Below, piece after piece: positions 1 to 64,000 of a stretch of 64,000 nt of DNA. Numbering within the stretch: the stretch's first letter is position 1; every line of letters begins with the position of its first letter. Source of the stretch: Aromatoleum aromaticum EbN1 (lineage in GTDB: Bacteria; Pseudomonadota; Gammaproteobacteria; Burkholderiales; Rhodocyclaceae); assembly GCF_000025965.1 (NCBI RefSeq), contig NC_006513.1:3038001-3102000 (forward strand), read 5' to 3'. The position numbers and the translations under genes were made by a program. The notes under the pieces were generated by a model. That model worked only from the letters and a program-made list of their open reading frames with translations, did not search any database and was not told the DNA's origin.

Positions 1-1976
1 CGTACGACGCGGAGCGCTCGGAGCAGATCGGCAAGCGCGAGCGGCGCTCGATGCTGTGGCGCGTCTTTGTCGCCGGCTTCGGCATGATGCAGGTGATGAT
101 GTACGCGTTCCCGGCGTACATCGCCCCGGAAGGCGACCTCGCGCCGGACATTGCGCAGCTGATGCGCTGGGCGAGCCTGCTGTTGACGCTGCCGGTCGTG
201 CTGTATTCCGCGGCGCCGTTTTTCCAGCGGGCGTTGCGCGACCTGAAGCTGCGCCGCCTCGGCATGGACGTGCCGGTGGCGCTCGGAGTCGGCAGTGCGT
301 TCGCGGCAAGCCTGTGGGCGACGCTCGTCGGGGGCGGCGAAGTGTATTTCGACTCGGTGACGATGTTCGTGTTCTTCCTGCTGTGCGGGCGCTATCTGGA
401 GATGGTGGCGCGCCAGAAAGCGGTGCGCGGCGTCGAGGAGCTCGGCAAGGTACTGCCGGCGTTTGCCGAGCTCCTGCCCGCTTGGCCGGCGCCCGACGGC
501 GAGCGCGTGCCGGTGTCGCAACTGGTGCCGGGCAACTTCGTGCGGGTGCGTCCCGGTGAAGTCATGCCCGCCGACGGCGTCGTCGTCGACGGACGCAGCG
601 AGGCGAACGAGGCGCTGCTGACGGGCGAGAGCCTGCCGGTGCCGAAGTTTGCCGGGAGCCCGGTCACCGGCGGCAGTATCAACATCTCGAGCCCGCTGAC
701 GGTGCGCGTCGAGCAGGTCGGCGACTCGACCCGTCTCGCGGCGATCCGCCGCCTGATGGAGCGCGGTGCGAGCGAAAAGCCTCGCCTCGCGCAGCAGTCG
801 GACCGCTTCGCGGTCGTGTTCATCGTCGCGCTGCTGGTGCTGGCGTTCGCGACGGGTCTCGCGTGGTACTTCATCGAACCGGGGCGGGCGCTGTGGGTGT
901 TCGTGTCGGTGCTGGTGGTCGCGTGTCCTTGTGCGCTGTCGCTGGCGACGCCGACGGCGCTGACGGTGGCGACCGACGCGCTGGCCCGAATGGGAGTGCT
1001 GGTGACGCGCGGCCACGCGATCGAGACGCTCGGGCGCGTGAACCACTTCGTCTTCGACAAGACCGGCACGCTGACGCGGGGGCGGATGAGCCTCGAGGAA
1101 GTCCTGCCGCTCGGCGAGCTTGGCGAAGCCGAATTGCGCGTGCTGGCAGCGGCGCTCGAGCGCGATTCCGAACATCCGGTCGGCGAGGCACTGCGCCGCG
1201 CCGGGGGTGACGACGTGCTGCCCGCGGTCGATGAGGTCGTCGCGCAAACCGGGCAAGGCATTGCCGGGCGAATCGATGGCGTGCGCCATGCGATCGGGCG
1301 GACGGCCTACGTCGCGGCGCAACTGGACCTCCCCGAGCCGGCGCGCTGCGGGGAGTTTGAAGGGCGGGGCGGCTCGATGATCGCGCTCGGCAGGACGGGC
1401 GAATGGCTCGGTCTGTTCCGCCTCGCGGACGTGCCGCGCGAGGAAGCCGCGCAGCTGACGACGAAGCTTCTCGCAGAGAAAGTGCGCATGACGGTGCTGA
1501 GCGGCGATTCGCCCGGCGCGGTCGATGCGGTCGCGCAGGGTCTCGGCATCGACGACGCGCACGGCGCGCTGACGCCGCAGGGCAAGCAGCAGTTCCTGGC
1601 GAAGCTGCAGCGTGCTCCCGGGGCAGTGGTGGCGATGGTCGGCGACGGCGTCAATGATGCGCCGGTGCTTGCCCAGGCCCACGTGTCGGTGGCGATGGGC
1701 GGCGGCACCGAACTCGCCCGCAACGAAGCCGACATCGTGCTGTTGAGCGAAAATCTCGCCGGGCTGGGGCGCGGGCTCGACCTTTCGCGCCGCACGCTGC
1801 GGATCATCCGGCAGAACCTGTGGTGGTCGTTCGCGTACAACTTCACTTCGGTGCCGCTCGCGATGGCCGGCCTGGTCACGCCATGGATGGCGGGCATCGG
1901 CATGGCCGGAAGCTCGCTGCTCGTCGTTCTCAACGCGCTGCGCCTGCAGCGCCAACCGCGCAGCGGGGTTCGCTGA
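1..1976 (+). CDS. ccoI: Copper-translocating P-type ATPase CcoI/FixI (5' end outside window)
   Basis: Membrane P1B-type ATPase that exports or delivers copper for assembly of the cbb3 oxidase. The frame is open to the left edge, and the residues before the first internal ATG (position 51) continue the family sequence. The gene is therefore cut by the window and its N-terminal metal-binding domain is missing here. Visible motifs in order: the TGES actuator loop (about 615-640), the membrane ACPCALS metal site (about 920-945), the DKTGTLT phosphorylation site (about 1057-1077) and the GDGVNDAP hinge (about 1640-1665). The neighbours ccoS and ccoNOQP identify it as CcoI rather than a general CopA; a separate CopA lies at 18254. 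Its stop overlaps the ccoS start by one base, so the two are translationally coupled. Confidence 0.95.
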   Translation, partial: YDAERSEQIGKRERRSMLWRVFVAGFGMMQVMMYAFPAYIAPEGDLAPDIAQLMRWASLLLTLPVVLYSAAPFFQRALRDLKLRRLGMDVPVALGVGSAFAASLWATLVGGGEVYFDSVTMFVFFLLCGRYLEMVARQKAVRGVEELGKVLPAFAELLPAWPAPDGERVPVSQLVPGNFVRVRPGEVMPADGVVVDGRSEANEALLTGESLPVPKFAGSPVTGGSINISSPLTVRVEQVGDSTRLAAIRRLMERGASEKPRLAQQSDRFAVVFIVALLVLAFATGLAWYFIEPGRALWVFVSVLVVACPCALSLATPTALTVATDALARMGVLVTRGHAIETLGRVNHFVFDKTGTLTRGRMSLEEVLPLGELGEAELRVLAAALERDSEHPVGEALRRAGGDDVLPAVDEVVAQTGQGIAGRIDGVRHAIGRTAYVAAQLDLPEPARCGEFEGRGGSMIALGRTGEWLGLFRLADVPREEAAQLTTKLLAEKVRMTVLSGDSPGAVDAVAQGLGIDDAHGALTPQGKQQFLAKLQRAPGAVVAMVGDGVNDAPVLAQAHVSVAMGGGTELARNEADIVLLSENLAGLGRGLDLSRRTLRIIRQNLWWSFAYNFTSVPLAMAGLVTPWMAGIGMAGSSLLVVLNALRLQRQPRSGVR

Positions 1977-2173
1977 TGGAAAGCCTTTACATCCTGATTC
2001 CGCTCTCGGTCGTGCTGGTTTTCGTGATCGGCGTGATTTTCTGGTGGTCGCTCAAGTCAGGGCAGTACGACGATATGGAAGGGCCGGCGTACCGGGTGCT
2101 GATGGACGACCGCGATGCGCCGCCGCCTGCCGAGAAGCAGCCGGACGGCACCGACCGCGAGCAGCCGAAGTGA
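1976..2173 (+). CDS. ccoS: cbb3-type oxidase assembly protein CcoS
   Basis: Small membrane protein of 65 residues required for inserting haem and copper cofactors into cbb3 oxidase. One N-terminal transmembrane segment (about residues 4-25) is followed by the family signature of a Trp-rich stretch, then SGQYDDMEGPAYR. The tail is short, polar and proline-rich. The ATG overlaps the ccoI stop (ATGA type), the usual arrangement. The frame extends further upstream, but that part lies inside ccoI and is not used. Confidence 0.93.
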   Translation: MESLYILIPLSVVLVFVIGVIFWWSLKSGQYDDMEGPAYRVLMDDRDAPPPAEKQPDGTDREQPK

Positions 2174-2208
2174 GCCGGCACATCACGGGGCTGCAGGGAC
2201 ATCCTTTG

Positions 2209-2222
2209 TTGACCTTGATCAA
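2209..2222 (+). promoter_or_regulatory. FNR-type box upstream of a probable small RNA
   Basis: TTGACCTTGATCAA matches TTGAT-N4-ATCAA with one change. Its centre (2215.5) is 41.5 bases from position 2257. A hexamer CATACT occupies exactly 2245-2250, where the -10 element of a class II FNR-activated promoter should lie. The site is downstream of the ccoS stop and is followed within about 110 bases by an intrinsic terminator, so it does not obviously serve ccoN. Confidence 0.75.
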
Positions 2223-2256
2223 AACTTCATCCGGGCGAGATGGGCATACTTTTCCC

Positions 2257-2363
2257 ATGGTTTTTACGGTTGTCGCCGCGAGGTTTCGGGCGGCATTCCG
2301 GCAACTGGTATTCATGTCTCTCTGTTGGGGTTGGGGGTGCGTTCGATACGCACCCTTTTTTTT
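2257..2363 (+). ncRNA. Candidate FNR-dependent small RNA between ccoS and ccoN
   Basis: Predicted transcript of about 107 nt. The start is inferred from the FNR box (2209-2222) and CATACT (2245-2250). The end is the GC-rich hairpin plus T8 at 2335-2363. No credible coding frame with a ribosome binding site was found inside. The layout (FNR box, -10, about 100 nt, Rho-independent terminator) resembles anaerobically induced sRNAs such as enterobacterial FnrS or neisserial AniS in design, not in sequence. Expression and function are inference. Confidence 0.5.
2335..2363 (+). terminator. Rho-independent terminator
   Basis: Seven-base stem GGGTGCG (2335-2341) pairs with CGCACCC (2349-2355) across a 7-nt loop, followed by eight T residues (2356-2363). 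It closes the candidate sRNA and any read-through from ccoIS. Confidence 0.88.
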
Positions 2364-2376
2364 GCCTGCGATTTTC

Positions 2377-2401
2377 ACCATGTTGCGAACATGGTTTTTT
2401 T
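2377..2401 (+). terminator. Second, tandem Rho-independent terminator
   Basis: Stem CCATGTT (2378-2384) pairs with AACATGG (2388-2394) around a GCG loop, with seven T residues (2395-2401). It lies 14 bases beyond the first terminator, so transcription from the left should be almost fully blocked before the ccoN promoter. Confidence 0.75.
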
Positions 2402-2453
2402 GCACGATTGGCGCTCCATGTGCTTCCGCCCGATTGCGCGGTGCAATATAATG

Positions 2454-2467
2454 TTGACCTAAGTCAA
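2454..2467 (+). promoter_or_regulatory. FNR-type box of the ccoNOQP operon
   Basis: TTGACCTAAGTCAA is a perfect TTGAC-N4-GTCAA inverted repeat about 100 bases before the ccoN start codon. A class II start would be near 2502. The -10 region there (about 2488-2496, TGCATTGA) is weak, which fits activator dependence. cbb3 operons are classic FNR/ANR/FixK targets. Confidence 0.85.
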
Positions 2468-2568
2468 CGGCCGGTCAGTGGGGTTGTGCATTGACGCGTT
2501 CGCCCGGGCAGCTGGTGCGTGGATGATTGCAGACCGGGGCAAAGGTTTTTCATCAAGGGGGCAGTTAC

Positions 2569-3993
2569 ATGCAATCGCAAGCGACTTACAACTACAAAGT
2601 CGTGCGCCAGTTCTCCATCATGACAGTGGTGTGGGGAATCGTGGGCATGCTGGTCGGCGTGATCATTGCGGCACAGCTTGTATGGCCGGAACTCAACGTC
2701 GGGGAATGGTTCCACTTCGGCAGGTTGCGTCCGCTTCACACGAACGCGGTGATCTTCGCGTTCGGCGGCTGTGCGCTCTTTGCGACGTCGTATTTCGTCG
2801 TCCAGCGCACCTGCCATACCACGCTGTTTGCGCCGCGCCTTGCAGCTTTCACGTTCTGGGGCTGGCAACTGGTCATCGTGCTGGCCGCGATCACGCTGCC
2901 GCTCGGCATCACGAGCAGCAAGGAGTACGCCGAGCTCGAATGGCCGATCGACATCCTGATCGCGGTGGTGTGGGTGTCCTACGCGGTCGTGTTCTTCGGC
3001 ACCATCGCCAAGCGCAAGACCTCGCACATCTACGTCGCGAACTGGTTCTTCGGCGCGTTCATCCTGACCGTCGCGCTGCTGCATATCGTCAATAGCGCAG
3101 CGCTTCCGGTGACGCTCACCAAGTCCTATTCGGCGTACGCCGGCGTGCAGGACGCGATGGTGCAGTGGTGGTACGGCCACAACGCGGTGGGCTTCTTCCT
3201 GACCGCCGGCTTCCTCGGCATGATGTATTACTTCGTGCCGAAGCAGGCCGAGCGCCCGGTGTATTCGTACCGCCTGTCGGTGGTGCACTTCTGGGCGCTG
3301 ATCTTCACCTACATGTGGGCGGGCCCGCACCATCTGCACTACACCGCGCTGCCCGACTGGACCCAGTCGGTCGGCATGGTGTTCTCGCTGATCCTGCTGG
3401 CGCCGTCGTGGGGCGGCATGATCAACGGCATCATGACGTTGTCCGGCGCGTGGCACAAACTGCGCACCGACCCGATCCTGAAGTTCCTGATCACCGCGTT
3501 GTCGTTCTATGGCATGTCGACCTTCGAAGGCCCGATGATGTCGATCAAGACGGTGAACGCGCTGTCGCACTACACGGACTGGACTGTCGGTCACGTCCAT
3601 TCGGGCGCGCTCGGCTGGGTCGCGATGATCTCGATCGGCTCGATGTATTACCTCCTGCCGCGCATGTACGGCCGGACCGAGATGTATTCGACGGGCCTGA
3701 TCAATGCCCACTTCTGGATCGCGACGATCGGCATCGTGCTGTATATCGCGTCGATGTGGATTGCCGGCGTGATGCAGGGGCTGATGTGGCGCGCGACGAA
3801 TCCGGACGGCACCCTTACGTACTCGTTCGTCGAGAGCGTCAAGGCGAGCTACCCGTTCTGGTCGATTCGCCTGGCAGGGGGAGTGCTCTTCCTGACCGGC
3901 ATGCTCATCATGTTCTACAACATGGTCAAAACGATGGCCGGCCACCGCGCGTACGACGCTCCCGTCGTGCTTCCCGCCGCTGCGCACGCCTGA
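2569..3993 (+). CDS. ccoN: cbb3-type cytochrome c oxidase subunit I (CcoN)
   Basis: Catalytic haem-copper subunit of the high-affinity terminal oxidase, 474 residues with about 12 membrane segments. It binds haem b, haem b3 and CuB. Family landmarks include [14 protein letters not shown], the [10 protein letters not shown] segment with a haem/Cu histidine, [12 protein letters not shown], and the late [18 protein letters not shown] segment. The start at 2569 is preferred over an in-frame ATG at 2527 because AAGGGGG lies 8 bases upstream and the product then begins [12 protein letters not shown], as in homologues. It is first in ccoN-O-Q-P behind the FNR box at 2454-2467. Confidence 0.97.
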
Positions 3994-4008
3994 TCGGAGA
4001 AACGTGAC

Positions 4009-4647
4009 ATGGCCAAATCCAAATCGAATCACGATTTCATCGAGCGCAGCGTTGGCTGGCTGATCGTGCTCACGCTGCTGACGGTGAGCGTCGGTGGTCT
4101 CGTCGAGATCGTCCCGCTGTTCTTCCAGAAGTCGACGACGATGCCGATCGATCGCCAGGGCAACCCGCTGAACGTCAAGCCGTACGATCCGGTCCGGCTC
4201 GTCGGGCGCGACATCTACGTCCGCGAAGGCTGCTACAACTGCCACTCGCAGATGATTCGCCCGTTCCGCGCCGAGACCGAACGCTACGGCCACTACTCGG
4301 TCGCCGGCGAATTCATCTATGACCGGCCGTTCCAGTGGGGCTCGAAGCGGACCGGCCCCGACCTGCAGCGCGTCGGCGGTCGCTACTCGGACGAGTGGCA
4401 CCGGGTGCATCTAAACAATCCGCGCGATGTCGTGCCGGAATCGAACATGCCTGCGTTCTCGTGGCTCGAACGCCCGGTCGAGGCGGACGACATCGAGCAG
4501 AAGATGCAGGTGCTGCGCACCCTCGGCCATCCGTATTCCGATGAGGAAATCGCGGGGGCCCGGGCAGCGCTCGAAGGCAAGACCGAGATGGAAGCGCTGA
4601 TCGCGTACCTGCAGGGGCTGGGTACCGCGCTTTCGAACTTCAAGTGA
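4009..4647 (+). CDS. ccoO: cbb3-type cytochrome c oxidase subunit II (CcoO)
   Basis: Membrane-anchored monohaem cytochrome c subunit, 212 residues, that passes electrons to CcoN. An N-terminal membrane anchor (about 14-36) is followed by the haem c motif CYNCH (C75, C78, H79). The probable axial Met is M147 in ESNMPAF. A GGAGAAACG ribosome site precedes the ATG. It follows ccoN by 15 bases and is cotranscribed. Confidence 0.97.
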
Positions 4648-4664
4648 CGAGCAGGAGAAGCGCC

Positions 4665-4844
4665 GTGGATATCAACGATTTGCGATCCCTCATCACCGTA
4701 CTCGGCATGGCCTGCTTCCTGGGTATCTGTTTCTGGGCTTACAGCAAGCGTGCCCGGGCCGGATTCGATGAAGCGGCGCTGCTTCCCTTCACCGACGATG
4801 ATGCGCCGGTGCCACATGCTGCCCGGCAAGCCAAGGAAGGATGA
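4665..4844 (+). CDS. ccoQ: cbb3-type oxidase subunit CcoQ (FixQ)
   Basis: Small single-pass subunit, 59 residues, that stabilises the cbb3 complex. The GTG start at 4665 is chosen because AGGAGA ends 6 bases upstream and the product then starts (V)DINDLRSL. An in-frame ATG at 4644 overlaps ccoO and has no comparable ribosome site. One transmembrane helix (about residues 8-25) is followed by a short charged tail. It sits between ccoO and ccoP as expected. Confidence 0.9.
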   Translation: MDINDLRSLITVLGMACFLGICFWAYSKRARAGFDEAALLPFTDDDAPVPHAARQAKEG

Positions 4845-4847
4845 AAA

Positions 4848-5750
4848 ATGGCTGACTTTGTTAGCGGCTTCTGGAACATGTATGTGATGGGCCTGGTGGC
4901 CCTGAGCCTGCTGTTCTGCCTGTTCGTGCTGATGTCGAACAACAAGCGTGAGACCGGTCCGGTCGAGTTGCACGGCCACGTCTGGGACGAAAACCTCGCC
5001 GAATACAACAACCCGCTGCCGCGCTGGTGGTTGTACCTGTTCTGGCTGACGCTGGTTTTCGCAGTGGTCTACCTGATCCTGTATCCGGGATTCGGCAACA
5101 CGAAAGGCGTGCTCGGATGGGCGTCGGTCGGGCAGTACGAAACGGAAACCCGGAAGGCGGAAGAGCGGTACGCGCCGATCTTCGCCAAGTACCAGGGCAT
5201 GGATGTGGCGGCAGTGGCGGCGGACCCGGAGTCCCGCGGGATGGGACAGCGGCTGTTCGTGACCTACTGCGCCCAGTGTCACGGCTCGGACGCGCGCGGG
5301 GCGAAAGGCTTTCCGAACCTGACTGACAAGGCCTGGCATTGGGGCGGTGATCCCGAGACGATCAAGGCCACTGTCACCAACGGGCGAATCGGCGTGATGC
5401 CCCCTCTCGGTCCGACGCTCGGCGCGGACGGCGTGAAGAATGTCGCGAACTACGTGCGCTCGCTGTCCGGCCTCGCACACGACTCGTTGCGCGCGCAGCG
5501 CGGTGCCGAACTGTTCCAGCAGAACTGCGCGGCGTGTCACGGCGCAGAGGCGAAAGGGACGCCGGCGATGGGCGCTCCTGATCTTTCCGATGACGCATGG
5601 CTTTACGGCTCTTCGGAGGCGACGATCATGGAAACGGTCACGAAGGGCCGGATGAACCGGATGCCGGGATTCGGCGAATTCCTCGGCGAGGCGAAAGTGC
5701 ATCTGCTGACGGCGTACGTGTACGGCCTCTCGAACAAGCCGGCGCAGTAA
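4848..5750 (+). CDS. ccoP: cbb3-type cytochrome c oxidase subunit III (CcoP)
   Basis: Dihaem membrane cytochrome c, 300 residues, the electron entry point of the oxidase. There are two N-terminal membrane segments (about 8-28 and 60-80). Two haem c domains follow, with CAQCH (C141, C144, H145) and CAACH (C227, C230, H231). MPPLGP and MPGFGEF supply the likely axial Met residues. An AAGGA ribosome site lies upstream and the gap to ccoQ is 3 bases. It is the last gene of the core operon before a strong hairpin. Confidence 0.97.
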   Translation: MADFVSGFWNMYVMGLVALSLLFCLFVLMSNNKRETGPVELHGHVWDENLAEYNNPLPRWWLYLFWLTLVFAVVYLILYPGFGNTKGVLGWASVGQYETETRKAEERYAPIFAKYQGMDVAAVAADPESRGMGQRLFVTYCAQCHGSDARGAKGFPNLTDKAWHWGGDPETIKATVTNGRIGVMPPLGPTLGADGVKNVANYVRSLSGLAHDSLRAQRGAELFQQNCAACHGAEAKGTPAMGAPDLSDDAWLYGSSEATIMETVTKGRMNRMPGFGEFLGEAKVHLLTAYVYGLSNKPAQ

Positions 5751-5769
5751 ACCGTTTCGGGCAGCAGCG

Positions 5770-5794
5770 ATTCCCCGGGGGCGACCCGGGGAAT
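5770..5794 (+). other. Perfect 10-bp hairpin after ccoP
   Basis: ATTCCCCGGG (5770-5779) pairs with CCCGGGGAAT (5785-5794) around a 5-nt loop. There is no T tract, so it is more likely an mRNA-stabilising or partial attenuating structure between ccoP and ccoG than a true terminator. Confidence 0.6.
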
Positions 5795-5833
5795 TCAAGC
5801 CCGGGAAATTAGAATTTACGGATATAGCGATAT

Positions 5834-7267
5834 ATGACCGCCCCGATACCTCTCCGGAAGTTTCCTTCCCCCCGTGACAAGTCGGCTGCCGAGTCCGACG
5901 AACTCTATGCTGCGCGGAAGAAGCTCCACGTGCGTTCGGTGAGCGGTCGCTTTGCGACCTGGCGCTGGATCCTCGTGTGGTTTACGCAGATCCTCTATTA
6001 CGGCCTGCCCTGGCTCACGTGGAACGACCGGCAGGCAGTGCTGTTCCACCTGACCGAGCGCAAGTTCTACATCTTCGGCTGGGTGTTCTGGCCGCAGGAC
6101 GTGTTCTACCTCGCGATCCTGCTGATCATCTCCGCTTTTGCGCTGTTCTTCTTCACCGCGATCGCGGGGCGGCTGTGGTGCGGGTACGCGTGTCCGCAGA
6201 CCGTGTACACCGAAATATTCATGTGGATCGAGGAGAAGATCGAAGGGGATCATCTCAAGCGCAAGAAGCTGGACAGTGCGCCGTTGGGAGCGCGAAAGCT
6301 CGCGATCCGCTCGGCGAAGTACGGCGCATGGATTCTTCTGTCGCTGTGGACCGGCTTCACGCTGGTGGCGTATTTCACGCCGCTCGACGAGTTGCTCCAG
6401 GCGGCGAAGACGCTGAGTTTCGGACCGTGGGAAATGTTCTGGATCCTGTTCTACGGCGGCTTCACCTACCTTTTTGCCGGAGTGATGCGCGAGCAGGTCT
6501 GCAAGTACATGTGCCCCTATGCGCGCTTTCAGAGCGTGATGTTCGATGCCGACACCCTCGTCATAACTTATGACCAGGAGCGCGGCGAGCCGCGGGGCTC
6601 GCGCAGAAAGGGCGTCGCACCGCGCTCGTCCGGGTTGGGAGACTGCGTGGACTGCGGGATCTGCGTCCAGGTGTGCCCGACCGGAATCGACATCCGGCAG
6701 GGCTTGCAGTACGAGTGCATCGGTTGCGCGGCGTGTATCGACGGCTGCGACCAAGTGATGGACCGGATGGGCTATCCGCGTGGACTGATCCGTTATTCCA
6801 CCGACAATGCGATCAAGCAGCACTGGAAGCGAAAGGAAATCATCGCGCACGTGCTGCGGCCGAGAACGCTGATCTACAGCGCGATCCTGACATCCGCCTG
6901 CATCGCGCTGCTGTGGGGCCTGGCGGCCCGTTCGGACCTGCGGGTGGACGTGATCCGCGATCGGGCGACGCTGGCGCGGGAGGTCGAAGACGGCTTGATC
7001 GAAAACGTCTACCAGCTGCAGATCATGAACATGCTCGAGACGCCCCGCGTGTTCGACATCGCAGTGTCGGGTCTGGAAGGGATTCGCATCGACGGTATCC
7101 GGCAGGTGAGGATCGCTCCGGCGTCGACCGAATCCGTGACCGTGCATGTCAGAGTGCCGCCCGAATCGGGTGCGCCGGGTTCGCACGAAATTGTCTTCGA
7201 CGTCGACCTGAACGGTGATCCGTCCGTGTCGGTGCAGGAAGACACGACTTTCCATTTGCCTCGCTGA
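5834..7267 (+). CDS. ccoG: cbb3 oxidase accessory ferredoxin-like protein CcoG (FixG)
   Basis: Polytopic membrane iron-sulfur protein of 477 residues, implicated in Cu(II) reduction for cbb3 biogenesis. Several membrane segments are followed by two 4Fe-4S clusters, CVDCGICVQVCP and CIGCAACIDGC, in the middle of the protein. An additional CGYACPQ motif lies earlier, near a membrane helix. The C-terminal periplasmic part looks like the Ig-like FixG domain. It follows ccoP by 83 bases and precedes ccoH. Confidence 0.95.
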   Translation: MTAPIPLRKFPSPRDKSAAESDELYAARKKLHVRSVSGRFATWRWILVWFTQILYYGLPWLTWNDRQAVLFHLTERKFYIFGWVFWPQDVFYLAILLIISAFALFFFTAIAGRLWCGYACPQTVYTEIFMWIEEKIEGDHLKRKKLDSAPLGARKLAIRSAKYGAWILLSLWTGFTLVAYFTPLDELLQAAKTLSFGPWEMFWILFYGGFTYLFAGVMREQVCKYMCPYARFQSVMFDADTLVITYDQERGEPRGSRRKGVAPRSSGLGDCVDCGICVQVCPTGIDIRQGLQYECIGCAACIDGCDQVMDRMGYPRGLIRYSTDNAIKQHWKRKEIIAHVLRPRTLIYSAILTSACIALLWGLAARSDLRVDVIRDRATLAREVEDGLIENVYQLQIMNMLETPRVFDIAVSGLEGIRIDGIRQVRIAPASTESVTVHVRVPPESGAPGSHEIVFDVDLNGDPSVSVQEDTTFHLPR

Positions 7268-7282
7268 AACGGGATAGATCGA

Positions 7283-7795
7283 ATGCGTACAGTGACCTTG
7301 TCGAAAAACATTCAGCCGTGGTACCAGCAGGGCTGGCCATGGTTCCTGATCGCAATCCCGGCGACCGCCGTCGTTGCGGGTGCGGTGACCTTGTGGCTGG
7401 CGATCAGCAGCTGGGACGGGCTGGTGGTGGACGATTACTACCAGCAGGGCAAGACAATCGAAAAAACCATCGGGCGCTCGATCCGCGCCCGCGAAATGGG
7501 CCTCGTCGCCGATTTCCGGCTTCGTGCCGAGGAGGTCAGCGTTCGGCTGGGCGCCGCTCAGGGAATCCCCTTGCCTCCGACGGTGGTGCTGACGATCGCC
7601 CATCCCACACGGGCGGGGCAGGATCAGAAGCTCCTGCTGAAGGGGCGCGATGGGACGTTCGCCGGTGCTGTCGTCCCGCTATCGACAGGTCGCTGGCTGA
7701 TTCAGCTCGAGGACGAGGCGCAGACGTGGCGTCTCAGTGAAACCATCCTCGTGCCGACGGGCGCGGAGATCCGGATAGTGCCCGCGGATTCGTAA
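7283..7795 (+). CDS. ccoH: cbb3 oxidase accessory protein CcoH (FixH)
   Basis: Single-pass membrane protein, 170 residues, needed for stable cbb3 assembly. It has one N-terminal transmembrane helix (about 19-40) and the FixH signature DGLVVDDYYQQGK just after it. A periplasmic beta-rich domain follows. It lies 15 bases after ccoG, in the usual fixGH order. Confidence 0.92.
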   Translation: MRTVTLSKNIQPWYQQGWPWFLIAIPATAVVAGAVTLWLAISSWDGLVVDDYYQQGKTIEKTIGRSIRAREMGLVADFRLRAEEVSVRLGAAQGIPLPPTVVLTIAHPTRAGQDQKLLLKGRDGTFAGAVVPLSTGRWLIQLEDEAQTWRLSETILVPTGAEIRIVPADS

Positions 7796-7818
7796 CTGAC
7801 TGGCGAAGGGGGTGTGAA

Positions 7819-8058
7819 TTGCTGAAATGGATCCAGGTCCTGTGGCTTTCGTTTCTCGTCGCAGGCATTGCCGAGGCGGTTTTCTTTACGGTTGTCGATC
7901 CCAAGACCCTGTATTTTCTCGGCGAACCTGTTGAATATTCGCTGACGGCCACTTATTCGATCGGGTTTTTCGGTTTCTGGATCGTCTGTGCCGTCTCCAG
8001 CCTGGCAACGCTGTTTCTGCTGCGCAGTCCGGAAGAACTGAACCGGCAACAGCCCTAG
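7819..8058 (+). CDS. Small two-helix membrane protein downstream of ccoH
   Basis: Predicted protein of 79 residues from a TTG start preceded by GAAGGGGG. Two hydrophobic helices (about 4-26 and 45-67) are separated by a short loop. Small proteins of this sort commonly follow fixH in betaproteobacteria. No function is known to me. It is likely the last gene of the ccoGH transcript, ending before the hairpin at 8080-8102. Confidence 0.7.
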   Translation: MLKWIQVLWLSFLVAGIAEAVFFTVVDPKTLYFLGEPVEYSLTATYSIGFFGFWIVCAVSSLATLFLLRSPEELNRQQP

Positions 8059-8079
8059 CTGACTGCAGCGAGACCCGCG

Positions 8080-8102
8080 GCCGGCGGGCTTCGCCTGCCG
8101 GC
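8080..8102. terminator. GC-rich hairpin between convergent genes
   Basis: GCCGGCGGGC (8080-8089) pairs with GCCTGCCGGC (8093-8102), allowing one wobble pair, around a TTC loop. It lies between the small membrane ORF and the convergent stress-protein gene. There is no T run on either side, so termination efficiency is uncertain. Confidence 0.5.
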
Positions 8103-8110
8103 TGTCGATC

Positions 8111-8554
8111 TCAGCGGTACACGAGTACGGGAATATTGCTGTGGGTAAGCACTTTCTGCGTCTCGCTGCCCAGCAACAGGCCGGCAATCCCGCGGCGCCC
8201 GTGTGAAGCCATGAAGATCAGGTCGCAGCCGTGCCGCTTCGCCGCGTCGATGACTGCTTCGTACGGCACCTCGTTCACGATCGTATCGGTGTCGGCAGCG
8301 ACACCTTCGCTATCTGCCACTGCTTTGGCCTTGCCGAGGATCTTCCTCGCTTCCTCTTCGGCCGATTTCGCGAACTGATCTGGCGTGGTCGGATCGATCA
8401 GCGCGCCCTCGCCGTAGATCGGCATCGGAAAATCGGGCTGCGCATAAAAGAATGTGATCCGCGCGCCGGCATCCTTGGCGAACAAAACTGCCCGTGCGAC
8501 AGTGCCTTCCGACAGCGGCGAGCCGTCGGTGGGGACGAGAATGTGCTTGAACAT
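8111..8554 (-). CDS. Universal stress protein (UspA family)
   Basis: Cytoplasmic Usp-fold protein of 147 residues. The N terminus MFKHILVPTDGS and the C-terminal MASHGRRGIAGLLLGSETQKVL carry the family's ATP-binding G-2X-G-9X-G(S/T) pattern. The internal ATG at 8554 is chosen over an upstream in-frame start because GAGGGAGC precedes it. A perfect TATAAT (8594-8589, minus strand) lies upstream. An FNR-type box at 8638-8651 is centred about 62 bases before the inferred start, close to a class I activator position. Anaerobic induction of Usp proteins by ANR is known in Pseudomonas. Confidence 0.92.
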   Translation of the reverse strand: MFKHILVPTDGSPLSEGTVARAVLFAKDAGARITFFYAQPDFPMPIYGEGALIDPTTPDQFAKSAEEEARKILGKAKAVADSEGVAADTDTIVNEVPYEAVIDAAKRHGCDLIFMASHGRRGIAGLLLGSETQKVLTHSNIPVLVYR

Positions 8555-8637
8555 CGCGCTGCTCCCTCGGTTTTTGAATGGACGGTTGATTATAGCCACG
8601 TCGGACGCGATGACGCGCTGCGGGCAGCGGCGGACGA

Positions 8638-8651
8638 TTGACACAGGTCAA
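8638..8651. promoter_or_regulatory. FNR-type box shared by divergent usp and MBL-hydrolase genes
   Basis: TTGACACAGGTCAA is a perfect TTGAC-N4-GTCAA palindrome in the divergent intergenic region. It suits class I activation of the leftward usp gene, whose TATAAT is at 8594-8589. For the rightward gene, class II spacing would put a -10 near 8674-8681, where only a weak match exists. Confidence 0.8.
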
Positions 8652-8700
8652 CCAGCATGAAGGGATATGAGAACAAGCTATCCGCATTGCGGGAGGTGTT

Positions 8701-10110
8701 ATGGACCTGACATTTTTCGGCGCCGCCGGCGAGGTTACCGGATCGTGCGCAAGAGTGCACCACGCGGGTGGCATGTTCCTCGTGGATTGCGGCATGTTCC
8801 AGGGTGGCCGCGATGCGACGCGAAAGAACCTGCAGGCACTCGATTTCGACCTCCGTGAAGTCGATTTCGTCATCTTGACCCACGCCCATCTCGATCATTC
8901 GGGGCTTGTGCCGCGGCTGGTTTCGCTCGGTTACCGGGGAAAAATCTATGCCACTGCCGCCACTGTCGACCTTCTCGGCGTGATGCTGCTCGATTCGGCG
9001 CACATACAGGAGAAGGAGGCGGAGTGGGCGGTCCGCAACAACCGTCGAAAGAACGTGCGGCACGGCTGGTCGACCGCGCCGCTATATACCGTCAACCAGG
9101 CGCTCGAGAGCCTCGCGAGCCTGCACAAGGTTGCCTACGACGAAGAGATCGTTCCGCACTCCGCCGTGCGCTGCCGGTTCCGCGATGCAGGCCACATCCT
9201 GGGTTCGGCGATCATCGAAATCGATGTCGAAACGGCCGGGACTTCACGCAGGCTGGTTTTCAGCGGCGACCTGGGGCGACCGATGCGACCCGTGCTGCGG
9301 GATCCGGTGAAAATCCTGCGGGCGGATTATCTGTGCATCGAGTCGACGTATGGCAATCGTTCCCATCGTCCGATCGAGGCTACCGAGTCGGAACTCGTCC
9401 ACGTCCTGCGCGACACGCTGGAGCAAAGGCGCGGCAACGTGATCATTCCGGCCTTTGCCGTAGGGCGCACGCAGGAGGTGATCTTTGTTCTTGCCGATCT
9501 TGTCAGGGCGGGGAAGATCCCGCGGCTCGAAGTCGTCGTCGATTCTCCGATGGCCTCGGCCGTGACGAAGCTGACCCTGCAGTACGATGAGCTGTGGGAC
9601 GAGGAAACCCGATCCCTGCTCGTCTGGATTCGCGCCCATCCGGAAAGGATCAGCGTGCGCTTCGTCCAGGACGTCGAAGACTCGATCGCATTGAACGCAC
9701 AGGCCTCAGGGCTGGTCATCATCTCGGCAAGCGGCATGTGCGAAGCCGGGCGTATCCGTCATCACCTCAAGTACAACGTCGGCCGCAGCGAATGCAGCAT
9801 CGTGATCTGCGGCTTTCAGGCGGCAGGGACGCTGGGTCGCCGGCTGGTCGACGGGGTACGCACGATCACGCTGTTCGGTGAGTCCATCGCAGTGCGTGCG
9901 CAGATTCATACCATCGGAGGACTCTCGGCCCATGCAGACCAGCCGGGGCTGCTCGAGTGGCTCGGGCACATCGAAGAGGCGCCGCGTCGAACGTTCGTTG
10001 TTCACGGCGAACAGGAAGCCGCGTCGGCGTTTGCCGATGCGCTCGCCTCGCGGTTGCACTGGGCCGGGATTACGATTCCCTCGGCGGGACAGACCTACGC
10101 GCTCGATTGA
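8701..10110 (+). CDS. MBL-fold beta-CASP hydrolase (RNA-processing exonuclease-like)
   Basis: Protein of 469 residues with the metallo-beta-lactamase signature HAHLDHSG near residue 60. It has the beta-CASP features of the RNA/DNA-processing branch: DSPMA in the middle, ISASGMCEAGRI and a C-terminal AHADQPGLLEW motif. Members include RNase J-like and CPSF-like ribonucleases; the bacterial role of this subgroup (YSH1-like) is poorly defined. GGGAGGTGTT precedes the ATG. The FNR box at 8638-8651 suggests low-oxygen expression. Confidence 0.88.
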   Translation: MDLTFFGAAGEVTGSCARVHHAGGMFLVDCGMFQGGRDATRKNLQALDFDLREVDFVILTHAHLDHSGLVPRLVSLGYRGKIYATAATVDLLGVMLLDSAHIQEKEAEWAVRNNRRKNVRHGWSTAPLYTVNQALESLASLHKVAYDEEIVPHSAVRCRFRDAGHILGSAIIEIDVETAGTSRRLVFSGDLGRPMRPVLRDPVKILRADYLCIESTYGNRSHRPIEATESELVHVLRDTLEQRRGNVIIPAFAVGRTQEVIFVLADLVRAGKIPRLEVVVDSPMASAVTKLTLQYDELWDEETRSLLVWIRAHPERISVRFVQDVEDSIALNAQASGLVIISASGMCEAGRIRHHLKYNVGRSECSIVICGFQAAGTLGRRLVDGVRTITLFGESIAVRAQIHTIGGLSAHADQPGLLEWLGHIEEAPRRTFVVHGEQEAASAFADALASRLHWAGITIPSAGQTYALD

Positions 10111-10170
10111 GCACGATTTTTTCGGCTGCGCGATTGCAGCATCGGGCGATTCGCTCCATAGAACGACGAG

Positions 10171-11931
10171 ATGATGAGCATGGATTCAGTCAGAAACGCA
10201 AAGCCCTCCGGTCCCCTCACGCCGCCGCAGGCAGTGCGGCGGACGCTGCACGAGATTCACGGCCACGTCGAAGGCACTGTCGATCCCCTCGGCGTCGCAG
10301 CGCCGATCGTGCATGCGCAACTCGCCTGGTTTGCGCATCCGCAGGAATTTGCGGAAAGGGTTGCCGGCCTGTCATCCGAGCTTTGGCGTCTGCAGGAGCA
10401 CTCGTGGCGCCGCCTTATGGGGCTGGCGAATCCCGATCCGGTCAGCCCGAATGCCGACGACGAACGCTTTGCCGACCCGGTATGGACCGATGTAGCGTCC
10501 TGGGACCTGGTCAAGGAGTGGTATTTGGCAGTTACCCACCACATGCAGGACATGCTCTACGATTCGCCCGGAATGTCCGGCAAGGAGCGCCGCAGGGCTG
10601 CTTTCTGGTGGCGACAGTGGATCAATGCGGTGGCGCCGACGAACTTCTATGCGACGAACCCCGTCGCGATGCGCAAGGCTACGCAGACCTGCGGCGCGAG
10701 CCTCTTGCGCGGATACGGCATTTTTCTCGGCGACCTGCGGGCGGGGAACGTGCGCATGACCGATCCGCACGATTTCGACGTCGGCAGGAACTTGGCGACG
10801 ACGCCCGGCGCGGTCGTCTTTCGCAACGATCTGCTGGAAATCATTCATTACGCCCCGACTCGGGCCAAAGTGCATGCCGAGCCGGTCGTGATCGTCACGC
10901 CCTGGATCAACAAGTTCTACATCCTCGACCTGGCCCCGAGGAAAAGCATGATCCGCTTCCTCCTCGACCAGGGGCTGGATGTGTTCATCACGAGCTGGAA
11001 GAACCCGGACGCCGGGATGCACGATGTGGGGTTCGACGGTTACCTGCAGGACGGGGTTCACGCGGTTGTCGAGACCGCCCGGCGCTTTACCGGTGCCGCG
11101 CGGGTGCACGCCGTGGGCTACTGCATCGGCGGGACAGCACTGTCGATGTACATGGCGTGGGCCAATCGGCGTTTCCCGCCGGAAGACGTTCCGGTGGCGG
11201 ACTGGACGTTGCTGGCGACGCTGGTGGATTTTCGCAAACCCGGCGACATCGAAGTCTTCATCGACGAGGGAAGCATCCGCTATCTGACCGCCAGCATGGC
11301 GCGCAAGGGGTTCCTCGACGGCAAGGAGATGGCTTCCGCGTTCCGCCTGTTGCGCTCCAACAGTCTCATCTGGCACTACGTCGTCCACGGCTGGCTGTAT
11401 GGCGAGGCGCCGCCGCCGTTCGACGTGCTGTACTGGAACATGGACACGACGCGGATGCCGTGTGCGATGCATTCATGGTATTTGCGCGAACTCTACCTGC
11501 ACAACCGGCTGATCGAGCCGAATGCGCTGACGGTGGCGGGCGAGCCGATCGATCTCGCCTGCATCACGCAGCCGCTGTACGCCGTCGCCACAGAGGACGA
11601 CCACATCGCGCCGTGGCACGAGGCTTATCGCGTGAACAACTTCGTCACCGGACCGAAGCGCTATGTGTTGTCGAGCTCGGGGCACATCCTCGGTATCGTC
11701 AATCCTCCCGTGACTCCGCCGAAGCGCAAGTACCGTGTCGCCGACGCGCACCGGTCTGACGCTGCGGAAGCGTGGCACGCGAAAGCTGTGGAAGAGGTTG
11801 GCAGCTGGTGGACCGACTGGATGAACTGGCTCACGCCGCGATGCGGAGAGCTGGTCGAGGCGCGGGCGGCGGCATCGGAAGCATATCCCCGCCTCGAGGA
11901 TGCGCCCGGGAGCTATGTTCTCGAGCATTGA
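10171..11931 (+). CDS. phaC: Class I poly(3-hydroxyalkanoate) synthase
   Basis: Polymerises (R)-3-hydroxyacyl-CoA into PHA granules. At 586 residues it has normal class I length. The lipase-like box GYCIGG contains the nucleophilic Cys (C318 counting from 10171). The catalytic Asp and His lie in the C-terminal half (EDDHIAP; SSGHILG). WINKFYILDL is typical of the family. Three ATGs occur within the first codons, so the exact start is uncertain. No phasin or reductase adjoins it; a beta-ketothiolase is at 44375. Placement inside the microaerobic block fits PHA as an electron or carbon sink. Confidence 0.94.
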   Translation: MMSMDSVRNAKPSGPLTPPQAVRRTLHEIHGHVEGTVDPLGVAAPIVHAQLAWFAHPQEFAERVAGLSSELWRLQEHSWRRLMGLANPDPVSPNADDERFADPVWTDVASWDLVKEWYLAVTHHMQDMLYDSPGMSGKERRRAAFWWRQWINAVAPTNFYATNPVAMRKATQTCGASLLRGYGIFLGDLRAGNVRMTDPHDFDVGRNLATTPGAVVFRNDLLEIIHYAPTRAKVHAEPVVIVTPWINKFYILDLAPRKSMIRFLLDQGLDVFITSWKNPDAGMHDVGFDGYLQDGVHAVVETARRFTGAARVHAVGYCIGGTALSMYMAWANRRFPPEDVPVADWTLLATLVDFRKPGDIEVFIDEGSIRYLTASMARKGFLDGKEMASAFRLLRSNSLIWHYVVHGWLYGEAPPPFDVLYWNMDTTRMPCAMHSWYLRELYLHNRLIEPNALTVAGEPIDLACITQPLYAVATEDDHIAPWHEAYRVNNFVTGPKRYVLSSSGHILGIVNPPVTPPKRKYRVADAHRSDAAEAWHAKAVEEVGSWWTDWMNWLTPRCGELVEARAAASEAYPRLEDAPGSYVLEH

Positions 11932-11992
11932 GCTGGATCCGTCCCGCGGTTTTTCCGGTTGCCGCCGCCTGTTCACGGGCTTCTTTATGCAA

Positions 11993-12006
11993 TTGACCCG
12001 AGTCAA
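11993..12006. promoter_or_regulatory. Orphan FNR/Dnr-type box between convergent genes
   Basis: TTGACCCGAGTCAA is a perfect TTGAC-N4-GTCAA palindrome downstream of both phaC and the convergent dnr-type gene, with no gene starting nearby. Rightward, AATACT lies at 12032-12037, three bases from the ideal class II -10 position. A transcript would run antisense into the regulator gene. The decamer ACTTCGGGCG is repeated at 12014-12023 and 12035-12044. Confidence 0.6.
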
Positions 12007-12067
12007 GGTGAGCACTTCGGGCGCTGGGGAGAATACTTCGGGCGTGCAAGCCCGCCAGCTTTTGCGA

Positions 12068-12757
12068 TCAGCCCTGGTAATGGGCGAGGCCGACGGGATC
12101 GTGCAAGGCGATGTGCTTGCCGTGGACGGTGATCAGTCCTGCATTTACGAGGTCGTGAAAAATTCGCGAGAGTGTTTCGGGAGTCAGGTTCAGACGCGAG
12201 GCAATGACCTGCTTGCTGGTCGGCAGCTGGATGTCGCGAGCGCCGGTGGCGCCGTCCTGCTCGACTTGCTGCAGCAGATAGCCGATCACGCGCTGGGTGC
12301 TCGAGCGTAACGAATAGATTTCGACGTCCTGGATCATGCTGTGCAACCGGATGGCCATGCCCGCCAGCAATTTGCGTGCAAAGCTGGAGTCCTGGTCGAT
12401 CAGATCCGAGACGACGGCTTGCCCGATGTGCAGGAGGCGGGTGGCCACGAGTCCTTCGGCGAAAACGGGATACGGGCGGTTCAGGAACATCACCGCTTCA
12501 CCAAAGCTGTTCATCGGGCTGATGATCTCGACCACCTTCTCGTTGCCCTGGGCCGACGAAACCGCGAGTTTCATCTGCCCGGAAACGACGAAAAAGAAAC
12601 CATGGACCGGGTCGCCGCGCTGGAACAGGACTTCACCTTTTTCCAGCGTGCGTTCCCGGGTGTAGCGGGCAACCCGGTCGATGTCGTCGGCGGAAAGTTC
12701 GCTGAAGAACGAAATCTGACGCAGCAGGGTGGGGATGTCGGCAGTGGGGTTGGGCAT
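12068..12757 (-). CDS. dnr: Crp/Fnr-family regulator lacking the Fe-S cysteines (Dnr-type)
   Basis: Transcription regulator of 229 residues. An N-terminal cyclic-nucleotide-like sensory domain (about 15-130) is followed by a dimerisation helix and a C-terminal winged helix-turn-helix. The recognition helix PETLSRIF keeps the E..SR triad that reads TTGA half-sites. No cysteine is present, so it cannot carry the FNR cluster; this fits the haem/NO-responsive Dnr group. The divergent neighbour nnrS supports an NO-related role. The start at 12757 is chosen because GGAGG lies just upstream. The NO assignment is inference. Confidence 0.85.
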   Translation of the reverse strand: MPNPTADIPTLLRQISFFSELSADDIDRVARYTRERTLEKGEVLFQRGDPVHGFFFVVSGQMKLAVSSAQGNEKVVEIISPMNSFGEAVMFLNRPYPVFAEGLVATRLLHIGQAVVSDLIDQDSSFARKLLAGMAIRLHSMIQDVEIYSLRSSTQRVIGYLLQQVEQDGATGARDIQLPTSKQVIASRLNLTPETLSRIFHDLVNAGLITVHGKHIALHDPVGLAHYQG

Positions 12758-12865
12758 CTTGGCCTCCAGCGGAAACAACTGGGCATTCTACCGTGTCGGA
12801 CCCTTGGCCCCGGAATTCCCGGCAGTAACGGCCCGGATAGGAATTCACTGAAGGAACGCAGCACC

Positions 12866-14089
12866 ATGCAGACTCAAACCAAGGCCGCGTCCGCGCCGCC
12901 GATTCTTTTCGCAGCGCCGCACCGGGCGATGTTCTTTTCCGGTGGTGTGATGTTGCTCGTGGCCTTCGTGTTGTGGGCATTCGAGCTCGTGAGCCGCGTT
13001 GGTGCGGTGGCGCCGCTGGCGTGGACGCTTCCGCCGGGCTGGATGCACGCGTTACTGGTCCTCGCCGGTGTGTTCCCGTTGTTCATGTTCGGTTTTCTCC
13101 TCACCGCGATGCCCCGCTGGCAGGGCGCGCAGGACGTGCCCGTGACAGTCTGGCTGCCACCGTGGCGTCTGCTCGTCGCCGGGTGGGCGGTCGCAATCAT
13201 CGGATTGTGGATTCCCGGCCTGCTCGCGGTCGGCCTGCTGCTGGTGCTGGCCGGGTGGGGCGGTGTTTTGCGGGTGCTGTGGGGTGTGGCATTCAACGAC
13301 AATCCCGATTCGCTGCACGCCCGACTGGTGACCACGGCGCTCGCGGCAGGTGCCTTCGGAGTGCTCGCCTGGTTCGTTTTCGCGATCACCGGTGACGGCG
13401 TCTGGGGGCGTGTGGCCATCGGCCTCGGAGTGTGGTGGTGCCTGCTGCCGGTGTTCTTTACGGTCTGTCACCGCATGATTCCGTTTTTTTCCAGCAACAT
13501 CGTCAAGGATTACGTCGTTGTCCGTCCGCGCTGGGCGCTCGGCATCGTGCTGGGGGCGAGTGTCATCCACGGCGCGCTGGCGATGGCGGGATTCGGTGCG
13601 ATGACGTGGATCGTCGATGCGCCGGCGGCGGCGACTGCGCTGTGGCTGTCGGTGCAATGGCGCCTCATCCCGGCGTTGCGCGTGCCCCTCTTGGGGATGC
13701 TGCACATCGGTTTCGCGTGGCTCGGGATCGCTTTCCTGCTGTCGACGCTGCAGGGCGTCGCTGCGCTGTTCGGCCATGCATGGCTCGGCCTCGCGCCGCT
13801 GCACGCGCTGGGTGTCGGATTCTTCGGCTCGGTGCTGCTGGGAATGGTGTCGAGAGTGACTTTGGGACATTCGGGCGGCAAGCTCGTGGCGGACAAGCTG
13901 ACGTGGTCGCTGTTCCTCGGGCTCGAACTCGTCGTGGTGGTGCGCGTGGCCGGCGAACTGGTGCCGCCTTCCTGGTCGAGCGGCGTGATGCTCGCGGCGG
14001 CGCTCGGCTGGATCGGCGTGTTCGGCTTGTGGGGAACCCGCTATCTGCCCGTTTATCTGCGCCCGCGCAGTGACGGCCGGCCGGGGTGA
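12866..14089 (+). CDS. nnrS: NnrS family membrane protein
   Basis: Polytopic membrane protein, 407 residues and about 12 hydrophobic segments, of the NnrS family linked to NO stress tolerance in denitrifiers. Landmarks are FAAPHRAMFF at the N terminus, the Cys/His pair in VCHRMIPFFS and the C-terminal HALGVGFFGSVLLGMVSRVTLGHSG. The ATG at 12866 has AAGGAA upstream; the frame is open further left but that part overlaps the divergent regulator. It begins a run nnrS-sirB-hemerythrin with gaps or overlaps of a few bases, so probably one operon. Confidence 0.92.
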   Translation: MQTQTKAASAPPILFAAPHRAMFFSGGVMLLVAFVLWAFELVSRVGAVAPLAWTLPPGWMHALLVLAGVFPLFMFGFLLTAMPRWQGAQDVPVTVWLPPWRLLVAGWAVAIIGLWIPGLLAVGLLLVLAGWGGVLRVLWGVAFNDNPDSLHARLVTTALAAGAFGVLAWFVFAITGDGVWGRVAIGLGVWWCLLPVFFTVCHRMIPFFSSNIVKDYVVVRPRWALGIVLGASVIHGALAMAGFGAMTWIVDAPAAATALWLSVQWRLIPALRVPLLGMLHIGFAWLGIAFLLSTLQGVAALFGHAWLGLAPLHALGVGFFGSVLLGMVSRVTLGHSGGKLVADKLTWSLFLGLELVVVVRVAGELVPPSWSSGVMLAAALGWIGVFGLWGTRYLPVYLRPRSDGRPG

Positions 14090-14095
14090 AGTGCG

Positions 14096-14491
14096 GTGTA
14101 CGCTGCGATCAAACACCTGCACATCCTATGTGCGATGCTGAGCGGGTCGGGATTCCTGCTGCAGGGGATCTGGATGATGCGGCGCAGCCCGCTGCTCGAT
14201 CACCGCGCGACCCGCGTTGTGCCGCACGTGGTCGATACCGTGTTTCTCGCCAGCGCGATCACGCTCGCCGTGCTGAGCGCGCAGTACCCGTTCGTCGCTC
14301 CGTGGGTCACGGCGAAGGTGATCGGGCTGGTCGTCTACGTGGTGCTCGGCTACATAGCGCTGCGCGGTGGCGCGACGATGGGCATACGCATCTTCGCGCT
14401 GATCTGCGCATTGCTCGTCTTTTCATGGATCGTGTCGGTCGCGTTGACGAAGAATGCGGCCGGCTTTCTTGTTCTTACCGGAGCTTTCTGA
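14096..14491 (+). CDS. sirB: SirB family membrane protein
   Basis: Membrane protein of 131 residues with four hydrophobic helices. The N-terminal KHLHILCAMLSGSGFLLQG is typical of the SirB2 family, named as an invasion-gene up-regulator but of unclear biochemical role. The start is GTG, 6 bases after nnrS. Its stop overlaps the next ATG by one base. Co-location with nnrS and a hemerythrin suggests a part in respiratory or NO-stress physiology. Confidence 0.85.
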   Translation: MYAAIKHLHILCAMLSGSGFLLQGIWMMRRSPLLDHRATRVVPHVVDTVFLASAITLAVLSAQYPFVAPWVTAKVIGLVVYVVLGYIALRGGATMGIRIFALICALLVFSWIVSVALTKNAAGFLVLTGAF

Positions 14492-15042
14492 TGGCTGATT
14501 CCCTGATACCCGTTGCTCCCGGCCTGGAAACGCCGCTCGAAATGCTCGAAGCCTGCCACGGGCGTCTGCAGGCGCAGCTCACGACACTGTCGCGCCTCGC
14601 GGCGTGGCTGCCCGAGCATGGCGCCGACCGACAGGCACAACAGGCAGCAGCCAACGTGATGCGTTACTTCGACCTGGCTGCCGTCAATCATCATCTCGAC
14701 GAGGAAGACGACCTGTTCCCGGTTCTGCGCGCGCGTGTCGATGGCGGGCGCCGGGAAGCGCTCCACGAGCTGATCGACTGGATACTGGCGGACCACCAGG
14801 AAATGTTCGCGGCGTGGGCGGCAATCCGGGCGAAGCTCGATCCGATTTCCCGCGGCGAGCCGGCGCAACTGTCGGCTGCGGAGGTCGAGCAGTTCACGGC
14901 TCGTTACCGACGCCACATGGAGCGCGAAGAGGGCGAACTGCTCCCCTATGCGCGCGAGTTGTTGACGGAGCAGGACGTTGCCGCCCTGACTGCGACGATG
15001 ACCGCGCGACGGCGGCAGGACGCGCCGCCGCGCAGTTCCTGA
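14491..15042 (+). CDS. Hemerythrin HHE-domain protein
   Basis: Cytoplasmic protein of 183 residues that is probably a non-haem di-iron O2- or NO-binding helical bundle. Candidate iron ligands are spread as in hemerythrins: H28 region (EACHGRL), HHLDEEDDLFP around residues 65-76, a DHQEMF segment near 100, and RRHMEREEGELLPY near 145. The start overlaps the sirB stop. Together with nnrS it suggests nitrosative-stress defence or iron-sulfur repair. Confidence 0.88.
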   Translation: MADSLIPVAPGLETPLEMLEACHGRLQAQLTTLSRLAAWLPEHGADRQAQQAAANVMRYFDLAAVNHHLDEEDDLFPVLRARVDGGRREALHELIDWILADHQEMFAAWAAIRAKLDPISRGEPAQLSAAEVEQFTARYRRHMEREEGELLPYARELLTEQDVAALTATMTARRRQDAPPRSS

Positions 15043-15048
15043 TGCGGG

Positions 15049-15795
15049 TCAGCCCCGCGGCGACGGGTGGTGGATCAGCTTTTTCAGGCCGCAGATATTG
15101 AGAATGCGGATGTGCTTTTGCTGGACGGCGATCAGTCCCTCTTCCTGGAACTTCGAGAACGCCCGTGACACGGTCTCCAGCTTCAGCCCCAGATACGAGC
15201 CGATTTCCTCGCGCGTCATCCGCAGGTGGAATTCCGCCGCTGAGAAGCCGCGCGCGGTGAAGCGCTGCGACATGTTCAGCAGGAACGCCGCCAGGCGCTC
15301 TTCAGCGCGCATCGAACCGAGCAGCGTCATGACGCCATGGTCACGGACGATCTCGCGGCTCATCACCTTGTGGAACTGATGCTGCAGACCTTCGACGACG
15401 CGCGACAGCTCTTCGAGCTTGCCGTAAGCGATCACGCAAACTTCGCTGTCCTCGAGCGCGATTGCATTGCACGAATGCAGTTCCGTGCTGATGCCGTCGA
15501 GCCCGAGCATCTCCCCGGTCATCTGGAAACCGGTGACCTGCTCGCGTCCGTCTTCAAGCAGCACGTTCGTCTTGAACGAACCCGCGCGGATCGCGTAGAT
15601 CGCCTCGAAAGGGTCGCCCGCGCGATAGAGGTGGTGCTGGCGCTTGATCTTGCGACGCGCTCCGACGAGTTCGTCGAGGCGGTCGATCTCGTTTTCGGAC
15701 ATGCCGAACGGCAGACACAGCTCGACCAGGTTGCACTGGGAACACGCGACTTTCAGACTGGCTACCGTAATTGGCACCGTGGCCTTCATTTGCAC
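15049..15795 (-). CDS. fnr: Anaerobic regulator FNR/ANR
   Basis: Oxygen-sensing activator of 248 residues. The N terminus has CSQCNLVELC (C18, C21, C27) and a fourth Cys at C109 (ELHSCNAI), the complete 4Fe-4S ligand set. The HTH recognition helix LETVSRAFSKF carries the E..SR triad for TTGAT/TTGAC half-sites. The start is GTG at 15795 or ATG at 15789; neither has a strong ribosome site. It diverges from hemN, with an FNR box between them, so autoregulation is likely. It is the presumed controller of the boxes listed in this window. Confidence 0.95.
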   Translation of the reverse strand: MQMKATVPITVASLKVACSQCNLVELCLPFGMSENEIDRLDELVGARRKIKRQHHLYRAGDPFEAIYAIRAGSFKTNVLLEDGREQVTGFQMTGEMLGLDGISTELHSCNAIALEDSEVCVIAYGKLEELSRVVEGLQHQFHKVMSREIVRDHGVMTLLGSMRAEERLAAFLLNMSQRFTARGFSAAEFHLRMTREEIGSYLGLKLETVSRAFSKFQEEGLIAVQQKHIRILNICGLKKLIHHPSPRG

Positions 15796-15846
15796 GATAA
15801 TAATGCCCTCTGTTCAAGTCCGATTTACGATTGCCAGGGAAGTCCG

Positions 15847-15860
15847 TTGATCCACGTCAA
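15847..15860. promoter_or_regulatory. FNR-type box between fnr and hemN
   Basis: TTGATCCACGTCAA has one mismatch from perfect symmetry. It lies 55 bases before the hemN start codon and 52 bases from the fnr start. Class II spacing toward hemN would need a -10 near 15883-15888 (GATCGT, weak). It could activate hemN and autoregulate fnr. Confidence 0.8.
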
Positions 15861-15914
15861 CCCCCACGGCGCTGCTTTTTGCGATCGTACGAAACGCACC
15901 CGAGCGATACAACC

Positions 15915-17306
15915 ATGACCAGCCAGAACGATCTTGTATTCGACCCGCAGCTGATACGCCGCTTCGATATCAACGGGCCGCGCTATACGTCGTATCCGAC
16001 CGCCGATCGCTTCGTCGAAGCCTTCGATCACCGCGCCCTCCGGGACTGGCTTGCCCAGCGTGCAGTGGGCGGGGTAAGCAAGCCTCTTTCATTATACTTC
16101 CACATCCCATTTTGTAACACGATTTGCTACTACTGCGCGTGTAACAAGATCATCACGAAAGATCATGCCCGTTCCGCCAAGTACCTGAAATACCTGGATA
16201 AAGAAATCGGCATGCAGGCCGAGGCGCTGGGCGGCAGCCATCAGGTCACCCAGTTGCACCTCGGCGGAGGAACGCCGACTTTCCTTTCGCACGACGAGCT
16301 GCGCCAGCTCATGGATTCGGTCCGCTCACGCTTCACTCTGGTGCCGAACGGCGAATATTCGATTGAAGTGGACCCGCGCAAGGTCGACTTCGAAACCGTC
16401 AAGCTGCTTGCCGACCTGGGTTTCAACCGCATGAGCGTCGGGGTCCAGGACTTCAACGAAGACGTTCAGGTCGCGGTCAATCGCGTGCAGAGCTTCGACG
16501 AAACCAAGCTGGTCATCGACTCGGCCCGGGCAACCGGTTTCAAGTCGATCAGCCTGGATCTGATCTACGGGTTGCCGAAACAGAACATCATCAGCTTCAA
16601 CCGTACGCTCGAACAGGTCCTTGCGCTGTCCCCGGATCGCGTTTCGCTTTACAGCTATGCGCATCTGCCGGGACTGTTCAAGCCGCAACGGCGCATCACC
16701 GTCGTCGATATGCCCACTTCGGACACGAAGCTGCAGATCCTGCAGCTGGCGATCCGCCGGCTGACCGAAGCGGGCTACGTGTATATCGGCATGGATCACT
16801 TCGCGAAGCCGGACGACGAGTTGACCGTCGCGCAGCGCCAGGGCCGGCTGCACCGGAACTTCCAGGGCTATTCGACGCAGGCCGAATGCGACCTGCTTGC
16901 GTTCGGCGTGTCCGCGATCGGCAAGATCGGACCGGTATATTCGCAAAATTTCAAGTCGCTCGATGAATATTACGACGCGCTCGATCGCGACGAACTGCCG
17001 GTGCTGCGCGGTATCGAGCTGACAGCCGACGACCTGCTGCGCCGTTCGATCATCCAGGCTCTGATGTGTCATTTCGAACTTTCGATCGATTCGATCGAAA
17101 TCGCGCACCTGATCCAGTTCAACGAATATTTCGCCGAGGAATTGCAGGACCTTCGTGCGATGGAAGAGGCAGGACTTGTCGAGGTTACCGACAAGTGGAT
17201 CAGCGTCATGCCGGCGGGGCGTCTCCTGGTGCGCGGCATCGCGATGGTGTTCGACCGGTATCTGCGGGCCGATCGGGAGCGCCCCCGCTACTCCAAGGTG
17301 ATCTGA
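15915..17306 (+). CDS. hemN: Oxygen-independent coproporphyrinogen III oxidase
   Basis: Radical-SAM enzyme of 463 residues converting coproporphyrinogen III to protoporphyrinogen IX without O2, which supplies haem for the cbb3 oxidase and cytochromes under anoxia. The cluster motif is CNTICYYC near residue 67, within YFHIPFCNTICYYCACNK. GGGTPTFL and the C-terminal HemN domain are present. The start at 15915 is chosen because homologues begin close to FDPQLIRRFD; the frame upstream crosses the FNR box. It is paired divergently with fnr, a common arrangement. Confidence 0.96.
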   Translation: MTSQNDLVFDPQLIRRFDINGPRYTSYPTADRFVEAFDHRALRDWLAQRAVGGVSKPLSLYFHIPFCNTICYYCACNKIITKDHARSAKYLKYLDKEIGMQAEALGGSHQVTQLHLGGGTPTFLSHDELRQLMDSVRSRFTLVPNGEYSIEVDPRKVDFETVKLLADLGFNRMSVGVQDFNEDVQVAVNRVQSFDETKLVIDSARATGFKSISLDLIYGLPKQNIISFNRTLEQVLALSPDRVSLYSYAHLPGLFKPQRRITVVDMPTSDTKLQILQLAIRRLTEAGYVYIGMDHFAKPDDELTVAQRQGRLHRNFQGYSTQAECDLLAFGVSAIGKIGPVYSQNFKSLDEYYDALDRDELPVLRGIELTADDLLRRSIIQALMCHFELSIDSIEIAHLIQFNEYFAEELQDLRAMEEAGLVEVTDKWISVMPAGRLLVRGIAMVFDRYLRADRERPRYSKVI

Positions 17307-17311
17307 CCGCA

Positions 17312-17334
17312 CCCCGGCCGGAGCCCGGCCGGGG
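17312..17334. other. Strong GC hairpin after hemN
   Basis: CCCCGGCCGG (17312-17321) pairs perfectly with CCGGCCGGGG (17325-17334) around a 3-nt loop. No T tract follows. It may act as a Rho-assisted terminator or mRNA end for hemN. A TAGAAT at 17341-17346 could be the -10 of the next gene. Confidence 0.55.
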
Positions 17335-17405
17335 GAGTGTTAGAATAGAAGCGTTTTCTGTGACGCGGGTTCCGCGTCGCTTTCGCTTGTATTCGACGCT
17401 ACCTG

Positions 17406-18116
17406 ATGCCTGAAACCGGTTATATCGCAGTTTTCCTCATCGGCCTGCTCGGCGGAACCCATTGCGTAAGCATGTGCGGGGGAATCGTCGGGGCGATGAC
17501 CTCGGTGCGCATGCCGGGCGATACGCGTCGGCAGTGGCCGATCCACCTCGCCTACAATCTCGGGCGCATCGCCACCTACACCTTGCTGGGCGCGGTGCTC
17601 GGCGCGCTCGGCACGGTCGGGCTGCTGTTCAACGACGTGCTGCCGGTCCAGCTTGGCCTCTACGTACTGGCGAACCTGATGCTCATCGCGCTCGGCTTGT
17701 ACCTGACAGGCTTCACGCGTCTATTGACTCCGGTGGAGCGGGTGGGGCTGCGGCTGTGGCGGGTGGTTCAACCCCTGACGCGGCGCTTCCTGCCGGCACG
17801 TTCGGCGGCTCAGGCGCTGCCGCTTGGCCTGCTGTGGGGGTTCCTGCCATGCGGCCTCGTTTACAGCGTGCTGACCACTGCGCTCGTCACCGGCTCGGCG
17901 GAGCGCGGTGCCGGCCTGATGCTCGCCTTCGGGCTCGGGACGCTGCCGAACCTGATGCTGGCTGGAATGCTCTTCAAACGCTTCAGGGATGTCACGCGCA
18001 ACGGCAAGGTTCGCTTCGCCGCCGGTTTGCTGGTGCTCGGGTTCGGAGTATTCGGGCTGTTCAACGCGCCGACGCTCGGGGGCAAGCTATGGAGCGGGGT
18101 GGTCTGCGAAGTCTGA
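17406..18116 (+). CDS. SafE/TauE-like membrane protein (UreH-domain family)
   Basis: Six-helix membrane protein of 236 residues. The N-terminal GLLGGTHCVSMCGG segment, with two Cys and one His in a membrane helix, is the mark of the cytochrome-oxidase-linked SafE-like subfamily often found next to ccoI or copA. GFLPCGLVYSVL is also typical. A role in copper or metal supply is an inference from the adjacent copA and copZ. Start at ATG 17406. Confidence 0.82.
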   Translation: MPETGYIAVFLIGLLGGTHCVSMCGGIVGAMTSVRMPGDTRRQWPIHLAYNLGRIATYTLLGAVLGALGTVGLLFNDVLPVQLGLYVLANLMLIALGLYLTGFTRLLTPVERVGLRLWRVVQPLTRRFLPARSAAQALPLGLLWGFLPCGLVYSVLTTALVTGSAERGAGLMLAFGLGTLPNLMLAGMLFKRFRDVTRNGKVRFAAGLLVLGFGVFGLFNAPTLGGKLWSGVVCEV

Positions 18117-18253
18117 ATGCAGTCGTCGGGCGGGCTGTTTCTTTATTGCGATACCGGTTCGTCGATCGGAGTTGCTGCCCGGGATGCGTGCGATAGGGTG
18201 TGAGCCGCTAGACATCCACGGGGCCGCTGATCTTCGACATGTGGAGTCGACCA

Positions 18254-20665
18254 ATGAACAATCCCGTGATGGATCCGCGCCACGCTGCGATCGAACTGCC
18301 GGTGTCGGGCATGACCTGCGCCGCTTGCGCTGCACGGATCGAGAAAGTGCTGAACCGCCTGCCCGGCGTCAGTGCGAACGTGAATCTCGCAGCCGAGAAA
18401 GCGCGCGTCAACTTCTCTGCCGCCGAGGCAGGCCCGGCGGAGGTCGTCGCGGCGATCCGCAAGGCGGGTTTCGATGTTCCGGCGGCGACGCTCGAGCTGG
18501 CGATTTCAGGCATGACTTGCGCCGCATGCGCCGCCCGGCTCGAAAAAGTCCTCAACCGGCTGCCGGGCGTCGAGGCGGCGGTGAATTTCGCGACCGAGCG
18601 CGCCACTGTGCGTTACCAGCCCGGTCTGGTAACGACCGAGGCGCTGAAGGATGCCGTCCAGCGCGCCGGTTTTGCTGCGGCGGAAACCGGACTTGCGGAC
18701 AGGGAACAGGTGCGTCTGCGGCAGGCGGCGGTGTGGAAAGCCGAGCTGCGGCACTTCTGGATCGCTGTGCTGCTGACGCTGCCGCTCGCCGCCCAGATGC
18801 CCGCGATGTTCGGTGGGGGGTGGGCGGCTGACGCACACCATGAGTTCCTGCCGCGCTGGCTGCAGTTGATGCTCGCGACGCCGGTGCAGTTCTGGATCGG
18901 CGCGCGCTTTTACCGCGGCGCCTGGTCCTCGGTGCGAGGCGGCGGGGCGAACATGGACGTGCTGGTCGTGCTCGGCACGAGCATGGCCTGGAGCTACAGC
19001 GCCATCGTCACGCTGTTCGGCCGCCATGACCTGCATGTGTATTACGAAGCGTCCGCGATGATCATCACGCTGATTCTGCTCGGCAAGCTGCTGGAGGCGC
19101 GCGCGAAAGCCCGCACCACCGCTGCGCTCGATGCACTGCTGCGCCTGCAGCCCAGGGTCGCGCATGTCGAGCGCGGCGGCGAACTGGTCGCGGTTCCCGT
19201 CGACAGCCTGAAGCCGGCGGACCTGTTCGTGGTGCGGCCGGGAGATGCCGTGCCTGTCGATGGCGAAGTCGTGTCCGGAGCGTCGGCGCTCAACGAGGCG
19301 ATGCTGACCGGCGAGAGCATGCCGATCGACAAGCGGGCCGGTGACAAGGTGTTCGCCGCGACGCTCAACGGGGAAGGCGTGTTGCGCTGTCGAGCGACCG
19401 GCGTCGGCGCCCACACGCTGCTCGCCGGCATCATCCGCATGGTCGAGCAGGCGCAAGGCTCGAAAGCGCCGGTGCAGCGCCTCGCCGACCGCATCGCGGC
19501 AGTGTTCGTGCCGGTGGTGGTCGGCATCGCCGTCGTCACGTTCGTCTCGTGGTGGTGGCTCGGCGGGGACTTCGCGCAGGCGCTGATCAGCGCAGTTGCC
19601 GTGCTCGTGATCGCATGCCCGTGCGCGCTGGGGCTCGCGACGCCGACGGCGATCATGGTCGGAACAGGGCAGGGCGCGCGTGCGGGCATGCTGGTAAAGA
19701 ACGCCGAAGCGCTCGAACTGGCCGAGAAAATCCGCGTGCTGGTGGTGGACAAGACGGGCACGCTGACCGAAGGCACGCCGGCGGTCAGCGATGTCGTGCC
19801 GGCTGACGGATGGGACCGCGCCGGCCTGCTCGGCATTGCGGCAGCGCTGGAGCAGGCGAGCGCACACCCGATCGCTACAGCGGTCGTTGCGGAGGCGCGG
19901 GCGATGGGCGCGATGATTGCGTCGGCCGGGGACAGCCTCGCCGAGCCGGGCAAGGGACTGTCAGGCCGGGTCGATGGACGGGACGTCGTGCTCGGTACTC
20001 CCGCTTTCCTCGCCGAGCGCGGCATCGACATGGCGGGCGTCTCCTGGGAGAGCCTCGCAGCGGCCGGCAAGACGATGGTCGCGGTCGCAGTCGACGGCCG
20101 GTGCGCAGGCGTGATCGCGGTCGCCGATCGCGTGCGGCAGGATTCGGCGAGCGCCGTGGCGCGCTTGAAGGCCCGCGGCCTGCGGGTCGTGATGCTGACC
20201 GGCGATCACGCTGCCACGGCGGCCGCAATCGCTCGCGAAACCGGTGTCGACGAGTGGCAGGCAGGCGTGATGCCGGCAGACAAGGCGGCCGCGGTGCAGA
20301 CTTTCGCTCAGGGCGGTGAACGGGTCGGGATGGCCGGCGACGGCATCAACGACGCGCCGGCGCTCGCCGCAGCGGATGTGTCGTTCGCGATCGGGGTCGG
20401 GGCGGACGTTGCGGTCGAAGCGGCCGACATCACGCTGGTGAGGAACAGCCTGCACGGTGTCGCCGACGCGATCGACTTGTCGCGCGCGACCTTGTCCAAG
20501 ATCCGGCAGAATCTCTTTTTCGCGTTCATCTACAACATACTCGGCATCCCGCTCGCTGCGTTCGGATTGCTCAATCCGGTGATCGCCGGTGCGGCGATGG
20601 CGATGAGTTCGGTGTCGGTCGTCACCAATTCACTGTTGCTCAAACGGTGGCGGCCAGGTCGGTGA
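18254..20665 (+). CDS. copA: Copper-exporting P-type ATPase CopA
   Basis: P1B-1 ATPase of 803 residues exporting Cu(I) from the cytoplasm. Two N-terminal heavy-metal-associated domains (about residues 12-75 and 80-143) each carry GMTCAAC. Next come eight membrane helices with the CPC metal site (ACPCALG), then TGES, DKTGTLTEG, an HP motif in the nucleotide domain and GDGINDAP. GGAG lies 8 bases before the ATG at 18254; an in-frame ATG at 18239 is less likely. Followed after 25 bases by copZ. It differs from the ccoI ATPase at the left edge, so the window holds both an export-type and an assembly-type Cu pump. Confidence 0.95.
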   Translation: MNNPVMDPRHAAIELPVSGMTCAACAARIEKVLNRLPGVSANVNLAAEKARVNFSAAEAGPAEVVAAIRKAGFDVPAATLELAISGMTCAACAARLEKVLNRLPGVEAAVNFATERATVRYQPGLVTTEALKDAVQRAGFAAAETGLADREQVRLRQAAVWKAELRHFWIAVLLTLPLAAQMPAMFGGGWAADAHHEFLPRWLQLMLATPVQFWIGARFYRGAWSSVRGGGANMDVLVVLGTSMAWSYSAIVTLFGRHDLHVYYEASAMIITLILLGKLLEARAKARTTAALDALLRLQPRVAHVERGGELVAVPVDSLKPADLFVVRPGDAVPVDGEVVSGASALNEAMLTGESMPIDKRAGDKVFAATLNGEGVLRCRATGVGAHTLLAGIIRMVEQAQGSKAPVQRLADRIAAVFVPVVVGIAVVTFVSWWWLGGDFAQALISAVAVLVIACPCALGLATPTAIMVGTGQGARAGMLVKNAEALELAEKIRVLVVDKTGTLTEGTPAVSDVVPADGWDRAGLLGIAAALEQASAHPIATAVVAEARAMGAMIASAGDSLAEPGKGLSGRVDGRDVVLGTPAFLAERGIDMAGVSWESLAAAGKTMVAVAVDGRCAGVIAVADRVRQDSASAVARLKARGLRVVMLTGDHAATAAAIARETGVDEWQAGVMPADKAAAVQTFAQGGERVGMAGDGINDAPALAAADVSFAIGVGADVAVEAADITLVRNSLHGVADAIDLSRATLSKIRQNLFFAFIYNILGIPLAAFGLLNPVIAGAAMAMSSVSVVTNSLLLKRWRPGR

Positions 20666-20690
20666 TTTTCTGTGGAGAGGAGAACTCGTG

Positions 20691-20900
20691 ATGGTTGAAA
20701 CGGTAATCAGGGTCGAAGGGATGAGCTGTGGCGGGTGCGTGAACAGCGTCACGGCGGCGCTGAAGTCGCTCCCCGGCGTCACGGACGCCAACGTGTCGCT
20801 GGATTCGGCGCAGGCGCGCGTGCAGTACGACCCGGCGACGGTTTCCGAGCAGCAGCTGCGCGAGGCGGTCGAAGAGGCCGGTTTCGACGCGCCAGCGTAA
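20691..20900 (+). CDS. copZ: Copper chaperone (HMA domain, CopZ-like)
   Basis: Single heavy-metal-associated domain of 69 residues carrying GMSCGGC for Cu(I) binding near residue 11, delivering copper to CopA. GGAGAGGAG lies about 8 bases before the ATG; a GTG one codon earlier is also possible. It is in an operon with copA. Confidence 0.92.
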   Translation: MVETVIRVEGMSCGGCVNSVTAALKSLPGVTDANVSLDSAQARVQYDPATVSEQQLREAVEEAGFDAPA

Positions 20901-20933
20901 TCGGATTGCTGGCGCCACGCACTGCTGGCGCAT

Positions 20934-21731
20934 TCAATCGTCGAGACGGAACACGATCGGAACGCGCAGCCAGCTGTCGACCGGCGCCTCTCCGCGCTGC
21001 GCGGGTACGAAACGCCAGTTGCGCACGGCTTCGCGCGCCGCATCGTCGAGGCGCGAATGGCCGCTGCTTTCCGCCACTTCGACCGCGTCGGCGCTGCCGT
21101 CGCCGAGTACATGCACCCTGAGGATGACTTTTCCTTCGTCGCCGCGTCGTCGCGACGATCGCGGATAGGTCGGCGCCGGGTTATGCAGATAGGCGGCATC
21201 GAAACTTGCGGGAGTCATTGCAACGGCTGTCGCTTGCGGAGCCGGTGGCGTGGTTGCCGGAGAGGGCGGGGCGGGAGCCGCTGCACTGCCGGAAGGTGCC
21301 AAGGAGGGCGCGCCGTCGGTAACGGGCGGCGGATCGTCGGGACGTGGAGATGCCTCGGCAGGGGGGACGGGCGCCGGGGACGGGCGGGGCAGCGTTGCCT
21401 GGGGTGCGGGCGTGCGGGGCGCAGTTCGCGTTGCCGGTTTTGCGGCGGTGCTGCGTGGTGCGACCTTGGCAGGGGGAGACGCTTCCGGAGACACAGGTGC
21501 CACGGAAGGGGAGATCACCGGCGCCGACGGGGCAATCAGCCGTACGCTGAGGGTTGCCGGCGCGGAGGGCGGAACCTGTGCCGGCGCGGAGCCGCCGAGC
21601 CCCGACAGCGCGAGCAGTCCGGCCGCATGGGCGCCAGCGACGAAAGCCAGCATTCCCCAGTGGACCGACGAAAACCGCTGCCGGGCGACATTGTCGCCGG
21701 ACCAGGCGGATCGAGAATCGGGTGAGCCCAT
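20934..21731 (-). CDS. tonB: TonB family energy-transducing protein under a cobalamin riboswitch
   Basis: Protein of 265 residues from the ATG at 21731. An N-terminal membrane anchor (about 25-45) precedes a long Pro/Ala-rich periplasmic spacer. The C-terminal TonB domain holds YPRSSRRRGDEGKVILRVHV and the conserved NWRFVPA. It transmits proton-motive force to outer-membrane receptors. GTG starts at 21770-21776 would lengthen it by 13-15 residues; no start has a clear ribosome site. The cobalamin riboswitch directly upstream suggests a transducer for vitamin B12 uptake. No ExbBD or BtuB gene adjoins it in the window. Confidence 0.88.
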   Translation of the reverse strand: MGSPDSRSAWSGDNVARQRFSSVHWGMLAFVAGAHAAGLLALSGLGGSAPAQVPPSAPATLSVRLIAPSAPVISPSVAPVSPEASPPAKVAPRSTAAKPATRTAPRTPAPQATLPRPSPAPVPPAEASPRPDDPPPVTDGAPSLAPSGSAAAPAPPSPATTPPAPQATAVAMTPASFDAAYLHNPAPTYPRSSRRRGDEGKVILRVHVLGDGSADAVEVAESSGHSRLDDAAREAVRNWRFVPAQRGEAPVDSWLRVPIVFRLDD

Positions 21732-21820
21732 TGAATCCCGCGCAAAGGTTGTCGAATGCGGGGCTGGCACGGGCACGAGGCACGTGCTGCGCGGCCGGCC
21801 CGCAACGCAGTCACCATCAG

Positions 21821-21931
21821 GAAGGCCGGTCTCCGGGCTTTGCGCAAGGCGCGCATCTACCGTTGCGGGGGCAGCGCAGGAATTTCACCTGCTTCCCGAT
21901 TCTCCGCGACAGCGATCGTCGCGGCACCTTC
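21821..21931 (-). promoter_or_regulatory. Cobalamin riboswitch (AdoCbl aptamer)
   Basis: Read on the minus strand the segment has the class signature. The P1 stem GAAGG (21931-21927) pairs with CCTTC (21825-21821). GGTGCC follows P1 on the 5' side. Next come a GGGAAGCAGGTGAAATTCC core, the B12 box region GCCCCCGCAACGGTA and AGCCCGGAGACCGGCC at the 3' side. A TATAAT -10 at 21948-21943 puts the start near 21936, five bases before P1. It should repress the tonB-like gene when adenosylcobalamin is abundant. Confidence 0.93.
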
Positions 21932-21959
21932 GAGCGGTGCCGATTATATCGCTTCCGGC

Positions 21960-22637
21960 GGGCGTTTTCCGCCCTGGTATACGACGAAGCGCGGTGATGC
22001 GACGCCGATTCGCGAGGCGTATGTCAAGCTGCCGGCGCTGCCGAAGTGGTGTCAGTGGAACAACTTTCTGCGGAGTCACGACGAGCTCGACCTGGGCCGG
22101 CTGACCGATGCCGAGCGCGAGGAAGTGTTCCGCGCTTTCGGTCCCGACGAGGACATGCAGCTCTACGGACGCGGCATCCGGCGGCGCCTCGCGCCGATGC
22201 TTGGCAACGACCGCAGCCGGATCGAGCTCGCGCACAGCCTGCTGCTGACGCTGCCCGGCACGCCGGTGCTGCGCTACGGCGACGAGATCGGCATGGGCGA
22301 CGACCTGTCGCTGCCGGCACGCGAGAGCGTGCGCACACCGATGCAATGGAACGACGAGTCGAACTGCGGCTTCTCGTTCGCGGCGCCCGATCGCCTCGCG
22401 CTGCCGCCGATTGCCGACGGCCAGTTCGGTTATCGCACGGTCAACGTCCAGGCGCAGCGGCGCGACCCCGACTCGCTGCTGAACTGGCTTCAACGCGCGC
22501 TGCGCCGGCGCAAGGAGTGCCCCGAGTTCGCGCTCGGCGAATGCACGTGGATCGACACCGACCCGCCGCAAATGCTCGCGCAGCGCTTCGAGCTCGGCGA
22601 TTCGACATGCTTCACAATCTCGGTTCGAAGCGCGTGA
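21960..22637 (+). pseudogene. Truncated GH13 alpha-amylase/trehalose-synthase-like remnant
   Basis: An open frame from about 21996 encodes only the C-terminal part of a GH13 catalytic domain: a RSHDELDLGRL segment, GPDEDMQLYGRGIRRR, LPGTPVLRYGDEIGMGDDL and TPMQWNDESNCGFS. The N-terminal half with the catalytic nucleophile is missing, and the left end abuts the riboswitch promoter. Near 22610 the frame loses the expected HNL segment, which reappears in another frame, so the 3' end also looks frameshifted. It has no start or ribosome site of its own. Read as a decayed gene fragment. Confidence 0.8.
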
Positions 22638-22642
22638 AGTTC

Positions 22643-23674
22643 CTAGCAGGCCGCCCGGTTCGCGCCGGACCCGGTGTTGCGCAGCGTCTCCGACGGAAGT
22701 TCGCCGAACATCGTGCGGTAGTCGGCCGCGAAGTGCGACAGGTGCCAGAAACCCCATTGCGCCGCGATGTCCGCGACTGCGGCATGGCCGTGCTCGGCGC
22801 TCTTGAGCGCGCGACGCACACCGTTCAGGCGCAGGGCGCGCAAGAAGCTGACCGGGTTGAGGTTGAGAATGTCCTGGAAGCTGTATTGCAGCGTGCGCCG
22901 CGATACCTCGAGCTCGGTGCACAGGTCCGCGACCGTGATCGGCTCGTCGATGTGGGCGCTCATGTATTCTCGCGCGCGGTCCACGATGAGTTGCCGGCCG
23001 CGCCCGGGCGTGGACGCGCGCGCGGCGTCCAGCGAACCGTTGATGGCGGTGAGGAGGCTGGCGTAAATCGCCTGCTCGAGGCCTTTGCGCATCTGCGGGT
23101 GCCGAAGCAGTTCCGGCGTCGCTTCGAGGCTGGAGATCACCGTCAGCAGGAAGGATCGGAGCGTCGTAGCCTGTTCGGGCGTCGCGGCGATGACGCGGCG
23201 ATTGCCGATTTCGGCTTCGATGTCGCGGTGTTCGACCTGTGTCGCGTAGTCGCTGAACGCCTGGGTGTCGGTCGTGACCGCGACGACGTCGTGCACGCGC
23301 GGCGTGCGGTAGTCGAGATCGTCGCCGCCGCGCAGCGTGATCAGCGAATCCACTCCGCAGGCCTCGCCGCAGTACCAGCCTGTGCCGTCCAGCGCGACCG
23401 GCACGCCCACTGTGCGCGAGCCTTCCCACGCGCTGCCGATTTCGTGGATGACCTGATTCGTGCGCTCGCGAAAGACCTGGACGTTGCCGAACCAGAACTC
23501 CTCGAACTTGCCGGAGAATAACCCGGCCGACAACTGGTCGTAGCGCTGGCGCCAATGCTGAAGGCACGATGCGTGGTCATCGGCGTCGCGCGTGTCGAGC
23601 TGGACGACGGAAAAGGCGTCGTCGCCGGCAAGCGCCGAGTCGCCGCTTTCCGCCGTCATTGCAAGAGCTTCCAT
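22643..23674 (-). CDS. AraC-family transcriptional regulator
   Basis: Protein of 343 residues. The N-terminal 220 residues form a sensor domain of no specific family I can name; the C-terminal 100 contain two HTH motifs of the AraC/XylS type (ITVADLCTELEVSRRTLQYSFQ and AVADIAAQWGFWHLSHFAADYRTMFGELPS). GGAGAC lies 7 bases before the ATG. It diverges from the DUF1329-DUF1302-RND cluster, so it may control that cluster. An alternative is a link to the amine dehydrogenase operon further right, since the known qhp regulator QhpR is also of AraC type. Confidence 0.9.
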   Translation of the reverse strand: MEALAMTAESGDSALAGDDAFSVVQLDTRDADDHASCLQHWRQRYDQLSAGLFSGKFEEFWFGNVQVFRERTNQVIHEIGSAWEGSRTVGVPVALDGTGWYCGEACGVDSLITLRGGDDLDYRTPRVHDVVAVTTDTQAFSDYATQVEHRDIEAEIGNRRVIAATPEQATTLRSFLLTVISSLEATPELLRHPQMRKGLEQAIYASLLTAINGSLDAARASTPGRGRQLIVDRAREYMSAHIDEPITVADLCTELEVSRRTLQYSFQDILNLNPVSFLRALRLNGVRRALKSAEHGHAAVADIAAQWGFWHLSHFAADYRTMFGELPSETLRNTGSGANRAAC

Positions 23675-24014
23675 TCGGTCTGTCTCCTGACCGGAAAGTG
23701 TTCTGATGATGTTTTCTTTATATCTTTCAGACTAATCCCAAACCCACACGGCGAACAAGCGTTTTCGGTTGCTTCGTGTATCGCGATTCATGCGCGTCGC
23801 CCGGACTGGGACGGCGGTTCGTCGCCGACCGTACAGGTGACTGCCCGTTTCGGCGGGAGAGGGGGGTGAGCGAGGGAATTGCATTTGCCGATTTCGGATA
23901 ACACCCGCTGAAGGCTCGTTCATACAATCCACGAAGCTAGCAGCACAACACGTCATCGAGAACGTGAAGGCAGCAGAAGTACCGGCAACACACACAAAAA
24001 GCGAGGAGACGAAC
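23675..24014. other. Divergent intergenic region between the AraC-type regulator and the DUF1329 gene
   Basis: No gene seen. GG-N10-GC with a TTGC half occurs at 23875-23888 and could be a poor sigma-54-type promoter toward the DUF1329 gene, but the -24 element does not match well. The DUF1329 ribosome site GAGGAG is at about 24002-24007. No clear operator repeat was found. Confidence 0.4.
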
Positions 24015-25394
24015 GTGACCAGAACGACCATCAAACCGCCCCGCCTGGGCCTTATCTGTCTCGCCGTGGCGGCCCTCGTCGGCAGCTCGGTTGTGCAGGC
24101 GGCCGCTAGCGACGCGGAAGCTGCCGCACTCGGCAAGAACCTGACGCCGATCGGCGCCGAAGCCGCGGCCAACCAGGAGGGCTCGATTCCCGCCTGGACC
24201 GGCGGCATGACGAAAGCGCCCGCAGGCTGGAAGCCGGGCCATCTCGACCCGTTCAAGGACGACAAGCCGCTCTATTCGATCGATGCGTCGAACGTCGACA
24301 AATACGCCGACAAGCTGTCGGCCGGGCAGATTGCGCTGATCAAGGCGTACCAGGGCTACCGGATGGACGTGTATCCGAGCCGCCGCAGTTGTCCGGTGCC
24401 CGACTTCGTCGCGGAGCAGACGAAGAAGAATGCGACGGCCGCGAAGCTCGGCGGCGACGGCTGGCAGCTCGAAAAAGTGTTCGGCGCCGGCATTCCGTTC
24501 CCGATTCCGAAAACCGGTGCCGAAGCGATGTGGAACTTCAAGCTGCGCTACACCGGCCTGGGCCGGCGCGCGCAGATCGCGGCGCTGATGCCGGAGAAGG
24601 ACGGCTCCTACGTCGAGAACAAGCAGTGGGCGTACGAGATGTATCCGTTCAACGACCCTGCGGTAACCGGCCCGGCGGACGTCGGCAGCGTCGAGGCGAA
24701 GCTGCTGTACGACGTGCTGACCCCGCCGTCGCGCGCCGGCGAAGGCTACCTCGTCCATACGTACGTGGACAAGCCGCAGGACGCGTGGATCTACTTCCCG
24801 GGACAGCGCCGCGTGCGCCGTTCGCCGACCTTCGCGTACGACAACCAGGTCGCTGGCTTCGACAACCTGTACTTCGTCGACCAGATCAACATGTTCACCG
24901 GCGCGCTCGACCGCTATGACTACAAGCTGGTCGGCAAGAAGGAGATGTTCGTCCCGTACAACTCGTACAAGCTGATCGACAAGTCGCAGAAGTTCAAGGA
25001 CATGCTCGGGCCGGAATACGTCGACCGCGACCTCATTCGCTATGAACCGCATCGCGTGTGGGTCGTCGAGGCGACGGTGAAGCCGGACAAGCGCCATTCC
25101 TTCGCCAAGCGCGTGTTCCACTTCGACGAGGATTCGTGGGCGCTGCTGCAGGTCGACATGTATGACGCCAAGGGCAACCTGTGGCGCGTGCAGGAAGGCA
25201 GCCTGTGGGCGGCGCCGGAAGTCGGTGCGTGCATCACCTACGAGACGCAGATGTACGACCTCGTCGCGCGCCGCTACGTCGTCGACAACTGGACTGCGGA
25301 AGGCGAAGTGCTCGACCTGACCGCCGCGAAGGACGGCCGGATTACAGCTGCGAACTTCACGCAGAGCGAAATGCGTCGCCGCGGCGAACGCTGA
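24015..25394 (+). CDS. DUF1329 protein (LolA/LolB-like fold, periplasmic/outer membrane)
   Basis: Protein of 459 residues. GTG start at 24015, with GAGGAG 7 bases upstream, gives a signal peptide of about 35 residues ending near VVQAAAS. The mature part is the DUF1329 domain, predicted to be related to lipoprotein-sorting folds. The family almost always sits beside DUF1302, as here, and is tied by context to handling of hydrophobic compounds or outer-membrane lipids. Biochemical function is unknown. It leads an operon of four genes. Confidence 0.88.
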   Translation: MTRTTIKPPRLGLICLAVAALVGSSVVQAAASDAEAAALGKNLTPIGAEAAANQEGSIPAWTGGMTKAPAGWKPGHLDPFKDDKPLYSIDASNVDKYADKLSAGQIALIKAYQGYRMDVYPSRRSCPVPDFVAEQTKKNATAAKLGGDGWQLEKVFGAGIPFPIPKTGAEAMWNFKLRYTGLGRRAQIAALMPEKDGSYVENKQWAYEMYPFNDPAVTGPADVGSVEAKLLYDVLTPPSRAGEGYLVHTYVDKPQDAWIYFPGQRRVRRSPTFAYDNQVAGFDNLYFVDQINMFTGALDRYDYKLVGKKEMFVPYNSYKLIDKSQKFKDMLGPEYVDRDLIRYEPHRVWVVEATVKPDKRHSFAKRVFHFDEDSWALLQVDMYDAKGNLWRVQEGSLWAAPEVGACITYETQMYDLVARRYVVDNWTAEGEVLDLTAAKDGRITAANFTQSEMRRRGER

Positions 25395-25421
25395 CCGCCG
25401 CCCACTCGAGGGAGAAAACAA

Positions 25422-27194
25422 ATGAAAACAAAGACGATTTTGCATCGTCGGGGTATGTTCGCGCCGTCGATCCTGGCCGTGTCGGTGGCGGCGGCCTGCT
25501 GGGCGCCGGATAGCCAGGCGTTTCGCTTCGGCTCCCAGGAAGGGCTGTCGGGCAGCCTGGACAGCACGATCTCGTTCGGCGTCGCGAGCCGGCTCGAATC
25601 GCCGAGCTGCTCGGTAATCAGCAACGACAGCGGCGGCTGCAACAACACGACGAACAACGAGCTGCACACCAAGCAGGCCGGAAACGGCTACGCGAATGCC
25701 GACTTCAACTACACGAACTTCGACGACGGCAACCTCAACTACGACGAGGACGACATCGTTTCCGCCGCGTTGAAGGGCACGCACGACCTGTCGCTGAAGT
25801 ACCCCGGTGGTTGGAGCGCGCTTGCCCGGGTGAACTGGTTCCACGACTGGAAAGCGGACGACACCGAGCGCACCGATGTCGCGAGCGAGGCGACCGACGA
25901 TGCGACGCTGCTCGACCTGTGGGTCGCGAAGACGTTCAGCCTCGGCGACCGTCGCGGCAAGGTGAAAGTCGGCAACCAGGTGCTGTCGTGGGGCGAAGAC
26001 ATTTTCATCGTCGGTGGCGTGAACCAGATCAACGCAATCGACCTGCAGAAATTCCACGTTCCGGGCACGCAGCTGAAGGAGATTTTCATCCCGGCGCAGA
26101 TGATTTCCGCTTCGATGGATCTGACCGAGCAGCTCGGTGTCGAGGGGTACTACCAGTGGCGCTGGAACAGCTTCAAGTTCGACCCGTCCGGCACGTTCTT
26201 CTCGACGGTCGACGTGCTCGGCAAGGGGCGGCGTATCGCGTACGTGCCGACGAGCATCATCGAGGATTTTGCCGGACCCGGCGCGTGCGCGGACCTGCCG
26301 AACGGACGCTGCGGCGACAATCCCGGGCTCCCCGATGCCGATCTCGTCGCCGCCGGGATCGCGACGCCGTATCTCGGCCAGGACGAGCCGAAGAAAGGCG
26401 GCCAGTACGGCGTGAATTTCCGCTACAACGCCGCGGAGATCGACACCGAGTTCGCGTTCACCTACCAGCGCTACCACGACAAGCTGCCGTTCCTCGGCTT
26501 CACCGGCAGCCCGGAAGGCGCGGTCACCGGCTATTTCCTTGCGTACGGCGAGGACAAGGACCTGTACGCGATCTCGGCGAACTCCAAGCTGATGAACGTT
26601 GCCGTCGGCGCGGAATTGTCGTACCGCCCTGACGACAGCGTCGGCGTCGACCCGACGGTGCCGTTCGCGGGGAGGTTCAGCAGCTACGAGAACGGCAGTC
26701 ATCCCGGTTTCGTCGAGGAGGAGAAATACCAGTTCCACCTCACCGGCTTCTACACGTTCTCGCACAACGACCCGCTCGGCGGCATCGCGAAGGCGCTCGG
26801 CGCGGTGGACGGCTTCATCCTCGCCGAGGCTGCGGTCGCGCATTACCCGGGCCTCGACCGCAGCGGCGTGACGCCTTACTTCCTGCCCGACTATTCGCTG
26901 CCGGACAAGACCTCGTGGGGCTACGTCGTCGAGGCCGCGCTGAACTACCCGAACGCGTGGGGCACCGGAGTCACGCTGACGCCGCAGATCGACTGGTACC
27001 ACGACGTCAATGGCACGACGCCGAACGGGCTGCCGTTCGTCGAAGGTCGCAAGGCGCTGACGCTGTCGCTGTTCGCAAACTACCGCGACGACTGGAAAGG
27101 CGGAATCCAGTGGGTCAACTTCTCCGGCGGCGGCGCGAACAACCTGATGCGCGACCGCGACTTCCTTTCCGCGAGCATTTCGCGTTCGTTCTGA
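25422..27194 (+). CDS. DUF1302 protein, probable outer-membrane beta-barrel
   Basis: Protein of 590 residues with a signal peptide ending near DSQAFRF (about residue 34). The rest is Asp/Gly/Tyr-rich, alternating sequence ending in an aromatic residue (SISRSF), typical of an outer-membrane barrel. It has a DUF1302 signature. It lies 27 bases after the DUF1329 gene with GGGAG upstream. The pair is known in Pseudomonas, Marinobacter and relatives near genes for hydrophobic substrates. The transport substrate is not deducible from sequence. Confidence 0.87.
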   Translation: MKTKTILHRRGMFAPSILAVSVAAACWAPDSQAFRFGSQEGLSGSLDSTISFGVASRLESPSCSVISNDSGGCNNTTNNELHTKQAGNGYANADFNYTNFDDGNLNYDEDDIVSAALKGTHDLSLKYPGGWSALARVNWFHDWKADDTERTDVASEATDDATLLDLWVAKTFSLGDRRGKVKVGNQVLSWGEDIFIVGGVNQINAIDLQKFHVPGTQLKEIFIPAQMISASMDLTEQLGVEGYYQWRWNSFKFDPSGTFFSTVDVLGKGRRIAYVPTSIIEDFAGPGACADLPNGRCGDNPGLPDADLVAAGIATPYLGQDEPKKGGQYGVNFRYNAAEIDTEFAFTYQRYHDKLPFLGFTGSPEGAVTGYFLAYGEDKDLYAISANSKLMNVAVGAELSYRPDDSVGVDPTVPFAGRFSSYENGSHPGFVEEEKYQFHLTGFYTFSHNDPLGGIAKALGAVDGFILAEAAVAHYPGLDRSGVTPYFLPDYSLPDKTSWGYVVEAALNYPNAWGTGVTLTPQIDWYHDVNGTTPNGLPFVEGRKALTLSLFANYRDDWKGGIQWVNFSGGGANNLMRDRDFLSASISRSF

Positions 27195-27251
27195 CTGAGA
27201 GCGCCGGCGCGGCGGAAGCTTTCCGCCGTGCCGGCCTGACGGATACCCAAC

Positions 27252-29615
27252 ATGATCGAAACACTGGTGCGTGCGTTGCAGCAGGCGTGCTTCCGGCACC
27301 GCCCGATGATCCTGCTCTCGCTGCTTGGCTTCACCGTGGTGATGGCGGTGTTCGCTTCCCGCCTCGAAATGAGCGCGGGCTTCGACAAGCAGCTGCCGCA
27401 GGACCACGAATACATCCAGACTTTCAACCAGTACCGCGACGTGCTGTTCGGTGCCAACCGCATCATCGTCACCGTCGAGGCGAAGAACGGCGACATCTGG
27501 AACGAGAAGGCGCTGACGAAACTCTACGACGTCACCCAGGCGGTGTTCTTCATGAAGGGCGTCGACCGCCGCACGGTGACGTCCCTGTGGACCCCGAACG
27601 CGCGGGCGGTGCAGATCACCGAGGAGGGCATGCGGGCCGAGGACGTGATCGGCGGCGACGTGACTGTCAAGGCGCTCACCGACGACAACATCGCGGCGAT
27701 CCGCGAGCGCACGATCGTCGGCGGCTTCGTCGGCAGCCTCGTCGCGAACGACTCGTCGTCCGCGATGGTCGTTGCCGAGCTTGCCGATCCCGATCCGCAG
27801 ACGGGTGAACGGCTGAATTACCAGGAATTCAGCGAGCGCCTCGAGCGCGAAATCCGCGACGCCTTCACCGACGACGACATCCGCATCCGCATCATCGGCT
27901 TCGCGAAGCAGATGGGGGATATCTCGGAAGGGGCGACCAGCGTCATCGAGTTCTTCGCACTCGCGTTCCTGCTGACTGCCGCGGCGGTTTACTGGTACAC
28001 GCGCTCGTGGCTGCTGACTTTCCTGCCGCTCGCCTGTTCGCTGGTGTCGGTCGTATGGCAGTTCGGCACGATCACGCTGCTCGGCTTCGGCCTCGACCCG
28101 CTCGCGATCCTGGTGCCGTTCCTGGTGTTCGCGATCGGCGTGTCGCACGGCATCCAGCAGGTGAACTACATCGCCAAGGAAGTCATCAACGGCGCCGACG
28201 GCTACACCGCCGCGAGCCGCAGTTTCACCGGGCTCCTCGTGCCCGGCACGCTTGCGCTGATCACCGCGTTCGTCGGCTTCGCGACGCTGGTGCTGGTGCC
28301 GATCCCGATGATCCGCGAGCTCGCGATCACCGCGTCGGTCGGCGTCGCGTACAAGATCGTCACGAACCTGATCATGCTGCCGGTGGTCGCGAGCTATTTC
28401 CGCTTCGACGACGCTTTCGTGCTGCGCGCAGGCAAGGTCGAGGCGATGCGCAACCGCATGATGTCGACGCTCGGAGTGCATATCGCGAATCCGCGCAATG
28501 CCGCGATCGGCACGCTGGTGTGCGTCGTGCTGATGGGCATCGCAGTATGGCAGAGCCAGGGCCGCCACGTCGGCCACGTGCTGCCGGGCGCCCCGGAACT
28601 GCACGACGATTCGCGCTACAACCAGGACGTCGAAGCAGTCGTCGGGCGCTACGGGCTCGGTCTGGATCTGCTGACGGTGGTCGTCGAATCGCCTGCGGAC
28701 GGGTGCTACCGCCACGACGTCATGAGCCATGTCGACCGCTTGACGTGGTATCTCGCGAACGTGCCCGGGGTGCTGTCGGCGCAGTCGCTGCCGAGCATGA
28801 CGAAGCTCGCCGCCTCCGGAGTCAACGAGGGCAACCCGAAATGGGCCGCGCTGCCGCGCGAGGAGCTGACGCTCGGCGAGGCGGTGCGCCAGGTGCCTGA
28901 AGGCATGCGGCTTTTCAACGCCGACTGCACGCTGCTGCCGGTCAATCTTTATCTGGCGGACCACAAGGCCTCGACGATCGAAGGAGTCGTCGCCGCGGTG
29001 AAGCATTTCCGCACGATGCAGCCGTTCGACGGCATTACCGTGCGACTGGCGAGCGGCAACGCCGGCGTGCAGGCGGCGACGAACGAAGTCGTCGAGCATT
29101 CCGAACTCCCGATGATGCTCTATGTGTACGCGACGATCCTCGTGCTGGTGTTCGCGGTGTATCGCGACTGGCGGGCGATGGTGGCGTGCTGCGTGCCGCT
29201 GACGCTGGCGACCTTCCTCGGCTACTGGTTCATGAAGGAGCTCGACATCGGGCTCACGGTGGCGACCTTGCCGGTGATGGTGCTGGCGGTCGGGATCGGT
29301 GTCGACTACGCGTTCTACATCTACAACCGGCTGCAGATGCACCTCGCGCATGGCGACGACATCGTCACGGCGTTCAAGCAGGCGCTGCGCGAGATCGGCG
29401 TGGCGACGGTATTCACCGCGGTGACGCTGTCGATCGGCGTCGCGACGTGGTCGTTCTCGGCGCTCAAGTTCCAGGCCGACATGGGGATGCTGCTGACCTT
29501 CATGTTCATGATGAACATGATCATGGCGATCACGCTGCTGCCGGCGCTGGCGGTCACGATCGACATGCTGATCCCGCGCCGCGGCCCGGTTCGCGCGCCG
29601 CTGATGGCTCATTGA
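27252..29615 (+). CDS. RND/MMPL superfamily transporter
   Basis: Inner-membrane protein of 787 residues with about 12 helices in two similar halves, each with a large periplasmic loop. It resembles the MMPL/HpnN-like branch of RND proteins that move lipids or sterol-like molecules. GVGVDYAFYIYNRL in the second half and GVSHGIQQVNYI in the first are the paired helix-4 motifs of the family. It lies 57 bases after the DUF1302 gene and is probably cotranscribed. Confidence 0.9.
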   Translation: MIETLVRALQQACFRHRPMILLSLLGFTVVMAVFASRLEMSAGFDKQLPQDHEYIQTFNQYRDVLFGANRIIVTVEAKNGDIWNEKALTKLYDVTQAVFFMKGVDRRTVTSLWTPNARAVQITEEGMRAEDVIGGDVTVKALTDDNIAAIRERTIVGGFVGSLVANDSSSAMVVAELADPDPQTGERLNYQEFSERLEREIRDAFTDDDIRIRIIGFAKQMGDISEGATSVIEFFALAFLLTAAAVYWYTRSWLLTFLPLACSLVSVVWQFGTITLLGFGLDPLAILVPFLVFAIGVSHGIQQVNYIAKEVINGADGYTAASRSFTGLLVPGTLALITAFVGFATLVLVPIPMIRELAITASVGVAYKIVTNLIMLPVVASYFRFDDAFVLRAGKVEAMRNRMMSTLGVHIANPRNAAIGTLVCVVLMGIAVWQSQGRHVGHVLPGAPELHDDSRYNQDVEAVVGRYGLGLDLLTVVVESPADGCYRHDVMSHVDRLTWYLANVPGVLSAQSLPSMTKLAASGVNEGNPKWAALPREELTLGEAVRQVPEGMRLFNADCTLLPVNLYLADHKASTIEGVVAAVKHFRTMQPFDGITVRLASGNAGVQAATNEVVEHSELPMMLYVYATILVLVFAVYRDWRAMVACCVPLTLATFLGYWFMKELDIGLTVATLPVMVLAVGIGVDYAFYIYNRLQMHLAHGDDIVTAFKQALREIGVATVFTAVTLSIGVATWSFSALKFQADMGMLLTFMFMMNMIMAITLLPALAVTIDMLIPRRGPVRAPLMAH

Positions 29616-29625
29616 GGAGATGCCG

Positions 29626-30606
29626 GTGAAAAGATCGAACCGATTCGCGCGCGGCATCATGGCACTGGGCCTTGCGATTGGCGCCCTGGCGTGCGCTGCC
29701 GCCCCGGCCGCCCCGGAGAGCATCACGGCGACCGTGCCGGCGATGAAGGCAAGGCTCGCGGCGAAAGTGCCGCTGACCGGCATCGCCCGCGCCCGCAACG
29801 CGCTCGTCGCGGTCGGCGACTACGGCATGATCGTGCGCTCGACCGACGGCGGCAATATCTGGCAGCAGGCCGAGGCGCCGGTCAGCGCGCTGCTGACGGC
29901 GGTCCATTTCGTCGATGAGCGGCATGGCTGGGCGGTCGGCCACGGTGGCGTGATCCTCGGCAGCGACGATGGCGGCGCGAGCTGGAAGCTGCTCGAGGTG
30001 CTCGACGAGCGCCCGGTGCTGCTGTCGGTGCATTTCCTCGACGCGGAGCGGGGCTACGTGACGGGTGCGTACGGCGTGGCGTTCCGCACCGCCGACGGCG
30101 GGCGCAGCTGGACGCCGATGGCGGTGGGCAGCGGCCAGGATGCCGACTTCCACCTCAACCACCTGTTCTCGGTGCGCGACGGCACGCTGTTCATTGCGGG
30201 CGAAAGCGGCCTGGCGTTCCGCTCGACCGATCGCGGCGCGAGCTGGACGAAGCTCGATACCGGCGTGTCCGGCTCGTTATGGAGCGGATTCGAGCTCGGC
30301 GGCGGCGAAGTCGTGCTGCTCGGCATGAGCGGCAAGGTCATCACGAGCCGGGACAGCGGCGATACCTGGCAGGCGCGCGACACCGGCACCGAGCAGTCCC
30401 TGACTGCCGGCATCACGACGACCGATGGCGGCGTGATCGTCGTCGGGGCGGGTGGCGTGGTGCTGCGCGGCAAAGGCAGCGGCCCGCTGCAGCTGGAAAT
30501 CCGGCCCGACCGGCAGAACCTCGCCGCAGTGATGACCGCCCCGGACAGCGGTGGCGTCGTCGTGGCCGGGCAACTCGGCGTCGAGCGGCTCGTGCCGGCG
30601 CGCTGA
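29626..30606 (+). CDS. Ycf48-like beta-propeller, exported
   Basis: Protein of 326 residues from GTG at 29626 (GAGGAG 6 bases upstream); an ATG at 29620 overlaps that ribosome site. It has a signal peptide (about 1-28). Repeated motifs like DGGNIWQQ, DGGASWKLL, DGGRSWTPM, DRGASWTKL and DSGDTWQAR mark the blades of a Ycf48/BNR-like propeller. It follows the RND gene by 10 bases. DUF1329, DUF1302, RND and Ycf48-like genes recur together, suggesting one envelope-spanning system. Confidence 0.87.
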   Translation: MKRSNRFARGIMALGLAIGALACAAAPAAPESITATVPAMKARLAAKVPLTGIARARNALVAVGDYGMIVRSTDGGNIWQQAEAPVSALLTAVHFVDERHGWAVGHGGVILGSDDGGASWKLLEVLDERPVLLSVHFLDAERGYVTGAYGVAFRTADGGRSWTPMAVGSGQDADFHLNHLFSVRDGTLFIAGESGLAFRSTDRGASWTKLDTGVSGSLWSGFELGGGEVVLLGMSGKVITSRDSGDTWQARDTGTEQSLTAGITTTDGGVIVVGAGGVVLRGKGSGPLQLEIRPDRQNLAAVMTAPDSGGVVVAGQLGVERLVPAR

Positions 30607-30633
30607 TTCAGAACATTCCGTGGAGACCTCCGC

Positions 30634-31116
30634 ATGCTGACAAAACTGATGGCGCTGCTGTCCGGCGAACTCCAGCCCGAAGGACTGGAAACCGGGCCGT
30701 TCGAGCGACGCCATATTGCCGTCGCGGTCCTGCTGCTCGAAGCGATGTACATCGATCACCGCGCCACCGAGCGCGAACACGCCGCCGTCGGCCGCCTGCT
30801 GCACCAGCATTTCGGCCTGACGGAGGACGTCGCACGCCAGCTCGTCGCCATCGCCGACGAACGTTTCGCCGAAGTGCTCGACGACTGGGAGTTCGCCGAA
30901 GCGGTGCGCGCGGGCTTCGACGCGGCCGAGCGGCAAGAGGTGCTGACGATGTTGTGGGAGGTGGCCTATGCGGACGGTGATCTCGTCCGTCTCGAGGACC
31001 GCCTGATGAACCGGCTCGCGAAGCAGCTCGAAATCGGGCCGCAGGCCGCGGATGCGGCACGGGCTGCCGCGGTGGCGCGCGCCGGGCTGCTCGATGATGG
31101 TGCCAGCGGAACCTGA
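30634..31116 (+). CDS. TerB-like protein
   Basis: Cytoplasmic all-helical protein of 160 residues resembling the TerB (tellurite-resistance/DnaJ-linked) fold, with paired acidic helices LEAMYIDHRATEREH and WEVAYADGDLVRLED. GGAGACCTCC precedes the ATG. It lies between the envelope cluster and qhpA; which transcript it belongs to is unclear. TerB-like domains may bind metal ions; the role here is unknown. Confidence 0.75.
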   Translation: MLTKLMALLSGELQPEGLETGPFERRHIAVAVLLLEAMYIDHRATEREHAAVGRLLHQHFGLTEDVARQLVAIADERFAEVLDDWEFAEAVRAGFDAAERQEVLTMLWEVAYADGDLVRLEDRLMNRLAKQLEIGPQAADAARAAAVARAGLLDDGASGT

Positions 31117-31186
31117 CGGGGACGAGAGGCGCAACGATGAGCATTCCTCAAAATGAAGAACCACTTGGGTGGAAACGGAGGGCGAT

Positions 31187-32833
31187 GTGAAGGCGCAAAT
31201 GAGCGAGGCGTTTCGCGAAGGGATTCGCGACGGGATTCGCGACGCAATGCAGTGTGGGGCAAGGATCGCCGGCGTTCTGGCCGTCGCGACGGGCGTGGCC
31301 GGTGTGGCGCACGCGGCGAACGGTGACGTCGCGGCGCAGCAGCTGCTCGAGGCGAAGTGCGGCGCCTGTCACCTCGACAACGGCAAGCTGAACCGCATCT
31401 CGGAGATCCGCAAGAGCCCGGAAGGCTGGGACATGACGGTCGTGCGCATGGGCATCTGGCACAAGGTCGAGCTGACGCCCGGCGAGCGGCAGACGATCGT
31501 CAAGTACCTCGCCGACCGGCAGGGCCTCGCGCCGTCGGAGAGTGCGCCCTACCGTCCGCTCACCGAACGCCAGCCGAACATGCAGGACACTGCGCCCGAC
31601 GAGGAACTCGCGCAGATGTGCGGACGCTGCCACAGCTATGGACGCGTCGCGCTGCAGCGGCGTGACGAAGGCGAATGGCGCAAGCTGATGCACACTCACC
31701 TGGGCCAGTTCCCGAGCGCGGAATATTCCGCGATGGGCCGCGACCGCAACTGGTGGGAGATCGCCCGCGACCAGTTGCCGCCTCGGCTGGCGGCGCTGTA
31801 CCCCAAGGACACGCCGGTCTGGCGCGAATGGCGCAGCGCGCAGCACCGCCCTGCGACGGGGAGCTGGGTCGTCGCTGGCGAGCGCCCGGGCTGGGGGGCG
31901 TACACGGGCACGATGACGGCGCGTGCCGCCGGGCCGGATCGCTACGAAGTGAGCTACGAGCTGCGCTTTGGCGTCGGCAACACGGTGCGCGGGCAGGGCG
32001 ACGCGATCGTCTACACCGGGTACGAATGGCGCGGCTCGGCGAAGCTCGGCAACGAGGACACGCGTTCGATCTTCGCGCTGAGCCCGGATGGTTCCCGCAT
32101 GTCGGGACGGTGGTTCCTCAAGGGGGCCGACGAAATCGGGGCCCGCTTCGAAGCGGTGCGCGCGGACAACGCGGTGAAGAACGAACTCGTCGCAATTACG
32201 CCGCGGATGCTGCGCAACGACGCGACGACGGACTTGACGCTCGCCGGCGTCGCGCTCGATGCGAATGTCGACTTCGGCCCCGGCATCGAAGTCGTCGAAT
32301 GGCTCGGCACATCGCCCGGCGGGCTGAAAGTGCGCGTCCGCGTCGCGGTCGATGCGCCGGAAGGAGTGCGTACGGTTGTCGTCGGCGGCCGCGAGTCCGC
32401 GCAGACCGTCGCGGTGTTCAATCGCTTCGACACGGTGCGCGTCGAGCCGGCGTTCGCGGTCGCGCGGCTCGGCGGCGGCACCGTCGCACCGATGAGCGCG
32501 CAGTTCGACGCCATCGCCTTCCTCAACGGCGCGGACGGCAAACCGGGCACCGACGACGATATCCGCCTCGGCAGCGTGCCCGCGACATGGTCGACCGAGC
32601 CGTTCGACGAGCGGGCGCGTCACGACGAGGACGCACGCTACGCGGGTCACATGGCGTCGCACGGCCAGTTCGTGCCTTCCTTTGCCGGCCCCAACCCGCT
32701 GCGACGCGGCGGCATCAACAACGTCGGCAACCTGTCGGTCATCGCGACGGTTGCCGACGGCGACCAGACCCTTAACGGCAAAGGCCAGCTGATGGTGGTT
32801 GCGCAGCGCTGGAACCCGACACCGCTGCGCTGA
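31187..32833 (+). CDS. qhpA: Quinohemoprotein amine dehydrogenase alpha subunit (QhpA)
   Basis: Periplasmic dihaem subunit, about 548 residues, that accepts electrons from the CTQ cofactor of the gamma subunit during oxidation of primary amines. A signal sequence (ending near VAHAANG) precedes two haem c sites, CGACH and CGRCH. Three beta-rich domains follow. GTG at 31187 with GGAGGG upstream is preferred; GTG 31169 or ATG 31199 are alternatives. It is first of the order A-D-C-B-F-E. Confidence 0.93.
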   Translation: MKAQMSEAFREGIRDGIRDAMQCGARIAGVLAVATGVAGVAHAANGDVAAQQLLEAKCGACHLDNGKLNRISEIRKSPEGWDMTVVRMGIWHKVELTPGERQTIVKYLADRQGLAPSESAPYRPLTERQPNMQDTAPDEELAQMCGRCHSYGRVALQRRDEGEWRKLMHTHLGQFPSAEYSAMGRDRNWWEIARDQLPPRLAALYPKDTPVWREWRSAQHRPATGSWVVAGERPGWGAYTGTMTARAAGPDRYEVSYELRFGVGNTVRGQGDAIVYTGYEWRGSAKLGNEDTRSIFALSPDGSRMSGRWFLKGADEIGARFEAVRADNAVKNELVAITPRMLRNDATTDLTLAGVALDANVDFGPGIEVVEWLGTSPGGLKVRVRVAVDAPEGVRTVVVGGRESAQTVAVFNRFDTVRVEPAFAVARLGGGTVAPMSAQFDAIAFLNGADGKPGTDDDIRLGSVPATWSTEPFDERARHDEDARYAGHMASHGQFVPSFAGPNPLRRGGINNVGNLSVIATVADGDQTLNGKGQLMVVAQRWNPTPLR

Positions 32834-32845
32834 AGGAGACATCCC

Positions 32846-34279
32846 GTGACGACATTACAGGTGCAGGCGCACAACTATCGTTCGATCCGCTCCGGCGGCC
32901 GGCATGTCCTGCTGCATGTGCCGACGACGTCGATCTTCGAGCTCGATCCGGCCGCGACCGACCTGCTCGGGCTGTTCGAGTCGACGCCCGCGGTCGCCGC
33001 CGACGACATCCAGGCGCGCTTTGACGGGCGCTATTCGCCGGGCGAGCTATGCGACAGCCTCAGCGATTTCATCGAGCTGGGGATCGTCGCACCGCAGCCG
33101 AAGCACTACGAGATCCCGCCGCGGCTGGTCGAGCGCTCGCCGCTGAAGACGCTCGTGCTGACGCTGACGACCGGCTGCAACCTCGGCTGCAGCTACTGCT
33201 ATCGCGAGGACCTGACTTCGCCGAAGAACTCATCGGTGATGGACTACCAGACCGGCACGCGCTCGATCGACCTGCTGCTCGCCGAAGCGAGCGAGAACGA
33301 GCGTGTCGCGGTGGTGTTCTTCGGCGGCGAGCCGCTGACGCGCATCGCGGTGATCCGCGACCTCGTCGAATACGCCGAACAGAAGGCCGCGGCCGCCGGC
33401 AAGGACGTCGAGTTCTCGCTGACGACCAACGCGACGCTGCTCACCGACGACGTCATCGATTTCCTCGATGCGCACCGCTTCGGCATCACCGTCAGCATCG
33501 ACGGCGGCGAAGCGCAGCACGACCGGCATCGCCGCACGATCGCCGGCGGCGGCACTTACAAGACCGTCGCGATGCGCGTGCAGCGCCTGCTCGAACGCTA
33601 CAAGTCGCGCCCGGTCGGCGCCCGCGTGACGCTCGCCTCGGGCAACATCGATGTCGCCGGCATCTACCGGCACCTGCACGACGAGCTCGGCTTCTTCGAA
33701 GTCGGCTTCGCGCCGGCGACCGCGGGACCGGATTCCCCGGTCGGGCTGTCGCCGCAGGAGCTCGACGAAGTGTTCGCGGCGATGCAGGCGCTCGGCCGCG
33801 AATACGTCGGCGAAGCCAAGCGCGGCCGGCGCCACGGCTTCGGCAACATGCACCAGCTGATGACCGACCTGTGGATGGGTACGCGCAAGGTGCTGCCGTG
33901 CGGCGCCGGCGTCGGCCTGCTCGCGGTCGGGACGACCGGCAAGATCTCGCTGTGCCACCGCTTCACCGGCTCCGACTCCGACCTCGCCGGTTTCGGCGAC
34001 GTGACGAGCGGCATCGCGCGCGAGTCGCTGTCCGGTTTCGTCAGCGCCGCGCAGAACCCGCACGCCGCGTGCCGCACGTGCCCGGCGCGAAGCCTGTGCG
34101 CGGGCGGCTGCTACCACGAATCGTATTCCCGCTACGGCGACCCGTTCCTGCCGACTTTCGAGTACTGCGAGCAGATCCGTGCCTGGATCGCGTTCGGCCT
34201 CGAAGCCTTCGGCGAGATCGCGATCGCCAATCCGGCGTATTTCAACGCCTCCAACGCACAAAGGAGTGCCAGACAATGA
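32846..34279 (+). CDS. qhpD: QHNDH maturation radical-SAM/SPASM enzyme (QhpD)
   Basis: Cytoplasmic enzyme of 477 residues that forms the Cys-to-Asp/Glu thioether crosslinks in the gamma-subunit precursor. The N-terminal 95 residues look like a peptide-binding domain. The radical-SAM cluster is CNLGCSYC (C111, C115, C118). The C-terminal SPASM-type cysteines include LPCGAG, SLCHRF and [17 protein letters not shown] start. Its stop overlaps the qhpC start (ATGA), coupling enzyme and substrate. Confidence 0.95.
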
Positions 34280-34596
34280 AACGCTTGCGAGCCCTCAACC
34301 ACAAGGCACAGCTGCTCGAACACGCCGTGCAGGAAGGCCACAGCGAGGAAGTGCAGCTGATGAGCAGCGTCGTCGGCTGCACGACGACTTTCGATCCGGG
34401 CTGGGAAATCGACGCTTTCGGCGGACTGGCCAGCCTGTGCCAGCCGATGGAGGCGGATCTCTACGGCTGCACCGATCCATGCTGGTGGCCGGCGCAGCTC
34501 GCCGACGGCCTGAACAGCGCACGCGACTGGACCGACGGCAAGAACTCGGCGCTGCGCGACTGGCGCGAGCTGCAGACCCTGTTCCCGGGAGATTGA
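34276..34596 (+). CDS. qhpC: QHNDH gamma subunit precursor, CTQ-bearing (QhpC)
   Basis: Small catalytic subunit of 106 residues: a 28-residue leader followed by the mature peptide. Numbering from residue 29, all cofactor residues of the characterised enzymes are present. C37 and W43 would form the cysteine tryptophylquinone. The three thioether pairs are C7-E16, C27-D33 and C41-D49. The Trp must be doubly oxygenated during maturation. The substrate peptide is complete although the usual oxygenase gene is not seen (see the U32 pair). Confidence 0.95.
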
Positions 34597-34601
34597 GCAT
34601 C

Positions 34602-35675
34602 ATGAAGAAACTGCTCGTTGCGCTGTGCTGCGTTGCGGCATCGGCGTCCGCGGTCGCCGCGGAATACCTGCTGACGGTGACGCGGCCGAACACCCTGCAC
34701 GTCATCGACCCGGCCAAGCGCGAAGTGGTGCGTTCGATCGCGATCCCCGGTGACGGCGTGCCGGGCACGATCACGGTGCCGAAAGACGGCAAAGTTGCCT
34801 ACGTGCTGACCAACCGCATGGAAAGCGTCGTCGGCATCGACCTCGACAGCGGCAACCAGGTGTTCCGCGCCGACTTCTCGAGTCCCGGCAGGCGCGTCAA
34901 GGGCTTCTTTGCCGCCGCTGTCAGCGAGGACGGGCGCGAGCTGTACGTGCACCAGGCGCCGGTCATGCTCGGGCGCTCCGAGTACCAGGTCGAGGACACT
35001 TACATCGCGGTGTTCGACACCGCCGACGGCGTGGGCGCGAAACCTCGCCGCACATTCCCGGCGCCGCGCCGCATCAGCCTGCTGGCGCCGACCGGCAACA
35101 AGGATCACCTGCTCGCGCTCGGCTGGGACATGTACCTGTTCAACACCCGCAGCGGGACGATCGAGAAGACTTTCCCGATCCGCCACTGGGACCGTCCCGG
35201 CCTGGGCGAGCCGGACGTCCTGGCGATGTGGGGAACGTTCGAGCAGGCGCGCGCGTTGAGCACGCCGTACTTCGTCCCCAAGACCGATGTAGCGCCTGAT
35301 TCGGCCGAGGCGTTCAAGGCCGGCATCGCGGTGTTCGACCTCGACGCCGAGACGCTGAAGACGATCGAGTTCGAAAATGCGCAGACGGCGATGTTCTCGT
35401 CGGTGATCAATCCGGCCGCTCGCAACGAAGCGTTCCTCGTCATGAACCAGCTGTCGAAAGTCGATACCGAAACCGGCAAGCTGATCAAGCGCGTCGACCT
35501 CGAGCAGACGTTCTACGCCGTCAATATCTCGGGCGACGGCAAGGAAGTCTATATCGGCGGGGCGCTCGACAAGATTGCCATCCACGACGCCGAAACGCTC
35601 GAGAAAACCGGCGAGATCATGATGCCGGGCGGCGCGGACCAGTCGATCGGATGGTTGCGGGTCGTCAAGCGCTGA
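34602..35675 (+). CDS. qhpB: QHNDH beta subunit (QhpB)
   Basis: Periplasmic seven-bladed beta-propeller subunit of 357 residues. A signal peptide (MKKLLVALCC..., cleavage near AVAAEY) is followed by YVTN-like repeats such as NTLHVIDPAKREVV and AIHDAETLEK. It forms part of the alpha-beta-gamma amine dehydrogenase. It lies 5 bases after qhpC. Confidence 0.93.
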   Translation: MKKLLVALCCVAASASAVAAEYLLTVTRPNTLHVIDPAKREVVRSIAIPGDGVPGTITVPKDGKVAYVLTNRMESVVGIDLDSGNQVFRADFSSPGRRVKGFFAAAVSEDGRELYVHQAPVMLGRSEYQVEDTYIAVFDTADGVGAKPRRTFPAPRRISLLAPTGNKDHLLALGWDMYLFNTRSGTIEKTFPIRHWDRPGLGEPDVLAMWGTFEQARALSTPYFVPKTDVAPDSAEAFKAGIAVFDLDAETLKTIEFENAQTAMFSSVINPAARNEAFLVMNQLSKVDTETGKLIKRVDLEQTFYAVNISGDGKEVYIGGALDKIAIHDAETLEKTGEIMMPGGADQSIGWLRVVKR

Positions 35676-35688
35676 CGAGCGTCTCCGC

Positions 35689-37407
35689 GTGATCGCGCTG
35701 CGAAAAAAAGGATCGCTGCCGCTGCAGGCGCTCGCATGGGCGTGGCCCACCGTGCGCGGGCGCGCGGGCGCCGCAGCCGGCATCGTCGTGCTGTCCTTCC
35801 TCGCGTCGGGCGCCGCGTTGCTGCCGCCGTATCTCACCCAGCGCCTCGTCGATGACGGCATCGTCGGCGGGCGCATGGACGTGGTGCTGCAGCTATGCGG
35901 CGCGTTCCTCGCGCTGCTCGTCGCCGGCGTCGCGGTCGAAGCCGTTTCCCGCCTCGCATATCTGAAACTGTCCGCGCACGTGCTGTTCGGCCTGCGCGAA
36001 CAGATTTACCGCCACCTCCAGACGCTTGCGCCGACGTACTACGCGCGCACTCGCGGCGGCGAGATCCTGTCGCGGCTCGACGGTGATGTCGCCGAGGTGC
36101 AGCGTTTTGCGATCGACGCGCCGATGGGTCTCCTCAACGCGGCGTTCTCGCTGGTCGTCGCGCTGGCGCTGATGCTGTCGCTGAGCCCGCTGCTGACGGC
36201 GCTGGTGTTCGCGCTCGTGCCGCTGCATGTCGCGGCGCTGCTCGGGTCGCGGGGATGGCTCGAGCGCAGCGCCCAGGCGGTGCGGCAGCAGAGCGCGGCG
36301 ATGTCGAGTTTTTTTGTCGAATCGCTGCGCGCGATGAAGTTCATCCAGGCGACGAATGCCGGCGCGCGGCAGGAGGCCGAGCTGCGCGCGCATCATGGCG
36401 ACTATTTCGCCGCGCTGCGGCGCTCGCAGCTCGCTTCGCTCGGCGCCGGGGGCGTGCAGCGCATCCTGTCCGGGCTCGGCGTGCTGCTGGTGTTCGCGGT
36501 CGGCGGCAGCCTCGCGGCGGCGGGCGAGCTGACGGTCGGCGTCGTCGTCGCGTTCATCGCCTACACGACTCGCGCAGCCGGTCCGCTGCAGACCGCGGCG
36601 GGCGTTTTCATGGGCTGGCAGCGGGCGAAAGTCAGCCTGCAGCGCATCCGCGAACTGGCCGCTGAATTGCCGACGGTCACGTCGCCGGCGCAGCCGGTCG
36701 CGCTCGCGCAGCCGGTGCGCGGCGACCTCCGCCTCGTCGACGTGTATTTCGGCTACGGCGAGACGCGCGTGCTCGACGGCGCGTCGCTCGACATCCCGGC
36801 TGGCCGCAAGCTCGCCTTGGTCGGCGCGTCCGGCGCCGGCAAATCGACGCTGATCGATTTGCTGCAGCGTCATTACGATCCGGCCGCCGGGCACATCCTG
36901 CTCGACGGCGTGCGGCTCGATCGGCTCGACCTTGCCGAGTTGCGGCGGCGCGTCGTGGTCGTCGACCAGGACCCGGTGCTGATGCCCGGCAGCGTGCGCG
37001 ACAACCTGCGCTTCGTTGCGCCGGATGCCGATGAGGCGGCGCTGCTGCGCGCGCTCGACCTCGCCGGTCTCGCGCACTTCGCCCACGCCCGCGGGCTGGA
37101 CAAGGAGGTCGGTGCATCGGCATCGGCGCTGTCGCGCGGCGAACGGCTGCGCATCGCGCTCGCCCGCGCGATCCTGCAGGACCCGGCGGTGCTGATCCTC
37201 GATGAGACGACCTCCGGGCTCGATCTGCCCGTGGCCCAGGCGATTGTCATCGCGGTCGACCGCGTGTTCGCCGGCCGCACCCGCATCGTCATCACGCACA
37301 ACCTCGCGTCCGTCGGAGAGCTCGACGGCGTCGTCGAACTGCGTGACGGCATGCTGGTCGAGCAGCCGCCGGTGCGAGCGCCGGCGCCGCTGCTGAGGGC
37401 CGTATGA
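35689..37407 (+). CDS. qhpF: ABC exporter for the QHNDH gamma subunit (QhpF)
   Basis: Fused permease-ATPase of 572 residues: six membrane helices (to about 300), then an ATPase domain with Walker A GASGAGKST, an ABC signature close to SALSRGERLR and Walker B VLILDETTSG. It is proposed to move the crosslinked QhpC to the periplasm. GTG start. Its stop overlaps the qhpE ATG. Confidence 0.9.
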   Translation: MIALRKKGSLPLQALAWAWPTVRGRAGAAAGIVVLSFLASGAALLPPYLTQRLVDDGIVGGRMDVVLQLCGAFLALLVAGVAVEAVSRLAYLKLSAHVLFGLREQIYRHLQTLAPTYYARTRGGEILSRLDGDVAEVQRFAIDAPMGLLNAAFSLVVALALMLSLSPLLTALVFALVPLHVAALLGSRGWLERSAQAVRQQSAAMSSFFVESLRAMKFIQATNAGARQEAELRAHHGDYFAALRRSQLASLGAGGVQRILSGLGVLLVFAVGGSLAAAGELTVGVVVAFIAYTTRAAGPLQTAAGVFMGWQRAKVSLQRIRELAAELPTVTSPAQPVALAQPVRGDLRLVDVYFGYGETRVLDGASLDIPAGRKLALVGASGAGKSTLIDLLQRHYDPAAGHILLDGVRLDRLDLAELRRRVVVVDQDPVLMPGSVRDNLRFVAPDADEAALLRALDLAGLAHFAHARGLDKEVGASASALSRGERLRIALARAILQDPAVLILDETTSGLDLPVAQAIVIAVDRVFAGRTRIVITHNLASVGELDGVVELRDGMLVEQPPVRAPAPLLRAV

Positions 37408-38132
37408 AACTGCGCGTCGGCATCGTCGATGGCGGTTTTGTGCGCGTAGCGCCCGCAGCGCTGCACGCAGCTGCGCAGTTCGCCAGCGGCGAGTTCGATG
37501 GCGGCGAGTTCGATGGCGCCAAGTCCGATGGGGTCGTGCGCTGCGAAGCGCCGCACGGACCTGCGCTGCCGCACGGCGAATGCGTCGCCGCGCTGGTCCT
37601 CGACGCGGCGCCGACCGCTTGCCTGCTCGACGCACGCGTCGCCACGGTCGGCCGGCCCGCGACGCCGCGCCTCGTCGCCGCCGCGATCGACTGGTGCGTC
37701 GCCGAAGGGGCTCGTGTCGTCAACCTGAGCCTCGGCCTCGCCGACGATCGTCGCGTGCTGCGCGAAGCTTGCGAGCGGGCCGTGGGGCAGGGCGTGCTGC
37801 TCGTCGCCGCAGCGCCGGCACGCGGTTCGCCAGTCTATCCGGCGCATTATCCCGGCGTGCTCGCGGTGAGCGGTGATGCGCGCTGCGCTCCTGACCAATG
37901 GTCGCGGCTCGATCCGGCGAGCGCAGCCGGCGCCGCGTGGGGAACCTGTCCCGACGCGCCCGGCGGACGCCCCGGTGGCGCGAGCATGGCTGCAGCGCGC
38001 TTTGCCGGCATCGTCGCGAATCACCTCGTGCAGCACCCCGACGCGGGCCTTCGCGGGCTCGTCGACCACCTCGCGGCCTTTGCCATCTGGCACGGGCGCG
38101 AAAACAGAAGAATCGCGGAGACCGATTCATGA
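37404..38132 (+). CDS. qhpE: Subtilisin-like leader peptidase (QhpE)
   Basis: Protein of 242 residues of the S8 family that removes the QhpC leader. The triad is visible: D9 (GIVDGG), H57 (LPHGEC) and S194 (GGASMAAARFAG). The segment that usually holds the oxyanion-hole Asn (VAAAGN) reads LVAAAPARGS, so that Asn is not evident. A short tandem repeat, GEFDG twice, occurs near residue 30. It has no signal peptide. Overlaps qhpF upstream and the U32 gene downstream. Confidence 0.88.
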   Translation: MKLRVGIVDGGFVRVAPAALHAAAQFASGEFDGGEFDGAKSDGVVRCEAPHGPALPHGECVAALVLDAAPTACLLDARVATVGRPATPRLVAAAIDWCVAEGARVVNLSLGLADDRRVLREACERAVGQGVLLVAAAPARGSPVYPAHYPGVLAVSGDARCAPDQWSRLDPASAAGAAWGTCPDAPGGRPGGASMAAARFAGIVANHLVQHPDAGLRGLVDHLAAFAIWHGRENRRIAETDS

Positions 38133-39046
38133 CATCGACCTTGCCCCCAGCGCCGACCCCTTCCATTTCGCCAAAACCTCCTGCGGGCCCGATCGAGCTC
38201 GGCTTCGCGCTCGTCGATGAGCGCGAGCTCGCCGCGTTCGTGCGCCTTGGGCGTGTCACGCGCGACGACTATCTCGAACAGCTCGGCGACGCGCGACAGT
38301 GCGTGACGCTGCCCGACGACGCCGAGCCGACGCATTTCTTCCTCGGCAGCGAGTTCTGCGAGCACCTGCTGCCGAGTGTGGAAGCGATCGATCGCGCCGT
38401 GGCCCTGTGCGAGCGCTGGGGAGTCACGTTCGGCCTCGTCACGCCGATCGCCTGTGACAGCCTGTTCGAGCCGCTTCGCGCCGCGTTCGCGCGCCTGCCT
38501 GCAGGCGCCGAAGTGACCGTCAACGACTGGGGCGTCGCGCGCGTCGTGCAGCGCGAATTCCCCGATCTGCGGCCGGTCGCCGGGCGGCTGCTCGGGAAGA
38601 TGCTGAAGGACCCGCGGCTGCCGTCCGCGACGTGGGCGCGCATGTACCCGAACGGCCTGCGCGCCGGCCCGTTCCGCGAAATCCTCGACAATCTCGGCAT
38701 CGGCCGCCTGGAACTCGACTTCCCGCCGTTCGGCGCTGCCGACATGTATGCCGGCATCGATTTCCCGGTCGGCGTACGCGCGCCGTATGGCTACATCGCG
38801 AAGGGCCGCATCTGCAAGCTCGGTTCGCTCGCGCTCGATGTGCCGGAAAAATTCTCGCCGGGCCACCGGTGCCGCCGCGAATGCCTCGGCTTCTCCGAAG
38901 TCGGTGCCCGGCCCGGCACGCGCGAGCTGCAGACGTCGCAGCGCGGCAACACGATGTATTACCGCCACGCCCCCGGCATGACCGCGGCGATCGCCGAGGC
39001 GGTGGCGAATGGCTGGGTCAGCCGTATCGTCCTGTCGGGAGCCTGA
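38129..39046 (+). CDS. U32-family protein, UbiV-like, coupled to qhpE
   Basis: Protein of 305 residues. Its ATG overlaps the qhpE stop (ATGA), so it belongs to the qhp operon. The pattern follows UbiV: a first Cys in FFLGSEFC (C77) aligns with the UbiV segment LGE.VC. The remaining Cys are C229, C248 and C252 (C-x18-C-x3-C), together a probable 4Fe-4S site. UbiV works with UbiU in O2-independent ubiquinone hydroxylation. This gene is unlikely to be ubiV itself, as its partner and operon differ. Role inferred: one half of a hydroxylase for QhpC tryptophan. Confidence 0.8.
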   Translation: MTSTLPPAPTPSISPKPPAGPIELGFALVDERELAAFVRLGRVTRDDYLEQLGDARQCVTLPDDAEPTHFFLGSEFCEHLLPSVEAIDRAVALCERWGVTFGLVTPIACDSLFEPLRAAFARLPAGAEVTVNDWGVARVVQREFPDLRPVAGRLLGKMLKDPRLPSATWARMYPNGLRAGPFREILDNLGIGRLELDFPPFGAADMYAGIDFPVGVRAPYGYIAKGRICKLGSLALDVPEKFSPGHRCRRECLGFSEVGARPGTRELQTSQRGNTMYYRHAPGMTAAIAEAVANGWVSRIVLSGA

Positions 39047-39049
39047 AAT

Positions 39050-39120
39050 GAAGCCCCCACGCTCGCTTTGTTCGCTGCCCCCCGAGGGGGTTGAGGCCTC
39101 CCTTGGGGGTGGCCCTACGG
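39050..39120. repeat. Betaproteobacterial GC-rich intergenic repeat
   Basis: The 70-base spacer between the two U32 genes has the look of a dispersed extragenic repeat of betaproteobacteria: a CCCCCACGCTCGC start, then CTGCCCCCCGAGGGGG (a palindromic core about 39075-39090), then CTTGGGGGTGGCCC. It can fold into hairpins and may attenuate or stabilise mRNA. The ribosome site of the next gene lies at its right border. Confidence 0.65.
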
Positions 39121-39127
39121 GAGTCCT

Positions 39128-40162
39128 ATGAAAATCACTGCACCGATCAGCACGCCTGCCGAAGTCGAACCGCTGGTGCGGGCTGGCGCGCGCGAACTGT
39201 ATTGCGGCGTCGTGCCGCCGGAGTGGATCCGGCGTTTCAACACTTCGGGCGTCAATCGCCGCGTGTTCGGCAACCTCAACGGCTATGCCGACCTCGAGCG
39301 CGTCATCGACAACGCGCATGCGCTCGACGCCGAAGTGTTCCTCGTCCTCAACGCGCAGCAATACGGCGAGCAGCACCTCGACGCGCTGACCGAAATCGCC
39401 GCCCACTTTCGCAGCATCGGCGGTAACGCCGCGATCGTCGCCGATATCTCGCTGATCGCCTCGCTCGCGGCGAACGTCCCGGATCTCGCGATCCACGTCA
39501 GTTCGGTCGCGACCTGCCGCAACGTCGAATCGGCGCGCTTTTTCGCGCAGCTCGGCGCGCGCCGCATCATCCTGCCGCGCGACGTCACCGTCGCCGAGAT
39601 CTCCGCGATCGCGACCGAACTCCCCGAGCTCGACATCGAAGCGTTCGTGCTCAACGACGGCTGCGTGTTCGAGGAGGGCACGTGCCACACCGTGCATCTG
39701 CCGATGAACAAGGGCGGCCCGATCTGCATCGACAACTACCAGTTCGAATACCGCGCGGCGAATGGCGAAGCACCTGCCGAACGGGCGCTGCGGCGGCTGG
39801 AAAAGAACGACCAGGACTACAAGCGCTGGCTGTGGTATCGCTTCGGCAACGGTTTTTCGGTCGCGCCGAACGGCTACCCGTGGGGCCCGTGCGGCCTGTG
39901 CGCGATGCCGGCGATGCACGCGGCGGGCGTGCATTCGGTGAAGATCGCCGGGCGCGAAGGGGCGAGCGAGCGCAAGGTGAAGAGCGTCGAACTCGTTCAT
40001 GAGGTGTTGCGCCGCATCGAGGACGGCGAACCGGAGTCGAAAGTCCGCGAATGCGCGGTCGGACTGCGCGACGCGCCGAGCCACTGCGCGAGCGGTTACA
40101 TGTGCTATTACCCCGAGAAGCGCAGCCGGCCGGAGATTGCCGCTCACGCACGGCCGGGCTGA
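39128..40162 (+). CDS. U32-family protein, UbiU-like, partner of the UbiV-like protein
   Basis: Protein of 344 residues with a TIM-barrel-like U32 fold. The U32 signature region has C179, C186 and C200 (C-x6-C-x13-C) followed by GPCGLC (C255, C258), comparable to the Cys set of UbiU, which binds 4Fe-4S. N-terminal KITAPISTPAEVEPLVRAGARELYCG is typical. Despite the family name, studied members (UbiU/V, RlhA, TrhP) act in hydroxylation rather than proteolysis. GGGAG precedes the ATG. It is 81 bases after its partner. Confidence 0.85.
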   Translation: MKITAPISTPAEVEPLVRAGARELYCGVVPPEWIRRFNTSGVNRRVFGNLNGYADLERVIDNAHALDAEVFLVLNAQQYGEQHLDALTEIAAHFRSIGGNAAIVADISLIASLAANVPDLAIHVSSVATCRNVESARFFAQLGARRIILPRDVTVAEISAIATELPELDIEAFVLNDGCVFEEGTCHTVHLPMNKGGPICIDNYQFEYRAANGEAPAERALRRLEKNDQDYKRWLWYRFGNGFSVAPNGYPWGPCGLCAMPAMHAAGVHSVKIAGREGASERKVKSVELVHEVLRRIEDGEPESKVRECAVGLRDAPSHCASGYMCYYPEKRSRPEIAAHARPG

Positions 40163-40543
40163 AGTCGCCGCCGGATCAATCCGTCGGATCGCCGATTATG
40201 TAACTATATGTTTCATCTCCTGTTTAGGGTCGTGAAACAGACTGCATAACGCGTAGGCGTAATGCCGGCTGAAGTCTGGCAGCCGGGGCCGCTGCACAAG
40301 CCGCCCTGCGCGAACGTCATCGTGCTGGCCAGGCGCGCGAAAGTTGCTCGCGGATGGCTGCTGGGAAAGAATGCTTCACCGCACAAAAATACTGCCTGTG
40401 CGGTAACAATAATCGAGGGTGCAGCGGGACGGTCACAACCGTTCGCTGCGCTCGAAGCTGAACCCGGCGGTTCGCGCCGCCACATTGCAGGCCCTGCCCG
40501 GACCCTCCGACGGTCCTATTCGGGGCTGAATCCCGGATCGTCG
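40163..40543. other. Intergenic region with two inverted repeats, before the FtsH-like gene
   Basis: No gene seen. Two dyads stand out: TGTTTCA (40209-40215) with TGAAACA (40233-40239), 17 bases apart; and ACCGCACA (40378-40385) with TGTGCGGT (40397-40404), 11 bases apart. AATAAT at about 40408-40413 could be part of a promoter. The first resembles an operator for a dimeric regulator; neither regulator can be named. Confidence 0.45.
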
Positions 40544-42475
40544 ATGAAGCTATTCTCTGCGTGGCCCCGCTGGGTCCAAATCCTTTTTTCCGTCGCCCTT
40601 TTTACCTCCGTCGTCGCCGGCTGGATCGCGTTCGACTACCACAGCCACGCGCCGAGCACGGCTGGCAAGACCGAACTCGCACGCGAGTTCGAGTCCGGCC
40701 CCCACATGTGGCTGGACCGTCCGCTCGACGCATCGGTTTTCGCGGACAAGCTTCGACAGGGCGAGATCGCCGCGGTCGGGGTCGACGGCCAGCGCGTGCT
40801 GGCGACGACCCGCAGCGGTGAGCAATTCAGCACCGAGCTCGTCGCGGGCGAGGAAGGACTGCTGGCCGGCCTCGAAACCGCGAGCCGGGAGCAGGGTTTC
40901 GCGCTGACCCGCATCAGCGTGGACGCGCGCACGGTCGGCGAACGCATCGTCGCCAGCACGGGCAGCGTGCTCGAGCGACTCTTCACGCTGTTGACGGTCG
41001 CCGCAATGGTGGTGCTCGGCGTCTATCTGCTGCGGCAAGGTGCAATGGGCGGCGGCGCGAAAGCCAGGCTCGCCGAGAAGCCGCAGACGAGTTTCGTCGA
41101 CGTGGTCGGCGCGTCGGATGCGAAAACCTCGCTGCAGCAGGTGACTGCCTTCATGCGCGACCCGCAGAAATATCTCGCGCTCGGGGCCAAGCCGCCGCGC
41201 GGCGTGCTTCTCGAAGGCCCGCCGGGAACCGGAAAAACCTTGCTCGCGCGCGCACTCGCCGGCGAATGCAAGGCGAACTTCATCGCCGTCGATGGCTCGC
41301 ATTTTTCGAGCATGTTCTACGGCCAGGGCATCGCGAAAGTCCGCGAACTCTTCGCGACCGCCCGCAAGAATGCGCCCTGTATCATTTTCATCGACGAGTT
41401 CGACGGCATCGGCAAGCGCGCGAGTGGTGCGAAAGTCGAGGGCGGGCAGTCCGAAGAGAACCGCATCATCAACAAGCTGCTCGTCGAGATGGACGGTTTC
41501 TCGACCTCCGACAACATCATCGTCATCGGCGCGACGAACCACGTCGGCAACGTCGACGAAGCGCTGCGCCGCCCCGGTCGTTTCGACCTCGTCGCGCGCG
41601 TCAACCTGCCCACCGTGCACGATCGCCGCGAACTGTTCGAGCTGTGTCTCGCCCGCGTCCGGGCCGAGTCCGGGCAGATCGACGCGGAGGCGCTCGCGCG
41701 CGCGAGCAGCGGCCTGTCGCACGCCGACATCACGAACATCGTCAATCGCGCGACGGTACTGGCGGCGGAGTCGGGCAGCGCTTCGGTGACCCAGGCTCAC
41801 CTGCACCGCGCGCTCGAAACGCACCAGCTCGGCGGCGAAGTCTCGAGCCTGAAGGCCGCGTTCACCGAAACGCACCGCGAGCGCATTGCGGTGCACGAAG
41901 CGGGCCACGCGCTGGTCGCCCATGCGCTGAAAGCGGGCCGCGTCGAGCGCATCAGCATCGAGCCGCGCGGCCAGGCGCTCGGCGTGACCTTCGTCAGCCG
42001 CGAGGACGAAGTGCCGCTGTATGGCGAGCGCGAACTGAAGGCGCGGCTGTCGATGCTGCTGGCCGGGCGCGAGGCCGAACTGATGAATTACGGCAACACG
42101 ACGTCGGGCGCGGCCGATGACCTCAAGCGGGCCTCGGAACTGGCAATCGAAATGGTCAGCTCGATGGGGTTTTCGAGCCAGTTCGGGCTGCTGAGCCTCG
42201 CCGGTGTGCCCGATGCGCTGGTCGGACCACATATCCAGGAGCGGGCGCTGGGCGAAGCGCGCGCGATGCTCGAAGCGGCCCAGCGCGCGTGCCGCGAGAC
42301 GCTCGAACGCCATTGTCACGTGCTGCACGCGGTGACCGCAGCGCTGCTGAAGGACGACACGGTTTCCGGCGCGTTGCTGCGCGAGATGTTGCCGGCGCAT
42401 GATTTCCACGCCGACGCGGCGAACGACGCGGCAGCACTGCGTGTTGCGATGGAAACGGTTCCCGGGCCGGTGTAA
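40544..42475 (+). CDS. FtsH-like membrane AAA+ zinc metalloprotease
   Basis: Protein of 643 residues from ATG 40544. Two membrane helices (about 8-30 and 147-165) flank a periplasmic domain of about 110 residues. The AAA+ domain has Walker A GPPGTGKT (225-232), Walker B IIFIDEFDGIG and the arginine-finger segment RRPGRFD. The peptidase site is HEAGH (H451, E452, H455). The linker and periplasmic part diverge from housekeeping FtsH and there is no adjacent rrmJ/folP, so this is probably an accessory paralogue. Upstream open frame is not counted. Confidence 0.9.
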   Translation: MKLFSAWPRWVQILFSVALFTSVVAGWIAFDYHSHAPSTAGKTELAREFESGPHMWLDRPLDASVFADKLRQGEIAAVGVDGQRVLATTRSGEQFSTELVAGEEGLLAGLETASREQGFALTRISVDARTVGERIVASTGSVLERLFTLLTVAAMVVLGVYLLRQGAMGGGAKARLAEKPQTSFVDVVGASDAKTSLQQVTAFMRDPQKYLALGAKPPRGVLLEGPPGTGKTLLARALAGECKANFIAVDGSHFSSMFYGQGIAKVRELFATARKNAPCIIFIDEFDGIGKRASGAKVEGGQSEENRIINKLLVEMDGFSTSDNIIVIGATNHVGNVDEALRRPGRFDLVARVNLPTVHDRRELFELCLARVRAESGQIDAEALARASSGLSHADITNIVNRATVLAAESGSASVTQAHLHRALETHQLGGEVSSLKAAFTETHRERIAVHEAGHALVAHALKAGRVERISIEPRGQALGVTFVSREDEVPLYGERELKARLSMLLAGREAELMNYGNTTSGAADDLKRASELAIEMVSSMGFSSQFGLLSLAGVPDALVGPHIQERALGEARAMLEAAQRACRETLERHCHVLHAVTAALLKDDTVSGALLREMLPAHDFHADAANDAAALRVAMETVPGPV

Positions 42476-42513
42476 AGGATGGTCCCGGGGCTGGCGCTGG
42501 GTCGCGGCGGGGG

Positions 42514-43110
42514 TCAGAGACGCTTCGTCGCGACGATTGCTCCCCGGATCTCGCCTTCCTTGTAACCGGTGGCGCGGTCGTCGGGATAATGCTCGTCGAT
42601 AACCGCCCTGACTTCAGGCTTGAGCTGGTCGCGTGGGCCGTGGCAGCTCAGGCATAGCGCCTGGGTCGGCAGGGCCTTCGCGTAGCGATAGACGTGCCCG
42701 CCGGCGGCCTCGACCACTTCCCCTTTCTCGAGACCGGTAGGGTTCTCGCCTGCGGCGGCGCGTCGGTCGAATTCTTCCAGCGCGGCTTTTTCCCACGCGT
42801 CCGGCGTCGCGCGCTGCGCGTTGCGCGGCTTCAGGCTCACGCGCTTGAGCTGCCACCCGGTGCTCGCCGCGACTTCTTTCGCCATGGCCGGCGCCATGTC
42901 CTTGCACACCGGGATCGCCCCTTCGGGACCCACCTCGGCGATTTTCTCGTTCAGCGCGGCCAGCAGCCTCGGCGGTAGTGTGGATGCCGCTGCGCGCGCT
43001 TCCACGAGCATCGCGTCATCGGCGGCGAGCGCGGAAAACGACAGGCAGGCACAGCCGAGCGCAACGGCCACGGGGGTGGGGAGGCACTTGAGGGCGGGCA
43101 TGAGCTTCAT
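42514..43110 (-). CDS. DUF3365 (Tll0287-like) c-type haem protein
   Basis: Exported protein of 198 residues: signal peptide ending near SALAADD, then a DUF3365 domain with a single haem c motif CLSCH in TQALCLSCHGP. The fold in relatives is PAS-like and binds haem c, suggesting redox or gas sensing or electron transfer in the periplasm. It is a lone gene, convergent with the FtsH-like gene. Confidence 0.88.
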   Translation of the reverse strand: MKLMPALKCLPTPVAVALGCACLSFSALAADDAMLVEARAAASTLPPRLLAALNEKIAEVGPEGAIPVCKDMAPAMAKEVAASTGWQLKRVSLKPRNAQRATPDAWEKAALEEFDRRAAAGENPTGLEKGEVVEAAGGHVYRYAKALPTQALCLSCHGPRDQLKPEVRAVIDEHYPDDRATGYKEGEIRGAIVATKRL

Positions 43111-43425
43111 CGGAATCTCCTTGGCTGTCGTATAAAAGTGAATGCTAATATTACGCTCGATTTCCTTTGGGTGCGATCGGCACGATGCACTTCACGTCCG
43201 GCCGCGACCTGGACGGGTCGCAGTGCAGCAAGTCACCCGCTTCGTATGGGTAAAAAAGCGCTATCGCGGGCTGTTCCGCAAACCGGATCGGAGGCCGGGA
43301 AACCGCCGCTGGAGCGCCGGCGATGCAGTGCCCGGCTTATTCCGTGGTGCACAATAGGCTGGGCCTTGTGGTATCTTGGCCAAAAATAAATGGTTTGCAG
43401 ATTTTTTTACCCCGACCTCCCCTGA
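43111..43425. other. Divergent intergenic region before the CobD/CbiB-like gene
   Basis: No coding frame with support. Short AT-rich patches near 43126-43155 may hold the promoter of the leftward haem-protein gene. TATCTT at about 43372-43377 and the T7 run at 43402-43408 lie just before the rightward gene. No clear operator or terminator was found. Confidence 0.4.
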
Positions 43426-44352
43426 ATGACGCTTTTCTCGCTGATCGTTGCGCTGCTCATCGAGCAGCTGCGCCCGCTGCCGGTCCGGCAGGTGGTTCTG
43501 GATCCCCTTAGACGGTTTTCCGGCGTACTTGTTGACCGCTTCAACGACGGCCGGGCGCGGAACGGAACGCTCGCGTGGTGGTTGCTGATGCTTCTCGCGG
43601 TTTTGGGAGGCGCGTTGGTCTTCGTCCTGCTGTGGCTGATCCACCCGGCGCTCGCGTTCGCGTTCAATATCGCCGTACTGTATCTGACGATGGGCTTTCG
43701 TCAGGAGAGCCATTACTTCACCGACATCCACCTCGCGCTGCGCATGGACGAACTTGCCCGCGCCCGCACGCTCCTCGGCGAATGGCGCGGCGGACAGTAT
43801 TCCGAGGCGAGTTCGAGCGAGGTGGCGCGGCTCGCGATCGAGAAAGCGCTCGTCGCGGCGCACCGCAACGTGTTCGGTGTGGTGTTCTGGTTCATCGTCA
43901 TGCCCGGGCCGACAGGCGCGATTTTGTATCGCCTGGCGCGCTTCCTCGGTGAAGAATGGGGGCAGCGCCGTGATGCCGAATTCGGCGAGTTCGGCCGCTT
44001 CGCGAGAAAAGCATTCGCGGTCATTGACTGGGTGCCGGCCCGCCTGACCGCAGCGTCGTTTTCGGTCGTCGGCGACTTCGAGGACGCGCTGTTCTGCTGG
44101 CGTACCCAGGCGATGCTTTGGGGCGAAAGGGCGTCCGGTATACTGATTGCCGCGGGTGCGGGAGCGCTGGGAGTGCGTCTGGGAATGCCCGTGCACGAAT
44201 CCGGCGAGATCGTCGAGCGGCCGGAAATGGGCGTCGGCGCGGAAGCCGATGCCGAATACATGCAGAGTACCGTGGGCCTGGTATGGCGAGCGCTGGTGCT
44301 TTGCCTGTTAATGCTCGCTTTGGTTGTGATAGCCGGTTGGGTTGGTCGTTGA
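43426..44352 (+). CDS. CobD/CbiB (AmpE-like) family membrane protein
   Basis: Protein of 308 residues with hydrophobic segments at both ends and in the middle. The N terminus MTLFSLIVALLIEQLRPL and the FWFIVMPGPTGAILYRLA and AVIDWVPARL segments are typical of the betaproteobacterial CobD/CbiB-like group, which is also close to AmpE. True CobD makes adenosylcobinamide phosphate. No other cobalamin synthesis gene is near, so the biochemical role is open. Confidence 0.8.
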   Translation: MTLFSLIVALLIEQLRPLPVRQVVLDPLRRFSGVLVDRFNDGRARNGTLAWWLLMLLAVLGGALVFVLLWLIHPALAFAFNIAVLYLTMGFRQESHYFTDIHLALRMDELARARTLLGEWRGGQYSEASSSEVARLAIEKALVAAHRNVFGVVFWFIVMPGPTGAILYRLARFLGEEWGQRRDAEFGEFGRFARKAFAVIDWVPARLTAASFSVVGDFEDALFCWRTQAMLWGERASGILIAAGAGALGVRLGMPVHESGEIVERPEMGVGAEADAEYMQSTVGLVWRALVLCLLMLALVVIAGWVGR

Positions 44353-44374
44353 TTTTTGAGGAGGGAGCACTGAG

Positions 44375-45556
44375 ATGGCGAATCGTGAAGTAGTGGTTTT
44401 GAGTGCGGTACGTTCGGCGGTCGGCGGTTTCGGCGGTTCGCTGAAGGACATGGAACCGGCTGAACTCGGCGCTGTGGTCGTCAAGGAAGCGATTGCCCGC
44501 TCCGGCGTGGACGCGAAGCAGATCAGCTTCGCCGCGGTCGGCAACTGCATCCCGACCGAGTCGCGCTACCCTTACGTCGCGCGCCTGGCGACGGTGCAGG
44601 GCGGCATGTCGATGGATTCGGTCGCCTTCGCGGTCAACCGCCTGTGCGGATCGGCGCAGCAGGCAATCGTCAATTCGGCGCAGGCCATCATGCTCGGCGA
44701 CGCGGATTTCGCGATCGGCGGCGGCGTCGAAGTGATGTCGCGCGGCGCGTACCTGCTGCCGGCGCTGCGCAGCGGCGCTCGCATGGGAGACACCAAGGCG
44801 ATCGACGCGATGGTTGCAGTCCTGACCGATCCGTTCGGGGTCGGACACATGGGTGTGACCGCAGAAAACCTGACGACGAAGTGGAACATCAGCCGCGAGG
44901 AGCAGGACGCATTCGCGCTGGAGTCGCAGAACCGTGCGGCGGCGGCGATCGCCGATGGCCGTTTCAAGAGCCAGATCGTGCCCATCACGTTCGAGACGCG
45001 CAAAGGACCGGTCGTCTTCGACACCGACGAGCATCCGCGCATGACGACGATGGAAGCGCTGGGGAAGATGAAGCCGGCCTTCAAGAAGGACGGTTCGGTG
45101 ACTGCTGGCAACGCTTCGGGCATCAACGACGCGGCGAGCTTCCTGGTCCTGGCCGAGGCGGGCAAGGCTGCGGCCGCAGGGCACAAGCCGATCGCACGCC
45201 TGGTCGCTTACGCGATCGCCGGCGTGCCGAACGACCTGATGGGCGAAGGCCCGATCCCCGCTTCGAAGCTCGCGCTGCAGCGCGCCGGGCTGACGCTGGA
45301 CAAGATCGATGTCATCGAATCGAACGAAGCGTTTGCCGCTCAGTCGATCGCTGTCAACCGTGGCCTCGACCTCGACCCGAAGAAGACGAACCCGAACGGC
45401 GGCGCTATCGCGCTCGGCCATCCGGTCGGTGCGACCGGCGGGGTGATCATCACCAAGCTGCTGCACGAGCTGATCCGCGTCAATGGCCGCTACGGCATGG
45501 CGACGATGTGCATCGGCGGCGGCCAGGGCATCACGACGATCTGGGAACGCGTCTGA
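44375..45556 (+). CDS. bktB: Acetyl-CoA C-acetyltransferase / beta-ketothiolase (BktB-like)
   Basis: Thiolase II of 393 residues condensing acetyl-CoA with acyl-CoA. Catalytic residues are in place: C91 (NRLCGS), H349 (GHPVGATGG) and C379 (MCIGGGQG). The GGSLKDMEPAELGAVVV stretch resembles BktB of Cupriavidus more than PhaA. GAGGAGGGAG lies before the ATG. It could feed the PHA synthase encoded at 10171, or serve beta-oxidation. A strong terminator follows. Confidence 0.92.
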   Translation: MANREVVVLSAVRSAVGGFGGSLKDMEPAELGAVVVKEAIARSGVDAKQISFAAVGNCIPTESRYPYVARLATVQGGMSMDSVAFAVNRLCGSAQQAIVNSAQAIMLGDADFAIGGGVEVMSRGAYLLPALRSGARMGDTKAIDAMVAVLTDPFGVGHMGVTAENLTTKWNISREEQDAFALESQNRAAAAIADGRFKSQIVPITFETRKGPVVFDTDEHPRMTTMEALGKMKPAFKKDGSVTAGNASGINDAASFLVLAEAGKAAAAGHKPIARLVAYAIAGVPNDLMGEGPIPASKLALQRAGLTLDKIDVIESNEAFAAQSIAVNRGLDLDPKKTNPNGGAIALGHPVGATGGVIITKLLHELIRVNGRYGMATMCIGGGQGITTIWERV

Positions 45557-45577
45557 CCGCGTCTCGCGACCGGTACG

Positions 45578-45607
45578 AAAAAACCCCGCTGCGGCGGGGT
45601 TTTTTTT
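45578..45607. terminator. Bidirectional Rho-independent terminator
   Basis: A-rich flank, then CCCCGC (45584-45589) paired with GCGGGG (45594-45599), then T8 (45600-45607). It separates the thiolase gene from the convergent rsgA gene and can serve both strands. Confidence 0.92.
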
Positions 45608-45646
45608 GCCAGTAATTCCGCCCGGCCCGGAGGGTGGTGGAACGAA

Positions 45647-46609
45647 TCACCAGCCCTGCGTTTGCCGTTTTGCGTGGGTGATCTCTTCGCGAATGACGCG
45701 GAAATGCTCGAAGCGTCGCGCATCGATCGCGTCCGCTGCAATCGCCGCCCGCAGCGCGCATCCCGGTTCGGACTCGTGCAGGCAGTCGCGGAAGCGGCAT
45801 TTTCCGAGGTGCGGCGCGAACTCGACGAAGCTTGCCGCCAGTTCGTCGGCAGTCAGGTGCGCGAGGCCGAAGGCTTGCAGGCCGGGGCTGTCGATCAGCC
45901 AGCCACCGTCAAGCGCATAAAGGCGCGCGAACGTTGTCGTGTGCTTGCCGCTGTTCAGCGCTTCCGAAATCTCGCGCGTCGCCGCCTGCGCCTCGGGGAT
46001 CAGGGCGTTCGTCAGGGTCGATTTGCCCATGCCCGACTGGCCCACCAGGATGCTCCGTTCGCCGGCGAGGAAAGGACGCAGCGCTCCGGCGCCTTCGCGG
46101 GCACTGAGTTCGACGATGCGGTAGTCCAGTTTCTCGAACGGCGCGAGGATTCGCCGGGCGGCCGGCAACTGATCACGCAGATCGGCCTTGTTCAGCACGA
46201 TCAGGGTGCTGATCTGCTGGCTTTCGGCGGCGGCGATGCAGCGCGAGATCAACAGGTCCGAGAAACCCGGTTCGGTCGCGACGACGACCACGACCTGCGT
46301 GAGGTTCGCGGCGATGAGCTTTTCGCGGAACGCGTCCGAACGCCACAGCAGGTTGCGGCGCGGGTGCAAGCGGTTGATGACGCCCTGTCCGCTGCCGGTA
46401 GGGCTGACTTCGACTTCGTCGCCGCACGCAAAGACGCTTTTCTTGCCGCGCGGATAGCACTTCAGCCGCGGCTGCCCCGGCGCGGCGCCGCTTGCAGCGT
46501 GATGGGCGGCGATATCGACTTCATAGTGACGGCCGAACGCTGCGGTGATGACGCCGTTCAGGCTTGCGCCGCTGTCGGGCGATGGGGAGGCAGTCAATTG
46601 GTTTCCCAA
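45647..46609 (-). CDS. rsgA: Ribosome small-subunit-dependent GTPase RsgA
   Basis: Circularly permuted GTPase of 320 residues acting in 30S maturation. An OB-fold N terminus is followed by G motifs in permuted order, NKAD (G4), GQSGMGKST (G1) and DSPG (G3). A C-terminal zinc knuckle has CRFRDCLHESEPGC. It ends the leftward pair M48 protease-rsgA, with a 3-base gap. Opposite in strand to orn, a common neighbourhood in betaproteobacteria. Confidence 0.95.
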   Translation of the reverse strand: MGNQLTASPSPDSGASLNGVITAAFGRHYEVDIAAHHAASGAAPGQPRLKCYPRGKKSVFACGDEVEVSPTGSGQGVINRLHPRRNLLWRSDAFREKLIAANLTQVVVVVATEPGFSDLLISRCIAAAESQQISTLIVLNKADLRDQLPAARRILAPFEKLDYRIVELSAREGAGALRPFLAGERSILVGQSGMGKSTLTNALIPEAQAATREISEALNSGKHTTTFARLYALDGGWLIDSPGLQAFGLAHLTADELAASFVEFAPHLGKCRFRDCLHESEPGCALRAAIAADAIDARRFEHFRVIREEITHAKRQTQGW

Positions 46610-46612
46610 GCG

Positions 46613-47869
46613 TCACGTGCCTGCGCGCAGGCGCGAAACCCGCAGCGAAGCTGGCGGGTGGGAATCGAAAAAGCGCGAATACAGCGGATCAGGCGTCAGC
46701 GTCGACGCATTGTCGCGATACAGCTTGACCAGCGCCGCGGCGAGATCGGTTGCGCTCGCTTGGCGGGCCGCGTATGCGTCGGCCTGAAACTCGTGCACCC
46801 GCGACCAGTGGCTCATCAGCGGTCCGAGCGGAAACGCGAACACCGGCAGGACAAGCGCGAACAGCGCCAGGGCGACGGCGGTGCCGCCGGCTCCGTCGTC
46901 GATGCCGAGTCCGGCGAAGAACCACGACTGTCCCATCAGCCACGCGAGCAGCCAGAGCAGCGCGAGGCTCGTGGCGGCGACCACCGCGAGCCGCTTCCAG
47001 ATGTGCCGATGATGGAAGTGCCCGAGTTCGTGCGCGAGCACGGCCTCGACTTCGGCGGGGCTGAGCTTGTCGAGCAGCGTATCGAAGAACACGATGCGCT
47101 TGGCCGCACCGAAACCCGTGAAGTAGGCGTTGCCGTGCGCCGAACGACGCGAACCGTCCATGACGAACAGTCCGCGCGAGCGGAAACCGCAGCGCGCCAG
47201 AAGGTTTTCGACGCGCTTTCGCAGCGCCTCGTCGGCGAGCGGGGTGAACTTGTTGAACAGCGGGGCGATGAACGTCGGCCAGACGAACAGTCCGAGCAGG
47301 TTGAATGCAAACCAGAACAGCCACACCCACAGCCACCAGTGCTCGCCCATCGCGCCCATCAGCCACAGCACCGCGGCGAGCACCGGCAGGCCGATGAGCG
47401 CGGCAAGGAGCGCTTCGCGCGCGACGTCGGCGACGTAGAGTGCCGGAGTCATCCTGTTGAAGCCGAAACGTTTTTCGATGACGAAAGTGCGGTATAGCAC
47501 GAACGGCAATTCGATGAGCCAGCCGAGGACGCCGAGCGCGGCGAGCAGCGCAATGCCATGGGCGAGCCCGTCAGGGTCGAACCATCCCGCAAGGACGCGG
47601 TGCATCGCCTGCAGGCCCCCGCCGAGCGTCAGTGCCAGCACGAAAGCCGCCCCGACCGTGGCGTCGACGACGCCCAGTGCCATTCGTGCGCAGGTGTAAT
47701 CGGCAGCCTTGCGATGCGATTCGAGACCGATCGAATCCGCGAACGGTGCAGGCACCTGTTCCCGCCGCCCCCGCACGTGATGCCTCTGGCGCACCATCAG
47801 CGCGACCTTGATGAACAGGGTGGCGAGAAGTGCGGCAACGAACAGGTTCGAGAAAGTGTCGGGTGCCAT
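46613..47869 (-). CDS. M48 (Ste24/CAAX prenyl protease 1-like) membrane metalloprotease
   Basis: Inner-membrane zinc protease of 418 residues with about seven helices. Zn motif HELGH lies in [13 protein letters not shown], with the third ligand Glu in [10 protein letters not shown]. The Ste24-type N-terminal region is present ([14 protein letters not shown]). Role is probably membrane protein quality control. It abuts rsgA and diverges from orn. Confidence 0.92.
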
Positions 47870-47944
47870 GCAGGAGGGGGTGGAAGGCGGCGGGGCGGGG
47901 ATTTATGCCACAATCTGCGCTTTGTTAAAGCGGGCCGAAGGATT

Positions 47945-48496
47945 ATGGCACAGGATCAGAACCACCTCATCTGGCTGGACATGGAGATGACCGGCCTCCA
48001 GCCCGATTCCGACCGCATCATCGAGATCGCGATCGTGATCACCGACTCCCAGCTCAACACCGTCGCCGAAGCGCCGGTGATCGCCGTGCACCAGCCCGAC
48101 AGCGTGCTCGACGCAATGGACGAGTGGAACCGGAACACGCACGGCAAATCGGGTCTGACCGATCGCGTCAAGGCGTCGCTGATCGGTGAAGCCGACGCGG
48201 AGGCGCAGATGCTCGCGTTCCTGCAGCAACACGTGCCGGCGCACACGTCGCCGATGTGCGGCAACTCGATATGCCAGGACCGCCGCTTCATGGCACGCTA
48301 CATGCCGCACCTCGAAGCCTGGTTCCACTATCGCAACCTCGACGTGTCGACACTGAAGGAACTCGCCAAACGCTGGCGGCCCGAGGTGTACAAGGGGGTC
48401 GAGAAAAAGGGCAAGCACGAAGCGCTCGCCGACATTCGCGAGTCGATCGCCGAACTGCGCCACTACCGGGACAATTTCCTGCGCCTCGTGCCGTGA
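47945..48496 (+). CDS. orn: Oligoribonuclease
   Basis: DEDDh 3'-5' exoribonuclease of 183 residues that degrades short RNAs and pGp[10 protein letters not shown] carries the first acidic pair, [10 protein letters not shown] follows later, and [13 protein letters not shown] supplies the H-x4-D end of the motif. GAAGG precedes the ATG. Divergent from the M48 gene and convergent with pgi. Confidence 0.96.
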
Positions 48497-48515
48497 TTTT
48501 CGGCCAGGGCGGCGA

Positions 48516-50153
48516 TCAGCTGCGGTCGGGAGTGCGCCGCATCGCCTCGGCTGCCGCCATCAGGCCTGCAGTGGACGCATCGTGATTCTCGCCCGACCCT
48601 GCTGAAAGACTGCGCGCCATCTCCTTGCCCAGCTCGACGCCGTACTGGTCGAAACTGTTGATTCCCCAGATCCAGCCTTGCACGAACACCTTGTGCTCGT
48701 ACAGGGCCATCAGCTGGCCGAGCGAGAACGCGTCGAGCGCGGGCAGCAGCACCGTCGTGCTCGGCTGGTTGCCCGGACAGACCAGATGCGGCGCGAGCAC
48801 TGCCGCTTCGCTTTCCGCAAGTCCTTTCGCGCGCAGGCTGGCGAGCGCCGTGTCGAGGTCGCGCCCGCTCATCAGCGCGGCCGACTGAGCGAACGCATTC
48901 TCGACCAGGGAGCGCTGGGAGACGTCGTCAGCCGCCGCGACCGGGACGATGAAATCGAGTGCGACGCGACGCGTGCCCTGGTAAAACAGCTGGTGGAATG
49001 CATGCTGGCCGACGGTGCCGACGCCGCCCCACACGATCGGCGAAGTGTGGATGACGCTCCCGGAGCCGTCGCGCAGGCAACGCTTGCCGTTGCTTTCCAT
49101 TTCGAGCTGCTGCAGCCACGCGGCGAAACTGCGCAGGCCGTGCGCATAGGGCAGCAGCGCGAGACTTTCGATGCCAAGAAAATCGGTATTCCACAGGCCT
49201 GCCAGGCCCATCAGGACCGGAAGATTTTCGCCCGGCGGCGCGGTGCGGAAGTGTTCGTCCATCGCCCGGGCGCCGGCCAGGAATGCGTCGAACTCGCTCG
49301 CGCCGATCGCGATCATCAGTGGCAGCCCGATCGTCGACCACACGGAATAGCGTCCTCCGACCCATTCGGGCAGCGGGAAGACGCGTTCCGCGGGAATTCC
49401 GAATGCGGCCGCAGCGTCGGTCGCATTGCTGACTGCAGTGAAATGCAGCGCCGGATCGCACCCGGCTCCCAGGCCTGCCTGCAGCCACGCCCGGGCTGCC
49501 TGCGCATTGGCCAGGGTTTCGGCGGTCGCAAAGCTTTTCGAGGAGACGACGAACAACGTGCTGGCCGGGTCTGCGTCGGCGAGCGCTTCGTCGAGCTCGC
49601 GCCGATCGATGTTCGCGACAAAGCGGACTTCCGGTGTCGCGCGCAACCCGGTCGGTACGAGTGCCTGTGCCGCCATGCGGGGGCCGAGGTCGGAGCCGCC
49701 GATGCCGAGGTTGACGACCAGGCGGATCGGTTTTCCTGTCGCACCGGTCATCGTTCCGCTGCGCAGCGCCACGGTGAACGCACGCATGCGCTGTTGTGAT
49801 TGCGCGAGGGTCGCGGCGTCTTCGAGCGGGGCTGCGCAGGCGCCACGCAGTGCCATGTGCAGCACCGCGCGGTCTTCGGTGAAATTCAGATGCTCGCCGG
49901 CGAAAAGCGCTTCGATGCCGTCCGGCAAGCGAGCCTGGCCAGCGAGATCGACGAGCGCAGCGAGTGCCGGCGCGTCGATCGATTGCTTCGACAGGTCGAG
50001 CAGCAGGCCGCGGTGGCCGAAGGACAAGGTCGCGAAGCGCGCGGCGTCATGCTCGAACAGTTCCGCGATGCGCATGGTGCGCAACCGGGCAGCGTGGTTT
50101 TCGAGCGTGCTCCAGGCGGACAGCCGGTGCGGAGGGGTAAAAGGTTCAGTCAC
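48516..50153 (-). CDS. pgi: Glucose-6-phosphate isomerase
   Basis: Cytoplasmic enzyme of 545 residues interconverting glucose-6-P and fructose-6-P. Signatures include NLGIGGSDLGP, the ENLPVLMGLAGLWN segment and GINSFDQYGVELGK near the C terminus. The GTG start at 50153 overlaps the end of the upstream glycosyltransferase gene by 8 bases, implying coupling. The frame is open further upstream but that part is inside the neighbour. Confidence 0.96.
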   Translation of the reverse strand: MTEPFTPPHRLSAWSTLENHAARLRTMRIAELFEHDAARFATLSFGHRGLLLDLSKQSIDAPALAALVDLAGQARLPDGIEALFAGEHLNFTEDRAVLHMALRGACAAPLEDAATLAQSQQRMRAFTVALRSGTMTGATGKPIRLVVNLGIGGSDLGPRMAAQALVPTGLRATPEVRFVANIDRRELDEALADADPASTLFVVSSKSFATAETLANAQAARAWLQAGLGAGCDPALHFTAVSNATDAAAAFGIPAERVFPLPEWVGGRYSVWSTIGLPLMIAIGASEFDAFLAGARAMDEHFRTAPPGENLPVLMGLAGLWNTDFLGIESLALLPYAHGLRSFAAWLQQLEMESNGKRCLRDGSGSVIHTSPIVWGGVGTVGQHAFHQLFYQGTRRVALDFIVPVAAADDVSQRSLVENAFAQSAALMSGRDLDTALASLRAKGLAESEAAVLAPHLVCPGNQPSTTVLLPALDAFSLGQLMALYEHKVFVQGWIWGINSFDQYGVELGKEMARSLSAGSGENHDASTAGLMAAAEAMRRTPDRS

Positions 50154-51783
50154 GGCGATAAAGACGGAATGTTTCGAGTTGTTTGCCACCTCCACGGCGA
50201 TACTCCCAGATCTGCTGCCATTCCTGGGCTGGCCGGAGCGCGGCAGGGTTGCGGCTATCGTACACCAGCAAAAAGCTGCAGACCGTTTCATTGCCGGAAA
50301 CCCTTTCGGGTCGCACGCCGGCGAAATAGTGGAACGAGGCGCGCTGGCTTGGCGACAGCTCGAGCATCGCGACGCAGTCGCTCCTTTCCCCCGCCAGCGC
50401 GATGGCCAGCGACGTAGCAACCGGCCGGTAGCTGCGGTCGTAGTCGAACCACGGCATCAGCAGCACGACGGCGAGGCACCACAACGTCGTCATGCCCATC
50501 GCCCAGCTTGCCGGGCCGCGATTGAAGGAGCGTGGCAATCGCCACATCAACACGATCCAGGTCACACAGATGCCGAGCCCGGCAAGCGCCTGCGACACGC
50601 TTCCTTTGAGTTCGAACCCCGGGGCGACTCTCGCGACGTGGCGCGCAAGCCCGGGAGGCCAGGAAACGGCTTGGGCCGTCCACGCGATCCAGACCAGCAG
50701 CGCGAAGACGATGAAGGTCATCACCGCAAACCAGTCGAAAGCGTTGGCTGCGCCGCGGCGCAGCGTCGGAATACCCGCTGCGGCGAGCAACGCGAGCGGA
50801 GGGATCAGCGGAAGCATCGTTGCCTGCGCGAGGCTGCCGTTGGCGATGACCCAGCTGCCGGCGAGCAGCGCTGACGCGATCGGCAGGAGCCAGGAAATCC
50901 GCATCAGCTGGCGGCGCGCCCGCCACAACGACCACAGCGCGATCGGCCACAATGGCCAGGCGAACCAGCCGAACAGTTCGACCAGCCGGGAAAACTCGTC
51001 GCGCCGCAGCGGGTCCGCACCGAACTCGAGCCATTCCCTGCGCCACCACAGCGCGAGCAGTTCGGGAGCCTGGTAGTGAAGAACCAGCGGCCACAGCGCG
51101 CCGGCTCCCACGGCGAGGCTCAGTCCGAGAATCAGGCCGCCGCTGGCGCGCGGGTTGCGGCACTCGGGGCACGCAATGACGACGACGAGAAACAGCGGCA
51201 GCGTCAGCATCACGCCGGGCAGGCCGCCGGCGAGAAATGCGAGCACCGAGCCCGCAGCGGCCTGGAGGCTGCCGAGGGCGGGCCGCGTCGGGATCAGCGA
51301 CAGGCCGGCAAGGGTCATCGCGACGAACGACATCACGGCGATCATCGGCTGGGTTTCGTGCGCGTGGAGCACCAGTCCCAGCGTGCCCAGCGTCAACAGC
51401 GCAGCCGGAGTGCGCGTGTGCTTGCCGTACAGCCGCGCCGAAGCACGGGCGATCCAGAAGATCGCGAGCGCCGTGTATAGCGTGGTGGCGAGGCGCGCCG
51501 CATCGTGGGGCGGCAGCAGCCAGCCGAACAGCAGCGCAAACACCGAACCCGTCCAGTAATACAGCGGCGGGAAACTTGTCGACGGTTCGCCGGCGATCAG
51601 CGGGAACAGAAGGCCGTTGCCCTGCAGCATCTCGAAGATCGGGCCGAAATGCCGGGCGTCGTCGCCACGCCACGGGACGTGGCCGGTCAGCCCGACAAGA
51701 AGATACAGCCCGACGAGCACGGCCAGCCCGGCCGCTCCGTAGAGGTGCTGTTTCGGCAGGGGAGAGTTGGGGGCGCGAGTCAT
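50146..51783 (-). CDS. GT39-type membrane glycosyltransferase (ArnT-like)
   Basis: Polytopic protein of 545 residues with about 12 helices. The periplasmic first loop has VPWRGDDARHFGPIFEML, a GT39/PMT-like segment with the acidic pair expected for polyprenyl-phosphate-sugar donors. It probably modifies lipid A or another glycan; the acceptor is not known. The ATG at 51783 is preferred over a GTG at 51840, which has no ribosome site. In an operon with pgi. Confidence 0.85.
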   Translation of the reverse strand: MTRAPNSPLPKQHLYGAAGLAVLVGLYLLVGLTGHVPWRGDDARHFGPIFEMLQGNGLLFPLIAGEPSTSFPPLYYWTGSVFALLFGWLLPPHDAARLATTLYTALAIFWIARASARLYGKHTRTPAALLTLGTLGLVLHAHETQPMIAVMSFVAMTLAGLSLIPTRPALGSLQAAAGSVLAFLAGGLPGVMLTLPLFLVVVIACPECRNPRASGGLILGLSLAVGAGALWPLVLHYQAPELLALWWRREWLEFGADPLRRDEFSRLVELFGWFAWPLWPIALWSLWRARRQLMRISWLLPIASALLAGSWVIANGSLAQATMLPLIPPLALLAAAGIPTLRRGAANAFDWFAVMTFIVFALLVWIAWTAQAVSWPPGLARHVARVAPGFELKGSVSQALAGLGICVTWIVLMWRLPRSFNRGPASWAMGMTTLWCLAVVLLMPWFDYDRSYRPVATSLAIALAGERSDCVAMLELSPSQRASFHYFAGVRPERVSGNETVCSFLLVYDSRNPAALRPAQEWQQIWEYRRGGGKQLETFRLYRRD

Positions 51784-51932
51784 TCGGGACGGGTGTCGGG
51801 CAGCACTTTTTGGTGCGGGGACCAGGACCACCACGGACACGTTTGCGACGCGCCGTCGTCGTCAGGGCGGGATTCTAGCCGGCAAACCATCGGGCGCGCT
51901 GCGAGGGGCCGACGGCGCGGCAGTGGTTGAAT

Positions 51933-51958
51933 AAAAAAGGCAGCCGAAGCTGCCTTTT
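51933..51958 (-). terminator. Rho-independent terminator of rpmE
   Basis: On the minus strand GGCAGC pairs with GCTGCC around TTCG, followed by a T6 run. It is flanked by A/T tracts on both sides and so may also work rightward. Confidence 0.92.
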
Positions 51959-51976
51959 CTAGACTTTGGCCAGGAA

Positions 51977-52195
51977 TCAGCCGAGGCGCTGAACGTTGCC
52001 GTATTTTTGGCGGAAACGTTCGACACGACCGGCGGTGTCGACGATCTTCTGCTTGCCCGTGTAGAACGGGTGGCAGGCCGCACACACTTCGACGTGCAGC
52101 GCAGGCTTGCCGAGCGTCGAGCGCGTCTCGAAGGTGTTGCCGCAGGAGCAGGTCACCTGGACTTCGGCGTATTTGGGATGGATGTCCGCTTTCAT
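51977..52195 (-). CDS. rpmE: 50S ribosomal protein L31
   Basis: Protein of 72 residues, MKADIHPKY at the N terminus. It is the zinc-binding (C+) form, with CSC near residue 16 and CAAC near 37-40. AAGGGAATC lies upstream of the ATG. Monocistronic, ending in a strong terminator. It marks the border of the BREX island to its right. Confidence 0.96.
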
Positions 52196-52343
52196 GATGA
52201 TTCCCTTGTACGAGCGGGCGGTGACTGTGGCCGCCCTGAGAGCTGATTGGAAACGAGGAATTATCGTGGATGAGGGGGGCAAAAGCAAGGATGAAAGCGC
52301 GGTAGAGGCGGCGGCGGCCAGTGTTCAGTGATTCGCATAGTGA

Positions 52344-52358
52344 GCATCAAAATGATGC
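52344..52358. promoter_or_regulatory. Candidate BrxR operator
   Basis: GCATCA-AAA-TGATGC is a perfect 6-3-6 inverted repeat in the 222-base gap between rpmE and the WYL gene. A TACTAT at 52379-52384 is a possible -10, and the repeat would overlap its -35 region. WYL-type BrxR proteins are known to repress BREX from palindromes upstream of their own gene. Confidence 0.55.
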
Positions 52359-52417
52359 CCATGTAGGGCTGAGACTGCTACTATCCATGACGCCGTTCTC
52401 ACCCCAGAATCGTCGCT

Positions 52418-53308
52418 ATGCCGCTGCCACTTTCCCACTCGCAACGCGAGCGTCTCGCGTACCTCGAATTGCGAGCGTACTTTGTGGGGGAGTTGCGGCG
52501 GGGCGATCTGGAGGCACGCTTTTCGATCAAGCCCGCGGCGGCGACCCGCGATCTCAATGCCTACCGCGAGCAAGCGCCAGACAATCTGATCTACGACCGC
52601 TATGTGAAGGCGTACGTGCCGACTGCACGCTTTCGCCCCGTCTTTGGATTTTCTGCGGATCGAGTGCTTTCGTGGCTGCTGAACGGCTTCGGCGATGGGC
52701 AGGCATTGAAGATCAGCCGCACGATTCCATGCGAGGGAGCAGGCAATCTCGTTCAGCCCGATTTCGCAGTGCTGGCCGAACTCACCCGGGCGATTCATGC
52801 CGGACAGGCAATGAAGATTCAGTATCTCTCCTTGAGCTCCGGTGTCGCCAAACGGGTGATTGTTCCGGTGGCACTGGCCGACAACGGTTCTCGATGGCAT
52901 GTACGCGCCTATGATCGCAAGCGAAGCCATTTTTCCGACTTCGTGCTGACGCGTATCACCAAGGTCCGGACGCTGTCAGAACGCGTCGCGGATCATGAGC
53001 AGATTCAGGCGGATACAGAGTGGAACCGGATTGTTGACCTGCAACTGGTACCGCATCCCGGACTCTCGCACCCGGAAGCGGTCGTGGCGGATTACGGCAT
53101 GAAGGATGGGCAATTGCACCTTCAAGTTCGTGCCGCGCTGGCCGGTTACGCAGTGCTGCGCTGGGGGGTAGATTGCTCCGTAGATCACCGCCTGGATCCT
53201 TCTCGCCATCACCTTTGGCTTGCGAATCCGCAAACGCTCAATGACGTTGAGAGCGCCGCTCTCGCGCCGGGCTATGGTGGAGCCGGCGATGGCGGAGCGG
53301 GACGGTGA
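52418..53308 (+). CDS. brxR: WYL-domain transcriptional regulator (BrxR-like)
   Basis: Protein of 296 residues: an N-terminal winged HTH (about 8-60; LEARFSIKPAAATRDLNAYRE), a central WYL domain (about 120-190; MKIQYLSLSSG, WHVRAYDRKRSHFSDFVL) and a C-terminal WCX-like part. It probably represses the BREX operon and responds to a nucleic-acid or nucleotide ligand. It is first in the island and overlaps brxA by 4 bases. Confidence 0.88.
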   Translation: MPLPLSHSQRERLAYLELRAYFVGELRRGDLEARFSIKPAAATRDLNAYREQAPDNLIYDRYVKAYVPTARFRPVFGFSADRVLSWLLNGFGDGQALKISRTIPCEGAGNLVQPDFAVLAELTRAIHAGQAMKIQYLSLSSGVAKRVIVPVALADNGSRWHVRAYDRKRSHFSDFVLTRITKVRTLSERVADHEQIQADTEWNRIVDLQLVPHPGLSHPEAVVADYGMKDGQLHLQVRAALAGYAVLRWGVDCSVDHRLDPSRHHLWLANPQTLNDVESAALAPGYGGAGDGGAGR

Positions 53309-53910
53309 CAAAATCTCCTGCGCTCTATAACGCCGAAATCTCGGCTGGCTCTCTGATGCTGGTCGAAAGTCGCCGCATTGCCCGCCTGCTGCTCACTCAT
53401 CCGGATCGCGTTACCTGGGTTGACACCCTCAAGCACGACAACATCCTGCAAAAAAAGTCTCCGGCCACCGCCCGTCGCCAGGCGCGACTCATCCGCAATC
53501 GGCTGGAAACGCTGGATGAATTGGGCTGGCAGATGGTGGCCGATGGGGAACAGGAAATCGCGCTGCAGATCCTGCTCGCTGCGGCAATCAAGCACAGCCG
53601 GTTGCTCGGGGATTTCATGCGCGATGTGGTGGCCGAGCACTTGCGCCGACTGGAGCACACCTTGTCGCCCGCCAACTGGGACGCCTTTCTGGCTGATTGC
53701 GCACAGCGCGACTCCGTAGTGGGGACGTGGTCGCCCGGCACGCAGGCCAAGCTTCTGCAGGTCGTGCTGCGCATGCTGGCCGAAGCGCGCTATCTCGAAT
53801 CCACCCGCAACCTGCAACTGACGCCCCCGATGTTGCACCCCGAGGTGCTGCGCTACTTGCAGGCGCGATCGGAAACCGCAGTGCTTGCCGCCATGGAACT
53901 CAAGCAATGA
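53305..53910 (+). CDS. brxA: BREX protein BrxA (DUF1819)
   Basis: Protein of 201 residues, all-helical DUF1819 family, a DNA-binding component of type 1 BREX. N-terminal YNAEISAGSLMLVESRRIARLLL and the Arg-rich KKSPATARRQARLIRNRL region are characteristic. The start overlaps the brxR end and the stop overlaps the brxB ATG by 4 bases. Confidence 0.93.
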   Translation: MTKSPALYNAEISAGSLMLVESRRIARLLLTHPDRVTWVDTLKHDNILQKKSPATARRQARLIRNRLETLDELGWQMVADGEQEIALQILLAAAIKHSRLLGDFMRDVVAEHLRRLEHTLSPANWDAFLADCAQRDSVVGTWSPGTQAKLLQVVLRMLAEARYLESTRNLQLTPPMLHPEVLRYLQARSETAVLAAMELKQ

Positions 53911-54485
53911 CCGACACTTTCGAGGACCGCCTCAATCAGATCCTGCCTCGCGTCACGTCCGAGGACTTCCTGCAGAACCGTGGCCTTGGCAACGAGATTG
54001 GCTTCTGGATTTTCGACTATCCGCCTGATGCGGAAATCGCCATGCGGAATTTCATTTCCAGCGTGATCGAACCCGTTCTCAAGAAACATCAGCCGCCCCT
54101 GAGTTTTGCAACGCTCGACCTGTTCGAGCTGGTGGTGAACCTCCTCGAAGATCGCAAGCTGCTGGACAAGGCCATCGACATGCAAGGCAAGCAGGGGGAC
54201 GACAAGGCGCTCGAATCTCTGCGTCGCGTGCTCAAGGAAGACAAGCTCGCCGAGCGCATCGTGCAGCAACACAATCCGGACGCACTAGACCTCCTGATGC
54301 TCACCGGGGTGGGAGCCGCATACCCCATGCTTCGCACACATACGCTGCTCTCCGCGCTACATCCGCACATGAAGCAGACGCCTCTGCTGATGTTCTACCC
54401 CGGCCGCTATGACGGCTACTCGCTACGCCTCTTCAACAAGTTGTCGGAAGACCACTACTACCGCGCCTTCCGGCTCGTGCCTTGA
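53907..54485 (+). CDS. brxB: BREX protein BrxB (DUF1788)
   Basis: Protein of 192 residues with the DUF1788 features FLQNRGLGNEIGFWIFDYPP near the N terminus and TPLLMFYPGRYDGYSLRLF near the C terminus. It is part of the core BREX complex with BrxC, PglX and PglZ. Overlaps brxA and ends 20 bases before brxC. Confidence 0.94.
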   Translation: MTDTFEDRLNQILPRVTSEDFLQNRGLGNEIGFWIFDYPPDAEIAMRNFISSVIEPVLKKHQPPLSFATLDLFELVVNLLEDRKLLDKAIDMQGKQGDDKALESLRRVLKEDKLAERIVQQHNPDALDLLMLTGVGAAYPMLRTHTLLSALHPHMKQTPLLMFYPGRYDGYSLRLFNKLSEDHYYRAFRLVP

Positions 54486-54505
54486 CCAAACTTCGGATAC
54501 CGATA

Positions 54506-57500
54506 ATGCAGATCAGGGAACTCTTCACCAAAGCCATCGACCGTCCGATCAACGGCGTGATCAAGGCCGACCAGAAAGACGCCGAAAGCATTTGGCAGGA
54601 ACTGGACGAATACGTCGTCACCAAGCAGCTCACCGACCACTTCCGCCGTTTCTTCGATGCCTATCTTGCGGCGGCAGACAACCCCAACGACCCGGTGCTG
54701 GGGGCACGCATGGGCGTATGGGTGTCCGGCTTCTTCGGCTCGGGCAAGTCGCACTTCATCAAGATCCTCTCCTATTTGCTGGAGAGCCTCCAAGCGACCA
54801 ACCCAGCCACCGGTGAAAGGAAACGGGCCGCCGCATTCTTCGATGAGCGCAAGATCAAGGATCCGATGCTGCTCGCCGACATTCAGCGCGCGGTGCGCGG
54901 CAGTGCGGACGTGATCCTCTTCAATATCGACGCCAAGGCCGACAGCAAAGACGAGCGCGACGTCATCCTGCAGGTCTTCCTGCGGGTATTCAACGAGAAA
55001 CTCGGTTTTAGCGCGGACGCACCCCACATCGCACACATGGAGCGCTACCTCGTAGAGAAGGACGCCTACGACACGTTCAAATCTGCCTTCGCGCAAAGCA
55101 ATGGCTCCACGTGGGAAGCTGAACGCGATGCAGTCGATTTTCTGCGCGATGACGTCGTTCATGCCCTTGCCGTAGCCCTCAAACAAAGCGACGAATCGGC
55201 CGGCCAGTGGTTCGACCGCGCCCGCGACGAATACCGCATCAACATCGAATCCTTCGCCAGGTTGGTGCGCGACTATCTGGATACCAGGCCTGCCGGCCAT
55301 CGCATCATCTTCCTGGTGGACGAAGTCGGTCAGTTCATCGGCGACAACACCCAGCTCATGCTCACGCTGCAAACCATCACCGAGCAGCTCGGCACGGCCA
55401 CGCAGGGCAGGGCATGGGTGATCGTCACCAGTCAGGAAGACATCGACGCCGCCCTGGGCGAGGCAAACAAGGCGAAATCGCAGGATTTCTCCAAGATCCA
55501 GGGGCGTTTCCATACCCGGCTGTCGCTGGCCAGTTCGAACACCGACGAGGTGATCGGCGAACGCCTGCTGGCCAAGACCGAGGCCGCCCATGGCGCGTTG
55601 CGTGACACCTTCGAAAAGTCCGGCGACATCATCAACAACCAACTCGCCTTTGTCGGCAACTCGGTCAACCTGCGCAGCTACAAGGATGCGGCCGAATTCG
55701 TCGGCGTCTATCCCTACGCCCCCTACCAGTTCACGCTGCTGCAGAAGGTGTTCGAATCCATCCGCAAGGTCGGCGCCACCGGCAAGCACCTGTCTCGCGG
55801 CGAACGGTCTCTGCTCGACGCCTTCCAGTCAGCGGCCGTGCGCAATGCCGACCATCCCGTCGGTTTGCTGATTCCGCTTTACGACTTCTATCCGTCGATC
55901 GAAAGCTTCATCGACACCGTCGCCAAGCGTTCCATCGACGAGGCACCACAAAACGGCGCACTCGAAGCCTATGACGTGCTTCTGCTCAAGGCGCTGTTCC
56001 TGATCCGCTACATCGGCGATATCGTCAAACCCAACGTCGACAACCTCGCCACCTTGTGCGTGGATCGCATCGACACCGACAAACTCGCCCTCAAACGCAA
56101 GATCCAGGAAAGCCTCGCCCGCCTCGAGGCGCAGCGGCTGGTCAGCCGCAACGGCGACTTGTGGTTCTTCCTCACCAACGAAGAACGCGACGTCGCCCGC
56201 GAAATCGGCAATGTCGAAGTCCCCTCGGCCGAAAAGGCCCGGCTGCTGTGTGAATTGCTGTTCGACGACATCCTGCAGGGCGCCACCCGCATCCGTCACC
56301 GTGACACCAAGGGCGATTACGACTTCAACCGCCTGCTCGACGGCGTTCCTTACAAGAATGCCACCCACGAACTCAGTGTCGAAATCGTCTCGCCCCTCGG
56401 CGACGACTACGAAACCCTGTCCGATGCCAGGGCCGTCCTGCGCAGCAGCGAAGGTCACGGGCGCGCCCTGATCAAGCTCGCGGAAGGCGAGCGCTTCGAC
56501 ATCGAGCTGAACCTCTACCGGCAGATCGAGAAGTACATCGACAGCCCCAAGGCCAGCAACGCCACGCCGTCGCTGCGCACCATCCTCCTCAACCGCAAGG
56601 ACGAAAACCGCGAACGGCGCACCCGTCTGCGGGAACAGTTGTCCGCCATGCTGCTGGAGGGCGATTGCTACGCCTTGGGCCAGCGCGTCGAACTCAAGGC
56701 CGGTAACGCCAGCAGCCTGCTGGACGAGCTTGGCAACTACCTCATCACCAACACCTATACCAAGCTCGGCTACCTGAAGCATCGCAATCCCGACCCCACC
56801 GCCGAGATCAAGGCGGTGTTGTTGGCCGACGACATCAGCCAGAAGAAGCTTGCCCTGGGCGGAGACGAGGGTAATCCGCTGGCGCTGGCCGAAATGCGCG
56901 AATACCTGCAGCTCAAGGCCAGCGCCAGTCGCGTGATGCTCGATGAGGTCGTCGCCCGCTTTACCGGCATTCCCTGGGGCTGGAAGCCCGAGTGGGAAGT
57001 CGTGCTGCTGGTGGCACGGCTCTTCATGGCGGGAGAAATCAAGCTCGTCATGGACAGCGCCGACCTCGTACCCCGCGCGGCCATCGAACCTCTCACCAAG
57101 TCGGCGCGCTTCAAGCAGGTTTCCATCCTGAAGCGCAAGGTCGCCGACGTGGAAAGCATCAAGAAGGCGCGCAAGCTGCATCAGGAGCTGTTCTCCAGTC
57201 TGCCGCCCGAGGACGAAGACGGCTTTGTGGCCGCCATGCGCACCCGGCTCGCGGGCTGGCACAGCGAGCTCAAGGGCTATGCCCCGCTGGCCGCCACCAA
57301 GCACCATCCGGGCAAGACCATCATCGATACCGTCGTCGCCCGCATCGGCAAACAACTGGCCATCGCAGACAGCTTCGAGTTCGTCGAGTCACTGGTGAAG
57401 GATCGGGACGCCTGGCTGGATCTTGCCGATGATGCTCACGACGTTACCAGCTTCTACAAGACTCAGCGCCCCACCTGGCAACGCCTGCTCGATGCGCTGG

Positions 57501-58117
57501 AGCGCTACGCCGACAACCACGACGCGCTGGACAAGAACATCCATGCCGCAGCCGCATTGGGCACTCTGGAAAGCCTCCGCGACAACTCCGCGCCCTGGGG
57601 CATGGTGAGCCAGATCGAACCGCTCATCGCCACCGTCGATGCGATCAATGAAGAGCTGGCCCAAGGCAGGCGCGAGCACGCCCTGTTGTCCGTCGACGCC
57701 AAGATCGCAGAAGTCGAACAGGCTCTGGATGCGGTCCATGCCGACGCCGCCCTGCGCAATCGCGCCCTGCTCAAGTTGCAGGAGCTCAAGACCAAGGTCG
57801 CCGGGCTGACCAGTATCCCGATGATCTTCTACTGCCAGGATCAGGCCGGCGACGCCCTCGATGCGGCGATGGCGATGATCGAAGCCGCCACGCCGAAAAC
57901 AGCGCCCGGCACCGCGGCCGAGCATGGCAACCAGAACACTGCCACCAAGACCGGCCCGACGGTCGCTCCGCCCAAGCCGAGCAAGGTCGTCCGCGTGGCT
58001 GATCTTGCCGGCAAGACCTATCTGGAAACCGAAGCCGAGGTCGACGCTTACCTTGTCCGCCTCAAGTCGGAGCTGCTCAAGATCATTCAAGCCGGCCAGC
58101 GTGCCCGGCTGCAATGA
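54506..58117 (+). CDS. brxC: BREX ATPase BrxC
   Basis: Large AAA+ protein of 1203 residues. The ATG at 54506 gives MQIRELFTKAIDRPINGVIKADQ, the family N terminus; a TTG at 54482 would overlap brxB. Walker A is GFFGSGKSHF (near residue 75) and a Walker B-like IIFLVDEVGQF lies near 270. The DUF499/BrxC C-terminal region is coiled and rich in charged residues. It is needed for phage exclusion and site-specific methylation in BREX. Confidence 0.95.
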   Translation: MQIRELFTKAIDRPINGVIKADQKDAESIWQELDEYVVTKQLTDHFRRFFDAYLAAADNPNDPVLGARMGVWVSGFFGSGKSHFIKILSYLLESLQATNPATGERKRAAAFFDERKIKDPMLLADIQRAVRGSADVILFNIDAKADSKDERDVILQVFLRVFNEKLGFSADAPHIAHMERYLVEKDAYDTFKSAFAQSNGSTWEAERDAVDFLRDDVVHALAVALKQSDESAGQWFDRARDEYRINIESFARLVRDYLDTRPAGHRIIFLVDEVGQFIGDNTQLMLTLQTITEQLGTATQGRAWVIVTSQEDIDAALGEANKAKSQDFSKIQGRFHTRLSLASSNTDEVIGERLLAKTEAAHGALRDTFEKSGDIINNQLAFVGNSVNLRSYKDAAEFVGVYPYAPYQFTLLQKVFESIRKVGATGKHLSRGERSLLDAFQSAAVRNADHPVGLLIPLYDFYPSIESFIDTVAKRSIDEAPQNGALEAYDVLLLKALFLIRYIGDIVKPNVDNLATLCVDRIDTDKLALKRKIQESLARLEAQRLVSRNGDLWFFLTNEERDVAREIGNVEVPSAEKARLLCELLFDDILQGATRIRHRDTKGDYDFNRLLDGVPYKNATHELSVEIVSPLGDDYETLSDARAVLRSSEGHGRALIKLAEGERFDIELNLYRQIEKYIDSPKASNATPSLRTILLNRKDENRERRTRLREQLSAMLLEGDCYALGQRVELKAGNASSLLDELGNYLITNTYTKLGYLKHRNPDPTAEIKAVLLADDISQKKLALGGDEGNPLALAEMREYLQLKASASRVMLDEVVARFTGIPWGWKPEWEVVLLVARLFMAGEIKLVMDSADLVPRAAIEPLTKSARFKQVSILKRKVADVESIKKARKLHQELFSSLPPEDEDGFVAAMRTRLAGWHSELKGYAPLAATKHHPGKTIIDTVVARIGKQLAIADSFEFVESLVKDRDAWLDLADDAHDVTSFYKTQRPTWQRLLDALERYADNHDALDKNIHAAAALGTLESLRDNSAPWGMVSQIEPLIATVDAINEELAQGRREHALLSVDAKIAEVEQALDAVHADAALRNRALLKLQELKTKVAGLTSIPMIFYCQDQAGDALDAAMAMIEAATPKTAPGTAAEHGNQNTATKTGPTVAPPKPSKVVRVADLAGKTYLETEAEVDAYLVRLKSELLKIIQAGQRARLQ

Positions 58118-58136
58118 GAAAAGCGTGATGCCGGGT

Positions 58137-58553
58137 TCAGGCCTTCAGCACCTCGGCGCAGAACGCCGTCGGCGTCAGGATGCGGGTGCGCCCCTGGTGG
58201 CCGCGCTGCAACAGGCCGGCCCGGCGGTCTCCGGTCACGAGGTAGTCGGCCTTGCCGGCGGCAGCCATGGCCAGCAGAAAGGCGTCGTCCGGGTCGTCGG
58301 CGCTGAACTGGTCCGGCAGCTTTTCCAGCAGCACCGCGCGCTGCAGGTTGTTGATCATCACGCCCACCTTGGCAGGCTGCAGCACTGCCTGCAGTTTCGG
58401 GTAGCGGCTGGCGCGGCGGATTTCCTCGAGTTGCGTGCGGGACGTCACCAGTTCGAAGCGCGCCGTGCGCCAGGCACGGTAAATCGTGTCCGGTGGCCCG
58501 TGCGGCGAGATCAACGCGCTGAACAGAATGTTGGTGTCGAGCACCACCCGCAT
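58137..58553 (-). CDS. PIN-domain toxin
   Basis: Predicted PIN-fold RNase of 138 residues. Acidic residues of the active site are visible in VLDTNILFSAL (D6), E43/E44 region (TQLEEIRRA), DDPDDAF near residue 88 and TGDRRAG near 107. It overlaps the antitoxin stop by one base. It lies antisense to the BREX operon between brxC and pglX, 19 bases past brxC. Confidence 0.88.
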   Translation of the reverse strand: MRVVLDTNILFSALISPHGPPDTIYRAWRTARFELVTSRTQLEEIRRASRYPKLQAVLQPAKVGVMINNLQRAVLLEKLPDQFSADDPDDAFLLAMAAAGKADYLVTGDRRAGLLQRGHQGRTRILTPTAFCAEVLKA

Positions 58554-58792
58554 TACTGCGCCTTGGCCCAGTCAAGCGCCTCTTCGACCATGGCGGAAAG
58601 ATCCTTCTCGCTCACGTCGGCATTGGCCGCCTTCGCCTCTTCCGCGCTCAATTCCAGAATATGGGCGCGCACCGCTTCCTCGATGAAGCGGGACAAATCG
58701 CCCTTGCGTCCGCCGCCCTGGCTGGCGAGAAACATCCGCAGAGCCTGGTCGGTTTCGGTCGAAACCGCCACATTCCAGCGTGTCGTCGGCAT
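58553..58792 (-). CDS. Ribbon-helix-helix type antitoxin
   Basis: Protein of 79 residues. A short N-terminal strand (RWNVAVS) followed by helices (TDQALRMFLASQ; DLSRFIEEAVRAHIL) fits an RHH DNA-binding dimer; the acidic C-terminal tail would cover the toxin. It is upstream of and overlapping the PIN gene, the usual antitoxin-toxin order. CAGGAGAACC precedes the start on the minus strand. Confidence 0.82.
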   Translation of the reverse strand: MPTTRWNVAVSTETDQALRMFLASQGGGRKGDLSRFIEEAVRAHILELSAEEAKAANADVSEKDLSAMVEEALDWAKAQ

Positions 58793-58878
58793 CGGGTTCT
58801 CCTGATGATCGGTGTTTATGTGTTTATACGCTCAACACGCCCCCTGCGCCACCCCAGAACCCGAACAAGACCTGCCTC

Positions 58879-61800
58879 ATGAACAAATCAAAACTGAAGA
58901 GCTACGCCCCCCAGGCCCGCAAGGATTTCATCGCCGCCGTCACGCAACGGGCAAACCTGCTCGGCATCTCAGAAGTTGCAGGCCAGCTGGAGGTGCTGCC
59001 CAACGAACGTCGGGGTGACGTGGCGATCATCGCCGGCCGCGAATGGCCGGCGAAGGTGCATGAGCAGCGCGAACAGCTCATCAGACGCATTCGGCGTGAC
59101 GGTTTCGCCCAGACCATGGAAGCAGTTGCCTACACCTGGTTCAACCGCTTCGCGGCCCTGCGCTACATGGAACTGCACGACTACCTCGGCCACGGCCACC
59201 GCGTGCTGTCCAGCGCCACCGCCGGCGGCCTGCCCGACATCGTCGCGCATGCCTCCGACCTCGCCGCGAGCCGCCAATTGCCCGGCCTCGGCGCCGATGT
59301 CGTGACGGAACTGAAGCTTGCCGGCAACAAGGACGGCGAGCTCTACCGCCTGCTGCTCGTCGCCCAGTGCAACGCGCTTTCCGCCGCCATGCCCTTCCTC
59401 TTCGAGCGCATCGACGACGAAACCGAGCTGCTGCTGCCCGACAACCTGCTGCGCACCGACTCGGTCATCGCCAAGCTGGTCGCCGAGATCGCGGAAGAAG
59501 ACTGGGCCGAGGTCGAGATCATCGGCTGGCTCTACCAGTTCTACATCAGCGAGAAGAAGGATCAGGTCATCGGCAAGGTGGTCAAGAGCGAGGACATCCC
59601 CGCCGCCACCCAGCTCTTCACCCCCAACTGGATCGTGCAATACCTGGTGCAGAACAGCGTCGGCCGCCTGTGGCTGATGGCCAACCCGGCCAGTACGCTC
59701 AAGGCCGAGTGGCCGTACTACATCGAACCGGCCGAGCAGACGCCCGAGGTGCAGGCGCAATTGGATGAGTTGATTCGGCAGCGCTGCCTGGAGGGGAGTG
59801 GTCAGTGGTCAGTGGTCAGTGGTCAGGAGGGGCGGGATGGCGATTACGCATTATCGGGAACTGATTGTTTGGCAAAAGGCAATGAACTTGGTCGAGCAGG
59901 TGTATCAGGCCACCAAGGTGTTTCCGAGAGACGAGGTTTATGGGCTGACGAGTCAAGTACGTCGGGCAGCGGTATCGATTCCTTCCAACATCGCGGAAGG
60001 TCAGGCGCGGAAGTCACGGGCGGAGTTTCGCAATTTTCTGTCGATCGCTCAGGGGTCGAAGGCCGAAGTGGAAACGCAGATCCTGATTGCCGTGCGTCTC
60101 AAGTATCTGACGCAGGAACAGGCCGCACCGATACTGTCACTGCTGGAGGAGATTTCGAAGATGCTCGCCGCACTGCAGGCACGTCTTCTCTGACCACTAA
60201 CCACTGGCCACTAACCACTCCGCCTTTAGATCCCGAATCCATCACCGTGCTCGACCCCGCCTGCGGTTCCGGCCACATCCTGGTCGAAGCCTACGCGCTG
60301 CTCAAAGGCATCTACCTGGAACGCGGCTACCGCCTGCGCGACATCCCGCGCCTGATCCTGGAAAAGAACCTTTACGGCCTCGACATCGACGACCGCGCCG
60401 CCCAACTCGCCGGCTTCGCCCTGCTGATGAAGGCCCGCGCCGACGACCGGCGCCTGTTCAACGACCCGCCCCGGCTCAATGTGCTGAGCCTGCAGGAGAG
60501 CAAGGGGCTGGACCTGGACGAACTCGCCACCCACCTCGCATCCTTCGGTATCCAGCGCGGCACCATCAAGGCGCTGCTCGATACCTTCGAACACGCCAAG
60601 ACCTTCGGCTCGCTGATCCAGATTCCGGACGCGTTGAATGCGCAACTGCCGGCGCTGGCGGAGGCGCTGGGGAAGGCGAACGAGACCGGGGATCTGTATG
60701 CGCAGGCGGCGGCGCAGGATTTGCTGCCGCTGGTGGAGCAGGCGAAGGTGCTGGGGCGGAAGTTCGATGCGGTGGTGGCGAATCCGCCGTATATGGGCGG
60801 TAAGGGGATGAACGGCGCGCTGAAGGAGTTCGCCAAGGCCGCATTCCCCGATAGCAAGTCCGACCTGTTTGCGATGTTCATCGAGCGCGGTTTTGCTTGG
60901 TGCAAGCCCAACGGCTTCAACAGCATGGTGACGATGCAGAGTTGGATGTTCTTGTCGTCCTTTCAATCCATGCGGGAGAAGTTGCTCGAACAGCGAACCA
61001 TTGAGACGATGGCGCATCTGGGCGCAAGAGCGTTTTCCGAGATTTCTGGCGAAGTCGTACAAACCACGGCCTTCGTTCTGCAAGGTCAGCATTTCTTCGG
61101 ATTCAAACCCACATTCTTCCGCTTGGTGGATGGGCAGGAGGCGGACAAAGAAGCAGCGTTGCGGAGTAATCAGTGCCGCTTTGATGCCACGGCGCAGGAT
61201 GATTTCAAGAAAATTCCGGGAAGTCCGGTGGCTTACTGGGTTAGCCGCGCGCTGTTCGATGTTTTCGCAACCCTCGAACCGCTGCAAGAGCGTGCCCATG
61301 TACGCAAGGGTCTTGCGACTTGCGATGACCTCCGTTGGGTTCGTCTGTGGCATGAAGTCGACTATTCGCTCAGCAACACTCAACGAGAGCCGTCATCAGA
61401 AGAAGTGGGACGGCTAGGTAGATGGTTCCCTTTGCTGAAGGGAGGGTCCTTCAGAAAATGGTATGGCAATACTGCCTACCTAATTAATTGGGAAAACGAT
61501 GGCCGACTTCTCAAAGCGTCGATTGTCGAACGCTACGGTGGCGGCAGTTACACGAAAGAAGTCAGGAGCGAAGATTACTATTTTCGCCCCTGCAACACTT
61601 GGTCGGATATCACGTCCGGGTCATTTGGTGCTAGGTACTGCCCCAACGGGTTTATTACGAGTACGGTTGGGGGCGGGATCTACTCTGCTTCAGATTCTGA
61701 TGAGTACCAGTTTTGTGCGATGCTCAATTCGAAACCGACCTCCGATTGGCTGCGGATCATCAACCCCACATTGCATGCCAACCCAGGTGATATCGCGCAG

Positions 61801-62931
61801 TTGCCTTTACCTCCACACGAGGTCCTTACGGGTGTGGAGATTTCTCGCCTCGGCCGAGCAGCCGTCAGTTTAACCAGATCCGACTGGGACGCTTACGAAC
61901 GCTCCTGGGACTTCCAATCCTTTCCCCTCCTGACCGCCTCCGCCGACCCCGACTCCACCCTTGAGTCCAGCTACACCGCCTGGGTCACCCAGAACCACGA
62001 CACCATCGTGGAGATGAAGCGTCTTGAAGAGGAGAACAACCGCCTCTTCATCGATGCCTACGGTCTGCAGGATGAACTCACTCCCGACGTCCCCATCGAG
62101 CAAATTACGCTCACGGTGAACCCCGCCTACCGCTACGGCGGCAACCTCACCGAAGTTGAGCAATGGACCCGCTTCCGCCAGGACACCATGGAGGAACTGG
62201 TCTCCTACGCCATCGGCTGCATGATGGGCCGCTACAGCCTCGACGAACCCGGCCTCATCTACGCCCACGCCGGCAACGTCGGCTTCGATGCCAACCGCTA
62301 CAAGACCTTCCCGGCCGACGCCGACGGCATCGTGCCGATCACCGACGAATTCTGGTTCGAGGACGACGCCGCCAACCGCGTGCGCGAGTTCCTGCGCGCC
62401 GTGTGGGGCGCCGACACGCTGGACGAGAACATGGCCTGGCTCGCCGAGAGCCTGGGCACCAAGGCCAACGAGACGCCGGACGAAACCATCCGCCGCTATC
62501 TGGCCGACAAGTTCTTCAAGGACCACCTCCAGACCTACAAGAAGCGCCCCATCTACTGGCTGTTCTCCAGCGGCAAACAGGGCGCCTTCCAGGCGCTGGT
62601 CTACCTGCACCGCTACCATGAAGGCACGCTCGCCCGCCTGCGCGCCGAATACGTGGTGCCGCTGACCGGCAAGCTGCAGGCCCGCATCGACATGCTGGAA
62701 AAAGACGCCGCCGCCGCCCCCAGCACCGCCACGCGCAACAAGCTCAACAAGCAGATCGAAAAGCTGCGCAAGAAACACGTCGAACTGCTGGCCTACGACG
62801 AGAAGCTCCGCCACTACGCCGATATGCGCATCCGCCTGGATCTGGACGAGGGGGTGAAGGTGAACTATGGCAAGTTCGGGGATTTGCTGGCGGAGGTGAA
62901 GGCGGTGACGGGTGGGGCGGGGGATGAGTGA
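58879..62931 (+). CDS. pglX: BREX adenine methyltransferase PglX, interrupted in frame by a mobile element
   Basis: N6-adenine methyltransferase of 1350 residues that marks the host at the BREX site. Motif I DPACGSGH lies near residue 460 and catalytic NPPY in ANPPYMGGKGMNG near 635. The family normally has about 1200 residues. The excess is one 141-codon insertion (59797-60219) just before motif I, at LIRQRCLEGS/..., reading as low-complexity Ser/Gly/Thr sequence in this frame. The frame is intact, so a full protein with a large insert is possible. Start MNKSKLKSYAPQARKDF chosen; the upstream open frame overlaps the antitoxin region. Confidence 0.92.
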   Translation: MNKSKLKSYAPQARKDFIAAVTQRANLLGISEVAGQLEVLPNERRGDVAIIAGREWPAKVHEQREQLIRRIRRDGFAQTMEAVAYTWFNRFAALRYMELHDYLGHGHRVLSSATAGGLPDIVAHASDLAASRQLPGLGADVVTELKLAGNKDGELYRLLLVAQCNALSAAMPFLFERIDDETELLLPDNLLRTDSVIAKLVAEIAEEDWAEVEIIGWLYQFYISEKKDQVIGKVVKSEDIPAATQLFTPNWIVQYLVQNSVGRLWLMANPASTLKAEWPYYIEPAEQTPEVQAQLDELIRQRCLEGSGQWSVVSGQEGRDGDYALSGTDCLAKGNELGRAGVSGHQGVSERRGLWADESSTSGSGIDSFQHRGRSGAEVTGGVSQFSVDRSGVEGRSGNADPDCRASQVSDAGTGRTDTVTAGGDFEDARRTAGTSSLTTNHWPLTTPPLDPESITVLDPACGSGHILVEAYALLKGIYLERGYRLRDIPRLILEKNLYGLDIDDRAAQLAGFALLMKARADDRRLFNDPPRLNVLSLQESKGLDLDELATHLASFGIQRGTIKALLDTFEHAKTFGSLIQIPDALNAQLPALAEALGKANETGDLYAQAAAQDLLPLVEQAKVLGRKFDAVVANPPYMGGKGMNGALKEFAKAAFPDSKSDLFAMFIERGFAWCKPNGFNSMVTMQSWMFLSSFQSMREKLLEQRTIETMAHLGARAFSEISGEVVQTTAFVLQGQHFFGFKPTFFRLVDGQEADKEAALRSNQCRFDATAQDDFKKIPGSPVAYWVSRALFDVFATLEPLQERAHVRKGLATCDDLRWVRLWHEVDYSLSNTQREPSSEEVGRLGRWFPLLKGGSFRKWYGNTAYLINWENDGRLLKASIVERYGGGSYTKEVRSEDYYFRPCNTWSDITSGSFGARYCPNGFITSTVGGGIYSASDSDEYQFCAMLNSKPTSDWLRIINPTLHANPGDIAQLPLPPHEVLTGVEISRLGRAAVSLTRSDWDAYERSWDFQSFPLLTASADPDSTLESSYTAWVTQNHDTIVEMKRLEEENNRLFIDAYGLQDELTPDVPIEQITLTVNPAYRYGGNLTEVEQWTRFRQDTMEELVSYAIGCMMGRYSLDEPGLIYAHAGNVGFDANRYKTFPADADGIVPITDEFWFEDDAANRVREFLRAVWGADTLDENMAWLAESLGTKANETPDETIRRYLADKFFKDHLQTYKKRPIYWLFSSGKQGAFQALVYLHRYHEGTLARLRAEYVVPLTGKLQARIDMLEKDAAAAPSTATRNKLNKQIEKLRKKHVELLAYDEKLRHYADMRIRLDLDEGVKVNYGKFGDLLAEVKAVTGGAGDE
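59797..59824 (+). repeat. Left end: four tandem AGTGGTC heptamers
   Basis: Exact four-fold tandem repeat AGTGGTC forming the left end of the insert in pglX. The right end (60192-60219) is the imperfect inverse with four related heptamers. Confidence 0.9.
59837..60193 (+). CDS. Four-helix-bundle protein (23S rRNA intervening-sequence protein family), nested in pglX
   Basis: Protein of 118 residues, read in a different frame from pglX. AGGAGG (59825-59830) lies 6 bases before the ATG. Family features are YRELIVWQKAMNLVEQVYQ at the N terminus, the near-invariant SIPSNIAEG and an EVETQILIA helix. Related proteins are found in rRNA intervening sequences and, as the Avd protein, with diversity-generating retroelements; their own function is unclear. 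The stop TGA overlaps the right terminal repeat. Confidence 0.9.
   Translation: MAITHYRELIVWQKAMNLVEQVYQATKVFPRDEVYGLTSQVRRAAVSIPSNIAEGQARKSRAEFRNFLSIAQGSKAEVETQILIAVRLKYLTQEQAAPILSLLEEISKMLAALQARLL
60192..60219 (-). repeat. Right end: four imperfect heptamers, inverse of the left end
   Basis: GACCACT, AACCACT, GGCCACT and AACCACT in tandem are the reverse complement of AGTGGTC-like units, giving a terminal inverted repeat of 28 bases with 3 mismatches to the left end. They differ by single-base changes in the last two positions of each inverted unit. Confidence 0.88.
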
Positions 62932-62991
62932 GCCGGCGATGGCACGTAAACTTACAACCCTCGTTGTGGTCTTGCGCGGAGCGAAATCCTC

Positions 62992-64000
62992 ATGTTGAAC
63001 CGTCTCTCACTCGAAGGCGTCGGCCCTGCACAGCAGCTGACCATCGACTTCAAGCCCCGTCTGAACTTTCTGACCGGAGACAACGGCTTGGGCAAGAGCT
63101 TTGTGCTCGACATTGCCTGGTGGGCACTGACGCGTACCTGGGCCCGCGGCGTGATGGCAGCCCCTCGGCAAGATGCCGGCGAGTCCAGCGTTGGCTACAG
63201 CTACACGGGCAGCACGGGCGACTACGCGGGCAAGCGCCTGTTTGACCATGAAGCCCAGCAGTGGTCGATCAACCAGGGACGACAACCCATCCCCGGTGTG
63301 GTGATCTATGCCGGCGTCGATGGCAGCTTCTCGGTATGGGACCCTGCCCGCAATTACTGGAAAGGCGACAAAGGTGAAGCAGCAGCGTCGAATCGCCCTC
63401 GCAGCTTCGACTTCACCCCTGACGAGGTTTGGAACGGCCTGCTGGCAAGCGATGGCAAGACTCAGCTGTGCAACGGGCTGCTGCATGACTGGGTGCTGTG
63501 GCAAGAGGCCTCCAAACCTGCTTTTGACGACCTGGTGAAGGTACTCGATGCCTTGTCACCATCGGGCGTCGAGAAAATTCGACCGGGTACCCCGATGCGC
63601 GTGGGCGACAGCGTGAAGGATCTGCCTTCGCTGCGTATGCCCTACGGTCAGGACGTACCCTTGATTCACGCCTCGGCCGGCATGCGCCGAATCGCCGCGC
63701 TGGCGTATCTGCTGGTGTGGACCTGGCGTGAGCACCAACTGGCCTGCGAGCGTTTTCGCGTCAATCCGGCACGTGAAGTCATCTTCCTGATCGACGAGAT
63801 CGAGTGCCACCTGCACCCGCAGTGGCAGCGGCGTATCGTCCCCGCCTTGTTGAGCGTGATGGATGCGCTGACAGGCACGCGCGACGTGCCCGTGCAGTTG
63901 CTGGCGGCCACGCATTCACCCCTGGTGCTGGCATCGGTCGAGCCCGACTTCGACCCTGAAAACGACTGCATCTGGGACTTCGACCTCGTCGATGGCGAAG
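62992..64000 (+). CDS. AAA-family ATPase in the BREX island (3' end outside window)
   Basis: Open to the right edge, at least 336 residues. Walker A is GDNGLGKSFVLD near residue 30. An ABC/SMC-like region contains SAGMRRIAALAYLLVW. Walker B is EVIFLIDEIECHLHPQWQ (near 270), with the ATHSPLVL His-switch after it. This matches the AAA_21/OLD-like group of defence ATPases. It follows pglX by 60 bases and would separate it from pglZ, if that gene lies beyond the window. Probable accessory effector; the partner nuclease, if any, is not visible. Confidence 0.85.
   Translation, partial: MLNRLSLEGVGPAQQLTIDFKPRLNFLTGDNGLGKSFVLDIAWWALTRTWARGVMAAPRQDAGESSVGYSYTGSTGDYAGKRLFDHEAQQWSINQGRQPIPGVVIYAGVDGSFSVWDPARNYWKGDKGEAAASNRPRSFDFTPDEVWNGLLASDGKTQLCNGLLHDWVLWQEASKPAFDDLVKVLDALSPSGVEKIRPGTPMRVGDSVKDLPSLRMPYGQDVPLIHASAGMRRIAALAYLLVWTWREHQLACERFRVNPAREVIFLIDEIECHLHPQWQRRIVPALLSVMDALTGTRDVPVQLLAATHSPLVLASVEPDFDPENDCIWDFDLVDGE

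Follow-up and report, generated by a model that had tools for sequence, protein, structure and literature searches.

A U32-family protein pair as candidate catalyst of oxygen-independent CTQ formation in qhp operons

The oxygen atoms of protein-derived tryptophylquinone cofactors are assumed to require O2. In 2019, Schmitt reportedly described CTQ formation without O2 for two enzymes of this kind from Aromatoleum aromaticum EbN1, and the literature we searched names no catalyst of anaerobic CTQ formation. Which protein could supply this activity? A 64,000-nucleotide stretch of the EbN1 genome (the window, meaning the whole stretch analyzed) carries a qhp operon for a quinohemoprotein amine dehydrogenase, together with genes for a UbiV-like (U32a) and a UbiU-like (U32b) protein. 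A preliminary description of the window had proposed that this pair replaces the monooxygenase QhpG in CTQ maturation. We hypothesize, with a probability of about 0.8, that U32a-U32b is an O2-independent peptidyl-tryptophan hydroxylase for QhpC, a predicted heterodimer related to UbiU-UbiV. The pair is a specific and testable candidate for the O2-free CTQ catalyst.

The qhp operon, its substrate, and QhpG

The operon comprises the following genes.

31169..32833, + strand: qhpA, diheme alpha subunit of quinohemoprotein amine dehydrogenase (TIGR03908, 795 bits, cut-off 274)
32846..34279, + strand: qhpD, radical SAM thioether-forming maturase (TIGR03906, 784 bits, cut-off 453)
34276..34596, + strand: qhpC, gamma subunit precursor (NF037958, 162 bits, cut-off 50)
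34602..35675, + strand: qhpB, beta subunit (TIGR03907, 525 bits, cut-off 223)
35689..37407, + strand: qhpF, ABC exporter (Pfam PF00664 and PF00005, operon position)
37404..38132, + strand: qhpE, leader-cleaving subtilisin-like protease (NF049966, 227 bits, cut-off 165)
38129..39046, + strand: U32a, UbiV-like partner (model's top PDB match 5d88, profile comparisons)
39128..40162, + strand: U32b, UbiU-like partner (PF01136, 153 bits; hhalign to UbiU; model's top PDB match 5d88)

QhpA, B, C, D, and E all scored above their NCBIfam equivalog cut-offs and form one strand-consistent cluster with the QhpF exporter, assigned by Pfam and position; the qhpA-D-C-B-F-E set is complete, as first described. 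The reported ATGA overlap is real because qhpE ends at 38132 and U32a begins at 38129. No FNR-type box with ≤1 mismatch was found upstream of either gene set in the EbN1 genome (24000-38200), nor one with up to 2 or 3 mismatches in three intergenic stretches, so this sign of anaerobic control was dropped.

The substrate is unchanged among the QhpC sequences compared. C65 and W71 (mature Cys37 and Trp43), the CTQ precursor residues, were identical in 58/58 QhpC (57 distinct), as were the crosslink residues D61, C35, E44, C55, C69, and D77, whose pairing within the crosslinks is as we presume it to be. The Trp43/Cys37/Asp33 numbering and the 28-residue leader follow PMC7876137.

The statement that QhpG is missing holds for the window operon, which has no QhpG-like gene, but not for the genome. 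A true QhpG (NF049967, 404 bits, cut-off 240; C1:1298544-1299863), the only copy over the cut-off, lies in a second qhp operon, which is likewise equipped with a U32 pair; absence from the whole EbN1 genome was therefore rejected. QhpG (PDB 7ctq), an FAD/O2 peptidyl tryptophan dihydroxylase, belongs to the same kind of operon as the pair, which would by analogy do the same job on the same QhpC residue. It differs in needing O2 and flavin and in giving no profile match with the U32 pair. QhpG draws both oxygens from O2 (PMC7876137) and would hence be expected to be inactive in a strict anaerobe. LodB, GoxB, and MauG, which mature other tryptophylquinones, likewise add oxygen to a precursor tryptophan, but they are flavin or heme enzymes whose substrate is already mono-hydroxylated (PMC7876137).

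U32a and U32b among U32 hydroxylases

Assignment of both genes to the U32 family was upheld. U32b matched Pfam PF01136 (153 bits), whereas U32a had no match in Pfam or NCBIfam; the AlphaFold models of both (mean pLDDT 85) had the solved U32 structure 5d88 as their top PDB match. The PF01136 match and the predicted fold of both models point to membership of the U32 superfamily. The two proteins also aligned with each other (hhalign, E 3e-7). PDB sequence searches with either protein returned chance-level matches only, and neither matched a flavin-binding family in Pfam or NCBIfam.

The preliminary description placed the cysteines correctly, and they are conserved among the relatives identified. 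U32a retained C77 in 82/82 relatives and C229, C248, and C252 in 83/83, and U32b retained C179, C186, C200, C255, and C258 in 85/85 (one locus counted twice), with C320 and C326 as further cysteines. Four conserved cysteines are present, as in U32 O2-independent hydroxylases, and by analogy with UbiU/UbiV (PMC6747719) they would serve as cluster ligands.

UbiU-UbiV, the ubiquinone hydroxylase pair of Escherichia coli that works without O2, is likewise encoded by neighbouring U32-type genes of the UbiU and UbiV kinds, and the cysteine order is comparable (CXnCX18CX3C in U32a and CXnCX12CX3C in UbiV; CX6CX13C followed by a C in U32b and CX6CX16CX38C in UbiU). Hydroxylation by UbiUV does not use O2, even when air is present (PMC10470549), and aromatic-ring hydroxylation of this kind is proposed by analogy for U32a-U32b, here with a tryptophan within a protein as the putative substrate. 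The profiles of U32b and UbiU aligned (hhalign, E 4e-30). For U32a and UbiV, shallow alignments gave nothing and deeper ones a weak match (E 0.0012, probability 20-28%) with all four cysteines in register. The pair differs in its reversed gene order (UbiV-like first) and in its linkage to a peptide substrate gene, with presence in qhp operons of Geobacter relatives, and its scores fell far under the curated cut-offs: U32b reached 84.5 bits against the UbiU equivalog NF047963 (cut-off 440), and U32a had no match to the UbiV equivalog NF047965 (cut-off 275 bits).

A position outside true UbiU/UbiV had been predicted for both proteins. The tree, which covers U32b and drew a program warning of long branches, bears this out for that half of the pair, as U32b forms a single clade (support 100), and UbiU, TrhP, and RlhA all fall across the split from it. 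TrhP and RlhA, the U32 hydroxylases of tRNA and rRNA, share the family, the tie to O2-independent hydroxylation, and the four-cysteine motif; unlike the pair they are single proteins with RNA substrates, in clades separate from U32b. We know of no earlier U32 hydroxylase with a protein substrate.

Distribution of the pair and of QhpG

We sampled qhpC genomes in two ways. A blind draw of 10 proteobacterial qhpC genomes, picked regardless of QhpG and pair, represented eight genera because three genomes (G810, G814, and G892) share one; G348, with a partial qhpC match under the cut-off and a stop, was left out. Eight carried QhpG without the pair and two the pair without QhpG (Fisher p 0.02), so that QhpG and pair were complementary in 10/10, as the expected co-occurrence pattern requires. 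For the Geobacter class, the draw was built around a genome whose pair was known beforehand, with genomes picked by qhpC alone; here the pair was present in 14/14 and QhpG over the cut-off in 0/14. Among the 24 drawn genomes (10 + 14), none lacked both. A Novosphingobium plasmid carries a divergent qhp operon in which both the pair and a clear QhpG are missing.

A scan of GTDB contigs located loci by two conserved U32b peptides, of which the best 80 of 102 were kept; selected in this way, the scan is silent on how often qhpC genomes lack the pair, which the draws address. U32a and U32b were adjacent on the same strand within 200 bases in 77/79 of these loci, the two remaining gaps being 208 and 290 bases, and a contig end cut the pair of the 80th. 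The 80 loci yielded 77 pair genomes, 70 of them with qhp genes; no QhpG was seen in 48 of these 70, and 22/77 also held it. Many QhpG absences rest on MAGs, and QhpG was scored on the 26 best candidates for each genome, in most cases with the A3 profile alone and in some with NF049967. Among the 22 positives, the QhpG halves of G1128 and G1181 lie on separate contigs (both G1128 halves under the cut-off alone), and the matched stretch contains stop signs in G1135, G1164, and G1167. Weak QhpG-like matches in G1127 and G1129 (L162, L165) lay closer to CmlS and were set aside; a similar one in G1138 (L163) was dropped by score.

Strict mutual exclusion, as the preliminary description had expected, is thus false because 22/77 scan genomes and EbN1 itself carry both; pair and QhpG even share one cluster at loci that include L070, L079, L087, and L095. 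The Geobacter relatives and many denitrifiers are therefore in line with replacement of QhpG by the pair; the others would suit a pair that acts alongside QhpG, perhaps at a different O2 level.

No qhpC was seen in 7/77 pair genomes (best 80 of 102 loci), namely three proteobacterial MAGs and four Bacillota. The U32 pair family may thus have another substrate in Bacillota; the neighbours scanned around these four pairs included no clear substrate.

Proposed maturation route and competing explanations

In the route we propose, QhpD would form the three thioether crosslinks in QhpC, after which the U32a-U32b heterodimer, with a putative 4Fe-4S cluster in each half, would add two oxygens to the indole of Trp71 (mature Trp43). 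The oxygen donor would be organic, by analogy prephenate, and not O2. QhpE would then cleave the leader and QhpF export the protein, and CTQ would be completed by the crosslink to Cys65 and oxidation. Strict anaerobes and many denitrifiers would have no such catalyst other than the pair; where QhpG is also present, the two may serve different O2 levels, like UbiUV and UbiIHF for ubiquinone. The pair probably constitutes a new U32 branch, a dedicated heterodimer for O2-independent double hydroxylation of a tryptophan within a protein, and the missing anaerobic CTQ catalyst, employed in strict anaerobes such as Geobacter relatives and kept beside QhpG elsewhere. If so, the targets of U32 hydroxylases, so far small molecules and RNA, would come to include proteins, quinoprotein amine dehydrogenase in strict anaerobes would be explained, and a tool for oxygen-free tryptophan hydroxylation would be at hand; the qhpC-lacking pairs of Bacillota would suggest that other proteins or small molecules are targets as well.

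Other roles for the pair were weighed against the same data. It could take part in CTQ maturation other than as a hydroxylase, for example in the final Cys-Trp crosslink or in electron supply, with the oxygens coming from water via QhpD or the c-type hemes of QhpA. Both proteins are present wherever the operon is complete, and heme-based hydroxylation is known for TTQ from MauG (PMC7876137). Yet QhpD and QhpA occur just as much alongside QhpG, so they give no reason why QhpG could be dispensed with; it is the pair whose presence varies against that of QhpG, and characterized U32 enzymes of such kind are tied to hydroxylation, which makes this role unlikely. The Pfam name of the family, peptidase U32, and the position next to qhpE would suit peptidases acting on the QhpC leader, or else surplus subunits. 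This is highly improbable: this operon and most operon-holding loci already contain QhpE as leader protease, the conserved residues are cluster-type cysteines, and complementarity with a monooxygenase would be left unexplained.

A duplicated or relocated UbiU/UbiV, serving anaerobic ubiquinone synthesis and thereby supplying an electron acceptor, would account for the UbiU-like profile of U32b and for the similar cysteine spacing, with CX6C in both U32b and UbiU (PMC6747719). The organism's ordinary ubiU and ubiV are, however, separate genes elsewhere in the EbN1 genome (559 bits for UbiU and 382 bits for UbiV, above the cut-offs), which together with the separate U32b clade rules out that the pair is these genes and makes a further copy scarcely credible. 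Geobacter relatives, moreover, use menaquinone. Equally remote is an association that arose solely from a common anaerobic habitat and from inheritance of the operon, the pair having no functional link to CTQ. Identity distances of U32a-U32b correlate with those of QhpD and QhpA (r 0.93-0.95, 47 loci), in keeping with the proposed route and likewise with a co-inherited block, and independent transitions are few: in a phylogenetically independent pairs test with 4-5 pairs, too small a number for use as evidence, QhpG never varied the same way as the U32 pair (median p 0.5). Against it stand the draws, in which every qhpC genome had QhpG or the pair, and the range of arrangements, since alpha-, beta-, and gammaproteobacteria and the Geobacter class together show no fewer than four gene orders in which the pair is linked to qhp. 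One of these, A-D-C-B-U32a-U32b-F-E, is that of the Geobacter class, of G317, and of related MAGs.

The window operon and its genomic counterpart

The operon make-up given in the preliminary description was confirmed by NCBIfam equivalogs (scores above the curated cut-offs), Pfam and gene position, and comprises the following genes:

31169-32833, qhpA (NCBIfam equivalog)
32846-34279, qhpD (NCBIfam equivalog)
34276-34596, qhpC (NCBIfam equivalog)
34602-35675, qhpB (NCBIfam equivalog)
35689-37407, qhpF, ABC exporter (Pfam and position)
37404-38132, qhpE (NCBIfam equivalog)
38129-39046 (+), U32a, UbiV-like, next gene after qhpE
39128-40162 (+), U32b, UbiU-like (PF01136, 153 bits)

The U32a start (38129) shares an ATGA with the qhpE stop; a longer mechanical frame from 37898 was rejected because it would traverse qhpE. 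U32a had no match among Pfam or NCBIfam models, and the surroundings of the genes showed no FNR-type box. Immediately downstream of U32b lies a gene for an FtsH-like AAA + M41 protease (40262-42475). Upstream of qhpA (25422-31116), genes for a DUF1302 protein, an MMPL/RND exporter, a YCF48-like protein and TerB form a block that may be linked to an amine or aromatic substrate; TerB and look-alikes of the other three also precede a distant qhp operon in genome G317 (L017, 54-4992).

The host genome (4,727,255 bases in three contigs, one of 4,296,230 bases) encodes true UbiU (559 bits, cut-off 440), UbiV (382 bits, cut-off 275) and TrhP (721 bits, cut-off 534) at other places, and the window pair is therefore additional to them. 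It also carries a second qhp operon (L013, C1:1297000-1316500), ordered qhpA-D-C-B-F-E, a CcmF/NrfE-like heme lyase gene, QhpG (404 bits, cut-off 240) and an AraC-type regulator. The earlier statement that QhpG is missing is thus true of the window operon but false of the genome. Beyond the regulator, on the opposite strand, lie another U32a-U32b pair (sharing 39% and 51% identity with the window U32a and U32b, respectively) and an aldehyde dehydrogenase-like gene, named from sequence alone. A heme lyase-like gene, here placed between qhpE and qhpG, is likewise present close to pairs in Thauera and alphaproteobacteria.

Relationships of the pair and conservation of its putative substrate

U32a and U32b were adjacent on one strand and ≤200 bases apart in 77 of the 79 loci in which both were read; the gaps in the other two were 208 and 290 bases, and a contig end truncated the 80th locus. 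Across the alignments (84 U32a, 83 distinct; 85 U32b, 84 distinct; one locus entered twice), the cysteines of U32a (C77 in 82/82; C229, C248 and C252 in 83/83) and U32b (C179, C186, C200, C255, C258, C320 and C326 in 85/85) were invariant. The 4Fe-4S ligands described for UbiV are C39, C180, C193 and C197, and those for UbiU C169, C176, C193 and C232 (PMC6747719). Profile comparison (hhalign) related U32b to UbiU (E 4e-30) and TrhP (5e-25), and U32a to U32b (3e-7), with QhpG as control giving 0.3 and 0.8. The match of U32a to UbiV was weak (E 0.0012, probability 20%, or 28% in global mode), and in it C77, C229, C248 and C252 aligned exactly to the four UbiV ligands. AlphaFold models of both proteins (mean pLDDT 85) had the solved U32 protein 5d88 as best PDB match (U32b: E 6.5e-8, TM-score by target 0.57; U32a: 5.2e-4, 0.49). 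For the proposed kinship of U32a with UbiV, the grounds are weak profile scores, the register of the cysteines and the predicted fold. A quick 53-row tree, for which the program warned of long branches meeting, placed the 37 U32b rows in one clade (support 100) separate from UbiU, TrhP and RlhA. Pairwise identity distances of the pair correlated with QhpD and QhpA distances (r 0.93 to 0.95, 47 loci) and with QhpC distances (r 0.88 and 0.89), as expected of true operon members, although shared ancestry alone would give the same.

Among 58 QhpC sequences (57 distinct), all from loci with the pair, C65, W71 and D61 (mature Cys37, Trp43 and Asp33) and the crosslink residues C35, E44, C55, C69 and D77 were identical in 58/58. 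Mature numbering follows a 28-residue leader, and both oxygens added by QhpG come from O2, as 16-O2 in 18-O water yielded two 16-O atoms (PMC7876137). In genomes that have qhp genes and an intact precursor but lack QhpG, two oxygens on Trp71 still seem required.

Distribution of the pair and QhpG

Draws blind to both genes (order, 399 genomes; class, 369; phylum, 398; overlapping) were searched for qhpC with NF037958 and yielded 10 counted genomes, with the host genome and G348 (a partial match below cut-off) excluded. QhpG was present in eight (493-654 bits) and U32b in the other two (G317, 530 bits; G727, 417 bits, with the pair ~31 kb from qhpC), in which QhpG was not found at E 1e-15; all remaining U32 matches scored ≤76 bits. 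QhpG and the pair were fully complementary in these 10 genomes (Fisher p 0.02, three of the eight QhpG genomes being of one genus). An independent-pairs test did not reach significance, its transitions being too few. In the class around Geobacter argillaceus, qhpC occurred in 14/277 genomes (nine shared with the pair scan below, five new), all with U32b on the same contig ~2 kb from qhpC (365-407 bits) and none with QhpG over cut-off (best 58 bits vs 240).

Scanning GTDB contigs with the U32b alignment, we kept the best 80 of 102 relatives as loci, from 77 genomes (L076, L080 and L100 each come from a genome that also has another locus). Of these, 55 loci (54 genomes) contained qhpC, 15 of the 22 searched genomes without qhpC at the locus had it elsewhere, and one further genome has qhpB, F and E in its locus (L093), next to the end of the contig; thus 70/77 pair genomes have qhp genes. 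No qhpC was found in the other seven, three proteobacterial MAGs and four Bacillota (Halanaerobiales, Acididesulfobacillus, Desulfotruncus and Clostridia).

QhpG was not found in 55/77 pair genomes (for G1130, G1133 and G1139 from one search, that scored against the 240-bit cut-off), 48 of them with qhp genes. Fourteen of the 48 are not labelled MAG: seven Aromatoleum or Azoarcus, Herminiimonas sp. CN, Terasakiella sp. PR1, Magnetospirillum sp. SS-4, Paramagnetospirillum caucaseum, Sedimenticola selenatireducens, Motiliproteus sp. SC1-56 and Geobacter argillaceus. The other 22 pair genomes have QhpG (in two of them split into halves on different contigs, and in G1135 scoring 253 bits), so the predicted mutual exclusion is not strict. 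Both occur in one cluster in L050, L070, L079 and L087, among others, and with a divergent QhpG in L095-L097 and L099 (306-312 bits in L095, L097 and L099, cut-off 240).

Among 26 plasmid records with qhpC, 25 had QhpG at E 1e-20 or better (27 records reached this threshold, two without a qhpC match), and, across the plasmid collection, family-level U32b was absent among the 40 records listed of 197 with a U32b match, the best-ranked being 29% identical. The 26th, of Novosphingobium sp. RL4 (L037), carries a very divergent qhp operon without the U32 pair; its sole QhpG-like gene is weak, divergent and short (331 aa called, 31% identity), so that neither QhpG nor pair is clear. QhpG annotations can mislead: the Leisingera protein (L036, 5707-7065) is labelled tryptophan 7-halogenase and the Paracoccus protein (L033, 5562-6800), which matches the QhpG crystal structure 7ctq, NAD(P)-binding protein.

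A proposed oxygen-independent step and other possible targets

The main point of the preliminary description, that the pair would replace QhpG and hydroxylate the QhpC Trp without O2, is supported, with corrections on the genome's QhpG and on frequent coexistence. Most likely, U32a and U32b form a UbiUV-like heterodimer that would act on crosslinked QhpC while QhpD holds it, as for QhpG. By analogy, UbiUV can stand in for UbiIHF, the O2-dependent hydroxylases, and is described as active without O2 even in air (PMC10470549); the presence of both QhpG and the pair in some bacteria is reminiscent of the two ubiquinone routes that span the O2 range. According to a review, prephenate supplies the oxygen for anaerobic synthesis of ubiquinone and possibly for other U32 oxidases, by chemistry that is as yet unproved (PMC11574389). 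We propose that the pair are U32 O2-independent hydroxylases with a protein substrate. The literature searched, which takes in few subscription papers, contained no report linking U32 proteins to quinohemoproteins or tryptophylquinones. Schmitt et al. reportedly found CTQ maturation in A. aromaticum EbN1 to be independent of O2; if so, the phenomenon is already known, probably from the very organism of the window, and the novelty lies in the candidate catalyst.

The qhpC-free Bacillota pairs (L103, L107, L111 and L115), from anaerobic genomes, neighbour genes for a beta-helix protein, DUF6385, DUF2225, DAHP synthase, FtsH-like and MatE proteins, with no clear substrate among those scanned; in L111 the FtsH-like gene adjoins the pair on the opposite strand. 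Five genomes of the Geobacter class encode, away from qhp, a second U32b-like protein that scores 157-209 bits against the U32b model and may represent a further subfamily with a different target:

G1183:C461:5614-6567
G1185:C162:11790-12743
G1116:C89:31510-32091
G1250:C1:1730248-1730829
G1255:C83:12038-12619
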